A DNA stretch of 64,000 nt, from the NCBI GenBank assembly GCA_963971425.1, contig OZ020519.1, forward strand, positions 24,406,786-24,470,785, in the 5' to 3' direction. A program made the translations under genes and the position numbers. A model generated the notes under the pieces. It was given only the letters and a program-made list of their open reading frames with translations. It was not told the origin of the DNA and did no database searches. Position 1 is the stretch's first letter; each line of letters begins with the position of its first letter. Positions 1 to 64,000 of the stretch are shown piece after piece. The stretch comes from Bryoerythrophyllum caledonicum (taxonomy: Eukaryota > Streptophyta > Bryopsida > Pottiales > Pottiaceae).

Positions 1-854
1 AAGAACTTACACAATGACAATGATACAATTATGTGAGGGAATGAATAGAAGATGCTTGAGCAAATTAAGAATTATAATTGTTGAATCAAAATCTTGCAAT
101 GGTACTAAAGTAGTGCCTGTGAATTTATAAAGTTAAATGCTGTGTCCATACAAAACTTAAACATGGAAGTTTATAGAACTTTAGTTTGTAAACATAACTG
201 ATACTTAATTTAAAATTTGAGTTAACATTCTAGTTTGATCAAAAAAATCATAATAAAGTTTCTTGGTTTGAGGTTTTAGAATTATATGAACATCCTTATC
301 GATTGTATACATGGATATTCCTTAAGGATACTAAGACACTGAATTATGCATTTCAATCATACTTATCATATGCATATTATATTCCTATTTGCAATGTCAA
401 AAATTGATTTTTGTTTATGATTTTTCATGTCTTGTTCATTGTTGTTTTGTTCATTCTCTTCTCATGAAAAATTTAATGGGAAATCATAAAGACCGAGTTG
501 CAATGTTGTGATAGAGACGGATTTTTGTGATACAACTCCATACAACTCCAAATAACTCCATACAACTCCATACAACTTCTCATGCATTTGTTACATTGAG
601 ATACTACTTTGGAAACTTATTACAATGAAATGCCCACCTCATATTGGTACCAAGTAATATGATTAAAAAAAATCATAACAATTTGGAGGATTACGTGCGT
701 CGGTACATGGCCCATTACAAAGTAAACGAAGTATGTTGCAGTTATCAATTTATCAGCATCAAAATTTGCTTGTAATAGGTAATTTCATTACTTATATTAA
801 GCTGGTAGTTAGAAGTTTTTGTCATCATAGATCAATAGAAGTTCATGTCAATCA
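1..854. other. AT-rich non-coding stretch
   Basis: No gene is supported here. Open frames are short and lack splice partners or recognisable protein motifs. The only ordered structure is the 10-bp tandem repeat at 531-580, listed separately. The stretch ends at the target duplication of the first SINE. Confidence 0.6.
531..580. repeat. 10-bp tandem repeat, 5 units
   Basis: Five consecutive 10-mers of the type TACAACTCCA. The third and fifth units carry substitutions. A short minisatellite in non-coding DNA with no visible function. Confidence 0.85.
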
Positions 855-1421
855 AAGAAGAAGAAGAACTCCGGGCCTCAATAGGGACCAGCAACGTGAA
901 TATAGTGTTTGTTCATTTTCTTCACTAAGCCTATTGCTACAAGACATAGGGTCATGGTTGTCACATTGGACAAGTTACTATTCATTTCTTGTCCCATTGG
1001 ACATGTTTGGTTTCCGAGATGTATGTCTCAAGTAGATGGAACCTTTCTATTCATTTCTTGTCCCATTGGACATGTTCGGTTTCCGAGATGTATGTCTCAA
1101 GTAGATGGAACCTGTCCAATGGACAAGAAATGATTTGTCCAATGTGACAACCATGCATAGGATAGGTAGTATAATAGAACTACTTCCCCTTTTCGAGGAG
1201 AAACACTTCTCTATACTAGGTACTTCCTCCACTAAGTGCCTTAAAGACAACCAACATGTCCCCCAAGACTTTTTGGGTACTCATACAATGAGGTCTTAAG
1301 ACCCCCCACCATACTTGGGTGGTCTATGGTGGTAAGCACCACGCCAGCATGGAGACTTGAACTCACACCCACCTCACCGGTGTGCCTTGACTCAAACCAC
1401 TACACCAAGGCCATGGTGCCT
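855..1421 (-). mobile_element. tRNA-derived SINE, full length, with a MITE inside
   Basis: Read on the minus strand, the element starts with a tRNA-like head (about 1323-1421). It has a pol III A box of the form TGGTGTAGTGG and a B-box-like segment, then a body, and ends in a (CTT)n tail at about 855-870. A 13-bp target duplication, TTCATGTCAATCA, flanks it at 842-854 and 1422-1434. Without the MITE at 953-1155 it is about 364 bp. The same family occurs at 15290-16810 (two nested copies), 33571-33667 and about 48464-48596. It is non-autonomous and would need LINE machinery to move. The tail does not obviously match the LINE 3' end seen in this window, so the partner is unknown. Confidence 0.88.
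953..1155. mobile_element. MITE with 21-bp perfect terminal inverted repeats
   Basis: The ends 953-973 and 1135-1155 are perfect inverted repeats beginning CATGGTTGTCACATTGG. Inside, a 69-bp unit is tandemly duplicated (978-1046 and 1047-1115) with few differences. The element interrupts the SINE at 855-1421, so it is younger. The superfamily is unclear because the target duplication is too short to read with certainty. Confidence 0.8.
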
Positions 1422-1434
1422 TTCATGTCAATCA

Positions 1435-2923
1435 CTACTTACTCAACATTGGTCATTGCAAGTTGACAATATTTCTTGAGGTATGCGAGTCCAACTGTGC
1501 AACTAGTCCTTGATTTTTTGTAAATGAATGTATTTGGTTAGTATTGTTAATCTTTTATTTTTAGAATCTGGTATGTTAGTATTGAGATGTAGCATGATTC
1601 ACTTACAAGAAGATGTAGTATGATTCACACATAAGAACATGTAGCATGATTCACAAGATGATGTAGACAACTTACACATGCAAGCTTCAAGTAACAATTT
1701 TACCATGAAGCAATTTCAAATTGTGCAATTAATTTGTATTCATGATGTAAGATGTATTAAGTGGGAAAATATATGATTTACAAGGTGACATGGGAGATAG
1801 CGTCCCCAATAATTTCCTTTTACGATGTGAAAGGAAACTATGATGCTTTTTCAGGCATGTGCGTTGTCTTAGGGTTTTCGTATGTGATAAACAAATCTTC
1901 CAATGTGCAATTCTTTCGGAAGTGGGGAAGAATTTAGGATTCTCCCTTTTAGTAACTAGGAAAAGTCCTATCCTCCTTGTGAAAAAATGAGTTTCTTAAA
2001 AAATCAAAATGTGGTTTGGTGATTTTGGAACCTCTCTCCATTGCTAGATTTTTTTGTAAAACGCTGCACTACTTCAAAGAACTCAAATTACACAAATTAT
2101 AATGGTAGAAAATTTAGAACTTTTGTATCGCAAAACTTCAAAACCAAATAAAGTAAAAGTTGGCTAATTGTTGAAATGCAAGTAAGATGAAAACCTTTTT
2201 TTCACTTCAAACACTATAATCTTTCAATCCTTGTGGACCTCAAAGACATGTGAGAATGTGGGTTTATAAGTATAGATGAAGATCTTACGCTTAGAGATGG
2301 AAATATTTTTTCCATTTTTCACTCTTTGCACTACTACAAACACCTTTGAGGCAATTAGGGTGAAAAATAGTCAATGAATTTTAGGGTCAAGAAAGAAAGA
2401 ACAAAACTCAATATTGTTCCTGAATTGGCCACTACTTTTCTAACACATAGTGCCACTACACCCAAAAAATACAGTAGAAAACTCTATGGATTTCACAAGT
2501 CTTGTCATACAGTTATTGTAAATAGTAATAGATATAATTAATTTTAATGCTCTCCAAGAAAGACAAAGGATGAAGTCCATCAGATCGATTCTTTTCTTAC
2601 ATAATATGTAGTAATCTTCTTCTGCTCACAAAACTAATGCTTTTCATTACATTGAACATGAAAGACAACTGTATACACAAGACTTAGCAAGATGACAAAA
2701 GGCAAACATCCTCATTTCATTATCGTTTTGCAATGGTATTATCGTACTATTCAGGTTAAAGAAATGAGGCTCTCCTTCACAACACAATGTACCAAACAAA
2801 TAGATTAATTAGATACCTGAACAATACAATATAAGTACATCGAACATGCCACGGTCACTCAGCTACAAAACTTCCACCGAGTTGCAAAACTTTCAGATAC
2901 ACGAGACATCACCAACTAGAAAC
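1435..2923. other. AT-rich spacer with an old repeat segment
   Basis: No gene is supported. About 2030-2345 resembles the interior of the TTAA-flanked elements at 9476 and 15539 (shared phrases such as 'cacttcaaacactataatctt'), so it is probably a remnant of that family without recognisable ends. The last ~100 bases are the 3' flank of the gene on the minus strand. Confidence 0.5.
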
Positions 2924-5110
2924 TTAGTGATGGAGTATCTTGTTGAGCAATCCTCTCTTCTTCCGGGGCTTCACCCCCGAGCCAACAGTGGTGGTTCCAT
3001 CAGCTGTGTCATCGACGACGTGCTCGTGCTCACCCTCAGACGACGACGACGAAGACGACGAGCTGCTTCCGGTTCTATGGAGCGCTCCGGGCGCCAAGTG
3101 GTGCGCGTGTCCGGGGTTCACAATCTCCTCCACCGGCGCTTCGCAATAACTGCATAAAGGTCCACAGAAAAACACCTTATCAATAAGTTGGTACCAACGC
3201 AAGAGATGTACTTAGGTAATACCCAGGTGATACTATCGTAATACTCAGGTGATGCCCTCCTATACCCGATAGTTACTGAGACGTTCGCGCAGAGGTTTGC
3301 CTAATACGACTTCATGGCAGCTTACAACGCGCAGAGCATGGTCGATGGTCACGTGATACTAGTCTGATACCACGGTGATATCCGGAGCATTGCAGGGCAA
3401 GGTTTCAACCGACTCAAGTCCATAGCAGTTAACCCTTTAACTGGGCCTCTGCAGCACTGTCTCCAGAAATCCCGCGGCGTTAAAGGGTTAACGAGGGTTG
3501 TTCTCGGATGATATCTAGGCGATACTTCAGCTATTACTTAGGCTATTACCTAGTATCATACTAGGCTGCTACTCGGGTTGATACTACGTCTGCTACTGCG
3601 GTTGATACTAAGTCTGCTACTCGGGATGATACTAGGTCTTTTGATTAGGCTGAGACTAGTCTGGTACTATCCGATGCTAGTCCGATACCAGGGCCATATG
3701 CTTACCATACCAGGGCAACGTTGTGGAGACAGGCAGTGCTAGTAGAGTTACTTATGATCATCACACAAACATGGATCATAAGGAGATGATGAGTCGGTGA
3801 CTTACTTTCCGGTGGGGACCTCGACCTTGCGAGTGACGGGAACCTCCACAACAACGGGCACTGTGATGCGTTCCTGCACCTGCTCTGTCACGACGCGCGG
3901 AACCTGCTCGATGCGGGGCACTTCCTCGTACTGCACGACCGGCACCATCTCTGTCACTTCGCGGTCCTCCGTCACCACCCTACACACACCACATCACAGG
4001 TTAACCATCGTTGAACATGAAATCACAACGTGGCAAATTACTCAACAGGTTAGCTGTTAGGTGGCAAGAACCCCGAGTTTGACTTCAAACTCACGATCAG
4101 ACTTTACAAAAATGAATTATGTTTGAAGATGAGGCTTCAGAAGTCACAGCAACTTTAAATAGGCAGCCAAACTGACTCTCATGCACGTAAAGTCCATGGC
4201 AGTTTGCTTGTAGGCTGATAACAGTCTGCTACCGTGATTATATCCAAGTCTTGCATGTGAAGTTCTTGTATGTGAGTTCTTGTATGTGAAGTTTGTGTCC
4301 ATGAAAAAGCTCACCGATGCACTTGCTCGATTCGGGTTTGGGGCACCTGCTTCACAACAGGGACGCGGTCCACGCGCTCGACCTCGTCCAGGACGACGCG
4401 CGTCTTGGGCACGGTGACGACGCGCTCCTCATTGCGGACCTCCTTCACGAAGTCCGTCTTCTCCACCGTCTTCATCTCGGGGTACCGCTGGATCACCTGC
4501 ACCCTCGTCTCGAACTCCTTGGGCTGCATCATGAATCATGAAACAGAGTGAGGTCAGCCTCTGTATTTCAGGTGGTGCAAATTGCAGTGTGAAGACATAC
4601 AAGCAAGTTCAACATTGTAGTTAGTTCCCTCGTAGCTTGGAGAGGATGAACTCAGCAATGCCCAAACATCCAGTGAAGACCTGTTTGGTTTCCACAAATC
4701 AATGCTAGATCCATGACAGAGCTGAAGACTAGCCATTGTCTAATCTCAGTACGATGATGAAATTACTGTTTCTTGACACATGAACCCTCGATACATGTTC
4801 TTCCTTGTCTTGAAAGATATCACAGGACTAAGAACCTCAAAACCAAGTTCTTCAACTGTTGAACCTATCTCTTCTAGTAAGACTTGACATGTGAATTATT
4901 GAAGAACTCGGTGATTTCGACTAGCAAACTTACGAGGTCACGGATGTTGGGGTTGGGCGCATAGGGCTCGCTCTCGCCCGTGATCACAGTGCGGTTCTGC
5001 AGGCGCGCGAGTTCCTGGTCGGTGTGGCCCAACATGCCAGCGCCGTGGTGCGCATCGTAGTCGGTGCCGCGGTGCGCCATCCCGCTCGGGTAATCCACTC
5101 CGGTTGCCAT
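2924..5110 (-). CDS. VPV charged-repeat protein with dehydrin-like tail (paralogue A)
   Basis: Four coding exons with GT-AG junctions: 5110-4934, 4523-4315, 3979-3806 and 3149-2924, giving 261 residues. Start is the ATG at 5110, in line with paralogue B. Residues 1-59 are a hydrophilic head ending ANPN-like (PNPNIRDL). Residues 60-187 are charged, valine/proline-rich repeats (RVEVPVTRKVEVPTG, VPRVVTEQVQERI), of the kind seen in articulins and alveolins. The tail has LHRTG followed by ten serines and acidic residues, like a dehydrin S-segment, and ends RKKRGLLNKILHH, like a shortened K-segment. No signal peptide or membrane segment. A cytoskeletal or stress-protective (LEA-like) role is inference only. 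Paralogue B lies divergently about 6 kb away and lacks the last two introns. Confidence 0.82.
3195..3700. repeat. Degenerate GATACT/GCTACT repeats inside intron 3 of paralogue A
   Basis: The third intron of gene A (3150-3805) is largely built of loosely repeated units such as TGATACTA, CTGCTACT and AGGTGATAC, spaced about 20 bases apart. The units are too diverged for a strict period. They resemble the GGTATCACC repeats at 24.2-26.2 kb. No splice or coding role is visible. Confidence 0.55.
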
Positions 5111-5575
5111 GTCGATGGTGCTCAAAAAAACTTAACCACTGATCTGATCCAAGGAAGTGCTAGTACTTCGTTCACTGCGCACATTGTCGTGCACACCACT
5201 ATCAGCACGTATCACATAGCAAATTTCAAACCATGTCCATGCACACAGTATGCATAAACACCAAACTAATTTCATTCGACCTATCGGGGTTCGTGAAGGA
5301 GTTACACTAGATGCAGAAGCGAGAAATTGTTGAAAGTAACTGTCACGAGTCATAGTGGCCAGATTGTAACCAATGTGGCGATAACAATGTCCCATGCACA
5401 CAGTTGCATTAAACGAACAGTTTCAGTATAATGCAGGGAGGAGTTCGTACCTCAAAGATGTGCAGCAGCTGATTCTCAAACCCTGGGATCAATATGAATA
5501 CAGATTAATATAAGTAAAGTGTCGAAGCTGCGATTGATTTGATGAGCAGATGCTGGGCAGAGGTATTTATAAATA
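5111..5575 (-). promoter_or_regulatory. Promoter and 5' UTR intron of paralogue A
   Basis: On the minus strand a TATA-like box (CTATTTATAAATA, about 5562-5578) precedes a short leader. The leader ends at a possible donor (TTTGAG|GTACGA, near 5452). A T-rich run followed by an AG near 5120 sits just before the ATG. Together they suggest a leader exon and a 5' UTR intron of about 330 bases. Paralogue B shows the same arrangement, which supports the reading. Confidence 0.55.
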
Positions 5576-5578
5576 GTT

Positions 5579-8026
5579 TGTATATAGGCTACGCTAACTT
5601 AGTTGCCGCCTCTAGCTCCCATGATTTGAAATTTCATGATGCCACTGACGAGGCAGGCGGCGGAGGGTGCCAGATGTTCGCCGACCCCAAGCATCGGAAA
5701 AGCTACCAGTGACTCACTTGCAATCTATCTCGTTACAGAACATGTCAATGTGAGTACAGTTGGAATGCCAAGTTGTCAGTGCGTGGTCGTTACAACTCGG
5801 CACTTGACCTCGGTGCGTGGGGTGGAGTCTCCGGACTCCGGAGCTTGGGTAGATTCTCCCTGCAAGATCCGGTGATCGAGGTTGTCGGTCATGCCAGATT
5901 GGCAACCTAGGATAGTAGTCCCTCTAATATCCATACTGGATGCAGTAATTCAATGGAGCAGAAGACTCACTGTTTGGAACTCGAATCACCAATATTCAAC
6001 TCTCGTAATAAAGTATGTGTATTATTCTATGGCGCACTAACTTTAACTCATGGATATCAAAGAAGCGCAATATCCTCCGCTGCTGACAGATTTACAGAGT
6101 CCCCGATGACTTTGCGAGGTGTTACTGTACGCTCTTGGAAGCAGGACACGTCCTCAGCGAATGTGGAGCACACGTTTGCATGCCTATTTAAAATGACTCT
6201 GAAATCTTCCTTCTTGAAGAGCGTGATCTGAAAGAAGGCGCTGGAAACTTGGATGTACTAATTTATCATAGATGTACCAAAGCACAACTTCAGGTGCGGA
6301 TTGTCCACTGGTAACACCCTAGTGACGTGAAGGAGCAACAGGCTCAAATATTCACTTTTGAAAGTCACACTTATTTAATACACGTCCGGTAAGTTCGAAT
6401 CACTATCCATCATTCCTTCATTCAGAATCCTTGGAAAGAAGTTCGTTCCCGACACATGATATCAAACAGAACTATCAGGCTGGAGCCTTCGGTGCTCCCG
6501 GACCTGTTCAATGATCGGAAAGATCTGATAAACTGAATTGAACTTTAACGAAGCGTAGACAACGAGTCCCACAACATCGATAGTTGCATCAGAATCTCAC
6601 TGCTCTTGTGAAGTGATCACTGTAGGACTCGACGTGTCACGTGAGACGAGGCAAGCGGCGACGGCTCGGAAAAGTAGCGTGGCCCACAAGTACCTGTCTG
6701 AGGTACACCATTGATTTCATTTGGTGTTTCTTTCCGTATCCATCGTTGAGTTACAACGTACACCATCTGTACTACTTGCCGCCTTGAAAAATAACATCAT
6801 GGATTCACTGTGCTCTTCCATTCACTTCTCATCCAGGTTCCAGTTGAATAATTCCACATGACCTGGGTTGAATGACACTTGTTGAGAGATGCAAACTACT
6901 CTGCTCCAAATGGCGTTATATCAAGAGCAGACAGACTGGCGATAGTTTTCTACGAATGCAGCTTTGCTGGAAAGGTTAGCGGGGAATCAGAGAAGGACTA
7001 AGGTAAATCCCCATAACCGACAACTTAACCTCTAAAGGACCAAGGTATTTTAGAGGCTTCCCTACTCCATTTTTCAGTGATAGCCGATAGGATTGTTATT
7101 TCAACCCAAGTGATTTCGTATTTTTCCGACGGCATGTGAAATAGTTATGAATTTTCAAAGTGTGTTGTCATATTTAGGCGGTGGGTGCCAATAGGTACCC
7201 CCACAAGCGCCAACTGAAACTAGGAGGTTTTGACTAATAGCAAAGGTTTTGAATGGGTGGTAATGAGATGGAAGTGGGTAAGATATACACTCCAACTTTA
7301 TAAGTGTTGGTTATTGGAATTGGTTGATTTAAACCAAGGTATTACCTTAGTGCAAATGCGATATGATTGATAATACTGAATTAAATGACATGATGTGACA
7401 ATGATATGATAGTTAGAGAAATGAAGTCAAAGTAAATAAAAATTTCACATATATATTGTACTTGCACTTCCTTACAAGTGCTAAAATATGAATCATCTTT
7501 GCTAGTTGGAAGTAAAAAAAACTTCAAATGCCACTAAATTGCTTACGAGATGCCAATTGGGCACTTTGTATCTTTATAAGTTTGTCCATATTCTATTCCT
7601 TTACTAAATCTCTCCGGATATTAAGTACTTGACATCCACTTCCTAACATAAAATTGACAATCTTTTTACCAAATGCTTTCATAAAATCTTTTCATTTCAA
7701 AACTTTAACTTCCATGTCATTGATATTAAGCTAGCATTGTAACAACATCATCTATACTAGCACTTGCAATATCCTCAAAATGAAGATCTAGTCTAGAAAA
7801 TTCTACAATTTATCGTGGATTTTAAGATTACAAAGTTCTCTTGGGAAAATTTCGAGATTAGAAGATAGTGTGGAGATGAAAGGGGCCAGAGTAGAAGAGT
7901 AAAGTGTCTCTTTTCACACCTGATATTTGTTTACGTCACATTTACATCTACAAACATTCTTATACAATATTGTGACATAAACAAGAGTTACAACTGGAAT
8001 AACAAAAGGATCATTTTAATATACTA
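5579..8026. other. Spacer between the divergent paralogues, no gene seen
   Basis: Short open frames only, none with recognisable domains. At 7025-7041 a TTAA followed by CCTCTAAAGGACC matches the left end of the piggyBac-like family, but I found no matching right end. About 7170-7260 shares phrases with the MITE at 17131-17549 (for example 'gttttgactaatagcaa'). Parts of 5600-6800 are moderately GC-rich but show no coding pattern I can defend. Confidence 0.45.
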
Positions 8027-8262
8027 AGGACTACACTAAATTTTATGTTTTGTGTAGTGGTACTTCATGATTTAAAAGTGCTATAATTTTTTTTACTTCT
8101 CAGGAAGTTTTGGATTCAGAGTACAAACTATCTATACTACTCAAAGACGGTGGTCATTGTCAACATTGTCAGTAAAAATATCCATCAAGAGTAGAAACTC
8201 ATATCATGTATAAATCATATAGTGTTCCTACAGTAAACATAAAATTTAGAGTACTGCTCCCC
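8027..8262. mobile_element. Foldback MITE
   Basis: Imperfect inverted arms: the left reads CTAAATTTTATGTTTTGTG then a CATGATTTA segment. The right arm reads the complement (8200-8262). The same ends recur near 24030, 24890 and 25894, so this is a family. No coding capacity. Boundaries are approximate. Confidence 0.6.
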
Positions 8263-9475
8263 AATTTAGGTGTTACAATCGAGGTGTGATAGTAACAAGG
8301 GTGACATTGACAAGGTAAAACAAGTTTTCCCTTCTCCTTTTTTCTCTTTTTTATTTTTATTTTTATTTTTTCTTTCTTTCGTGAGGGGTTTGAGGAATGG
8401 GATCATTTTGGGGTCCAAGGGTGTTGTGACACGGAAGGCCTTAAAATGTGAAAAAGTTTCAGAAAGAGCCTTGAAATGAGGGGGAGCACATGACTTGGGC
8501 AGTGCCATGTGTGCGTTGAGCTGCTCAAGGATTTGTCTGTGGTCAGTTATGCGTATTACCTGCAACGGTGGACCGATTCAACTGCGCCTCAACGTGATGG
8601 TCTTTTTATTTTTATATTGTTCTTCAAATTCCAACATGTAAATATTTGAGTTGGAAGTCTGAGCCCAAGTACACTCGCCCCTCTTTAAATGATATTGGTT
8701 GGGAGCATAGAATACCATAACATATGTCGATATTAAGATGTAATACTTATATAATTTGATCTCAATGAGAAATAACATTTGCATTTGCATCCATCGGATA
8801 CGTTTTCATCCAAGCATTTCATCCACGAGGCCAATTTTTGTCCAAAAACAATCACCCGGTGCTGAATCCATGTTTTATCCGGCCTATTTTGCTGCCTTGC
8901 ACTATGTTTTACTGCCTCCGCTCCTGTTTATTGCCCCACATTTTCTTTGATTTTTCCAACTTTAACATTTATAAAAGTAAAATCAATGAAGTAGGGAGCA
9001 AAATATACCACAACACTTATCAAGGGGCTTCTAGCTAGATGTATAGCCAGAAGTAGGGAGCGAAATATACCACAAGACTTTCCAGACCTGCCTACTCATC
9101 TAGCCAGAAGCCCCTTGATCGGGCAAAGGGTGCAAATGCTCTTAGGGGTACTATGGAATTAAATAGAAACCATAAATTGGCTCTCTCATGATGGAAAATA
9201 TCTAGACTATTGTAACTCGCTTGTAACTTACATGGGTTGTGTTGTAGGTTTAAACATGATTGAAAATTGGAATTCAAATAAGTAGTTCTTGGAAGTCAAG
9301 ATTTAGTGATAGATGTTTGTTTACTTTAAAGACAAATAGTGATTGGTGTTCTATTTACCATCACATTCTAGTTTGCATGGTGCTTCCTAACCGTTTTATT
9401 GATTTTTTAATGTCTATGTCTTTTCATCTAAATAATATCATGTCGGCTCATCTTAGTGAAGGCATTAGGCATCAA
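8263..9475. other. Spacer with a short internal duplication
   Basis: No gene is supported. Around 8990-9115 the phrase 'gtagggagcraaatatacc' occurs twice about 60 bases apart, and 'ggggcttctagctag' is echoed in inverted form. This suggests a small decayed element. Pyrimidine-rich runs occur near 8330-8375. Confidence 0.45.
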
Positions 9476-10388
9476 CCCCTAAGAGCCCAAGTGTACATGG
9501 GGCGTACGTTTTGAATTTTGGGCAAGTTCCTACAATTTGAAAAAAAATCTTTTTTTATGAAACTCTTATATTAGATTGTCTCTGATAAGATCTCCACGGA
9601 GATATTTTTATTATTATTTTTAAATTCATGGTTTGAAAATTAGTACCACTCAAAGTTAGAAATGGGGACTCCGGGCAGCTCCAAAATTTTACTAGAAGTC
9701 TCTATTGACATTGAGGTTTTCCATATATGTAGAGAATATTAAGTTCTTTGAAGATGTCAAAAAAAAAATCTTTTCTCTAGTGTAAAAAAAAAAATCACAC
9801 ATTTTTACACATTTCAGGCAAGCGGGGAAAAAAACTTCATCTTTTTTACATAAACCCTAGAGATCTTCATATTTTTCACTTTTTATTTTTCCTACAACAA
9901 TATGTGGTGTAAAAATTCTTATTGACCGTTTAGATTATCATTCTAAAACATATAAAATTCTCAAAAAAATAAATTGTGAATTGACAGTTTCTGAACATCC
10001 ACTCCTTGCACACTTATTTTGAATATGCTACACCCCTTCTCTACCTCTAAAAGTTGTTGTAAAACGGACTAACATCATGCTCAACACAATGGTAAAAGAT
10101 TTAGACCTTGTGTAGTGCAAAAATTTAATACCAAGTGAAGTCAAAGTTTGTTGATCCACTCAAAGCAGGGAAGAAAAATAACCATTTTCTTGACTTCAAA
10201 CACTATAATCTTTCAATCGGTGCGGTCAAAGTGTATGAAATTTTGTGAGTATGTTACTTAGTAAGTCTTTATGGATATCCTACGGCCAAAAGGATAAATA
10301 TAAGGTTTTGTTTCCTTCCTTACTCATTGCACTAGAATCAACAATTTTGAAGTGTTTTTGGTGTGAAATCGTCTCGAGCTTTTAGGGG
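9476..10388 (+). mobile_element. Non-autonomous piggyBac-like element, copy 2
   Basis: The left end CCCCTAAGAGCCC follows TCAA (9472-9475, probably a changed TTAA). The right end GAGCTTTTAGGGG precedes TTAA (10389-10392). The interior matches the element at 15539-16345, including a segment near 10200 reading TTTCAATCGGTGCGGTCAAA. It also matches, in reverse, the element at 13825-15007. No transposase frame. About 913 bp. Confidence 0.65.
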
Positions 10389-10392
10389 TTAA

Positions 10393-11430
10393 ATAAAATG
10401 CTGCAGGCAACATGCACATGCCCTGCATTATCTAAAGATGTATGTCTGTGCAACAAAAGCTGCTTGATTTGGTTTGTTGACTGATCAACCTTTTGAATCT
10501 GTCTTGGTGTTGAGCGGTTCATAAGTTGTAATTCCCAGGCATCAGTTATCAAACCTGTGGACAACAGTAGAGCAAAATCAATCCATCAATAACATTGCTA
10601 AGCTCAAGAGATCCTTGAAAGATCCGAAATCCCCAGCTGAAGTGCCACATGGTGCAATGCTGTACATGTCAATCGTGGAATTTTCCATCATAATAAAGGT
10701 CAAAATCTCAATAAACAGAAAGATGCCTTGATGGTTACATTAGCCCTATTTATCACAGAAATTCTGCATATTTTGACACTGAGCAAGCGTAGCTGGACAA
10801 CAAAGAGTTGCATCCAACATGACACGATCACATGCAGGCCATGTTAAAAAGGCCAAGGCATATTAGAGGAATCTTTTCTCCATTGGTTAAAAAAATATAA
10901 AGTTGAACTTTTTGAGCATGAAACCATAGGATCTTCTTCTAAATTCATATGAGATGATGTGGTAAACAAATTGTGAACTAAATTGACCGCAGGGATTTAA
11001 AGATAATTGCAGTCAAAGTGAAAAATTTGTCAAATCCGATGTGAAATATCATAATTAGTGCACCTACTACTTTGCTCCAACTCCAATGCAGTCAGTCTTG
11101 TAGGCTTGCACTAGTACATAATCTGTGTATCTCTTCCAACCAAAAAACTGTGTAACCTTCTCCTCATCATCAAAGATATGGAAAAATCTAAACAATTTTA
11201 TGACAGTCATCACATCTACTTCGAACTGAGGTCACTCGAAAAGGCAATTTTTGTCAAACCAGAAGGACTCTCCAGTTTATTTGTAAAATCAAATAAAATA
11301 TTTTGGAGAAAACTATTCAAATGTATGAGTCATCACATTCTTATGGGCGCATTAGCGCCGAAGTAATAGGGCTCCATGACACTTGGCTCACAGGCTGTCC
11401 AAGCAGTCTCACAAATTGGCTCCAGAGAGA
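10393..11430. other. Spacer upstream of paralogue B
   Basis: No gene or clear repeat is supported. Open frames are short and of mixed phase. Confidence 0.4.
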
Positions 11431-11742
11431 GGATATAAGCAGGCATCTCACCGCAGACCTCATCGAAAGTATTTTCTGTTTTCTCCCACATTTTTCTGTT
11501 TTCTCCCACGTTTTTCAATCGTGTCCATTCTCCAGCTGACGAAGCAGTTTCTAGACTTCCACCAGGTGAGGCCTCTGTTTGATAATTTGGAATCATCAGC
11601 ACCGAAAACACAGTTCACACTTGGTTTGAAGTTGGCTGTCTTGGAACTAGTCTGTGAGGATGAGCAGGTTCCCTTCTTCGGCGAGTTGCATCTAGATCTG
11701 GTGTGATCAAGTTGAGGTCACTGATTGTGGTCGATTTGCAGG
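11431..11742 (+). promoter_or_regulatory. Promoter region and 5' UTR intron of paralogue B
   Basis: A TATA-like GGATATAAGCAGG lies at about 11428-11440. A leader exon ends at ACTTCCACCAG|GTGAGG, with intron GT at 11566. The intron closes at TTTGCAG (11741), leaving a single G before the ATG at 11743. The leader carries two near-identical copies of TTTCTGTTTTCTCCCAC at 11472-11510. This mirrors the leader intron inferred for paralogue A. Confidence 0.6.
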
Positions 11743-13325
11743 ATGGCCACTGCAACGGAGCGCGCTGCGATCGGAGCCGAGGAGGCGAGGTTGGAAGGGA
11801 AAGGTCCCGGAGGGAGAGCAGCTGAAGCTGCCCGGAATGCAGCCACTGGCCGCGACAACAACGTCCTCAACGACGGAAGGCCGACAACTGTTGGAGACCG
11901 AGGCCTCCTGAATCACCACAACGACGGAAGGCCGACCACTGTTGGAGACCGGGGCCTCCTGGATCACCACAACGACGGAAGGCCGACCACTGTTGGAGAC
12001 CGGGGCCTCCTGGATCACCACAACGATGGAAGGCCGACCACTGTTGGAGACCGGGGCCTCCTGGATCACCACAACGACGGAAGGCCGACAACTGTTGGAG
12101 ACCGGGGCCTCCTGGATCACCACAACGACGGAAGGCCGACAACTGTTGGAGACCGAGGTCTCCTGGATCACCACAACCGCGACCACCACCGGCCGGGCGG
12201 TTTGCTCGGAGCACACCGCCATGGCGACGGGCTCGGGAACACGGAGGAGGAGTTCGCGCGCTTGCGCACCAAGACGCTCATCACCGCCGAGGGCGACGCG
12301 TACTGCCCCAACCCGAACCTCCGCGAGCTGGTAAGCAAGCTGCAAATCAAACCGCTCTGCACACAGACTGCCTGTCCTGGTATGACCCAGTATTACAGTG
12401 TTATCGGAGCCGTATGAACTGTGTATACACTAGGTGTTGAGACTCGTCAATGCATCCGAATGTGTTCGAGCCGAGAGTGCAACTCTCTCATCGCTCACAG
12501 ACTGGCTTCTCGAGTATCACAGTGGTGTAACATGAGTATCTCCGAGGTATTCACCGGTCGTTCTGCAGACGATGGAGATCTAGTCGAGAGTGCAGGCCAT
12601 TGCTACCCACTGATTGCCTGTCTGAGTACCACAGTGGTAAAACAGTAGAAGAGCATGACTATTAACCGCCTCCTCCCTTGTTCACGCAGCCGAAGGAATT
12701 CGAGACGCGAGTCCAAGTCATCCAGCGCTACCCGGAGATGCGAACGATCGAGAAGACGGATTTCATAAAGGAGATCCACCACGAAGAGCGCACGAAAATC
12801 GTCCCGCGGTCGAGAGTCGTTCACGACGACGTGGAACGCATCGACCGCGTCCCAGTGGTCCGCCAAGTGCCCCGCACGCGAATGGAGATCCACTACCGCA
12901 CCGTGACGGAGGAGCGCGAAGTCGTTGACATGGTCCAGGAGGTCGACTACATCGACGTCCCGCGCATCGAGCTCGTCCCGCGCGTCATCACAGAGGACGT
13001 CGAGGAGCGCGTCATCGTGCCCGTGGTGCGCGAGGTGCCCGTGACGCGCATGGTTGAGGTTCCCACTGGCAACTACTGCGAGGCCCCGGCGGGCTCGTTC
13101 ATCGCCGCCGGAGACTTCAACTTGCTGCACCGCAAGCACGGCCATGCTGCTGCTGCTGGCGGCGGCGGCGGTGGCCTCCTCCACCGTAACAAGTCCAGCT
13201 CCTCGTCTTCCTCGTCGAGCTCGGACGATGAGCACGCCAACGCCGTGCGCAACGCCGACGGGACTGTGACGCCGGGCGCCAGTCGCAAGAAGAAGAGCCT
13301 GTTGAGGAGAGTGTTGCACCAGTAG
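11743..13325 (+). CDS. VPV charged-repeat protein with dehydrin-like tail (paralogue B)
   Basis: Two coding exons, 11743-12330 and 12690-13325, joined in phase 0 give 407 residues. The ATG at 11743 follows the leader-intron acceptor directly. Residues 1-42 are alanine/glutamate-rich. Residues 43-144 are six 17-residue repeats (NDGRPTTVGDRGLLDHH) absent from paralogue A. After a short spacer comes CPNPNLREL, as in A. Residues 197-325 are the charged VP repeats (RVQVIQRYPEMRTIEKTDF, VVREVPVTRMVEVPTG). The tail has LLHRNK plus ten serines and DDE, then GASRKKKSLLRRVLHQ. The exon for the repeat region and tail is unbroken where A has two introns. AATAAA occurs near 13519. Function unknown. Dehydrin-like features suggest stress-related membrane or protein protection, as inference. 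Confidence 0.85.
11869..12174 (+). repeat. Coding minisatellite, six 51-bp units
   Basis: Six head-to-tail 51-bp units begin at 11869, 11920, 11971, 12022, 12073 and 12124, nearly identical and in frame. They encode a 17-residue hydrophilic unit. The near-identity points to recent expansion or homogenisation, so copy number may vary between individuals. Confidence 0.95.
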
Positions 13326-13824
13326 ATGTGAATTATTATCAGGTTGTATTTTATGGCAGCGTTTTCGTGTGCAGCGGAATTGTTGTTTTCCAGGTCGTTA
13401 TATTAGTAGAGTGAATTGGTGCCGGTGGTCTAGCAGTAGATTTTTGCAGCTGATAGAGCTTGTACACTTACACGTTCAGGCTGTGATTCTTTGTTTGTAA
13501 AGTAGTCCGTGAATGTCAATAAACAAAACAATGTTCATCAACTTCAGGTGCCGGTGATGAGTGTGAAATGGCTGCCGTAGTTTCGCAGCTTCAATTTCCT
13601 ACAGCATTCAATTTTGGCATCGTACAGCTTTTGAGATCTTCCTAATCTTTGGTAAAAGATGCTTTCTAAGATATTGTGTAGGTGGCGTTGAACAAGTATT
13701 CATTTCATATCAACCTTCTTTGCTTTCAAACTATCAAGAAAAGGTAAGAGAATCTAGACATGACCCAAAAATTTGTGGAAAATGTTGTACCGAAATGACC
13801 CAAAAAATGGACGATAGGCCTTAA
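13326..13824. other. 3' UTR of paralogue B and spacer
   Basis: Holds the 3' UTR of gene B, with AATAAA at about 13519. The rest shows no gene. Confidence 0.5.
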
Positions 13825-15007
13825 TCCCTAAAACAGATATTGAACTAAATGTGGAAAAAAAGTCTTAGCTAAGAGCTCACAAAATATTTTAATCAGCAAT
13901 CTTCTAAAGAGCATGATGCATTCATACACTTTCCTAATTGGGGATATGAGGTTTTCTTTGACATCTACGGAAAATGCAGATGTCAAAAACACCTTGTATG
14001 CCCAATTTGGACAAAAATTTGAGTGAGCAATGGTCATTTGAAAGTTGCAAATGAGGATAAGCATCAATTGGCGGCATATAAGAATTCAGAGTCTAATTTG
14101 TCCACAAATGATCAATTTTTCCATATTTTGTTAAATATCTGATCTAAAAGCTCAAGGCATTTTTCCTCAGGAAACACTTCAAAACTGCCACTATCAACAA
14201 GTGGCTAATTTGAAGTACAATTTTGAACTTTCAATCATAAGATCTTAAAATAGACTTCTATATGAACTTAACCATTTTTTTTTTTTGCTTGCAATCTACC
14301 ACACAGATATAGCGTTTGAAGTCAAGAAAACGATTCATTTTCCTCCCTACATTTAAGTAAATCAACAGACTTTGACTTCACTTGGTCTAAATCCTTTATC
14401 ATTGGTTAAGCATGACGTAAGTTCGTTGTACAACAATTTTGAGAGGTATGAAAGGGGTGTAGGTTCAAGTGTGCAAGGAGTGGAGGTTCAAAGATAGCCA
14501 ACCCACTTTTCTCTTTTTGTGAACTTAATATGTTTGAAGATGATAATCCAAATGGTCTATAAGATGATTTCACCACATATTGTTGTCAAAACAATTAAAA
14601 GTGAAAAATATGAAGATCTCTAGGTTTTATGTAGAAAAGAGGAATTTTTTTGGTACGTTGCCTAACAATGTGTGAAAATGTTTGACTTAGGTCAAAATGT
14701 TTTTTACAATAAGGACAAGAATTTATTTTTGACATCTTCAAAGAAAGTAATATTCTCTCTATGTATGGAAAATCTCAATGTCAATAGAAACTTCTAGCAT
14801 AAGTTTTGAAGCTGCTCAGCGTTCCCAATATAACTTTGAAGGCTAATAACTTTCATATAATGAATCCAATTTATTTTTTTAAATATTCTATGAAGCTCTC
14901 ATCAAGAACAATGAAGTATAGAACATTAAAAGAAAGATTTTTTTTGAATTTTAGGAACCTACCCAAAATGCAAATTGTCCCCCCATGGTTAAATGGGCTT
15001 TTAGAGG
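13825..15007 (-). mobile_element. Non-autonomous piggyBac-like element, copy 3
   Basis: Bounded by TTAA at 13821-13824 and 15008-15011. The ends (TCCCTAAAACAG and GGGCTTTTAGAGG) are diverged versions of the family end CCCCTAAAGGACC. The interior (about 14280-14850) is the reverse complement of the interior of the element at 9476-10388, including the GTTTGAAGTCAAGAAAA and GACATCTTCAAAGAA segments. No transposase. This is the most diverged of the three copies. Confidence 0.6.
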
Positions 15008-15352
15008 TTAAATTTGCCACGGATGAATTTTGTTTGATGCAGAGCTTTGGTGTTTGCCGCAACGTTTTCCTCAAGGGAACGTTGTTGGGAACGCCAAAGA
15101 CTTGTTCCCAACAAGAAATTATCTAATACATAAATATTTGCCTCAAGTAATGCAAAACCAACGACTTTTTGGATGCAAATGACATATGTAGTCTTCATCT
15201 CCATGTTGGTTGGGTAGTAAAGGCACCAACATGGGAATATCTGACCAAATCGCTTATTGGCCACTATTTTTACAAAATTATTTGTTATATTAAGAAGAAG
15301 AAGAACTTTGGTCTTTGAAGGAGACCGGCGTATATATAGTGTTTGTTCATTC

Positions 15353-16504
15353 AGGCACCACGGCCTTGGTGTAGTGGTTTGAGTCATGGCACACCGGTGA
15401 GGTGGTTGTGAGTTCAATCCCCATGCCGGCGTGGTGCCTACCACCATAGTCCACCCAACTATGGTAGGGGGTCTTGAGACCTCGTTGTATGGGTACCCAA
15501 AAAGCCCTTGGGGGGGATGACATGTCGATTGTCTTTAACCCCTAAAGGACCGATGTCCCCTTGGGGGACGTTTTGAGTTTGGGTAAGGTACCACGTTCTC
15601 AATTCTAGGCATTATTTTCTGAGATTTTTTATTGAATGGCCAACTTTTGATGAGCTTTGCGTAGACACAAATTTCGTAGAATTCCGACTTACGGTTCAAA
15701 AGTTACAATTTATTTTCACTTACATATACAAATAGTGTAGTAGTTTAGTGTGACATATCACAAATACTGTCACCAAACTTTAATAACTTCTAAATTCAAT
15801 AGAAATTCGAGTTTTTGTCCATTTAAAAGAAAGAAAATGTCCTCTTGGAAAGGAAATTGAGATCTTTGCATCTACCGCACGGATTTGTGAATTTCAAATA
15901 TTTGAGAAGGATATGATATATGCAAAATGTAAAGTGTATTGTTGATTCTCTGCACATAGGTGCATTGCAGGATTTTTAGGACATCTTCTACACCTCTTCT
16001 ACTTCTAAAATTTGGTGCACATGTGCCTAACATGATCCTTTTTAAGTTAACACAATAAAATCACAGCCCGTAGTGCAAAAAGTTTCCATAGAAGGTGGTC
16101 GAAGTTTGTTGAAGGTGTATAGTATGACCCGAAAAAGAGATTGTGTCGCACTTCAAAGGCTAATATCTTTCAATCCGTGCGGTCAAACTTACCAAAACTT
16201 TCACTACACACTCTCATACAAGTCTAGTACAAGATCCTACGGTTAAATGTTAAAAAAAATGATTTTGTATCAGCTTGTGTTGAATGCGCTGAAAATGGCA
16301 GTTTTGGAGTGTTTTTGAGGAAAAATTGCCTTGGTCCTTTAGGGGTTAAGGCACTTAGTGTAGAAAAATGTTTACCTTCGAAAGGGGGAAGTAGCTCTAG
16401 ATTCAGTATCCTTTGTCCGGTGGCCATGGGATTAGTGAATAGAATGAACAAACACTATATTCACGCCAGTCCCTTCGGGGCCGGAGTTCTTCTTCTTCTT
16501 CTTC
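15353..16504 (+). mobile_element. Inner SINE inserted in the outer SINE
   Basis: A plus-strand SINE with a tRNA-like head (15353-15445). Its A box is TGGTGTAGTGG, its B box is GAGTTCAATCC, and the acceptor-stem-like ends are GGCACCACG and CGTGGTGCC. The exact 13-bp target duplication TGTTTGTTCATTC stands at 15340-15352 and 16505-16517, inside the outer SINE. After removing the element at 15539-16345 its length is about 341 bp, ending in (TTC)n. Confidence 0.92.
15539..16345 (+). mobile_element. Non-autonomous piggyBac-like element with TTAA target duplication
   Basis: Perfect 13-bp terminal inverted repeats, CCCCTAAAGGACC at 15539-15551 and GGTCCTTTAGGGG at 16333-16345, are flanked on both sides by TTAA. 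Comparison with the other SINE copies shows the empty site (GTCTTTAAGGCACTTAG), so the insertion is proven within the SINE body. TTAA target sites and ends starting with CCC are hallmarks of the piggyBac superfamily. No transposase is encoded in the 807 bp. Confidence 0.88.
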
Positions 16505-17130
16505 TGTTTGTTCATTCTCTTCACTAAGTATATGGCCACCGGACATAGGCTAGTGTAGTAGAATTACTCCCCCCTCTCGAGGGTAAACAATTCTCTACAC
16601 TAAGTGCTCCCCTATACTAATTGCCTTAGAGACAACCGACCTGTCATCTCCCCAAGGGCTTTGTGGGTCCCCATACAACAAGGCCTTGGGACCCCCCACC
16701 ATAATTGGGTGGACTATGGTGGTACACACCACGCCAGCAATAGGACTTCAACTCACAACCACCTCACCAATGTGCCATGACCCAAACCACTACACCAAGG
16801 TCGTGGTGCCTTATTTGTTATAACACACTCAATTTCTTACTTACATCATATATGTAAATAGCTTTTGTGCTTTTTATTGAATATTTTAAGTAAAGAATAA
16901 TTGCACTTATTATGATCTTCTAACATATGCACAATGTATTCTATTTTATTTTGATCCTTATATAATATGATTATTAGTACATGATACAGTTTTAATCTCC
17001 TACAAAATACTTATGTAATTTAATTTGTTTCATTCTACATATTTTTTAATCTTTTATACTCGCAAACTTCATATTTCATGTGATTTTCATTAGTTGCAAA
17101 CTAATTTTTGAAAAGTAAGTTTAGATATTA

Positions 17131-17549
17131 TGGTAACCCAGCCTATTACAACCACAGTAAGTAATTTGCATGTTTGGATGGGATGCCTAGTGATCAGATA
17201 ATTTTTCAATGACAGTATTCAATATTACATCTCAAGAGATTTCATATTTTCCAATAGAATGTGATTTGGTTACAAATACTCAAAGTGGTCTGCCATATTA
17301 GACTATTACTGCCCCCAATTAACACCGACCAAGTGTTAGGGGTTTCGACCAATAGCAAGTGTTGGGGGTTTCGACCAATAGCAAGCCTTAATGGAAAGAG
17401 TGAATGGGCCCCCAATTAACACCAACCAAGTGTTAGGGGTTTTGACCAATAGCATGCCTTAATGGAAAGAGTGAATGGGCGGATGTGCAGTGAAAGTGGA
17501 ACCATTTGTAGAGTGTCTAGGAAAATGGCAGTGATGGGCTGGGTTACCT
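17131..17549. mobile_element. MITE with GGTAACCCAGCC ends and internal tandem duplication
   Basis: GGTAACCCAGCC near 17131 and its complement GGCTGGGTTACC near 17538-17549 bound a 0.4-kb non-coding element. Inside, a unit of about 100 bases beginning CCCCCAATTAACACCRACC (17311 and about 17408) is duplicated, and part of it (GGGGTTTCGACCAATAGCAAG) is duplicated again. The target duplication is not clear. Confidence 0.6.
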
Positions 17550-18104
17550 TAGTATTCAAACTAAATTTTGCAATATGTTTTGCAAGATTTCCCTCCCATC
17601 TGTAGCTAAAGATCCTTCAGTAACAGCAGAATTAAATGCAGGCCTGCTCATTAGCCTCAAAAAACTCAGGCTTTCTCTCCCTCAGAAATTCTATTTCCCA
17701 ATAGCCCTTTCAATCGACACTGATAGCAACAATACAAGACTCAGGTACCAGTAAAAGAAGCATAGTGCACATTACTTGTTGCCCATTTCACAATTGCACC
17801 AAGCAAAGTATAAATATCTCTCAATACAGTTGAAAAAACTCAGAATAGAGAAATTGCGGCCATTTCGTGCTAATTCACGGGATTTTCCAGTGACACAAGC
17901 TATGGAGAAAGGAGCCTCAATATCTATCCTCGGTGGTAGAATCCACTGCAAGACATAAGACCTGTGTCTCTCTTCGAGAGGCAAGGCGAGAGAATGAGAA
18001 GGGAGCGTACTTTACAAACCTAGAAAGAAGTGCCAACTGAGGCTGATTGCGTTGTTGATCTGTTGACGCTGTAAAAATAGGAAAAGAAATCAATGGAAGA
18101 ATGT
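17550..18104. other. 3' flank of the RLP4-like gene
   Basis: Holds the presumed 3' UTR of the minus-strand RLP4-like gene. No other gene is visible. Confidence 0.45.
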
Positions 18105-20805
18105 TCAGAAAGGATTTGGAGCGGGTTGATATGCAGGAGGAGGGCGGTTGAAGTGGTTCTGAATCGCGGTCCTCGCCATCTGCACGTCGCGCACAAACCT
18201 CGTGCGTGCCTTCGCGTAGGGCGCCTCTCGAGCTGCAAACGAGAGGGTGTGAGTTAGTCCACACCACGAGGAGGAGGAGGATATTGTGGACACGAACTGG
18301 GCGATCAACTTACGCAGTCGTTGCGCTCCTCGGCTGATGGACCTTCGCTTCTTCCAGCAGAACACTCCTCCGGCCCCGAGTAAGATGATGCCAATGAGGA
18401 CGCCGATTGCGACGCCGATCTTCTGAGGTGTGGTCAGTCTCGAGCATGGTCCGATCCCAACTCCGCATAACTCAGGGTTATTCGCAACGCTGCACACGAA
18501 AAGAATGTGAGCCTGTGACGAGGACTGCGGTCTAAACAGGAAACGTGACATGAATGCGGAAGTGCATGACAACGTACTTGAGCGTGGCACCGCGGACTGG
18601 AAGTGCTCCCACCGAAAGTGGGACCTCTCCACTTAAAGAGTTGTCATTCAGCAGCCTGTGAGAATCCACATGACCGTAAGTGATTGGATTCAACGGTGTA
18701 AAAATCTCCACCGAATGCAACAGCCGAGAGTAGGAAAGGAAAGCGTACAATGCTTTGAGGTTCGGCAAGTCTCCGAGACTGGCAGGAAGTGTCCCATTCA
18801 AACGGTTGTGCGATAAGTCCCTGTGCCAAAATCAACCAACTCATCTGTCAACTCTCGAAGAGGCTGCTACTATGAATGTCGTGTTTCCTTCAAACCAGAA
18901 AAATAAGGGAGGTCAGAGTGCTCAGGACACTCACAAAGTGGTTAGAGACGTCATGTTCCCGAACGTAGAAGGAATACCACCCTCCAAGAAATTGTTGCTC
19001 AAGTTTCTGCTCAAACAAGGTCGCCATTAGTACTTCATAATTCCTCTACAACCAAGTTGAGAGCTAGAAGACAGTCATACTTACAACGACTGAAGCTGCC
19101 GCAACGCCGCCCAGTTATCGTCGAGCTGCCCCGCAATCCCCAGCGTATCCAAAGCCCTGAACCCCATCACACACACGCAACTGGTAAGCCCCTCCCAAAC
19201 CTCTAATGATGCCGTAAACCACATTGACATGGAGTTAGGTCACAGGTACTTACAGGTAATTGACGTACCAGGCGCCGGACACAGCATCGAAGGCGCAGTG
19301 CGCACCGTACCAAGGATGCATGGGCGGCACACACGGGTCGCCGTTCCATCCCAGACGCGAGGGCAGCGCCAAGCTCTGCTTGATGCTCTGCAGCGCCCAC
19401 ACTGCAAAAAAAACGCCATTAACCTAATTAGAAGATGGAAATGCAAGATGCAAAACGAGGAGAAGATGGTGGAAGACGAAGAAATGCAAGATGAACGACG
19501 AGGAAATGGAAGAAGCCATTACCTGAGTCGTCGAAGGTGGCGTACTCGCGGGGGATGACATGAAAAACCTCGAACGCGTTCACAGCAACGGAGCCCCGGA
19601 CGGGGAAGAAGCTGACCGTCAAGGTCCGCGCGTCCGCCACCACCGTTTTATTTAGAATGAGCGCCTTACATGGCGCGCCCGCCATGGCCACAATATCCAC
19701 GTCAGGAAACAACACTTGATCATTCACCAAGACATTAAAGACGCGCGCCCCAGCCACAACGCCAAGCTGAATCTCGGCGAAGTGAAGCCACAGCGAGTAA
19801 TTCTGCCCGGGCTGCGTGGGGATGGTGTACGAGAGCTTGTTCAGCGGCCCCGTCGTGGTGGCGCTCTGGTAGATCGCCTCGGGGTAGATGTTGGGTGGGT
19901 TGCCAAACCCGGCGATGGTGGAATTCGTGCGCAGGACCTCCACGTCCGACCCCTGCGCGAACAGCGTCTTATCCGTGGCCCAGTAGCGGTCGCCACCCCA
20001 GATATCCGCGTGCATGCGCGAGCCGTACCCGCTCTCCTCCGAGCCCGCTGTGACGCGCTTCACGGTGCGCATCACCACGTTGAGGTTCGCGTTCGCGCCC
20101 ATGTTGTACGCGTCGACGTAGAGCTGTAGAATCTCAAGGGAGGCAATGATCGGGTTCCCGTGGTTGGAACCATGGAAGCAGATGGTCGCCGCGCCGTCTG
20201 TGATGTGCAGGAGCGAATCCGCGTACTCGCTGTCCACGGTCGGGTTCCACCCGGGCTGCAGCGAGTACACCAGCGTGCCCTCCAGGGAGACCTCGAACGT
20301 GGGCCGGATGTTGTCCGCCTCCTCGAACGGGAAGTGGAATCGCGTCAGGTAGTGCCCGCTGGGCACGCTGATGTTGTAGCAATTCTGCGGCCCATCGGCT
20401 GCGGTGGAGAACATGCGCGCCGTGTTCAAGTGCCTCGCGATCCGGCTCGGCGTCAGACGCGCGCGCCCCTGGCCGCCCGTGAACCCGAAGTCGTGCGACC
20501 ACGGGAAGCCCGTCTCGTTCGCAGTCGTGTCGACGGTCGCGCCGCACGCAATGCGCACCGCCAGTGGACCTGACCCATCATCGATCGTGAGTGTGAGAAT
20601 ATGGCAACACCGCTTCGAGCAAAAATATGGAGGTTTAGGGGTCCAATAACTGAGAGCCTGACGCTGATACAAACTCTTTGTGGATCGCCAACCAGAGGAA
20701 TCGAAATGCTCAAGCTGAGATGTTACCTGTGCCCTGAGCGGCTGCCAAAGGTGTCCTGAAAGCGCCGCAGACGAGAGCCACAATGACGGCGGCGACGAGA
20801 TCCAT
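18105..20805 (-). CDS. RLP4: RLP4-like receptor-like protein (malectin-like plus LRR)
   Basis: Nine GT-AG exons: 20805-20727, 20569-19523, 19401-19254, 19156-19085, 19006-18935, 18820-18749, 18655-18578, 18489-18314 and 18232-18105. They give 623 residues, close to the ~626 of Arabidopsis RLP4. Residues 1-25 are a signal peptide. About 27-370 are the malectin-like domain (GPQNCYNISVP, GGDRYW, YSLWLHFAEI). The hinge WNGDPCVP sits at 394-401. The LRRs follow, three of them on phase-2 exons of exactly 72 bp (LNDNSLSGEVP). NPELCG caps the repeats. Residues 547-568 are the membrane helix, and the short tail carries REAPYAK and VRDVQMAR, both conserved in RLP4. There is no kinase domain, as expected. 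In Arabidopsis, RLP4 proteins act at the plasma membrane at cell edges and bind cell wall. That role here is by orthology. Confidence 0.93.
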
Positions 20806-21937
20806 GATCTACCCCAACTCAGGTATCCGGGCGCGGACTCACAGCGCTGCAAATCCGATTCTTCTTCACCAGCTGCATTCACGAACGCGAAAATCCACCC
20901 ATTCTCGAGAATCTCTCCTCGGCGCGCGTTGCTCACGGATTCTCCAGCCACCTAATCCTATCCGAACTTCACACATGATCACCGTAGTACCTGTGCGCAT
21001 CACACAACCAAGCTTCAAAATCTGCTCCCAAACACCCTTCGAATCTGCCACCTGCTAGTCCTCCAAACCTGTACGAACGTACTCAAACCACACTCGAGAG
21101 CTAGCCCCAGCTTTGACGAATTATTCCACGTGCAAGGACCTGCACTCAAGAATCACGTTCTCCCAGGTGAGCTCCCCCCAAAACTCTACTCGATGTGCAC
21201 TAGAACGTTGCCCGAGATGTTGGGCGCCATCTCCACGCGCCCGGGAGTGCACTACGACGCGAGGACTCGGAGAAACAGAGCTGGGAGTGGCCGTGGCGAT
21301 GGATCCGTGCGGGGGCCGCGACAAAGGCAACGCGTTTCGTGCCTGCATTCCGTGGCTAACCGCCGATGCGAGCTCCGCCTCTTCTCGCGCCGCACTTGCC
21401 CCACTTCCCTGTCTGTCCTAGATTTATGTGTCCCGAATGCAACACATGACACGCCTTTTTGGGTGGATTGTTGGCCTTTGCAGAGAATATACGCCAAGTT
21501 TGAATATACGCCAAGTTGCGGGAGTCAACAGATGCATTGAAATAAATGAAGGGACTCACATTAACCGAACGACCATATATGGGTCGTTTTGGCGCAAGAG
21601 CCTTTGTAGCAAGCGCTATAGGCCACCATGAAAGAAAAAATAGACCATGATGTGGAGGTGGAGGAAGATGGGCATCTATTGAGACCATTGCCGCAATAAT
21701 TGGTGCAAGCATCGGTGTGCTATAGTGATTTCCGTGAAATGAGTTTGTAGATTTTTTGCGCTGAAATGTAGTGAGTGCATGGATGTTATTTTGCATGATC
21801 TGGAACACTTGAAGATTCTCGTAGGCGATAAATGTTCATCGGCCTTGAAGGGTTTATTCAATGAAGAAAAGATTCATTGGAAGTAGTTCAAGAAGTACGA
21901 TTAGAAAGATGGTACCAGATGAGAGGTTGAGGAAGGT
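20806..21937. other. 5' flank of the RLP4-like gene
   Basis: Holds the presumed 5' UTR and promoter of the minus-strand RLP4-like gene (about 20806-21400, GC-richer). I could not assign a TATA box. No other gene is supported. Confidence 0.45.
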
Positions 21938-22063
21938 ATGTCAGCCCATTACCACCCAGATTACACTACCATGCACTTCTATATACCCTTCGTAGATCTG
22001 AGGAAACTTGGTACAGAAGTGGATAGTAGTGATAAAGTGGGGTGTAATGGGTTGACACACCTC
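21938..22063. mobile_element. Small MITE
   Basis: Inverted ends of about 20 bp: GGTATGTCAGCCCATTACC on the left, and the complement of GGTGTGTCAACCCATTACAC on the right, enclose about 125 bases without coding capacity. Confidence 0.5.
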
Positions 22064-22606
22064 GTATGATTAAATAGCCGCAATATATACTAGAGTTAGT
22101 CATTGTTTGGTATGCGTCTTGGTTGTCTAATACCATCTTTTCAGTACACTCTTCATAATTGATGTGAATCACCCACACTGATTTACATCAAGCACATGCA
22201 TGTCAAAATTTGTTTGGATATTGGTTTTCAAGCAAGTGTGTGCCAATTGCTGACTGGATGTGAATTTCCAATTAGTATAGAAACTTGACCTCCTCTAGTC
22301 CAAAATATATTCAGAGAGTGGTATAGGAAAGGGAAACAATCTCAAGCAACATGATTTTAGTGTTTGAGTATATATCTAAAATGGTAAAATTGTATCAAAT
22401 TCTTTTGAAATTAAGTATAATCCCAAATTGCATGATAAAAATTGAAACTGTAGAAACTTGCCCTAAATGGAAAGCATCCCCTCTAAGAGAAATGGTCTTT
22501 TAGGGGCTAAATCTTTATGACAATGACTATGAAGGAACCTTGTTTTTCCTTTGGAACTCTTCACTAGATTCTCAACTATATTGATCGTCTCCAATAGAAA
22601 GACTCA

Positions 22607-22744
22607 GGGGTGGTTTACATTACGGACCAAGAACTTGTCCCATGCACCTCTAAAATCTGTGATCGGCTCCATCAACTCGATTGGCCAATCACAGATTTTA
22701 GAGGTGCATGGGACGAGTTTTTGGTTAGTAGTGTAAATCGCCCC
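22607..22744. mobile_element. Foldback MITE, copy 1
   Basis: Almost entirely two ~57-base inverted arms, starting GGGGTGGTTTACATTACGG, around a loop of about 25 bases (ATCGGCTCCATCAACTCGAT). A second copy with the same arms lies at 23462-23600. Transcribed, either would fold into a long hairpin. Confidence 0.85.
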
Positions 22745-23461
22745 TTAGGGGGTTTACAGTGACCAAGAATGTAGTGAAGGTGACACCAACTCTATCTTGA
22801 GTATAAAAACACATGCCTTGGTTGTATCAATTAATAAGAAAATCCAACCCTCACTAATATTGAGATCTTGTAAAATAGAGAGGGCTTTGGTAATTAGTAT
22901 TACACGTACTATCCCATGCACCAATTCCAAAACTGGCTAAAATTAGTTGAAAAGCTACCTCGCCGCTACCAATTCACCCTAAAATATTGGAAAAAATAAA
23001 GAAATTCAGCTAAAATGCAGACCAACATTACAAGTATTTAGCCACCTTCTGTGATGATATCCACGGGTATGACATGTATATATATCACGGTTTATGCAGG
23101 GTACCTCCGCGATATATGCATGTATCTCCACGTATTATATGCTTGAAAGTTGTAACTACCATTTCTGCCAATTTTCAGAAATTGATTTTGGGATCGCCGA
23201 TCCCGGGTAGTGATGCACACAGTGCAAGGTGAGGAGGTGGATGGATTGCAGGTGTGGTGGATGTGGAGGTGATGAACTCTGGGCCTGGGCCGTGATGTGG
23301 TTGAGCGGCAGAAATGGAGTTATGAGATGAGTCTTGTCAGGAATCAGGATCCAGATGTGTGCATGCCACCTCTTGATGACAAATTGTGTGTATTTTGTGT
23401 CTGTCACTCTGTGTGTGTTCCATTCGAGCAAGTGTCAGGTTCGTGGGGGATTTGTAACTGA

Positions 23462-23600
23462 GGGGCGGTTTACACTATGGACCTAGAACTCGTCCCATGC
23501 ACCTCTAAAATATGTGATTGGCTCCATTAACTCGATTTGGCCAATCACAGATTTTTGAGGTGCATGGGACGAGTTGTTGGTCCGTAGTGTAAACTACCCT
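23462..23600. mobile_element. Foldback MITE, copy 2
   Basis: Same family as 22607-22744. Arms begin GGGGCGGTTTACACTATGG and share the central CCCATGCACCTCTAAAAT segment and the loop. TGAG or TTGAG flanks may be the target duplication. Confidence 0.82.
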
Positions 23601-23989
23601 TGAGACCAGCACGTCCATCAGCACTTATTTTTTCCGTTTTCGTGGGAGAGCTGAGCGGCTACAGAGGCCAATGAGGTGTAGTACTTCTGGCTCTCTCCGG
23701 AAACCATATAGAACCAAATTTTCTCCATGAATATCCATTTTGGGCAATTCGTCTCCATACCGTATACATAGAATTGTACATCGCTTTTGGCCATAGGATA
23801 GAGTCCCGGATGTTCATTAGTGGCAATATGGCGATATAGCAACGACCATCAATGAAGTTTTGGCGACATAAAATTATAATTTTCCCACTTTTTTTCGGGA
23901 ATGTTTTTTTTTGAGAAAGAAAAATCGCAATTTTGGCTCCAGATTGACAAAAAAAATAAGGCCTGATGTCCATTTAGCCTATCACTACA

Positions 23990-25015
23990 TTGATTCTCTT
24001 TTATACCCTAGTGTGTGTGACACTACATTGAAAATGATGTTTAGCGTATCCACACTATATGATTTGGAAGTGTTGTAGTTTTTTACTTTTGATGAAGATT
24101 TTTAGTGAGAGCACAACTATCTATACCGTATGAAGTGGTCACTTTCATACACTACTTACTGAAGTGCTTATTTTTCTAGATTGTAGTAGTACGGATATAA
24201 TGGGTATCACGTAAGCATTACATGGATATCACCTAGGCATGACACTGGTATTGTCTTGGCATTACATGGGTATCACCTAGACCAATCTATTGAAATTTCC
24301 AAAAGTTTTGGACATTCTCCATTTTTTGTTAATTATGTACGAAACTGACCATTGTATAGGGTGCTAATCTAAATTTAATGTTTAGTGTAGGCACACTACC
24401 GTACGCATTGGTTTGGTTTGGACACCCCCTCTATGAACCAATGTTATTTTTTTAACACAATGGTGCGGACACAATGGGTATCACCGAGTTGTTACATAAG
24501 TATTGCCTAGATATTATGAGGATATGACCTTGGCATTACATGGGTATCACCTTAGACAAATATTTTGAATTTTCCAAAATTTTGGGACACCCCCATTTTG
24601 AATTAATATATGTCCAAACCCGACCACCGCCGAGGGTATTGTACCTAGTGGTCGCTTTCAACACCTCTATGTCGAAAGAATTATTTTTCTTTGACATAGT
24701 GATTTGGACTCAATGGGTATCACCTAAATGTTACATGGCTATCACCTATGCATTATAGAGGTAGCACCTTGACATTACATGGGTAATCACCTAGACAAAA
24801 AGTTTATACTCTCGGTAGAAATCTTCATCAAAAGTAGAAAGTTATAACACTTTCAAATCATAATGTACCACTACGCTAAACATAAAATTTAATGTACATA
24901 CAGAGGTGGATCATTGTGGACATAGTTGGTAATAATATTCATTGATAGTAAAAAAGCTTAAAACATTTATGGATCAATTAGTGTGGATACACTAAACATC
25001 ATTTTTAGAGTAGTT
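23990..25015. repeat. Composite repeat with inverted ends and GGTATCACC subrepeats
   Basis: About 24022-24110 (ATGATTTGGAAGTGTTG, TTTGATGAAGATTTTTA) is matched in reverse at about 24805-24900. Between them, units of about 23 bases such as GGTATCACCTAGGCATTACA recur many times (24190-24290, 24478-24555, 24713-24795). The ends are related to the foldback MITE at 8027. No coding frame. Confidence 0.55.
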
Positions 25016-26260
25016 CTCCCTATTTTGCTATATCTCAAAATTAGTGAGGGTCGAATTATCTGTTGAATGGTACTCATTTGGAGCCAATGGTGTCCTAACG
25101 GCCTTGCCATGCCTATAGTACTGGAAGCCCTTTGCAAATGAACGCCTGAAATGAGTTGAGTAGATATGGTAACCCCTCCCGTAACCAACCAAATCTAGTA
25201 ACCAACAACTATAAAATCAGGGTACATTCAACCCGATTCCATCCCATTACCACCCCATTCAATTCCAAATGGACGTTTGTTATTAGTCGAGACTCCTTAT
25301 TTTTTGTCAACGCTTTTGGGAGGTGCTTATTGACGGCCATGGGCTAAACAACGGTAACACAATTTGGAATTTCATAAGTTATTCTCATTTTATCCAAAAA
25401 AATGAAGTCACTTTTGTGTGTGTGAACGCACGCGCGCTCTCTTCTTGAAGGACTTAAAAAATAAAATCATTGCCATCCATTTGATCACCCTTTTGAGGCA
25501 TCAAATGATAGGTTTATTTTTTCTCTTTCCTACTTAAAGTCTTCATTTAAAACAATTACTTCTGTATATGAACAATATGTTAAATGAAATTAGATATTAC
25601 TACTTGAAGTAATTTTTGACCGTGAAGTCATGATGAATAAGATTTTAATTTATGGCTGAAAACATTTGCACCACAAAATTTGATTTAAAAAATAAGAACA
25701 CTCGAAGAAAACCATGAAAGTTGGGTACCAATTTTAGATGTTCCATTTTTAATACTTAAATGCATATGTGATTGAGAAAATTTGAATTTATTCAAAATTC
25801 CATTGTACGGAGGTTTTCAATGTCTGATTCAGTTTTATATGATAACACGAGAGCACCGCGCAGCCATAGCAAATGGAGATTTCAAGGTACATTAAAATTT
25901 ATGTTTAGTGTAGCCACGCTACATGATTAGAACCACATTATCTTCGCCCCGTCGGTTCTCACTTCCAAGGAAGCCCCCCTCTGCAACCTATGCTTCTCAT
26001 TCAGTTATGCTCTCTCCGAGTTTCCACACACATCGATCATTTTCCGCACCTCCCTACCAAATTATTCATATCTCCAAATCACAATGGTTTGAACAAAATA
26101 GGTAACACCTGAACATTACACGGGTAACACCTAAGCATTACAAGGATATCACCTAGACAAATCTCTCAAATTTTCCAAAATTTTCGGACATTCTTGATTA
26201 TGAAATAATTATGTACGAAACTGACCACGTAGGGTATCATCCTGCCCCAATACCCTTCAC
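25016..26260. other. AT-rich spacer with repeat remnants
   Basis: No gene is supported. The GGTAACACC/GGATATCACC units return at 26098-26157. A MITE end (TTTATGTTTAGTGTAGCC) occurs near 25898. Nothing else stands out. Confidence 0.45.
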
Positions 26261-26261
26261 G

Positions 26262-26515
26262 TGATACCCGACCAACTTCCCCGATAACAGCCACCCGTCC
26301 TTTTGTATATGATACCCGACTATATCCGCAACTATACCGGTGGAGTTCAGCGGTATGTCCGTTTCCACTCTTTCCAGTTCGATTCAATTGACACCCGTCT
26401 TCTCCAACAGAATCCCCGTCCGGTCCGATACAAAACCCGTTCGTTCAATACTATACCCGTTTGATCGTGAACTATATCCGTCCGTTGCCCGTGTAACCTT
26501 CCGTCAATACCCGCG
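26262..26515 (+). promoter_or_regulatory. Cluster of ATACCCG motifs upstream of the secreted-protein gene
   Basis: ATACCCG or close variants (ATATCCG, GATACCCG, AAACCCG) recur at least eight times in about 250 bases immediately upstream of the presumed transcription start of the gene at 26716. They could be promoter elements or the edge of the GGTATC repeat family. The sequence does not settle this. Confidence 0.35.
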
Positions 26516-26715
26516 AGAGGCATCCCGTCGGCCAAGGCGGCGAAGCAGAGGAACACTTTATGAGCAAGGCAACCGGCCATCTGTCTCCGTTTCCGGGCGC
26601 CACCCCCACCGACATCACCCCCTCAAAGTCCTCAACCCACCACCAATTTCCGTCGAACGCACTTCAATCAACACCATTTCAGTCTGCACAATTCATTCAA
26701 TTCAAAAAATTCGAG

Positions 26716-28436
26716 ATGTGGAGCGTGTCCGGGCTTGTGGTGGTGGTGGTGGTGGCTGTGGCGCTGCTGCCAGCGTCCGTGTCTGCGAATTCTGGGCCTG
26801 ATGTTGGTGCGGCGGGGCCGGTGGGCGGGCCGGCGTGGGCTGCTCCGGCTGCGGTGGTGGCCACTCTGAGGTCGCTCTCGCTCGCCCTGCAGTCGCTCTT
26901 CACTCGCCTCGCGAACGCTCGTCTCGCGCGCGGGGATCTTGCTGGTAAGACCAACTCCTCGAGTCGTTTTTTTGTTTGTTTTCAAGTGTTCGTGTGTTTC
27001 TGTAAGGTTTTTAGGGTTTTATTGGTTCATGTGGGGATGGTGGTACGTCCAAGTTTTCAAATCTTTTTGTCCAGAAATTAGAGCTACTGGATTTTCACCC
27101 AAATTTTCAATCGATTTATTAGTAGTTATTGGTGGTTTTTCAACCAAAACCTTCTCATTAAGACTGGAAGCTTAGTTTTAGCCGCTATTGGGAATGGAGA
27201 AGGAGAGACCGCTTTGGACCATAGACCTTACTGATTCAATTTTAATTTAGAGCTGGTTAGGCGTGATTTTATAGAGGTCAATACTTTCGTTATCTTTGTC
27301 TTACTGTATACAAATGGCTAAGATTTGTTTTCAATTGTTGTTTTTTCAGGCGCAGAGAGGGCCCGGAACATCGCCAACACGGTGGGCAACGGGGTGCAAT
27401 GGTGGGCGGGCATGGGCAACCTGAGCTGGGACTACGTGACCCACTACCTGTTCCAGCAGTCGGCGTCGCGGGGGCTGGGCGTGGCGCAGGCCGTGGGCAA
27501 CCTCACGAACCTCTCGGGCCTCGTGAATGAGGTCACGCGCCTGGGCTCCGACGGGGAGCGCCTGCAATGGCTGGCCCGCAACTACTCCAGGGCCTTTGCT
27601 GTGGCCAAGTCGGCGTTGAGCAACTTGCTCTCCGTCTTCGACAACGATGTGAGTCCACTTTCCACCTCCCTCTTTCCTCTTGTTAGTATGGTATTCTATC
27701 TATCTTTGCTGCTGAATTGTTCTTCAATTGAGTCACTTGTGAAGCCACCAGAAGTTTGGAATAAGCTACACCCTCTCTTTATGCATTTTGAATTGAATCA
27801 TATCAGTTATAGATAGTTTGCAGCGTCTGAAATCATCTCAAAGGAGACAGGAAGGTGGCTAATGATCATGCTATCCCATGCAAACTTTGGATGATGTGGA
27901 AACAATGCTAATGTCTTTGCTGAGTTGTTATACAGTAGTAGCCCAAAGTTTCAATAAGACAATTGCTCTTTCGACTACTCTTCTCTCACTATAAAAAGAT
28001 ATTAAATCTATAAAAGAAGTTGGTGGTCTTATCGAGTGAATGGAAGAGCTGGGTGATCTCTAGTCTCAAGTCAATGTAGTTGTAGTCATCGTTGTCTTTG
28101 GGAATGAAGGAAGATTCTCAGCCATGAATATGAGCCACCTCACTCTCCTTAGAGCTGATTTTAGACATCAACAACTATCGCAGAGATGATTTTAATGTAC
28201 TTCAGTCTGCTTAAACTCATGTTTGTTCCTCCTCTAATTGTTGACAATATAAAAAACAGGGTGCAATCCGGAACTGCTTGTTGGCGATCCAACGGGAGGT
28301 GTTGGAGGGAGACCTGCTGCGTGATGTGCTTCGGTTGGGTCCAACTGACCTTGAAGGTGTTGTCAGGATGGCCAAAGATGTGTTGCAACGCGTGTTTACG
28401 CCTGCTCCGCAAGGACAAAGAGCGGAGGAGTTGTAG
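26716..28436 (+). CDS. Predicted secreted or membrane-targeted protein, unrecognised
   Basis: Three GT-AG exons, 26716-26944, 27350-27648 and 28260-28436, give 234 residues. I chose the ATG at 26716 over the in-frame one at 26560 because it places a signal peptide at once (MWSVSGLVVVVVVAVALLPA, cleavage probably after SVSA). Mature protein: an alanine/leucine-rich helical stretch, then GNGVQWWAGMGNLSWDYV, a region rich in NLT/NLS/NYS potential glycosylation sites, and a C-terminal helical part (RNCLLAIQREVLEGDLLRD, GPTDLEGVVRMAKDVLQRV). I do not recognise the family. Exon 3 and the flanking intron were copied in the 4.3-kb duplication (see 33911-34015). Confidence 0.72.
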
Positions 28437-29819
28437 AGTGGTTCGTGCTTGGGTTGTGTTGGTATGTAGATTGAAACCGGTTCCAATGGACAAGCAATGA
28501 GAGTTTTTTTTTAATTTGTAGTATAAATTTTTACACAGTTTAAATTCGGTATTTGGACTAGATGTTCTCAGTTTCGGATGTAGATTGTCGCATTCTTTGT
28601 GCAGATTTAGGTCTAAACAGTGAATTTTGTAAACATTCAAGAGTGCTTGGATCCATATACGTAAAATCAGTGGAGTCATTCTTACTATTTTGATGATCAA
28701 AGTTGTTGGGTCACCTTGATAGACAACCTGGTTTTTTGGAGAAAGGAATGTTTGTGAAGATGGACGAGTGTGGGAATTGTGTTGAACATCGTCTATAGAA
28801 GCACCTCCAATTAATTCCTTAATCGAAGGGTTTTAGTTGTCCTACCATAACAGTAAGCCAAAAATAATGGAGACTAAAATTGACGTCACTCCAAGCAATA
28901 CCTTCTCCAGAGTATGGAATCTGCAATTTACAAGCAAGCGGATACATTTTAGCAATTTCTACTCCCACTTTGTGAGGCCAGACATATTATCACTAGTCAC
29001 TTGCGAACAGAAGCTGCCTCATTGCCGACAACAAAACTACACACCAAAATTACAGTACATCCTCCTAAACCAAGCAACCGATACATCACAAGAAGCCAAA
29101 ATTCAGCAAAAACTTGATTTGCGCAACATCACTTAGGAAATTCCAAGGAATGGAAGGAGAAAAACTAATCTTGCGGAAAGAACAAATACACGAATACCAA
29201 AAATCAGAAAATCACACAAATACCAAAAATTCACCAAATCAGTTGAACCTAGCTCAACCACCCCATCATCAACTTGTACACATAAGATTGTCTGCCACAT
29301 TGAAACAATGAAAAATCAATTGCATGCTTAACCAAACTCCTCAATGAGATGTCAACCCCACTTTTGCAGCAGAAGTATAACTCTAGGATATACTACAAGC
29401 AATGCTCTGAATTCCACACACAGCAAAGCAATCATGCATACCTGAATTCTTGCCACCTATTCTTGAAAGAGGAAAATGCAACCATAATACCAACCAGATA
29501 AACATTTATAAGTATTCCAAATTTTTAGAAAAAAAGTAATCCCCGATAACTTGACTTCTTTTATAGAAGTAGTCCGCGCACTGGAAACTGAAAGCTCTTC
29601 ATTGCAACATTGCTGAACTCGATCACCATATAAATCAAGAAGCTAATCAAACTAACTGACGAATCAAGAAGCAATAAATTAGTGGGTTTAAAAGGGGCTT
29701 ATCTGTTTGAAATTAGACTTCTCACTTCACCAAGCAAACACCTTCATAAACTAAAGCATTCTGATCTAGGGAAGAAAATAAGAAGTTGATTACTACATTT
29801 CATTACAAGTCGATAAATA
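28437..29819. other. 3' UTR and spacer inside the left duplication unit
   Basis: Downstream sequence of the secreted-protein gene and the spacer before the kinase remnant. It matches 34020-35340. No additional gene. Confidence 0.5.
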
Positions 29820-32238
29820 CTAAAGGAAATGACAGATACCTCACCTTTGCTAGATGAGCTCGTGTGCAAACTTGATTGGAGGCTTTATCCGCCTCTTGAA
29901 ACCACATGTGATGCCCAAGCTTTAATGCATGACCAGGAATACTGCACCCAAGACAAACAGTGATACCTTCAAGGTTATGAACAGAGAAAGTTATTGATCT
30001 AATTGATGAAGAGGAGAAAGACCAAAGTAGCCGGAAGGAGAGAGCCGTACCCCACTCCCTCCGCAAACGAATGAGCCATAGAAACAAGGTAAAACCACTC
30101 CGTGTCCGTGACGTCCTCTGTAGTGACTTCAAGTGTAAACGAAAATAATACCTGCAGTCCTCCGAGCACTTCCTCCCTCAGTAACTGATACTTTGCCGTT
30201 TGTGTGTACTTTGGCTTAAAAAAAATTGCCGTCTTTGGGACCCTTGAAATACCCATGGCCCCAATACAATATTCTGCCACAACCAAGAGATAAGAGAAGT
30301 TCCACCACAAAACCTGAACCTTCTAGTTGTTGATGTGGAATCATCAACCCGGAGTTTCAGACATCTTCCACCATCATTAAATCATTAACCAACACGTTAG
30401 GCATATTCAAACAAGTGTAGAAATTGGTATATCTGATTCATGAATGCTTCGGAAAACACAAATTCGGCACATGGATCAAGACAGCAGGCTCCTTGATAGG
30501 TGCCGTCGTCAAAACTGAGAGGAGAAGATGGAGCTGATGAAATCTGCTCCAGGATACAAGACGTTCAGATGGTGCAAACGTACGACTCCGCGGAAGGCGA
30601 GAGCGAGAGCTTCCAGAAGATGCCGTAGGTCCAAGGGGACTTCTCCACAAGCCATGGCAAGAGCAGCCGCCTCTCGATGGGGAAGTGCTCGATCAAGCTA
30701 TGTTTCAAACAGAAAAGGTTAAAGTCCTTCACAAACAGGTCCGACACACACAGCTTCGGCAGCACCGTCTTCTGGTCCTGGGCTTCAAGTCGCGCCCACA
30801 TGAACCAAACTCTGGAGCAGCTGAGAGGCAGTCCTCCGCGTCTCCTCTGTGCTTTCAAAGTCCTGGAAAACCAACAGAATTCTTCTAACAAGGTTGAGTT
30901 ATGCTAGACTCACCTGTCCAAAGAAATGCTCAAGGCCCAGCACATCACATCCACATGCGCTTCCCACGAAAGCGTGGTATCATTAAAACATGACCTCCTC
31001 CACAATGTCAGGAATGGTCGGCGAATGCTCTCAGAGACGCTCTTCCCTTGGCCAGTTCCAGCAGATCCTTAATCCCTGTGTACGTATATTGTGCCACTAG
31101 ATTTCATGCAGATGGATGCCCTCCACTCAAACCAGCCGCACCCTTAGCCATAACTGCATTACCGCGTACCCTTCGTCCATGGTACCGCCAACCGGCACCG
31201 TATCGGCCTCACTTCCGCTCATTGACAGCAGAAGGTCATTTATATTGGGAAAGCCCGAAAACCAAGGTTCCTCAGAAGCGTCTTGGTGTGGCGCAGTAAT
31301 GAAGCGATCTGTCAGTCGATCACCACCAGAATAGCTCCGCTCTTTGACACTTGGAATTGTATATTCCTCAGCCTCGCCTGGTGTACTTGCACCATGCCGC
31401 TCCTCCTGCTGCAGGATCGTTTGATGAACTTCAACAAGGGTGTCCTGCTCCTAACCAGACGCAAGCTTTGTCACATCAGAGAAAGAAACATACAGAACCG
31501 GGTGCCTTTCACTTTCTGAGAATGCACCAATCTGACAAACTCACACAACTTGAGCGGATGAGATCACCTCGTCTCCGTCAAACCACTCCTCTTGGTCCAT
31601 CCCATTCATGAGTGTTTGAAGACGGGCATAACACCAGTCACGTTCACGAGTCTCAAACCGTTTCATCAGCGTTTTGTCGATGCATGAATTCGAACCACGT
31701 GAATCCACATGCCTCACGTGACTCCAAGTAGCATGATCTCTAAAAAGCCCGTGCCTGAGCTTCTCTAGTCTCGAGCAGATGTCGAGAATACTCGGTCGTA
31801 GCTTCCTATCCGTGGCCCAACCCTCCTTGATCACATCCGCCAGCTCCTTGGGAGTGTCGCTAGGAAGCTCTGGCCTTTCTCCACTGCAGATTACTCCAAA
31901 CAACTCACTTCTCTTGACATGTTGAAATGGCTCATGGCAGGAAAGGATCACCGAGCACATCACCGAGAAGCTGTAAACGTCAGCCTTCAACCAATCTGCT
32001 CTGCCGTTCGTGAATGCCTCCGGAGGCATGTACACTGTGGTGCCAATTTTGGGGCGAGTGATCGTGTTGGACTTGCCTGCTTTCAGCTTCACTTTCGAGA
32101 TGCCAAAGTCAGCCAATTTCACCTCCAGATTGTATTGAAGGTGTGGACCGGTGACCTTGCGAACAACCACGTTAGAGGTCTTGAGGTCACGATGCGCAAC
32201 TCCGTGGTCATGCATATAGCACAAGCCGTGTGCAATCT
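29820..32238 (-). pseudogene. TKL-type kinase gene, N-terminally truncated copy
   Basis: Minus-strand partial copy of the kinase at 35945-38790. It begins in the middle of the catalytic domain (CYMHDHGVAHRDLKTSN, then ADFGISK and MPPEAF) and continues through the C-terminal part of the domain (about 31541-32238). The glutamine/glutamate-rich exon (31443-31080) and the downstream exons follow, the latter with SMAHSFAEGVGYG near 30060. The N-terminal helical region, glycine loop and catalytic lysine are absent because the duplication ended at 32238. The downstream exons carry further reading-frame losses. It cannot encode an active kinase. Confidence 0.8.
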
Positions 32239-32549
32239 TGGCCTCACTTTCAATAAGGTTAAGTATAAGTGTGTTTTGATGACATGATGTAGGATGAATC
32301 TACAGAGACTATGTTGGTGGTAGTAGTACCACAAGATATGCCTAAGCTTATGGTACAAGGAGGTTTGATTGCTCCAACATCCTCTCTCAAACCTCATTGG
32401 AGTAGCCACGGTGTCAAAATCAAAGAGAGAGTTCAAGGGGGTGATGACACAGCTCAGAAATCAGCTGAAGGTGCTAGTGACACAAGTGTACAATCTAATA
32501 TTCACAGTAAAAGGATTTAGACTAGAACCACATGTTGAAGTGAGAAGAG

Positions 32550-33330
32550 AAGTGAAGAGATATATCTACACCTAAGATCATATACTAGGTCAAGATGTGA
32601 CATAATGGTATAGGTTTGAGACCTGTTAGATCCCTATTGGCAATAAATGGGTTGGTGGCCAAAGGTTTAGTGAGTAAACCTGTGTGCTGGAGATAAGAAG
32701 GAACATAAATAATAACAATTGAGCCATCATTATATTTCTCTCGAATATAGTGATGTTCTAATCCAATATGTTTAGTTCTTTGATGCATTACAGGGTTAAG
32801 GACAAGTTTGATGCTACTAATGTTGTCACAGAAGATAGGGGTGGCAGAAGGGCTACTAAGTTTTAGCTCGTCTAGGAGACGTCGAAAGTAGGTGATGTTA
32901 CGAGCTCCTTCTGAAAGAATACGATATTCAACCTCAATTGATGATAAAGCAAGGGTGGGTTGTAGTTTACTAGTCCAAGCAATTGGAGAAGAGCCTAATT
33001 TACATAAAGTGCCAAAGGTTGATCTTTGTGAGTCTTATTCCCCTTCCCAGTCCGCATCTGTGAAGACGGATAATCCTCCAGTATCATTGGCAGGATAAAA
33101 AATGCCATACTCAAGTGTCCCTTTTAAATAGCAGAGAATGTTCTTTGCGGCAGTCAGGTGTGCTTGTTGAGGATTGCTCATATAGCGAGAGGCAACTGAT
33201 TGCATATTGTATATACCAGCGGCTTATAGTAGCATAGAGTAGTCCTCCTACAAGACTCAGGGAGACAAGTTTGTCTACGGGATTTGTCTTTGTGTCTTTC
33301 GATAATTTGATCTTGGAGTTCATGAGCGAC
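32550..33330 (-). mobile_element. Ty1/Copia LTR retroelement fragment (fossil)
   Basis: Minus-strand frames show the end of a Copia polymerase region: a segment near 33111-33323 (DKLVSLSLVGGLLYATISR), one near 33050-33100 (AND-G-L-S-V-TDADWEG), and one near 32600-32788 (RTKHIGLEHHYIREK). These correspond to the late RT and RNase H parts. It is broken, lacks gag and most of pol, and I could not define LTRs. It lies exactly between the two units of the 4.3-kb duplication. Confidence 0.8.
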
Positions 33331-33570
33331 GGGTGAGAGCGGAGCGAGCGATGGGCCTCAGATGACGTGGACCTAACTCGAGTTAGGATCCCCTCATCTA
33401 TTGTCCATCAGGACAAGCGAGGGGGCCAATTTTCCATGGGCCAAAGTTTCTATTCAGTAGTAGCTCTAAGTTTCAAATAGATAATTCTCTTTAGACTACT
33501 CTTCTCTCACTGGGAAAAGATGTTAGATGGATAAATGAAGTTGGTGGTCACATCGAGTGAATGGAAGAGC

Positions 33571-33667
33571 ATTCTCTGTCTTCTGGACATTGATGTAGTG
33601 TTAGGAACGAATAGACACTTTATTCACGCCGACCTTTTTTGAAGGCTGGAGTTCTTACTACTACTAC
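33571..33667 (+). mobile_element. 5'-truncated SINE fragment
   Basis: 97 bases of the SINE 3' part (ATTCACGCC, GGCTGGAGTTCTT) with a (CTA)n-like end. It is flanked by the exact 13-bp duplication TGAATGGAAGAGC at 33558-33570 and 33668-33680. The left duplication unit shows the empty site at about 28041, so this insertion postdates the duplication. Confidence 0.88.
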
Positions 33668-33910
33668 TGAATGGAAGAGCTGGGTGATCTCTAGTTTGAA
33701 GTCAATGTTGTTGGAGTCGTCGTTGTCTTTGCCAGGAATGAAGAAAGAGTCTCAACCATGAATATAAGCCACCTCACTCGCCTTTGAGCTACCTCACTCT
33801 CCTTTGAGCTGATTTTAGATATCAATAACTATTGCACAAATGATTTTAAACATCAGTCTGCTTAAACTCATGTTTATTCCTCCTCTAATTTGTTGACTAT
33901 GTATAATAAA

Positions 33911-34015
33911 GGTGCAATCTATAACTGCTATTTGGCGATCCAACGGGAGGTGTTGGAGGGAGACTTGTTGCATGATGTGCTTTAGTTGGGTCCAACTGAC
34001 CTTGAAGGCGTTGTG
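33911..34015 (+). pseudogene. Orphan exon 3 of the secreted-protein gene
   Basis: Copies 28260-28360 of the gene at 26716-28436 (RNCLLAIQREVLEGDLL region). A TAG codon is present where the parent reads leucine-arginine after DVL, and the end of the exon is missing. Exons 1 and 2 were outside the duplicated segment, so no protein is expected. Confidence 0.8.
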
Positions 34016-35944
34016 TTTGTATCAAGATGAATACTGGTCCCAATGGACAAGTAATGAGAGTTTATTTTAATTTGTAGTTTAAATTTTTACACAGTTTGAA
34101 TTCCGTTTTTGGACTAGACGTTCTCGTTTTCGAATGTGGATTGTCTCATTCTTTGTGCAGATTTAGGTCTAAACAATCAACCTTGCAAACATTCAAGAGT
34201 GCTTGGATCCACACACGAAAAATCAATCGAGTCATTCTTACTCGTTTCATGATGGGTCACCTTGACAGACAACTTGGTTTTCTGGAGACAAAAGGAATGC
34301 TTCTGAAGATGGACTAGTGTGGGAATTGTACAACTCGTCTATAGAAGCGCCTCCAACTAATTCCTTAATACAAGGGTCCTAGAGGATAAAATTGAAGCAT
34401 AATCTGATCAACAACTACATCACGGTGTGGAATCTGCAATTTTCAAGCAACCGGATACATTTTAGCAATCTCTACTCCCTCTTTGTGAGGCCAGACATAT
34501 CATCACAGGTCACATGTGAAGAGAAGCTGCCTCATCGCCAAAAGCAAAACTACACAGCAAAATTACAGTACGTCCCCCTAAACCAACCAACTGATACACC
34601 ATAGGAAGCTAAAAATCAACAAAAACTTGGTTTGTGCAGCATCTCTAAGGAAATCCAAGGCATGGAAGGAGAAAAGCTACTCTTGCGACAAGAACAAATG
34701 GTGTTCGAAAACATCAGAAAATCACACAGAAAACTCACCAAGTCAGTTGAACCAAGCTCAACCACCCCAGTCGGAAATGGCACACATAAGATTGTCTGCC
34801 ACATTCAAACAATGTAAAATCAACTATATGTTAAAATAATTTCTAAATGAGATATCAAACTCCCCTTTGCAGCAGAAGAGTAACTCTAGTATCTACTAAA
34901 AGCAATGATCTGAATTCCACACACAATAGAGCAACCAAGCATACCTGAATTCCTGCCACCTGTTCTTGAAAGAAGAAAATGCAATCACAATACCAACCAG
35001 ATAAACATGTATGAGTATTCCAAATTTTCATAGCAAGAGTTATCCCCGATAACTTGACTTCTTTTTATAGACTCAGTAGGCCGCGCACTGGAAACTAAAA
35101 ACACTTCGTTTCAACATTGCTGAACTCCACCACCATATAAATCGAGAAGCTAATCAAACTAGCAGATGAATCAAGAAGCACTCGATAAGTGAATCACAAG
35201 GTTTAAAAGGGGCTTATTTGTTTGAAATTGAACTCCTCACTTAACCAAGCAAAACACCTTCATAAACTCAAGCATTATGATCTAGGGAAGAAAATAAGAA
35301 AATGAGTACTACATATCATAACAAGTGGATAACTACTAAAGGAAATGATAAATACTTCACCTTTGCTAGATGAGCTCGTGTGCGGACTCGATTGGAGGCT
35401 TTATCCGACTCTTCAAACCAGACGGGACGCTGGGCATTAAAAGCACGACCAGGAGTACTGCACCCAAGTCAAACATTGATAACTTCAAGGTTCAAAACAA
35501 AGAAAGATAACCTGCATATATAGAAAAAGTTAATAGAAAAAGTTATTGATCTGATTGATGAAGAGGAGAAAGACCAAATTAGTCGGAAGGAGAAAGCCGT
35601 ACCCCACTCCCTCCGCAAACGAATGGGCCATAGAAACAAGGAAATACCACTCCGTGTAGGAGACATCCTCAGTTCTGACTTCAGATGAATACGGAAATAA
35701 AACCAGTGCTCGGAGCACTTCCTCCCTTAGTAACTGATACTCTGCCGTTTGTGTATGCTTTGGCTCAATAAAATCGCCGTCTTTGGGACCCTTGTAATAC
35801 CCATCGCCCCAATCCAATATGCTGCCACAACCAAGAGCTAAGATAAGTTCCACCACAAAACCTGAACCTTCTAGTTGTTGATGTGGACTCATCAACGAAG
35901 AGTTTCAGACATCTTCCACCCTCAGTAGATCATTACACACCACG

Positions 35945-38790
35945 TTAGGAATATTCAAACAAGTGTAGAAAGCCAATTATCTGATTCATGAATGCTTTGG
36001 AAAACACAAATTCGGCACATGGAACAAGACAGCAGGCTCCTTGATAGGTGCCATCGTCAGAACTGAGAGGAGAAGATGGAGCTGATGAAATCTGCTCCAC
36101 AGTACAAAACGTTAAGATGGTGCAAACGTACGAGTCCCCGGAAGTCGAGACCGAGTGCTCCCAGAAGATGCCGTAGGTCCAATATACTGAACAAAGGTCC
36201 TTCACAAGCCATTGCAAGAGGATCGAGCTCTTCCCGAGCGAGAGGCGGCTTAAGCTTTGGTTGGAACTGATTAAATTATAGTCCTTCATTAACGGTGCCG
36301 ACACACACAGGTTCGGCAGCACCGTCTTCTGGTCCTGGGCTCCCACTTCAGTCTCGCCCACTTGAACCAATCTCTGGAGCAGCTGAGAGGCAGTCCTGCG
36401 CGTCTCCTCTGTGATTCTAATGTCCTGCAAAAACAACAGAAATCTTCTAACAAGGTTGCGTGATGCTAGACTCAGCTGTCCAAAGAAATGCTCAAGGCCC
36501 AGCACAGCGCATTCACATGCGCTTCTCACGAAAGCGTGGTATCACTAAAACATGACCTCCTCCACAATGTCAGGAATGGTCGGCGAATGCTCTCAGAGAC
36601 GCTCTTACCTTGGCCAGTTTCAGCACAACCTTAATCCATCTGTACGTATATTGTGCCGCTAGATTTCCTGCTGGAGGGTGCCCTCCACTCGAACCAGCCG
36701 CACCCTTAGCCAAAACTGCATTACCGCGTACCCTTCGTCCATGGTTCCGCCCAACCGGCACCGTATCGGCCTCTCTTCGCCTCATTGACACCAGAGGGCC
36801 ATTAGAATTGGGCAAGCCCGAAAACACAGGTTCCTCAGAAGCGTCTTGGTGTGGCGCAATAATGAAGCGATCTGTCAGTCGATCACCACCAGAATAGCTC
36901 CGCTCTTTGACACTTGGAATTGTATATTCCTCAGCCTCGCCTGGTGTACTTGCACCATGCCGCTCCTCCTGCTGCAGGGTCGATTGATGCACTTCAACAA
37001 TGGTTTCCTGCTCCTAACCAAAAGCAAGCTTAGTCACATCAGAGAAAGAATCATACAGAACCGGGGGCCTTTCACTTTCTGAGAATGCACCAATCTGACA
37101 AACTCACACAACTTGAGAGAAATTAGATCACCTCGTCTCCGTCAAACCACTCCTCTTGGTCCATCCCATTCATGAGTGCTTGCAGACGGGCATGAGACCA
37201 GTCACGTTCACGAGTCTCGAATCGCTTTTTCAGCATTCGATCGATGAATAAATCCGAACCAGGTGAATCCTCTTGCCTCACATGACTCGAAGTACTATGA
37301 TTTCTTAACAGCCCGTGCCTGAGCTTCTCAAGTCTCGAGCAGATGTCCAGAATACTCGGTCGTAGCTTCCTATCCGTGGCCCAACCCTCCTTGATCACAT
37401 CCGCCAGCTCCTTGGGAGTGTCGCTAGGAAGCTCTGGCCTTTGTCCACTGCAGATTACTCCAAACAACTCACTTCTCTTGACATGTTGAAATGGCTCACG
37501 GCAGGTAAGGATCACAGAGCACATCACCGAGAAGCTGTAAACGTCAGCCTTCAACCAATCTGCTCTGCCATTCGTGAATGCTTCCGGAGGCATGTACACT
37601 GTGGTGCCAATTTTGGGGCGCGTGATCGTATTGGACTTGCCTGCTTTCAGCTTCACTTTCGAGATGCCAAAGTCAGCCAATTTCACCTCCAGATTGTATT
37701 GCAAATCTGAACCGGTGGCCTTGCGAACAACCACGTTAGAGGTCTTGAGGTCACGATGCGCAACTCCGTGGTCATGCATATAGCACAAGCCGTGTGCAAT
37801 CTGCAGGATAACATCAAGAGCTAGAAAGAGGGAAGGTTTTGTTCCTATTTCTTCGAGACGCTCGATGAAGGTGGCAAGGCTGGTTTCCATTTGCTCCATG
37901 GCGATGAAATGCCCCGTAGAATGCTTATCCCTATACTTGTTGCAACAGAGAAACTTCACAATGTTTGGGTGGTTGAGGCTGGCCAAAATCTTCGCCTCCG
38001 CTAACCATTCCTTCTCGTAGCCCGCACCCTTGAACATTTTCTTCGCACAGGGGACATCAAACCAGGATGTCTTGCAAACATTGCCCCCAAGGAAATCCGC
38101 TGCGCCCCATTCATCATCAGGACCCTCCGCATCTGCCCACTGGTTGAAATACTGAACATCACAATCCTCATCAGGAGAATGCTGGAGAACATATCTCACT
38201 CTTCCCAGCAGATAAAGCGCCAGCCACCGAGACCGGATGGAGAAATTCACATCGTTCACTAAGCCATTGAGCCTTTCCTTGAGAGCAACTCGATCTTTGA
38301 AAACCTCATCCGCACCTGAAGGATCAAACGTTGCTGTCTCACGAAGATCCTCGCATAAAAACTCTTTCCTCTGCTTCTTATTCACGTCTTCAACCACTTG
38401 GAAGATGGTGTTGTACGATAGGCCTGCCTCCATCAGGATCTCCTTGAACGCCTCCTCGTTCTGGATTTGAAACGCAGATACTTGCCACCAATCTGGTTTG
38501 CAGCAATCCTCCACTAGTCGCCTCCCCTTCACGGACACTCGGTAGAAGTTCTCCAGTGCTGCACTGCAGGAAAGCAGGCCCATGTCATCCACCGAATCAA
38601 CCATGCGTTCAACACTTCGCATCGTCATCTTCAACTTGCATAACATGGTCCGACATTGATGTGGATTCAGGGGCTCCGAACGCGACGTCAGCTCACTAAT
38701 CCCCTGGATGTTTCTCCTCGAAAGATGCAAGAAATTTGTATGGGATGACGAATCCTTGCCGAACAGCCACGGCCACAACGACTTTGCCAT
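35945..38790 (-). CDS. TKL-type protein kinase with N-terminal helical region
   Basis: First exon 38790-37132 (553 codons, phase 0), second 37013-36609, third from 36424. The frame is then open to a stop at 35945. Residues 1-200 are mostly helical (ERMVDSVDDMGLLSCSAALE, DCCKPDWW), as in plant kinases with an MLKL-like N-terminal bundle. The catalytic domain spans about 230-495: lysine in VPCAKKMF (250/251), HRDLKTSN with Asp347, DFG at 373-375 and PPE at 401-403, so it should be active. The glycine loop is weak (LGGNVCKTSWF). The second exon is rich in Gln/Glu/Ser. Further coding-like sequence (EWYFLVSMAHSFAEGVGYG, 35590-35650) suggests exons continue to about 35340. I could not resolve the 3' end. 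A soluble signalling kinase is likely. The substrate is unknown. Confidence 0.78.
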
Positions 38791-40030
38791 TTCTTATTTG
38801 TAAAATCCTACCTGCATTTACAGTATGATAACAATAATATTGAATACCGAGTGCAAACTTTGAGAGACTTCCACGCTTTTCCAAATCTTCAGCATATGCT
38901 TCAATGCTAGTGATCAAAGGCCTGTATTGCGGAGCACATGTGTACATCCCAGCATGCTTTGGAAAGTCCTGACAATCGCCAATTTGACGTCAGTGAGTGA
39001 TAAACAAGGTCGAATATTCAGTGTTCTCATTTCGTGCAGTTCCTAAATGCAACAGAAGTGTGCGGCTGGACATAGAAGCTTACCACACCAAGTTCAGCGT
39101 CATCCAACTTTGCAAAACATCCCGAACCATCAGATCTACATAACGCTGCACAGTAAGCCAGATTGAAATCGTAAGAATATTTCTACAGAGCGAGAACATT
39201 TCTTATGGCTTTGAATTCGCAGCCTCATGACTTTGTGGCTCCGTATATTCGTGCAACACCCAAGACCCTGAAACTTAGAAGGAGTCCTGAATCGATAAAT
39301 CACGTTCTTCCCATTGCAACCGCCCGAACCTTGTAATTTGCTAGTAGTTATAGAAGCCGACAACATGAATTTCTACTCTGCATCGATAGAGTACTTCGTC
39401 ACCATCCCATCATTCACAAGCTCGCCCAACATGGATGCGGGCCTCGAACTCTGAACCTGAAACCCTTAACCAACATATTTTATGATGCCTGCAAGAAGTG
39501 GATTTGAGCTGTTACCTTGGCAAGGTGGCTAAGTTGTCGAGATGGCCTTCAATCGTGCAGGCGACGTGAACACGGGATGAATTCCACGAAGCGTGCAGAA
39601 ATCAAAGATGGATGCGCCGTGAGCACTGATCGCCCGCTAACAAGTTCTGCACCGACAAGAGAAGAGATTTGCTTGTAGTAGATCCACTACCAGCTTCGGA
39701 TCCTGCGAAGGCATCATGCGCAGATCAGAGCAGGCATGAGTTTTCATCTGGGATCTGGCAGCTGAACCCTACCGACTAAAGAGTGCTCGGGGCAAACTGT
39801 GCACTGACGCAGGAGCTTCGCCACGAGAATCATTTCAGCAGAATTTTAATTCGCTTCTAAGGTTGGCAGGCATCTTGTTGGTTCATTTAAAGATTTGGTA
39901 TTCATTATTCGGTATATGTTTACTATAGTAGGATTTGAGGTGCTTCATTCCTGAGTGTAAGGTAAGCCCCCCATAACCAACAAAAATGCATAGCTAACGC
40001 CTATAGGATTCCGAAGTGCTTTGAGCTGGC
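38791..40030. other. 5' flank of the kinase gene
   Basis: A frame at 38800-38950 (YTCAPQYRPLITSIEAYAEDLEKRGSL) has protein-like composition and ends near a GCAG|GTAGG donor-like site. It may be an upstream exon of the kinase gene, but I cannot connect it. The rest shows no gene. Confidence 0.35.
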
Positions 40031-40031
40031 G

Positions 40032-41163
40032 ATGGAGTTTCTTTGCGATGGAGGGGCAATCATTGTGCTTAACCCACATTCTAGGTTCATTTATAATGAA
40101 CCAGTTTCTTCGGCATCATGGGCAGATTTCCAAGAGGAAGCGAAGTGGTTCGCCATCGATGGACTTCCGCTCTTCTCCGACGCCCGCCTAGGCCGCATAC
40201 ACAAGACCTTCATGGTCAAGTGCTTCGTGAGGAAGACCAATCCGTCAGTTCCATTTGTCTTCAATGATAGAATGGAGCTTTGGCGGATGGGATTGAGCTA
40301 TCAACTGACGGCCATTTGACCAACTTTATTACCCATGACTCACTCACGTTGAGAGCCTCTATGGGGACACCATGGCGGGGTGCAAGAGAGTAGTCCCAGA
40401 ACCTCATGGAGGCTGTCATCGATCTTTGTACGAAGGAGGATGAGATCGTGATGGACCTCACCGCATTTTCAGGTTGAAATCTTACTTTCTCTTAAATTTT
40501 TATACTTTCATAATTCTAACTGTAACCTTTGATGTTCTCCACGCTTTTTCTTGACGCATCCATAAAAGCTTGCAAGGCCCTCAAGCGCCATATCCTTGCC
40601 TTGGAGGCGGACAAGGATTTAATTGACAAGGTGCTCCGACCTCTTATCCCACTCATGGTGGAGGTAGAGTCCACAAATGTAGAGCTTGTGGAGGAGCCTT
40701 CTTGCAAGCGGCCGTTGGAGGATGGTGATGACGAGCCTGAGATCAAGACTACGCCAAAGAGAACTTGTAAGTAAGTTTTCTTCCTCTGAAATTCATTTCT
40801 ATATTTTGTATTCTATGAAGTTGCATCTCTAATCATCATTGTTTGTAGATGGTTCTCATCACCGTTGATGGCTTCTCCATCAACAACTCAGGTTGGAGTG
40901 TTGGCTCGCATGGCAAGCGTGTTTGTCAATCCGAAGCAACCGCATGTCTTGCCTGAGTATGCAAAGGCTATCGTAGTCGCATTTGCAGTGCAACTATCGC
41001 CTCGACGTTGTCCACCGACGACTAGATTGGACTCAAGAGCAAAGGTTTTTCTAGACATAGAGGCGGAGGAGGATAGTATTGATTTAAATGATAGTCGATC
41101 AGGAAGTGGTGAACCATTTATCCACGAGGTTAGCGATGATGAATTGTTTGGAAAGAAATGGTG
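40032..41163 (+). pseudogene. DNA-methyltransferase-like gene remnant
   Basis: Three frames carry pieces of one protein: 40032-40319, 40430-40475 joining 40540-40774, and 40865-41164. The middle pieces read AVIDLCTKEDEIVMDLTAFSG and then ASIKACKALKRHILALEAD. This matches motif I and the following strand of N4/N6 DNA methyltransferase folds (DLTA-SG, then A-K-L-R-I-A-E). A GT-AG-like intron falls between them, but its acceptor is not convincing. The third piece starts after a good intron (AACTT|GTAAGT to TTTGTAG) and ends IHEVSDDELFGKKW. The catalytic NPPY-type motif is not visible. Low-to-moderate certainty. Confidence 0.4.
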
Positions 41164-41280
41164 ATTCCTCCATTTTGTTTCTTTATATTGGTTATTTTCA
41201 TGAGGGTTTTCATTGGTGGTTATGATAGTTGCAATTGCCTCATAAGATTCCTTAATTTTATTGCTGACGGATAGTACAAA

Positions 41281-41560
41281 TTATTGATAACATCTTAATT
41301 CTGACAATAGGTATAGAATTATCGCATCATAAATAATTCCAATAGAGTTTAATGAAGTCTTATGTTTGTCAATAACAATTGCACAAGGTCTAATCTTTCC
41401 AATTATAGCAAACACAGCGGTCAAGGCCAACTCCAAAGTAATACCCTTGTGTTTTTCTCTTGGATCTTGCTTATAGTCTCTTGTGCATAACATGTGGAAC
41501 ACCGGTACACCTTTCCCACCTTGATTCAGGACAATAGTTGCATAAAGAGGGAGGTTTTAC
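41281..41560 (-). pseudogene. MULE/FAR1-type transposase fragment
   Basis: The minus-strand frame reads GKGVPVFHMLCTRD, then LELALTAVFAIIGKIRPCAI, then VIDKHKTSLNSI. This resembles the core of Mutator-like/FAR1 transposases, where a V-P-V strand is followed by a helix and an aspartate-bearing strand. Only about 90 residues remain, and the neighbouring frames are closed. Terminal repeats were not found. Confidence 0.4.
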
Positions 41561-43051
41561 AAATTAGTCTTGAAAGTGGAATCCAAGGCCCTAGAATTAC
41601 CAGTTGAAAATCATCGGGCCTGCATACGCATCCAATCAGTTTAGATCACCACAATAAAAGGCCATTTTTTAATATCCTTGTGTTTTGGTCAAAAAGGTTG
41701 GTAGAATATAATTTTTCTTTCTTCCTACAAGCTTATACAATCAACTTGTGCCGCATCCCAATCATCCTTTTTTAAAACATCTATACATCATATAAAACAA
41801 CCAAATTAGATACACACAGACATATAAGATATCATACAAAAACATATAATACATGTAAAGTAGAAGATATAACCATGAATATGACATACACTTAACAGAC
41901 ATTTAACTAATTATGGACAAAAAAAAGTCCAGAATTCAAAATAACGTCAGCGGGCCGCGGAGGAAAGTCGTCAACATGACGGCAGACATGTCATTATAAC
42001 AAATAGAAGGAAATAAGAGGCTGCTCTTTACGAGGAAAAAAAAGGAGCATAGACAATGAAGCCTCTTCAAAATCTTGGTTGGTGAACCAAATGTGATGCT
42101 GAACACGTAAGATAAGATGCTTGGTCGTCGGCGGCCCACTGACCTCAAGGTGAGTTTCATTCAGAAACCGCCACCATTATTCAAAACAGATAATTTAGTA
42201 ACAAACTAAGAAGAAATCCACAGCAGTATTAAAAAAACTTCTCCCCGAATGTAATGAAGGCTCAGTAGAAGAGGAACCATGCTAGTTATTTTAACAAAGT
42301 AGCACGTCGGCTGGCCGTCGACAATACCAAGATACATCTGTAGTGCCCAAAATGAATGTCAAAGTACTTTCCAATACATGGACTAGGTAGCCAGTCTTCG
42401 TTGGTGAACCAAATGTGATGCTAATCATGTGACATAAGATGCTTGGTCGTCGGCCGCCCGCCGACCTTAAGGTGAGTTTCATTCAAAAACCGCTAGCATT
42501 ATTCAAAAAAGATAATTTAGTAACAAACTTAGAAGAAATCCGCAGCAGTAATAAAAGAACTTCTCTCCGAACGTGATGGAGGCTCAGTAGAAGAGAAACC
42601 ATGCTAGTTATTATACCAAGGTAGCACGTCGGCTGGCCGCCGACAGTACTAAGATACTAGGACATGTACTAGGATGACGCATTCAGATTTTTGACATGAT
42701 GACGCATACTGTATAGAGGAATACGAGTTGAACAAAAAGAATATTGAATTCATGAAAAGGTACAATGTGGACGAGCTGCCGAAAGAATGATATAATCTAA
42801 ACTACTAGCACATCAAAGGGCGGGGGCCAGAAGTTCTTCAAGTCGATGGAGAGGATGTGCGTTGGCGGGCTGCCCATGGAAATTATTAGTACGCCTCAAT
42901 GTCCCACGAGCGCACTACCGCATGCCCATAAAAGCGCGCCTGTGACATAGTCCAATGAGTCTGGCCTGGTCGCTCAACTTGCAACATATATTCAGGCACA
43001 GTTTGAAATGTGTGGAGGGGGTAGACGAGAGGAAGTATGTCAGTCGCGACG
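41561..43051. repeat. 322-bp tandem duplication with GTCGGC palindromes
   Basis: The segment starting GGTGAACCAAATGTGATGCT at 42081 recurs at 42403 (period 322) and continues with matching sequence to about 42660. Each unit holds two near-palindromic 17-mers of the type GTCGGCTGGCCGCCGAC (42127-42143, 42306-42322, 42449-42465, 42628-42644). A diverged one lies at about 41946. No gene. Confidence 0.7.
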
Positions 43052-43621
43052 TTAGGAATGACTCCGTTTTTGAAGGGAGGTGTCAGTTGACCCTGGAACG
43101 GCTAGGGCATATAACAAAACGAATCGGCGATACCGCAACGATAACGGGTTAACATCAACGAAAAGAACTTGGTCGGGCTCACAGACTTTTCGAGATTGCA
43201 TCTTCCTACGAAGAATGGAAATCAACTTGTAACTAAAGGGAAAGTTGTGAGGGGCAGATAAGTCCCGTCTACTGTAAACAAATGACAACCTATCACTAAC
43301 TCCATCCGGCAGAATGTGCAACAGGAGTGGTTTGAGTTTGTTCAGGGGCATCGTTGACCATAAGCCGACGTTAAAGCATGGTAGAAGCATATCGAATAGC
43401 TTTTTGAGGCCAGGCCTACGTACGACATTTGCATGTGGACAATCAGACGAGGTTGGAATCTTTGGGTCGACGAAGCAAAGTAATCCACTGACGTTGAGAA
43501 CAATGCATTTCTGAATGAATGACGGCCGAGCGTGAAGGCACTTAAAATAGAAAGCGGATCCCTGAAATGAGGACATAATCATGTCAGGAGGAACAAAAGG
43601 GGAAAAAGAATTTGCAGACAC
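43052..43621 (-). pseudogene. FCP1/NIF-like HAD phosphatase-related gene, copy 1
   Basis: One open minus-strand frame of 189 residues. It shows the order of the FCP1 homology domain: CIVLNVSGLLCFVD (motif 1 position), VVRRPGLKKLFDMLL, FNVGLWSTM (motif 2), DRLSFVYSRRDL and VLFVDVNPLS (motif 3 position). In active members motif 1 starts with a nucleophilic aspartate (LDVNGLL in plant relatives). Here it is asparagine (LNVSGLL), so phosphatase activity is unlikely. It may be a short pseudoenzyme or a decayed gene. I could not define introns or a promoter. Confidence 0.6.
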
Positions 43622-44095
43622 CCGAAAGCATTTGCAAATATTTACAGAAATTACCAGAATTTACTTAAATGTGCATAGAAAAACCAATTTGTCAATGAAT
43701 TCTGTAAAATTGAAACGGAAAGCATTTAAAAACATTTACAAGAATTACCAGAATTTACTTTAATGTATATAAAAATAAAAAAGAAGCCATCGAAAAGTTC
43801 AGCTGACAGAAGTGCTGGATTAGCAGCCTTGGTGCATGGATAGGGGTGGCTAAGGTGGTCGGATAAGTCTCAAGCCCGACTCTTGCTACGTATCGCACCA
43901 TGGAATGTCATAGCCAATTGCTTGAGATCCATAAACCTGTCGGTGATTCTGGAAGTGCAAACTTGAAGAAAAATAGTGGCCCTCGCCCCAAGAGACATTA
44001 TGACCAACGTACTCTGGCACGCTAAGTCTGCTTTGAAGAAGTCTTTCCAGAAATGGGATCACCTTAGAAAGAAGGTATGGGCCTCTCTGTGGGTC

Positions 44096-44974
44096 TTAGG
44101 CGTCGGGAGAAGTGATCCAGAATGCAGTTGGGTGAACGGCATTACAAGGATCGTTTAAGGTATTCCGGAGGGGATTAGGGTCAAGAAAGAGGGTGTTACT
44201 TTCATTAGCTTCAGGATGAATACAATAGCGCTTGTCCCTGAATAGACAAGCGAGCCTTTTCAGTTTGGCGGGATCCGGACGCTTCGTTACGGGATCAACG
44301 TGAACAGAGACATCACAAAAATGATCTCCTAGGACCCTTATTTTGGTTCGCTCTGGCCATTTTGGCGCCGTTTTGGAACTGGGTAGGCTAAGGTATACTG
44401 TGCGAATGTGTCTTTCGACGGTATTAGATTTGTCGGAACTCCAGATTGCCAAAACGAAATTGGACTAGCAGAAAGTAAGAAAGTCGACAAGACCCGGCCT
44501 AAATTTGGGTACATATTCGTACGGCTGACCTTCTCCATAGAAAATCGTCATCTTGTCCATTAGAAGCCCTCTCACTTCTAGAACGAGGAAATAACGTCGA
44601 GGACCTACCTGGATGTTCCTAGGAACAACTTCGGAGTTGATGCTGGCACCCTGATGTGTAGAAGAAGTTGTCGGCGGGCCGCCGACAACCGGAACCGTTG
44701 GAGGCCATGCCCCGTCCGAGACGAGTAGAAGGTTGTCGTCATTGATGTTGAAGTTAATGAAGGAATCCAATCGTGTGACAGAAGTAGGGGCCCCGCAAAT
44801 GGCATCTATGGAAACAAGAGGTAAAATTGAATTTTGGGACCCCACCGAAAGCTCTGCAAAGCGGTCGACCGTGACCTCAACAGTGTCGATTCGAGCCGGA
44901 ATACCCTCCATGTGGATCGCACATTCGGAATTCCCCTCTTGACGAAAGAACAGACAGAACACGCAATTAAGCAA
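44096..44974 (-). pseudogene. FCP1/NIF-like HAD phosphatase-related gene, copy 2
   Basis: Minus-strand frame 44974-44465 has a ~130-residue leader, then RYFLVLEVRGLLMDK and FRPGLVDFLTFC. After one TAG the same frame continues with SNFVLAIWSSDKSNTVE and later SNTLFLDPNPLRNTL (44096-44452). These are the FCP1-domain motifs in order. The motif 1 aspartate is replaced (LEVRGLL). With an in-frame stop and a missing nucleophile, it looks like a decayed relative of the copy at 43052-43621. The leader includes a GTCGGCGGGCCGCCGAC palindrome (44670-44686). Confidence 0.6.
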
Positions 44975-45512
44975 TTATGCACTTAGCCTTTTAAAAGTGC
45001 ACTTAGTGACAACGACGGCCAATGCGTTGGATCAAAATAAGTTCTGTTTGATTTCCTGTTTTTTTTATAAAAAAATTTAGGATCTGAGAACAATTTTCAA
45101 TATAACCAAAAATGTTAATTCAATAAGTTTTTTTGGCATTTTTGACAAATTTGATATGGAACTTGGTTAGAATTTGATAAATATTTGTTTCATACTCAAT
45201 AGTATGTTTTTGGAAAGAAGCTTGTCAAGTAACTATACAGAATACGCAATTATGTAAACTAAAACACTGCACAATGAATGGCAATTGATTTGAATATATT
45301 ACAGATGGAACATGATGCATAAGAAGAAAAAAATCAACATATTGCATATATTCTTGTACTTGGTGATGTAATCAAACAATGGGAAAAACCTCTCGGATTT
45401 ATTGGTCAATTGTTACCAAACGCCTTACATAACCTTTGTGGTAGACTACTCTTGCATATACCCTACATGCCAATCACCATACACCATACACTCATTGTAG
45501 TATCCTCCTTTA
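44975..45512. other. AT-rich spacer
   Basis: No gene is supported. It is the probable 3' flank of the transposase-like element that follows on the minus strand. Confidence 0.4.
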
Positions 45513-48131
45513 CTACATATCATTCAAAGTTGCTTGCAACCGCTCATCGTCAAATGCTTCCGTTTGTATTGCAATATATTCTAGTATGTGAGCCTTAGCC
45601 GACTTAAAAATACGAATCTTGCTTTCAACTTGCGATCCGAATATATTTCGCTTTCTCCTCCGGAAAGCGCCAGCCACTATTCTTTCAGGTTCGTCTATCC
45701 ACGAAAAGATGCATGCCTCTTTCTCTACCCAACTATGGCTGTCACACGTGGGCTCCCAGAATGCATCCATGCAATTTGCATATCGTTGTGCGGTGGACCC
45801 TATTCTGTCAACATTTTCTCTTTGCATGATGGGCCAATACCAACAAACCTTCATCTTATGACTCCTTTGATTTTTCCCATCTTCAATCACCTTCCCTACA
45901 TAGAATGTTATACCACCTTCAACCTGAGCTCTATCAACCCTTGGGGCTATAAATTGTCCACAATTAATATCTGATTGTGGATTGAATGGTGGAAACGGGT
46001 CGTGATTAACTTCATCCCTTGCTCCTTGTTCGATTCGTTCTTGAACATGGTTGCGTTCCGTTCATTGCGCCCTACGCACTGCTTGATTCGATGGTCTTCC
46101 TCTACGCGGACCAAAATATCCTCGAGAGTCTGCATTTGGAAGTATAGCCACAATTTGGTCCACGACGGTTACTTCGCGATTTTCGTTGCCTGGGCCGTTG
46201 ACCTCATCCAATGAAACACGTTCCGCAGTTGCGGTATTGGACACATCTGAAGGCCAAAATGGTAAAGAATGATGCTCGTTGCTACAGTCTTTGTGTGGAA
46301 ATTTGGCTAAGTACAGTTTCAATTTCTCGGCCTCCACTTTAGCATCACGGTTCCTTTCCACATGTTGCAATCTTTCAATGCACCTCTGTTTATAGGCGAT
46401 GAAGTCATCCAACGCTTTTAGCTCCCGTTTGTCCGTTGCAAACACATTTGCGAACGGTGGTCGCTCATCTCTACTTGGCACCGACCTCAAAGTCTTTGTC
46501 CCTGTCTCCGGTCCCCAAGCATCATTACAGTAATGTTTGTGTTGCACTCGAACCTCGTGGATCCCATTTCTATCATCTATATAGAATCGCATGTGGTGTG
46601 GAAATGTTATGCCAACCAATGAATCCGGACCTGTTAGTAGGTGGGGTGTTATGAACTGTTTCCAATCCCACACATTCTCTAACAGCCGTGCGGTGACAAA
46701 TGCCTCCGTAGAAGACGTTCCCCGTTCTATAAGGTTAAACATTTCTTTTAAGGATTTCACGTCCGATCTCTTCAAAGTACTTGATATACAACTGAAGCGT
46801 TGATCAATATCTTCATGTGTATGGCCCACTATAAGGAAAGAGAGTTCCACCTCTTGAAAAAATCTCAATCCCACCAAGGATGCGCATAGAGCAAACATAT
46901 AGATGTTTTTATTCTCACGGGTGCAATTATCTGCTTGGATGCGCAATGTTGGTGGCAAAAATCCCTTCCTCCGCAACACGTCTCCAATCACATACAACAA
47001 TGTGCTCACGACCTGGTTGTCGTCATGTTTGTGGTGAGCTCCAAACTATACGTCGCAATACAAACCGATTCCATGTACTAGAGCCCCACATAGATGGGTC
47101 TTCACAAACCGGTGTTCAATGTTCTTTACGGTTTGACGCATTCTTGGTACCATGGTTGTGTTTTGGTCCATGCCATCCACAATGATGCACCTGTACAACT
47201 CATGGTGGATATAACACGACCTCTTGAATATCCAATAATACCTACGTTCCTCCATCTTGATGCATAGATGCAACATAAACAATTCTTTGATCCTAATCCT
47301 TGCATCGGCATTGGTTGTGCCCTCCATAGCACATTTATATTCCCAACAATGATAACACTTTGAGAACCTTGAGAATGGTAGAACCTGGACATGGGGATAT
47401 CTCAAACGCTACATCCTATGGAACGAGCTAATTGAAATGGTATCTCCATTGCATATTCTCTTCACCTCTTCATTCAGGTAATTGAATACGTCAAATTTTA
47501 TTGTATTCATTGAAAGGAGAATAAGAGGCACCACTGTGTTGTTATCCTTACGGCAAATAGAACGATGAGGTTGAGGACATCCAGCTTCTTCCACAAATGA
47601 TTTGAAGCAAGCCTCTGCAGCAGACATTCTAGTGCTCTCTCTAATCGGATTCGATAGTGTGTTACCGTGGATTGCCGTCACTCTACCATAAATTAAACAA
47701 TCTTTCTTCAACTCCTTAAAACGCCGTTGCGAATAACCAACCCCAAGAGCGTAGCAAGCATTGCAAATAGGCTTGCCATCTAACTTCGTCTCAAATTTAT
47801 CCTGACGAAATCCTTCCGTTCGTGTATAAAAAGAAACCAACATTTGTCTTATCCATGTACTTCGGATTGAATACTCTGGTGCCCAAGCATTATATCGCAT
47901 GTCTAAAATATGCCTAGCTGGAATGTCCCTCAAACAATTTTGCTTGCATCCTCCCTGTGCTATTGCCCTTTCCATGCTTGCCAAAGATACCTTACTTGCT
48001 GCAGTTCCTGTCACATTTGACTCGTTTGAAATTATCCTTCTTCTATTCTGCATAGAATAAGGTCGGCACGCTGTTCTAACATGAGCAAATCCCTCTACAT
48101 GGAGCAAATCTTGAATGTTAGGGGGGTGCAT
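45513..48131 (-). mobile_element. DUF7869-like transposase-related element, decayed
   Basis: Three minus-strand blocks in order. 48131-47409 is an N-terminal part with a cysteine motif (DGKPICNACYALGVGYSQRR). 47405-46062 is a core in two frames, with VDGMDQNTTMVPRMRQTVKN, HLCGALVHGIGLY, LRIQADNCTRENKNIYMFAL and FLIVGHTHEDIDQRFS. 45890-45513 is a C-terminal part (WVEKEACIFSWIDEPERIV, IFGSQVESKIRIFKSAKAHI). The D...D...E/GHTH-D pattern suggests an RNase H-like fold. I believe this is the DUF7869 type, widespread in algae and animals. Frame changes and stops between blocks show it is not functional. No terminal repeats were identified. Confidence 0.6.
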
Positions 48132-48463
48132 TGATAAACTGGTGAACTCTCATCAACGGGATTTGAAGCTTGGCTACTCCACAGAGATCTTTCATTCAAT
48201 TCGGGGGTGATAGATCGCCCTTGAATATCAAATCCTGGGGCCATTCTCCGAGTAGGTGAAATATGAGATCTATCTTCACCATGGGCATTTGGAAAATTAG
48301 GTGTTGTGACAAGTCATGAAGCAATGACCGGTTCCAACAAATGATCAAGTCCATATATGAACCAAGTCGTTCACCCACAACTTCTCATGTCCAATGTAAT
48401 GCATCGTCAACCCAAATTATACGCACTGCCACCTCAGATGGAAACATTCTACATCCATGCAAA

Positions 48464-48596
48464 AAGAAGAAGAACGCCGGTCCTTGAAGGAGGCCGGCGT
48501 AAGTAAAGTGTCCGTTCATCCCACCACTAAGTCCATGTCCACCGGGCATGGGTTGGTAGTAAGGAACTACTTCCCCCTTTCGAGGATGGACACTAT
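48464..48596 (-). mobile_element. SINE fragment (3' part)
   Basis: Minus-strand SINE tail: AAGAAGAAGAACGCCGG, the GGCCGGCGT segment and the ACTACTTCCCCCTTTCGAGG segment match the family at 855 and 15290. The tRNA-like head is missing (5' truncation). No clear target duplication. Confidence 0.75.
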
Positions 48597-48597
48597 G

Positions 48598-51500
48598 TAT
48601 CCAGTAACAAGTAACCAATATCGAAGGACCCTAGGTCCCAAAAAGTCCCAAAAGAGGGAGGGCAAGTACGGTGAAATGCAAATGCAAGTGTAGATCTATG
48701 GAGAGGGGTTCGAAGCATCAGGAAGGAGTTGGTTGTTTTCAAGTTTACATTTATATAAGAGTATCGACATAGCATGTTGAATTGCAATAATGTTAATATT
48801 TGAGAAAGTGGTTTTGATTGAGGTGATGGGAATTTTAAATGTTTCTTCAAGGGTTGTCATTGAGGGAATGAAGGTGGTGGCTCTAGCACCCGCGGTGATG
48901 ACAATGAGGGGTTCTATTTTCCATCCTAGTGCTTGAATGTCGTCAAGTAGTGGTTGGTATTTATTTGTTTTGTTTGCAATAGTGTCCGGAGAGAATCTAT
49001 CATTGCAATATGTGAATTCAATAAATTGGATGGTGAGACAAGGGTCTATGTCTTGGTGGGGGGTCTTTATATGAAAGTTCTCTAACACATAGTAGGTCCG
49101 GTTTGAATCTTGCATTACAGTGGCATCTTTGAGTATGACATCTGCAGGGTAATAGCCAAGGAGGGACCGTGTTTTCTTGTGGGTTGTCATTAAAGGTTCC
49201 GGCATTTCTGAGAATGAAACACCGGGATTTGGTTGATGATATAAGTAGTTTACGAATAGCCCATACGGCTTTGTTATGTCTTTTGACAATTAGTGAGTGT
49301 ATATGGGGGTTTTGGCACTTGAGTAAGACATGTAGCCATGTGTCTGGGTCCGTGGTGTTGCAAATTGGACATGTAATTGTAGGAAATCTTTCTATTCCAA
49401 AGAAGAGTTGTTTGCGGGCATTACCCATGTATTGTCCGGTGCGGAATTTGATTAGGCATGTGATTTGTGGATCCGTTATAATGGGGTTTTTCCAAAAATT
49501 GTTGGATAGTACGTTGTGAATGTTTGGGTTGCCAGTCCATTTATCAATATTGGGGAAGTTCTCTGTAACTTTTTCTAGGTTATTTAGAAGATCATGTTTT
49601 TTGAGGTATTTGTCCAAGAAACGTATGGGGCCTTTATCGGGAGTTTCGCCCATAGAGGGCCATTCATATCTATGAAAGTAATATGGGGTGGCATGGGCGT
49701 GTTCGTATGGGTGTTCGGCATTCTTGTGGGTTTTTCTCTTCCTTCCTTTGCTAGTTTGTCGGCTTGTTCATTGCCGTCGATATTAGCATGAGCTCGGACT
49801 TTGTGGAGTGTAGTGATCTCTGTACGGTTTTGGAGCATTGCAACCAGAGATGTAAGGATAGTTTTATCCGGGTGACTGTTGTGTAAAGTGGGGTGTTTAA
49901 TGTGTGTATTAAGGAGATATAATACATTTATGCAGTCTGTAAAAATGTGAGCCGGTTTGTTTGGGTATTGAGTGGTGATTATTTTGAGGGTTTTATGTAT
50001 AGCCATCATTTCGGCTCTTAGAATATTTTGGAGTCCATGTAGTCTTTTGCCTAATTTAATTTGTTTGGTTGAATTGTATATCCCATAGCCGGCTTTTTCT
50101 CGGTGCCAATGTCCCGGGCTTACTTTGGTTGGTTCTTTAAAGGAACCGTCAGTGTAGTAGCTAAAGTTGGGGTCAAATTTAAGGTCTGTATTAATTTGGT
50201 AGTAGGAGAGGGGGAGGCTTAATTTGGTAATTGGTGTTGTGGAGATGTTTGTGTGGGGGGTTTTAGACCATTTTTTGTTGCGGTTTACACGGGTTGAAAT
50301 GGGTGTGGGAGAGGCAGTTGCGGTATATATCTTGTTAATGTTTAGATTTTTGCTATTAAAGTGAGATGAGTGAGGTTTTCTAGATTACCTATTTCTTGAG
50401 TTTGGTGATGTATGCATAGGATACGTAGGGTTGCTGGTTCAAGGCGGGGTGTTTGTATATGCGGTGGTATAGTGGGTTCTTTGTAAGTCATAGAGTCCGC
50501 TTCAAATAGTGCTATGATGTGAGAGTTCGGGAATGGGCCTAAGTGTGGGTTAGAGTTGTGGTACCAATGAGTGTCGAGAGTGATAATAATGGTGATGTTG
50601 TGGTCAGGATCATTGTTTGCCGCTAGGCGTGCCCAATGTGTTGCTTGTTGTGTTTCTTCTTCGTTGTGAGGGTGTGCAAGGCATGTTCCGCTCCACCTGT
50701 AATCAAAAGCTTTTCCAAGAGAACCAAAAATCTTATCACGTTCAAATGGGGAGTAGTATTTTGAGATTTTTGTGGAGCATGTAACGGAGGATGAGAAGTA
50801 TGAATGTGTTATATTCAGAGATGTAATAAGGTGGTCTAAGATAAGATCGGGTAATGTGTAGTGTGCATTTTTAAGGGGGTCATTTTTGGGTATTCGGTAG
50901 TTATATCTTTGGTATAGCCAAACAATTTCGGTTTCAAATGATTGGGGTATTGGTTCTATGTTAATGGGGGTTTGTAATGCGTTGTGATATTGGTTCCACA
51001 GCCATTGTAGTCTAGCGAGTGGTATGGTTATTAGATGTCTCCCATTATCTTCGTATATGTCGGCATTATCTTGTTGTATTTTGATTGTGTTTATTTGTGT
51101 GAAGATGTCTGTTTCGGGATTGCATTCGGTTGTAAAGATGTTAAGGAGGGGGATAATAAGAGGTGGCATGACAAATCTTCTATCTCAAGGTTGTGCTGGA
51201 GGGTGGTGTGATTGTATGATATTTAGGTAATAATTGTTTTGAGTTCTGAGGTAGTATTGTGTGAGGATTTCGGTGTTATGTATGGAAGTATTTGGGTTGT
51301 GCCAGGGGAAAAGATTTCTTTGTGGGAGCCATTTGGTGTAGGTGGTGTTATTGTAGGACTAGTGGTATAGGTATGCCGTATATTGTTTGCTTATGTTGTA
51401 AGAGTCAATGTGCTTTTTATGTTTGTGCGCGGTTATGTTGTTTATTGGGTGTACGGAAGGATTTTTTAATATATGTGGTGGGGGGGTATATGGTCGTGAA

Positions 51501-52430
51501 TGTGGCGGTTTTGGAGGGATTAATGGGAGGTTGATGTCGTGGTGGGTGTCATTGTGATCGATGATGTATGAGTCTTTAAGTGTGTACGGTGTGGCGTGAG
51601 TGGTGCAGGGATTGGGGCATATAGGGAGGCATGGAGGGTGACAAAATAATTGTTTAGCAATATTTAGTGCACTTTTTATTAATTTGTGGGGTGTACCGTA
51701 GAATGTTTTATAGCTCTTGTCGTCCATAAGGTGTGTTCCATTTGGTAGTGTAATTTGCTTTAGATCGGTAATGTTTGCAGAGAAAAGTTTTTTTTTTTTT
51801 TTTTTTTAGGAGTTTGGCAGATAATTGTCGGTCAAGTCTAGGGAGGTTATGTATTTCATTTGCCCAACTTTGTTCGAGCGGCGCTAGGCCTAATAGGAAA
51901 TCTTCTAGTGTACTTTTTAGAAATGTTTGACCTTCTGTTTTGAGTAAAAAAAGTGTGCGGGTAATGGGAGACCGAAGGCAATCAATTTTTTTAAGTCTTT
52001 GGAGGTATTTTGCTCCTCCGTAACTGGCAAGGATGTGCCGGAGGAGTCCACTATAGATTAGTCCTAGTCGTCCCTTGTCGTTAAGTGCATTCTGGAGTTG
52101 TTCTCCAATGCAACGTAGATAGGCATTTTTTGAGGGAGAAAGCTTCTAATCCGAATAGTTCGTGGGGGAGTTGTGTTATGGCATTGGGAGTGCAATTAGG
52201 GAGTCCGCATACTTTTTTTTGTATGGCTATGATTTTTTTATCAAGTTTGTTTATGGCGGGCATGGAATAGGGGACCGCATAGAAACTATATGAGATACCC
52301 GGACGTATGACGGTATCAATCATTTTTATTTTTTTTGTTGCAGTGTGGCCGGACATAGTGTAAGTTCTTTGCATTGTTTAATAAGTTTTGTAGTAGTAGC
52401 GTGAATTTGAATTTTCTATTTTAACGGAGA
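48598..52430 (-). mobile_element. 5'-truncated LINE, copy 1 (RT end, RNase H, CCHC finger, nuclease-like end)
   Basis: Minus strand. The copy begins within the C-terminal part of the reverse transcriptase (52374-52081: KKIKMIDTVIRPGISYSFYA, LDKKIIAIQKKVCGLPNC), nearly identical to 63540-63740 of copy 2. A linker follows (51727-50342, with ERDKIFGSLGKAFDYRWSG). RNase H is at 50009-49584 (TLHKVRAHANIDGNEQADKL). A CPICNTTDPDTWLHVLLKC finger lies at about 49300. The last frame (49289-48696) has PADVIL, IEFTYCND and KTNKYQPLLDDIQALGW, like the PD-(D/E)XK endonuclease of RLE-type LINEs. The parts lie in different frames, so this copy is dead. It shows the 3' half that copy 2 must have beyond the window. 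Confidence 0.82.
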
Positions 52431-52839
52431 AGGTAAATGTTATTTGCAATCCTACTGGCTGAGACCGAGGCCGATCAAAATCCTCGATGGCTGAGTAGAG
52501 CTCCGAAATTTCTGGTGAGGAGGGGTGAGGGACTCAGTCTCAGAGAGTGGAGACACGAACAACAGGAGGTTGCTGGCCCGTTGTATGTCCCTAGTGTGCT
52601 TCAGATTTGAGAGGAGGGGAGGCTATCAGTTACATGTGTTGGGCAGGGACATTTTGAACACTAGATCTGCAAAAGGTGAACCGTGGAAGAGCTGCTGAAG
52701 TCATTTTTGAGTGGTGTTTAGATCTGAAGCGGGGAGACACACGTGTTGGTACACAGATCTGTACTTCTCAGCTCATCATACGGTAGGATCTGGAGTAGAT
52801 CTAGAGAGGGTTACCGAACCTGAACGCCCCCCCCCTTGA

Positions 52840-54960
52840 GTCCCACCGCCCTTCTCCAATCCAGACCTCGTCAACACCATTGAGAACAACAACGAGTCAA
52901 GAGTGCAGCGTTGCTGCCATCGCATCAACGCCCTTCATCACCTTCAGGCCACCTCTTACCCCCCCCTCATCTCCTTATTTCTTCCTTATTGCATCATTGT
53001 TAGACTCACGTTATCATTTTGCTCTCTTAGTAACACATACAAAGTACAAAATAGATCTAACATCGCTTGTATAAGTTGTTTGTGCATCAGATCTGAAAGA
53101 CAACACTGCAGAACAACCTCTGAAGTGAAGGAAGACACGATATACCTCACAGATCTGCCCCAAGGCAACATCAACGCACCATATCAGGCTATCTCTACTC
53201 ACTTCCATCTCTTTTTTGCACTAGTTCAGCTGATCCATAGCAACACTACACACTTCAGCACATCCACACACACTAGAGGTAGTACACAGAAATCTCACTA
53301 TGTATACACATGCACAAAGCTCTACATCATAATACTAACAGAACACTTCAATAAGCTTGTGTGTATAGATCTCGGGCGGAAGCGCTCAAAATCTTCTCCA
53401 GATCTGAATCTACCTTCGCTCCAACAACAAGGAAGCACACCATCAACACCGCAACAAACGACACGGCAACAAGAGCGGACGAAAATACAACGCAACAGCC
53501 AACACATCTGCGACAACCCCATCTACAGCACAACAGGACCTCACAGCAAAGATTCGACAATACAAGGTGACAACAACAACATACAACACGCAACGGAGAG
53601 CACCTCCAGACCAGAGAAGACAAAGGTGGACTGCTGCCCCTCCACAACAAAGATCTGCAACCGACGTCATCCCCGCACCAAGATCGCAGCACGCAACAAC
53701 ACTGCATCTGGAAGTGAAGTGCAACAACTCCACAACAAAAACCGATTCAACTCATCATCGAACCGAGGATCAACCCTCATCTACACAACAGGGAGTACAC
53801 TCAACACACCTTCTCCTCTCACTTCCTTCACTCGCATTCCTTACCTCCATCTATCCCCTACTGCAGCCCTCCCTTCCCCTCCCCTGTTTCTTCCCACGCC
53901 CTCACCACTCCGCCCACCCCTCCCACCCCTGTCCATCTCCCCCTCCCTGCCCCTCCCACTACTCTCCTCACTCACTCTGTTTCCCTCCCCTCTCTCCTCT
54001 TCCTCCCCGAACACCCCCTCCCCACTACTCTCCTCACTCTCCATAGACAACGACCATACTGATCAGTATACTGTCCCACTCGATCCCTGCAGCGACCGTG
54101 CTGGTCAGCCCACAGACCCCACCGTAACCCGTAGCGACTTAGCTAAAACAGATAGCGACCCCGTCGATTTGTATAGCGACCCTGCTAACATCCGTTACGA
54201 CCCTATCAAGTCTCACCCAAACCCTACTGCTCGTGCCAGCGACCCTGCTGCCCGAGGCAACGAACCTGCTACCTGTGCCAGCGACCCTACTGATTATACT
54301 AACGACCCTACTAATTGTGCCAGCGACTCTGCGAATTATACTAACGACCTTGCTGATAAAACCAGCGACCCTGTTGCTCACTTCAGCGGCCTTGTTGATT
54401 GCTCCAGCGGCCCTGTTGATCGTTCCAACAACCCTGTTGATCGCTCCAACAACCCTGTTGATCGCTCCAGCGACCCTGTTAATCGCTCCAGTGACCCTGT
54501 TGATCACTCCAGCGACCCTGTTGATCGCTCCAGCGATCCTGTCAATCGCTCCAACGACCCTGTTCCTTCTGCTAACGACTGTGTTCCTTGTGCTAACGAC
54601 TGTATTTCTTGTGCCAGCGACCCTGTTCCTGATGTTAGCGACCCTGCTGTTTGTACCAGCGACCCTACTGACTGTGCCAGTGACCCTGCTACTGGTGTTA
54701 ACGACACTGCTGCTTGTACCAGTGACTCTGCTGATTATGCCAGCAACCCTGCTGCTCGTGCCAGCGACCCTGCTGCCCGTGTCAGCGACCCTGCTGCTCG
54801 TGCCAGCGACCCTGCTGCCCGTGCCAGCGACCTTGCTGCTCGTGCCAGCGACCCTACTAATCCTCATAAACACCCTGCTGATTGCAACAGAGACCAAGGT
54901 GATCCCTGTAGCGACCCAATAACATTTCAATACGACCTCCCCTCACAGGACAGCACAAGT
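52840..54960 (+). other. ATG-free open frame upstream of ORF1, with heptad repeats
   Basis: The ORF1 frame is open from 52840, yet contains no ATG until 54961: about 700 codons without methionine or stop. It includes a serine/proline/leucine-rich part (53860-54030). It also has a run of 21-bp units (about 54130-54880) encoding SDPVDRS, ASDPAAR and similar heptads. Either this is an untranslated leader that happens to be open, or it is translated from a non-AUG start (GTG at 52903 is one candidate). Confidence 0.6.
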
Positions 54961-56616
54961 ATGGACCAGTGGAGTAGTAGACGCACTCTCATGTATGGAG
55001 ACGCCATGGAGGTAGAAGCAAGCGGTGAGACACACAAAAGATCCCCGAGCATTGCCCCCACAACAAGCCAAGACGAAGTATCCCTTTCCAACAAGAAAAA
55101 GAAAAGTTCCAACAATGAAGGTATGATGCACACTCTTGACCTAGATGCATCCTCCCTCAAATTTTGGATGGGCTTTCAAGTGATGGAAGATATGGCCAAA
55201 GAGGAGGGACTTGAGCCACTAACTTGTGATGAATCCATACCTAGCATGATCACAAGAGGAATTAGAGAAATGGAGGCCAAGGAAATCTCCTTAGCAACTC
55301 CGGCATTCCCAAGAATCCCCCAAATCCTCTACCCTTGTGCAAGAAAAGGAATCGTGGGCCAGCACCTCAATGTAACACAAATCCCATTTGACATCCCGGT
55401 TAATGACACTACGGGGCTTGCCGTAGACTTTCATGTTTCAATTCATTTTGAGTTATCTAACCTTGTACTCATGCATGATGATGTCAAAGCTATGGTGATT
55501 GATAGGTTAAAGTTCATGGAGATTGAAGTCGGCAAAAAGGTAATTGATCCCATCTCCATCCTTTGTATGAGTTTAAAGAATGCCGGGAAAAAGGGAGTAT
55601 GGGCGGGGGTAGTCAAATTGCACTTGCATAAGCCAGAGATAGATGGCATTGGACTTCTCAAAGGTCTTAGACCCTTCATTTTAAAACTAGACAAACAATA
55701 TGCTCTTGGCAAAGTTTGCAAAACATACCATGATATATCAAGAAACTCTAACCTCTCTATCAAAATAAAAAGTGAATCTCTTAGAGGCATGACCGCTAAT
55801 GATCTTTTTGTGGAGATCCTTCACAATGGTTTTAACCGTGGGCTTGAGTTTGAAGTAACAAGTGTGCAGAAAATCAAAGAGGAATCCCATGCCTTCATTA
55901 TTGCACCAACCCCACAACAAGCGGCAAAAATCAAGCTCCACAAAGTGGCAACCAACCACGAGCTTTTGCAACCAACGAACATTGTTGGAACTACATCGAA
56001 GGGCATCAACCGTGAGAGTAAGGCAAAGAAGGACGCCATTACCTTAACCCTATCACCACTACCTATTCGTATGAGCATGGTTGACACTAGTGAAGAGATT
56101 CACAAAATCATGGGAGCGGGTAATGCCACTCACATTTGGTTCCATCGGGATGATGGGATTAGACACAATGGTAGTGCTAATGTTCATTGCATCAACCCTA
56201 TAATCTATAGGAAGTTTGTAGGGAAAGTTATCAAGATGGAAGGACATTACGTGGACTTTGCACCACACCGAAGAAGTCTTGATGGAGTAGAGCCACCGAC
56301 CAAGGAGCAAATTGTGGAATTTGGATTCCTAGATGTTAACAAAGCTATTGTTAACACCGTGGAGGCCTTCAAGATTGATGAGCCAACAAATGTCCTCACG
56401 AAGAATGACATCATTGCCATCGTGGATTCCAAGGTGGAAGAAAACAACAAAAAAATAAGACTAGAGACGCAAGCATATGCGGACAAGAAACATGATGAGT
56501 TGAAGGCCCAAATGATCACCATCCAAGAGTCAATGAGCACGGCCCTCGCATCCTTGCAAGCCATCACCAAAGTTATGACCACCCCAAGAATTGAAGGTGA
56601 GACGTCAAACATGTGA
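54961..56616 (+). CDS. LINE copy 2 ORF1 protein (ATG-started part)
   Basis: 551 residues from the first ATG in frame. A basic stretch SNKKKKSSNN near residue 40 could bind nucleic acid or act in nuclear import. The body (about 60-480) is a folded region of mixed strands and helices (VWAGVVKLHLHKPEIDGIGL, FEVTSVQKIKEESHAFIIA). This is consistent with an RNA-binding ORF1 protein, though I cannot assign a named fold. The C-terminus (about 490-545) is a charged helix, likely coiled coil (VEENNKKIRLETQAYADKK), which may serve oligomerisation. It ends ATGTGA at 56611-56616 and overlaps the opening of the ORF2 frame by about 20 bases. No gag-knuckle zinc fingers are seen. Confidence 0.75.
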   Translation: MDQWSSRRTLMYGDAMEVEASGETHKRSPSIAPTTSQDEVSLSNKKKKSSNNEGMMHTLDLDASSLKFWMGFQVMEDMAKEEGLEPLTCDESIPSMITRGIREMEAKEISLATPAFPRIPQILYPCARKGIVGQHLNVTQIPFDIPVNDTTGLAVDFHVSIHFELSNLVLMHDDVKAMVIDRLKFMEIEVGKKVIDPISILCMSLKNAGKKGVWAGVVKLHLHKPEIDGIGLLKGLRPFILKLDKQYALGKVCKTYHDISRNSNLSIKIKSESLRGMTANDLFVEILHNGFNRGLEFEVTSVQKIKEESHAFIIAPTPQQAAKIKLHKVATNHELLQPTNIVGTTSKGINRESKAKKDAITLTLSPLPIRMSMVDTSEEIHKIMGAGNATHIWFHRDDGIRHNGSANVHCINPIIYRKFVGKVIKMEGHYVDFAPHRRSLDGVEPPTKEQIVEFGFLDVNKAIVNTVEAFKIDEPTNVLTKNDIIAIVDSKVEENNKKIRLETQAYADKKHDELKAQMITIQESMSTALASLQAITKVMTTPRIEGETSNM

Positions 56617-56741
56617 AGAAGGAAGACCGCAAGACAAAAGGTATCATACACATACCATCCCTTCTTATACACAAGACCCACACATTATACAATAGAAGAC
56701 AATACAAGGTAGAATACTTGATAGCCTACATAGTAGAATAC

Positions 56742-59700
56742 ATGGTAGAATACTTGATAGCCTACATAGTAGAATACATGGTAGAATACATGGTATTGAA
56801 CAAAATAGTCTACATGGCACAATATATAAGAAAATACTTGGTCGTATACACAGACGTACACCCCCTAGGATACACATACTTCAATACATACACCCTACCC
56901 TCATGTTGTATTAAAAATAAATACATAAAGTATACCAAATATATACTATCTTGCACAAAAATACCTGGTATGAATACTGATACACACACATGTACAATTA
57001 CGGATACAAATACTGATTTGCATACAGATACAAATACTGATCAGAATACGGATACGAATACTAATCTGAATACGAATATAAATACTGATATGTACATCAA
57101 TACTAATACTGATACATATATAAATACAAGTACTAATACCAATACCAATACCCATACGTATGCTAAAATAAAAATGGGGACACGCACTAATATAAACATA
57201 AACATAAACACTAGTACTAAGCCAAACACAACTATACACACATACACAAAGACAACTACACACCACCAAAAAATAATAATACACATACACACATACAAAG
57301 ACAAATATACACAACCAAAAGAAAAGTACAAAACAAAACACCAAAACCACACACAAAAACAAGCAATCCTAAAACAAAATAAAAAATCCCTCCTACTACA
57401 AACTACTCATACTCAATGGAGAAGACAAATACACATCCACCCTATAGTATACCATGCTACACAAAACAACATAGATCTTCTTACTAGTATTTACTATGTA
57501 GCAAGTAGAAAAGACATACACATGCTTTCAAACAAACACAACCTCAACAACATAAAAATAATAAAAGCTCTAAAATTCACACAAAAATCAAAAATTATGA
57601 AACACAATATCAAACCCACACATTATAAACTTCTACTACTTGTAGGCGGAGAATTAGAAATAAATCCGGGACCGTATACGATCAAGTATACAAATACAGC
57701 TTCATATACATGTACGGGGACAGATACATATATGGATACATATACAAATACATATCAGAATACGGACACAAATACATCTACAAGTACAGATACAAATACA
57801 AGCATAAACACATATACGGAAAAAAATACTAATGTAAATACAAATACAAGTAAGGATATGGACACGGATACAGATACAGGTATAAATACTCAAACAAGAA
57901 CTTATCAACCATTGCAAAAACCAATATACAAAATAGAAAGAATGATAATAATAATATACTACTTCTCACACAAACTAAGTAAAAATTCCAAAAAGAAAAG
58001 TATCAAAACCAAAATAAAAAATAAAAGGAATAAGAGAAAAGATGGGATTAAAATAAATAATAGAAGGAAAAAGAAAATAAGTATCATAACTACATATAAC
58101 AAAATAGGAAACAATATAAATGAAAACAATCATAATTTTTTTGTAATAAAGATACATAAGGGTAGAAGGGATTCTAAACCCAAAAACCATCAAAAGGCAA
58201 GGAATACTAGAATGGATAAAAATAGAAAAATGAAGGAGAGTAAAAAGGGATATAATAAATTAAATAGAAAGAAGATAGATATTTATAAAATTTCAGAAGT
58301 CTTAATTAGAGCAAGTAATATTAAAAATAAAATAACAAAAATGGAGCGGATATGTAAGAAGAAAAGAAAGGGTAAAGTAGAAAACCATTATCATAAGAAA
58401 AGAAATAAGAAGAACATAACAATAAACAGTAGTACTAAAAATAGAAAATGCTCCCTAAGAAATTCAAAAATAAGGGATGGAAAATGCACAAAATTAGTAA
58501 TGGGAATTAGTTATAATAAGAATACAAATGTGAAGAACATAGCTATAAACAGCAGTACTAAAAATAGAAAATCCTTCCTAAGAAATCAAAAAATAAGGGA
58601 TGGAAATTGCACCAAATTAGTAATGGGAATAAATAACAATAAGAATACAATTAAGAAGAATATAGCTAAAAACAGCAATACTAAAAATAAAATATGCTTT
58701 CTAAGAAATGCAAAAATAACGGATGGAAAATTAACCAAACTTGTAATGAGAAACAAAAATGACAGAGTAAAAATAAATAGAGAAGATAGGGATAATAAAA
58801 GAGTACAGATTAAAAATAGAAATTGGAATATAAACTACATGGATAAATGGAAAATTAATAGTAATATTAAAAACTATATATATAAAGTTGGGGAGAGTTT
58901 GCGATTAAATAGTAGAAATTTGTTGAGAGTATGTAGAATTATTAAAATAGGAGGTGGGATTCATGTTTCGCCGGCCGGATGGGCGCCGAAGGCTCCAAAA
59001 ATAGACTTTCTAAAAATAGAAATTCTAATAAAAGTAAGAATATATACGAATCAGATTGAAATAAATATCAATCTGTTTTTAGAAATCATAGTTTTAGACA
59101 AATTAGGTTTAGAAAGAAATCTTTTAGAAAACTCATTTTTTCAATATACATATACTGATACGTATTCTGATACGTATACTGATACATCCACCGATGAGTA
59201 TACTTATAAATATACTGATACAAATACTGGTATGTATATAAATACAAATACTTATACTTGTACAAATGTAAATACCAATACAAATAGTGGTACGTGTACT
59301 CATACGAATACTAACACAAATACTAACAAAGATACTGATACAAATACCAAGACAAAAACCGTGACTTATACTAATACAAACATACAAAAGAATACTAATA
59401 TAATACCACATAAAACTACATACACACACACAAAGACAACCACACACCATCAACGAAACACATACATATACATACACACATACAAAGACAAACACACACA
59501 ATCAAAAAAACACAAATACCAAAGCCACATTCAAAAACAAAAAATTCTAAAACAAAACAAGAAACCCATCTACTACAAACTACTCATATTAATTGGAGGA
59601 GACATGGAGACTAACCCAAGACCCATGCCGAACATATTAAAAAGACACCCCGCTTCGCACAAAAAGTATACCAAAACATATTTTATACCAAATACTAATA

Positions 59701-62700
59701 CAAACATCAAAACAAACAATTGTACAAACCACAAAGTATATAATAACACCGCATATGAAAAAAAGGATTTAAAAGCCACTTTAAAAACCAACATAAACCC
59801 ACATACAAATAGTCTTAAACATAATAGTTACATATGCACACGGACAAAAACAACCAAGGTAAAATACAACCAATTTTACATACATCCATACTCTACTAAA
59901 ACAAAAACAACCACAAAAAACACATGGACTAAAAATAAACTAAAGACGAAAACAACTACACCTACTATAAAAATAAATAAACCCACAACTCATACACAAA
60001 ATACAAATATCCACCTACCCCTAAACCAACAAGTCATTAATAACACAATAAAGCTTTTAAAATACACCACTAAACATATATACCACAAACTTCTACTACT
60101 TCTAGGAGGAGACATTGAAACCAACCCGGGACCCATGCCCAATATACTAAAAAGACATCCTACACCACATAAGAAAAATGCCAAAATCTACTTTATACCT
60201 AATACCATAAAACTCCAACCAGAATATGAACACATTGCAAAACCCTTCGCACCATTTCTAAAAAACACACATACATTACACCACATACAAAACACTTCCC
60301 ACCCAAACATTGCCCAATACATACAACAAAAAAATACGCATCCACCACCCCACATCTTATATGCACTAATAATCACTACTCATCCAAACATAGATGAATG
60401 TAACCAACTTCTAAATCCACAAAATTGGAACACAATTACATGGACTAATACACTCCTACAAACCTTGCTAACCTTACAAAACCCACCAGAACGACACATT
60501 TACACTCCACACCCCTATACTGAATTCCTAGTAGACAACCAAAATATTATAAACCATGAGAACTCAATACATAAAAGACTATACGACTTCTTACATAGTC
60601 AAGACATACCACCCTCAAATGATATAATAAAACTAAAATTCCCTTACCTCCCTAACAACCTCATAAATGAATCACTAAAATGCCTAGACCCTATACCAGA
60701 ATACACCCACCCACCCCCACCTCTTCCCTACATCCCTCCTCAAAACCAAAATCAAAACATTAGACAAAACCAAGAAAATACATACATAATCACATGGAAT
60801 GCCTCCTCACTAAACACTGCCCTTCCTAGCTTACAAACTCTAGTCGCAAACACAGACACACCACCGGCTCTTATAGTTATACAAGAAACAAAACTAACCG
60901 CCACAAAATCTACAAAATATATACAAAATATATTTCAAGACTATAAACTCATCTTTAACAATACACATGCACTTACAAGATGCATGCAACAAAGGAGACC
61001 ATACACACCGGGCCGCGGTGGCCTCCTTACATTAATACACAAAAAATATACATTCCCCGGCAACATCAACAAAATCCCTACCCCAATGCACATATCACCA
61101 TACATTCAAATAATTAAAATCACTAATCACCCACTACAATCGTGGTTAATCTTTCACATGTATATGCCATCCCATCCCGAAGATACTAGATTTCTCTTAG
61201 ATATACAAAACACTATTTCAACCCATATTAATAATCATCCCAATCATACATACCTATTATGTGGAGACTTCAATAGAGACATAGCGCTAATTGGCCGCCA
61301 AAATGGAAACCATCACACCCCCCCTCAAAACATTGATTACCAATGGCGCCGCTTCACAGAAAACTTAAGCTTCACTTACATCAATACCGATACACAATTC
61401 TCTAGACAAGGTGGCTACAATTATAGTGATTGGAGTCTAATAGATGGTTTCTATATAAATACAAACAACAACACACAATACACCTCCACAACAAACAAAG
61501 ATATTATTCTCAATTCGGACCACTCACCCGTACAACTGCACATCCCAAATAACACACTAATTAGTAGAACTCCTACAATCCCAAACAAAGACACTATACG
61601 CATACTCAACCCCATCCCAAAAACCAACATAGAAAAATTCAACACAAAATTCTTCGAAGAAAACACCGTACAAATAGACTCCCTCATAAACACTCTTGAA
61701 ATCAATAGTCAATTAACACAAACACAATGGCAAGAAGCATGCCACTCTCTAGACAAACTCATCAATAAAATCTCTGATACACTAGAACAAACTTGTAGAG
61801 CACACCCAATACCCCAAATGACAAACAGAACCTCTCAACAAGGTGGGTATCTACCCCGCAAACTTTCTAAAACTTGGAAACAACACTTAACCACATACCA
61901 TACCATACGTAAAACCATTAGAATTGTAAAAAACAACCCTCAATGGCGTAACCACCCCATACACAACGAACTACTAAATATACAACACATCCAAATCCCT
62001 ACTCCGCCGCCTCCGGACCTTCCCCACGATACATGGATAAAAGATATCGCGATAATTGCAAAAAATGCCAACATACAAGCCCGGAAAATAATCACAAAAT
62101 ACACAAAAGAAAACATTAAAAAAGCCATCTCAAAATACAGACAACTATACGAAATTAGCCCCAAAAAAATTAACAAAAAAGTCTTTAAAAACCTTGAATC
62201 CCCACCAATGGATTGTATCAAAGATCAATATAATAATATTCTAACTAACCCCGAAGACATTGCGAATGAAATATTCAACCAACAAACAAAAACCAATAGA
62301 CCAACAATACCAACATGTAATTACCAGCCACAACATACAATAGAATGCACATGTGCAATACGCCAATACCCTTGGCACGACCTAGACGGATATACCCTTG
62401 ACAAACGGGGCGAACCAGAAATTCCACTACATAAATACCTCAACAGAGCCACATACGATACATGCCTCCAAAATCTTGGAAATAATAAAGCCCCAAGCCC
62501 AGACCGCATACCAAATTCAATACTGAAAAACATGCCTCCAAGATTTCATAAACTACTATTCCTATTCTTTTCTCACTGCTATAAACAAAAACAAATACCA
62601 AATTCATGGAAAACAAGTGCAACAATTCTACTATACAAAAAAGGCGATCCATTCATGCTACCCAATCATAGACCAATTGCACTAGCTAACACAATATATA

Positions 62701-64000
62701 AGCTTTTTACCAGTACACTCACCCACATACTATCCTCATACGGCGAAAAATTCAAAATCCTACATGATAGTCAAGAAGGATTTAGAGCGGAGAGAAGTAC
62801 CGCACGGCAAATACAAACTATAATAGCCGCATTAGAAGACGCAAAATTTACTAACCAAGATATATACATACTATACGTGGACTTCAAAAATGCCTTTGGC
62901 TCAATTGATCATGCCAGACTTCTAGCAATAATGTCAGACCTTGGCTACCCAAAAGAGGCAACTACACTTGTTGGAAACATCTATTCCCAATCATCTACTT
63001 GCTATATCGGCGAACACTTTGGAAAAACAAAACCTATACCCATCCAAAGAGGAACTATACAAGGGGACACCCTTAGCCCATACTTATTTATTATATTTTT
63101 AGAACCACTACTTAGATGGCTAGAAAGAGGTAATAATGGATATACTTTCGGCACATCACAAGTCACAATAAACTCCGCCGCATACGCAGATGACCTAGCC
63201 ACCATAACTAACAAAATCAAATCAATCCAAATACAACTCCATAAAATTGATAGATATTGTAAATGGGCTGGCATGGATGTGGGAGTTCCAAAATGTGCGG
63301 CTACCGGATGCCCAAACAAATCTAAATTGAACCCTACCACTTTCAAAGCCCTAATGCAAACCTCTAACATCAACTACCGCAACCAACCAATCCCTATACT
63401 ACACCAAAACGAACCATACATATACCTAGGTACAAATCTTGTTCCCTCACTAAAATGGAAAATCCAAATCCACACTACAACCACAAAGCTCATCAAACAA
63501 TGCAAAGAACTAACAACATGCCCAGCCACCATGAAACAAAAAATAAAAATGGTTGATACCGTACTACGCCCAGGTGTGGCATACAGTTTCTACGGTGTAC
63601 CATACTCTATGCCAGCTATCAAAAAACTTGATAAAAAAATAATAGCCATACAAAAAACCATATGTGGATTACCAAAATGTATGTCAAACGCAATAACCCA
63701 ACTACCACATAACCTATTTGGACTTGAAGCTTTCTCCCTCAAAAACGCATACCTCCGATGTATAGGCGAACAACTGCAAAATGCTCTAAACGATAAAGGA
63801 AGACTTGGGAAAATATATAATGGATTAACTCACTATGTCCTTGCCCAATATGGTGGCGCTGAAAACATACCGAGAATTAAAAAAAGTGACTGCATAAGAT
63901 CACCAATAACACGAACATTCTTCTTATTAAAACATATAGCTAAAGCCCATCTTAAAAGTACGCTCCCGAACTTCCTCACTAATCCTACGACACTAGAAAT
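56742..64000 (+). CDS. LINE copy 2 ORF2 polyprotein (2A motifs, APE, RT), 3' end outside window
   Basis: Frame open from 56595 with the first ATG at 56742, giving 2,419 codons to the window edge without a stop. Residues 1-300: short VEY/IAY repeats, then (D/N)TNT-rich tracts. A 2A-like motif ends at residue 311. A lysine/asparagine-rich part follows with three 41-residue repeats (58416-58784). The T/N-rich block repeats, with 2A-like motifs near 960 and at 1122-1131. APE endonuclease about 1350-1600: TWNASS, IQETKL, GDFNRD (1508) and SDHSPV (about 1592). RT about 1860-2340: NNKAPSPDRIPN, FRAERSTARQI, VDFKNAFGSIDH, QRGTIQGDTLSPYLF and YADDL (2148). Copy 1 predicts RNase H, CCHC and a second nuclease further on. 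Whether the 2A sites cut is not shown by sequence alone. Confidence 0.88.
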   Translation, partial: MVEYLIAYIVEYMVEYMVLNKIVYMAQYIRKYLVVYTDVHPLGYTYFNTYTLPSCCIKNKYIKYTKYILSCTKIPGMNTDTHTCTITDTNTDLHTDTNTDQNTDTNTNLNTNINTDMYINTNTDTYINTSTNTNTNTHTYAKIKMGTRTNINININTSTKPNTTIHTYTKTTTHHQKIIIHIHTYKDKYTQPKEKYKTKHQNHTQKQAILKQNKKSLLLQTTHTQWRRQIHIHPIVYHATQNNIDLLTSIYYVASRKDIHMLSNKHNLNNIKIIKALKFTQKSKIMKHNIKPTHYKLLLLVGGELEINPGPYTIKYTNTASYTCTGTDTYMDTYTNTYQNTDTNTSTSTDTNTSINTYTEKNTNVNTNTSKDMDTDTDTGINTQTRTYQPLQKPIYKIERMIIIIYYFSHKLSKNSKKKSIKTKIKNKRNKRKDGIKINNRRKKKISIITTYNKIGNNINENNHNFFVIKIHKGRRDSKPKNHQKARNTRMDKNRKMKESKKGYNKLNRKKIDIYKISEVLIRASNIKNKITKMERICKKKRKGKVENHYHKKRNKKNITINSSTKNRKCSLRNSKIRDGKCTKLVMGISYNKNTNVKNIAINSSTKNRKSFLRNQKIRDGNCTKLVMGINNNKNTIKKNIAKNSNTKNKICFLRNAKITDGKLTKLVMRNKNDRVKINREDRDNKRVQIKNRNWNINYMDKWKINSNIKNYIYKVGESLRLNSRNLLRVCRIIKIGGGIHVSPAGWAPKAPKIDFLKIEILIKVRIYTNQIEININLFLEIIVLDKLGLERNLLENSFFQYTYTDTYSDTYTDTSTDEYTYKYTDTNTGMYINTNTYTCTNVNTNTNSGTCTHTNTNTNTNKDTDTNTKTKTVTYTNTNIQKNTNIIPHKTTYTHTKTTTHHQRNTYIYIHTYKDKHTQSKKHKYQSHIQKQKILKQNKKPIYYKLLILIGGDMETNPRPMPNILKRHPASHKKYTKTYFIPNTNTNIKTNNCTNHKVYNNTAYEKKDLKATLKTNINPHTNSLKHNSYICTRTKTTKVKYNQFYIHPYSTKTKTTTKNTWTKNKLKTKTTTPTIKINKPTTHTQNTNIHLPLNQQVINNTIKLLKYTTKHIYHKLLLLLGGDIETNPGPMPNILKRHPTPHKKNAKIYFIPNTIKLQPEYEHIAKPFAPFLKNTHTLHHIQNTSHPNIAQYIQQKNTHPPPHILYALIITTHPNIDECNQLLNPQNWNTITWTNTLLQTLLTLQNPPERHIYTPHPYTEFLVDNQNIINHENSIHKRLYDFLHSQDIPPSNDIIKLKFPYLPNNLINESLKCLDPIPEYTHPPPPLPYIPPQNQNQNIRQNQENTYIITWNASSLNTALPSLQTLVANTDTPPALIVIQETKLTATKSTKYIQNIFQDYKLIFNNTHALTRCMQQRRPYTPGRGGLLTLIHKKYTFPGNINKIPTPMHISPYIQIIKITNHPLQSWLIFHMYMPSHPEDTRFLLDIQNTISTHINNHPNHTYLLCGDFNRDIALIGRQNGNHHTPPQNIDYQWRRFTENLSFTYINTDTQFSRQGGYNYSDWSLIDGFYINTNNNTQYTSTTNKDIILNSDHSPVQLHIPNNTLISRTPTIPNKDTIRILNPIPKTNIEKFNTKFFEENTVQIDSLINTLEINSQLTQTQWQEACHSLDKLINKISDTLEQTCRAHPIPQMTNRTSQQGGYLPRKLSKTWKQHLTTYHTIRKTIRIVKNNPQWRNHPIHNELLNIQHIQIPTPPPPDLPHDTWIKDIAIIAKNANIQARKIITKYTKENIKKAISKYRQLYEISPKKINKKVFKNLESPPMDCIKDQYNNILTNPEDIANEIFNQQTKTNRPTIPTCNYQPQHTIECTCAIRQYPWHDLDGYTLDKRGEPEIPLHKYLNRATYDTCLQNLGNNKAPSPDRIPNSILKNMPPRFHKLLFLFFSHCYKQKQIPNSWKTSATILLYKKGDPFMLPNHRPIALANTIYKLFTSTLTHILSSYGEKFKILHDSQEGFRAERSTARQIQTIIAALEDAKFTNQDIYILYVDFKNAFGSIDHARLLAIMSDLGYPKEATTLVGNIYSQSSTCYIGEHFGKTKPIPIQRGTIQGDTLSPYLFIIFLEPLLRWLERGNNGYTFGTSQVTINSAAYADDLATITNKIKSIQIQLHKIDRYCKWAGMDVGVPKCAATGCPNKSKLNPTTFKALMQTSNINYRNQPIPILHQNEPYIYLGTNLVPSLKWKIQIHTTTTKLIKQCKELTTCPATMKQKIKMVDTVLRPGVAYSFYGVPYSMPAIKKLDKKIIAIQKTICGLPKCMSNAITQLPHNLFGLEAFSLKNAYLRCIGEQLQNALNDKGRLGKIYNGLTHYVLAQYGGAENIPRIKKSDCIRSPITRTFFLLKHIAKAHLKSTLPNFLTNPTTLE
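57627..57674 (+). other. 2A-like motif 1
   Basis: Encodes KLLLLVGGELEINPGP, in frame with ORF2. The 2A consensus is D-x-E-x-N-P-G then P. Here the first acidic residue is Glu, but NPGP is intact, so ribosomal skipping between Gly310 and Pro311 is plausible though perhaps inefficient. Confidence 0.75.
58416..58784 (+). repeat. Three 123-bp coding repeats in ORF2
   Basis: Starts at 58416, 58539 and 58662. Each encodes about 41 residues (NSSTKNRK, then RDGKCTKLVMG). The divergence grows from unit 1 to unit 3. The region is highly basic, which fits nucleic-acid binding. Confidence 0.8.
59577..59624 (+). other. 2A-like motif 2 (NPRP)
   Basis: Encodes KLLILIGGDMETNPRP in the same frame. The essential glycine of NPG is arginine, so skipping is not expected. 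The surrounding module copies the one near 57230-57430. Confidence 0.75.
60087..60134 (+). other. 2A-like motif 3 (canonical DIETNPGP)
   Basis: Encodes KLLLLLGGDIETNPGP, a textbook 2A core with a hydrophobic lead-in like that of animal LINE 2A sequences. Skipping would free a product starting PMPNILKR that carries the APE and RT domains. Confidence 0.9.

Follow-up and report, generated by a model that had tools for sequence, protein, structure and literature searches.

A conserved 2A-like site lies downstream of differing 5′ halves and ahead of a near-identical enzyme core in a LINE of a probable plant host

Introduction

The LINE L1Tc carries a 2A sequence at the very N-terminus of its single open reading frame (ORF), which also encodes an APE endonuclease, a reverse transcriptase (RT) and an RNase H. 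Human LINE-1 ORF2p has neither a 2A nor an RNase H, and no N-terminal extension of the kind described below. A 2013 study by Odon reportedly describes 2A-like sequences in APE-type LINEs of multicellular organisms. We know of no settled reason why LINEs keep 2A.

The 2A-bearing L1Tc/Ingi LINEs of trypanosomes are cited in the available portions of PMC11512398 and PMC4981915. The same portion of PMC11512398 attributes multiple 2A sequences in picornaviruses to indels affecting the 2A part of viral polyproteins. Exchange of modules is described for CR1/L2 LINEs, where ORF1 evolves in a reticulate manner and passes between lineages while ORF2 remains tree-like (PMC4120745, available portion). A survey states, in its available portion, that 2A is functional in plants and that use by plant viruses was not found (PMC12846837).

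Results

Extent and surroundings of the element

The window, which is the whole 64,000-nucleotide stretch of DNA analysed, was placed by genome search at C7:24406786-24470785 of a 437-Mb assembly of 894 contigs. It holds most of a real, young and unusual LINE of about 15 kb (Table 1). The element is flanked by a 13-bp target-site duplication, TTCTATTTTAACG, at 52414 and 67407, which is a hallmark of APE-type non-LTR retrotransposons and defines its span. The preliminary description, drawn from the window, had placed the element at 56595..64000; the element itself stands, but its real start is near 52427, it has an ORF1, and it continues 3.4 kb beyond the window, into the following 6 kb of the chromosome, which was also read.

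The LINE is inserted within an older minus-strand relative, whose two halves are 66-77% (67412-69935) and 50-77% (48705-52436) identical to ORF2. The 3′ ends of the LINE (67164-67406, in L029) and of the minus-strand relative (near 48.5 kb) both carry a G+C-rich hairpin followed by GTTCTTC, and inspection by eye found no poly(A) tail at either end. The host is probably a plant, because the window contains malectin-like and kinase genes, which we take to be a plant signature. The malectin-like gene lies at 19428-20951, and a tandem duplication (28453-32238 and 34010-37802, 85.6% identical) overlaps the kinase gene at 37123-38790.

Table 1. Coordinates of the LINE, its parts and its flanks, in window numbering
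Feature	Position	Strand	Remarks
LINE	~52427-67406 (52427..64000 in window)	+	~14.98 kb
5′ copy of 13-bp target-site duplication, TTCTATTTTAACG	52414..52426	.	
3′ copy of target-site duplication, TTCTATTTTAACG	67407-67419		Beyond window, in L029
Older relative of the LINE, 3′ part	48705..52436	-	RT end, PCIF1-like domain, RNase H
ORF1 from first ATG, 551 aa	54961..56616	+	Frame open further upstream, from ~52840
ORF2, 3,516 aa	56613..67163 (to 64000 in window)	+	Stop TAG 67161-67163; -1 frame relative to ORF1, overlapping ORF1 end
ORF2 N-terminal extension	56613..60110	+	Repeats of 12 bp (tetrapeptide) and three of 123 bp; contains the points where likeness ends between copies with different 5′ halves
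Relict 2A lead-in, core lost	57372-57427 (about)	+	Out of frame within open ORF2; +1 frame gives NPSYYKLLILNGED
Motif 1, ELEINPGP	57651-57674	+	Off-consensus at core positions 12 and 13
Motif 2, DMETNPRP	59601-59624	+	Next ~22 residues resemble the post-2A domain; motif presumed dead
Motif 3, KLLLLLGGDIETNPGP	60087..60134 (core DIETNPGP 60111-60134)	+	Conserved 2A nearest the endonuclease
Post-2A helical domain, ~219 residues	60135..60791	+	
APE-type endonuclease	60762..61556	+	Pfam at ORF2 residues 1393-1566; model residues 211-475 match APE/ExoIII folds
RT core	62646..63431	+	ORF2 residues 2012-2273

ORF1, the ORF2 frame and its domains

ORF1 has 22 homologues at 44-79% identity and gave no Pfam match above the cut-off. 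In the upstream part of its frame, 21-bp tandem repeats at 54162-54925 encode seven-residue repeats. ORF2 lies in the -1 frame of ORF1 with an overlap of 13-172 nt in all five copies examined that differ in ORF1 (window, L011, L013, L022 and L028), and no canonical slippery site was seen by eye at the junctions of these five. The first AUG in the ORF2 frame of the window copy is 128 nt past the ORF1 stop.

The ORF2 frame begins with GTG at 56613, the preceding in-frame stop ending at 56600, and runs for 2,462 codons without a stop to the window end, in agreement with the more than 2,400 first reported. Specifically, the 1,174 codons of 56613-60135 contain no stop, compared with 119 and 111 in the other two plus-strand frames and with a mean of 96.2 (minimum 76) in 100 dinucleotide shuffles. 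Base composition is thus not the cause of the open frame, and the extension before motif 3 is held open. The repeat units (12, 36 and 123 bp) are all multiples of three.

Downstream of the 2A-like motifs, Pfam identifies the endonuclease (Exo_endo_phos, 2.1e-5) and the RT (RVT_1, 5.7e-26) that the preliminary description had placed there, a combination that identifies an APE-type non-LTR retrotransposon. An RNase H follows the RT (PF00075, 2.5e-13), as in RNase H-bearing LINEs. Between the two lies a PCIF1_WW-like domain (PF12237; L029:2-3160 (+), residues 296-430 of the stretch, 8.8e-11), which also occurs in the older relative at window 50348-51184 (-) with 4.3e-9; both matches exceed Pfam's cut-off. 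An AlphaFold2 model that starts at the Pro of NPGP has a mean pLDDT of 81.6, and the folds that match its endonuclease and RT are those of APE/ExoIII and human L1 ORF2p. Modelled alone, the post-2A domain is helical, with a mean pLDDT of 89.1, and a fold search with this model gave no convincing match.

Three 2A-like motifs, one of them canonical

Motifs 1, 2 and 3 all lie in the ORF2 frame ahead of the endonuclease and RT, so the initial claim of a LINE with three in-frame 2A-like motifs holds. A loose 2A pattern applied to six frames of the 64 kb matches only at these three sites. Motif 3 follows the core rule (D/G/C/N)(V/I)ExNPGP given in the available portion of PMC12846837, and motifs 1 and 2 do not. 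In motif 1, two residues depart from the published core: E and L, which occupy core positions 12 and 13, are absent from the permissible variants in that portion of PMC12846837. Motif 2 has NPRP. Motif-selected sequences have the expected leucine-rich lead-in ending in (A/S/C)G: residue -1 is C in 41, S in 9 and G in 6 of 58, followed by G in 55. The window lead-in, LLLLLGG, is leucine-rich with G where A/S/C is usual, as compared by eye with the available portion of PMC12846837.

Three products, of about 310 residues, of 820 residues and an endonuclease-RT, had been proposed at first. Production of all three would need motif 1 to work with an E and an L outside the listed variants, and motif 2 is NPRP family-wide. 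Better supported by the motif sequences is one likely working site, motif 3, which would yield two products: one of up to 1,173 residues and one of 2,343 residues from the Pro of NPGP. Motifs 1 and 2, off-consensus across the family, look like leftovers.

Conservation of the motif 3 site

Relatives of the enzyme part, 115 in all, came from two protein searches (P0001-P0025 and P0075-P0164; the weaker P0026-P0052 were excluded). In these and in the window copy, the 2A site was located by a model of the downstream domain, which starts 11 residues beyond the core G and whose training rows were picked by motif, a mild circularity. Relatives were skipped (53) where the domain match starts too late (26) or is absent (15) or where the protein begins inside or after the core (12). 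NPGP is present at the motif 3 site in 52 of the 62 relatives that reach it, counting the last 2A copy in P0024 and P0158. Ten lack it, which counts against the reading favoured below: the site reads NLGP in P0022, P0104, P0140 and P0145, NFGP in P0144, NPDP in P0120, NLGL in P0151, NQGP in P0159 and NPGS in P0162, and P0121 has no motif, its frame apparently being shifted.

Pairwise identity among the 58 motif-selected sequences, window included, is 93% in the core, 47% in the domain that follows and 25-37% in the sequence that precedes the core. The site lies 204-219 residues from the endonuclease in all 13 measurable sequences (26 examined). A second, upstream 2A occurs in some relatives, with NPGP in P0015, P0019 and P0141 (H or E at core position 14), NPSP in P0024 and NQDP in P0158. 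Some of the weaker matches, other LINE-like proteins (P0032, P0036, P0040, P0044 and P0052), also have 2A-like motifs. Short recurring peptides, for example SAYRPRHK and ARPTGLA, are dispersed in the extensions of P0018, P0021, P0162 and other relatives.

The NPGP codons, which the preliminary description wished to see compared between genomic copies, differ in their fate. Motif 3 reads DIETNPGP in 20 of 20 other copies and in six of six further copies reaching the site. DMETNPRP is found at motif 2 in 18 of 20, L025 being out of frame there and L026 lacking the motif, and motif 1 is present in 11 of 20 (ELEINPGP in 10, ELEINLGP in L010) and missing in nine. The oddities of motifs 1 and 2 are therefore family features and not damage to the window copy. 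Agreement at motif 3 among near-identical copies says little about selection.

Near-identical cores carry different 5′ halves

A genome search with the enzyme part from motif 3 gave 8,451 candidates, of which 36 were scored; these best copies, window included, are 98-100% identical, with likeness extending through the RT. We read 10 kb around 20 of the 35 other copies. In 250-bp windows, each of the 20 shows 97-100% likeness to the window copy between motif 3 and +2,250 bp, and 92-100% over the 250 bp that precede motif 3 (92 in L022; 96 in L024, L025 and L028). This layout, shared by 20 of 20 copies from about -250 bp of motif 3 into the endonuclease and linker, together with the target-site duplication, rules out the earlier worry that an assembly error had joined unrelated pieces.

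Upstream, the copies diverge. ORF1 is 98.9-99.8% identical to that of the window in five copies, 52-56% in four, 45-46% in two and 33% in six; one has a 38% fragment, and L024 and L027, in which no ORF1 was found, look 5′-truncated. Thus 13 of the 20 have an ORF1 only 33-56% identical, joined at differing points of the extension upstream of motif 3. Likeness ends at about -2600 bp from motif 3 in class b, -2400 in class c, -2100 in L022, -1900 in L028, -1100 in L025 and -300 in L026. Not all copies show sharp limits, which counts against the reading favoured below: likeness in L022 is only about 76-85% across much of the interval from -2000 to -1000 bp, and in L025 a stretch of 78% lies past the limit.

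Seven distinct 5′ halves occur among the 21 copies, namely classes a (six copies, window included), b (six) and c (three) and the single copies L022, L025, L026 and L028; those of L026 and L028 are 82% alike over 1.5 kb. Compared with a single reference for each of classes a, b and c, the 5′ parts of the class members are 98.5-99.8% alike; the chimeras of these classes therefore multiplied once they had formed. Core regions compared between these classes show 98.3-99.6% identity, and in a tree of the core, classes b and c form clades (supports 0.893 and 0.962).

The searches revealed no donor, meaning a lineage that pairs a near-identical ORF1 with another core: of 11 copies with class-a ORF1, 10 have this core and one is not assignable. 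Four class-a ORF1 copies lack a top RT match; in three of them the sequence read shows the same core, one bearing an RT deletion. A search with class-b ORF1 gave 10 copies at 97-100% and a next match of at most 61%, again without a donor, which counts against exchange.

The copy search started at motif 3 and is biased against breakpoints further downstream. A genome search with the RT alone gave 70 copies at 98-100%, and upstream DNA was read for six beyond those already covered, chosen because their open frames were the shortest. Motif 3 is retained in three of them; in the other three, likeness ends near 60179, 61410 and 61579, inside the domain or the endonuclease, and these are apparently plain 5′ truncations. 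L039 has no LINE sequence before its limit of likeness, and in L034 and L035 a few relatives' alignments continue up to 88 and 177 bp past the limit, which was taken as overrun. A clear foreign LINE 5′ half downstream of motif 3 was thus found in none of 29 copies (20 + 3 + 6; 43 of the 70 RT copies fall outside this count), compared with 13 of the first 20 upstream of it.

Origin of tandem motifs and constraint on the extension

In one open frame, L026 contains a donor lead-in with GNIETNPGP, domain-model positions 1-204 of 215, recipient extension and the recipient GDIETNPGP. Tandem 2A motifs are explained by such a fusion, because it sets the donor's 2A and domain in frame ahead of the recipient's 2A. 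P0024 and P0158 likewise have a decayed upstream 2A plus domain, and in the window the next ~22 residues after motif 2 resemble the start of the post-2A domain. Class c has the sequence that directly follows window motif 1, but without a 2A, and the difference between classes a and c begins within about two bases of the end of the motif 1 NPGP. The simplest reading of these sequences is that donor 5′ pieces were joined repeatedly, cut at varied points past their own 2A. That there are several motifs looks like a side effect of the swapping of 5′ ends and not like design.

Of the shared one-base changes that the extension shows among classes a-c, none creates a stop, against an expected number of about 4.9. 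Near motif 3 the shared replacement/silent ratio is 0.60 of expectation; for the endonuclease and linker it is 0.18 (20 sequences, counting the window but not L026; p 0.008). The ratio near motif 3 does not differ from that of the post-2A domain (p 0.41). For classes a-c alone there is no difference from the endonuclease (p 1.0), and the pooled extension gives p 0.37. The extension is not simply neutral, which we count against the reading favoured below.

Discussion

The reading we lean towards, as rather probable, covers the observed organisation, the conservation of motif 3, the differing 5′ halves and the one fusion of a donor 2A to a recipient 2A: the 2A would set the N-terminus of the enzyme, and the core would thereby tolerate new 5′ halves. 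A ribosome entering ORF2 would first make the long, fast-evolving extension. At motif 3 it would skip the Gly-Pro bond and release the extension, and a separate protein would follow, starting with Pro and containing the endonuclease, RT and RNase H behind the conserved helical domain. Fresh 5′ halves, each made up of a 5′ region, an ORF1 and an ORF2 start, could then join at many in-frame points upstream of the 2A and leave the enzyme unharmed, because the 2A, and not the upstream sequence, would set its N-terminus. The joining route may most simply be template jumping between LINE RNAs during reverse transcription. A donor piece with its own 2A would produce tandem motifs, the upstream ones being free to decay. 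Whether the 2A is, more broadly, an insulator that makes the LINE modular, with many in-frame 5′ halves before a constant core and strings of 2A as a fossil record of swaps, we regard as evenly poised.

A polyprotein in which motifs 1 and 3 both work, giving an N-terminal product, an 820-residue middle product with its own function and the enzyme, strikes us as improbable. Motif 1 does keep NPGP in all of the 11 other copies that have it except L010, and so does the upstream 2A of P0015, P0019 and P0141, where position 14 is H or E; His there is active according to the available portion of PMC12846837. Against this, the E and L of motif 1 are absent from the variants listed there, many young copies have a replaced segment, or one of another length, ahead of motif 3, several of them lack motif 1 altogether, and motif 2 is NPRP almost throughout. 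We also think it unlikely that the 2A motifs are unused and that the enzyme starts, by reinitiation or internal entry, at an ATG often found right after NPGP (PMPNIL), the octapeptide being kept for other reasons. Met directly follows NPGP in 41 of the 58 motif-selected sequences, and the first AUG of the ORF2 frame in the window copy lies past the ORF1 stop; however, another residue follows in 17 of the 58, and an internal start does not require the upstream codons to be free of the ~96 stops expected.

Mosaics arise from recombination of either kind, and the differing 5′ halves could instead mark old LINE lineages whose cores were homogenised by gene conversion, with no new 5′ ends added. 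The core tree, which pairs the class-a copy L020 with L025 (local support 0.958), is in its favour. Yet the same tree resolves classes b and c as clades, and the alike stretch spans the extension into the endonuclease and linker in 20 of 20 copies and continues through the RT in the best 36, so that whole-core conversion would need to end upstream of the 2A repeatedly. Identical 5′ halves with clearly different cores were also not seen among the 11 class-a ORF1 copies, 10 of which share the core over the part read, and we give conversion only a small chance.

On the favoured account, seven 5′ halves among 21 near-identical cores, with joins that lie on the 5′ side of the 2A in the copies that were read, offer a testable reason for its presence: the 2A frees the core from the front end. 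If true, this would give a reason why retrotransposons retain translational recoding, and it would be a natural use of StopGo in a plant.

The occurrence of 2A in LINEs is already known; new within the open-access literature searched are the probable plant host, the one conserved site among decayed ones and the exchange of the front part. Like L1Tc/Ingi, the window LINE has a 2A upstream of an APE endonuclease, plus RT and RNase H; unlike in L1Tc, the 2A sits behind a 1,173-residue extension and an ORF1. It shares a 2A-like sequence in an APE-type LINE with the set ascribed to Odon 2013, and it differs from human LINE-1 ORF2p in having a 2A, an RNase H and an extension. As in picornaviruses (PMC11512398, available portion), several 2A NPGP occur in one frame and their number varies among relatives, but at least one case here is a foreign 5′ piece joined in a LINE. 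The window family also exchanges ORF1, as CR1/L2 LINEs do; unlike the exchange described for these in the available portion of PMC4120745, that of the window family is recent, with cores 98-99% identical, and its limits lie inside ORF2, upstream of the 2A.
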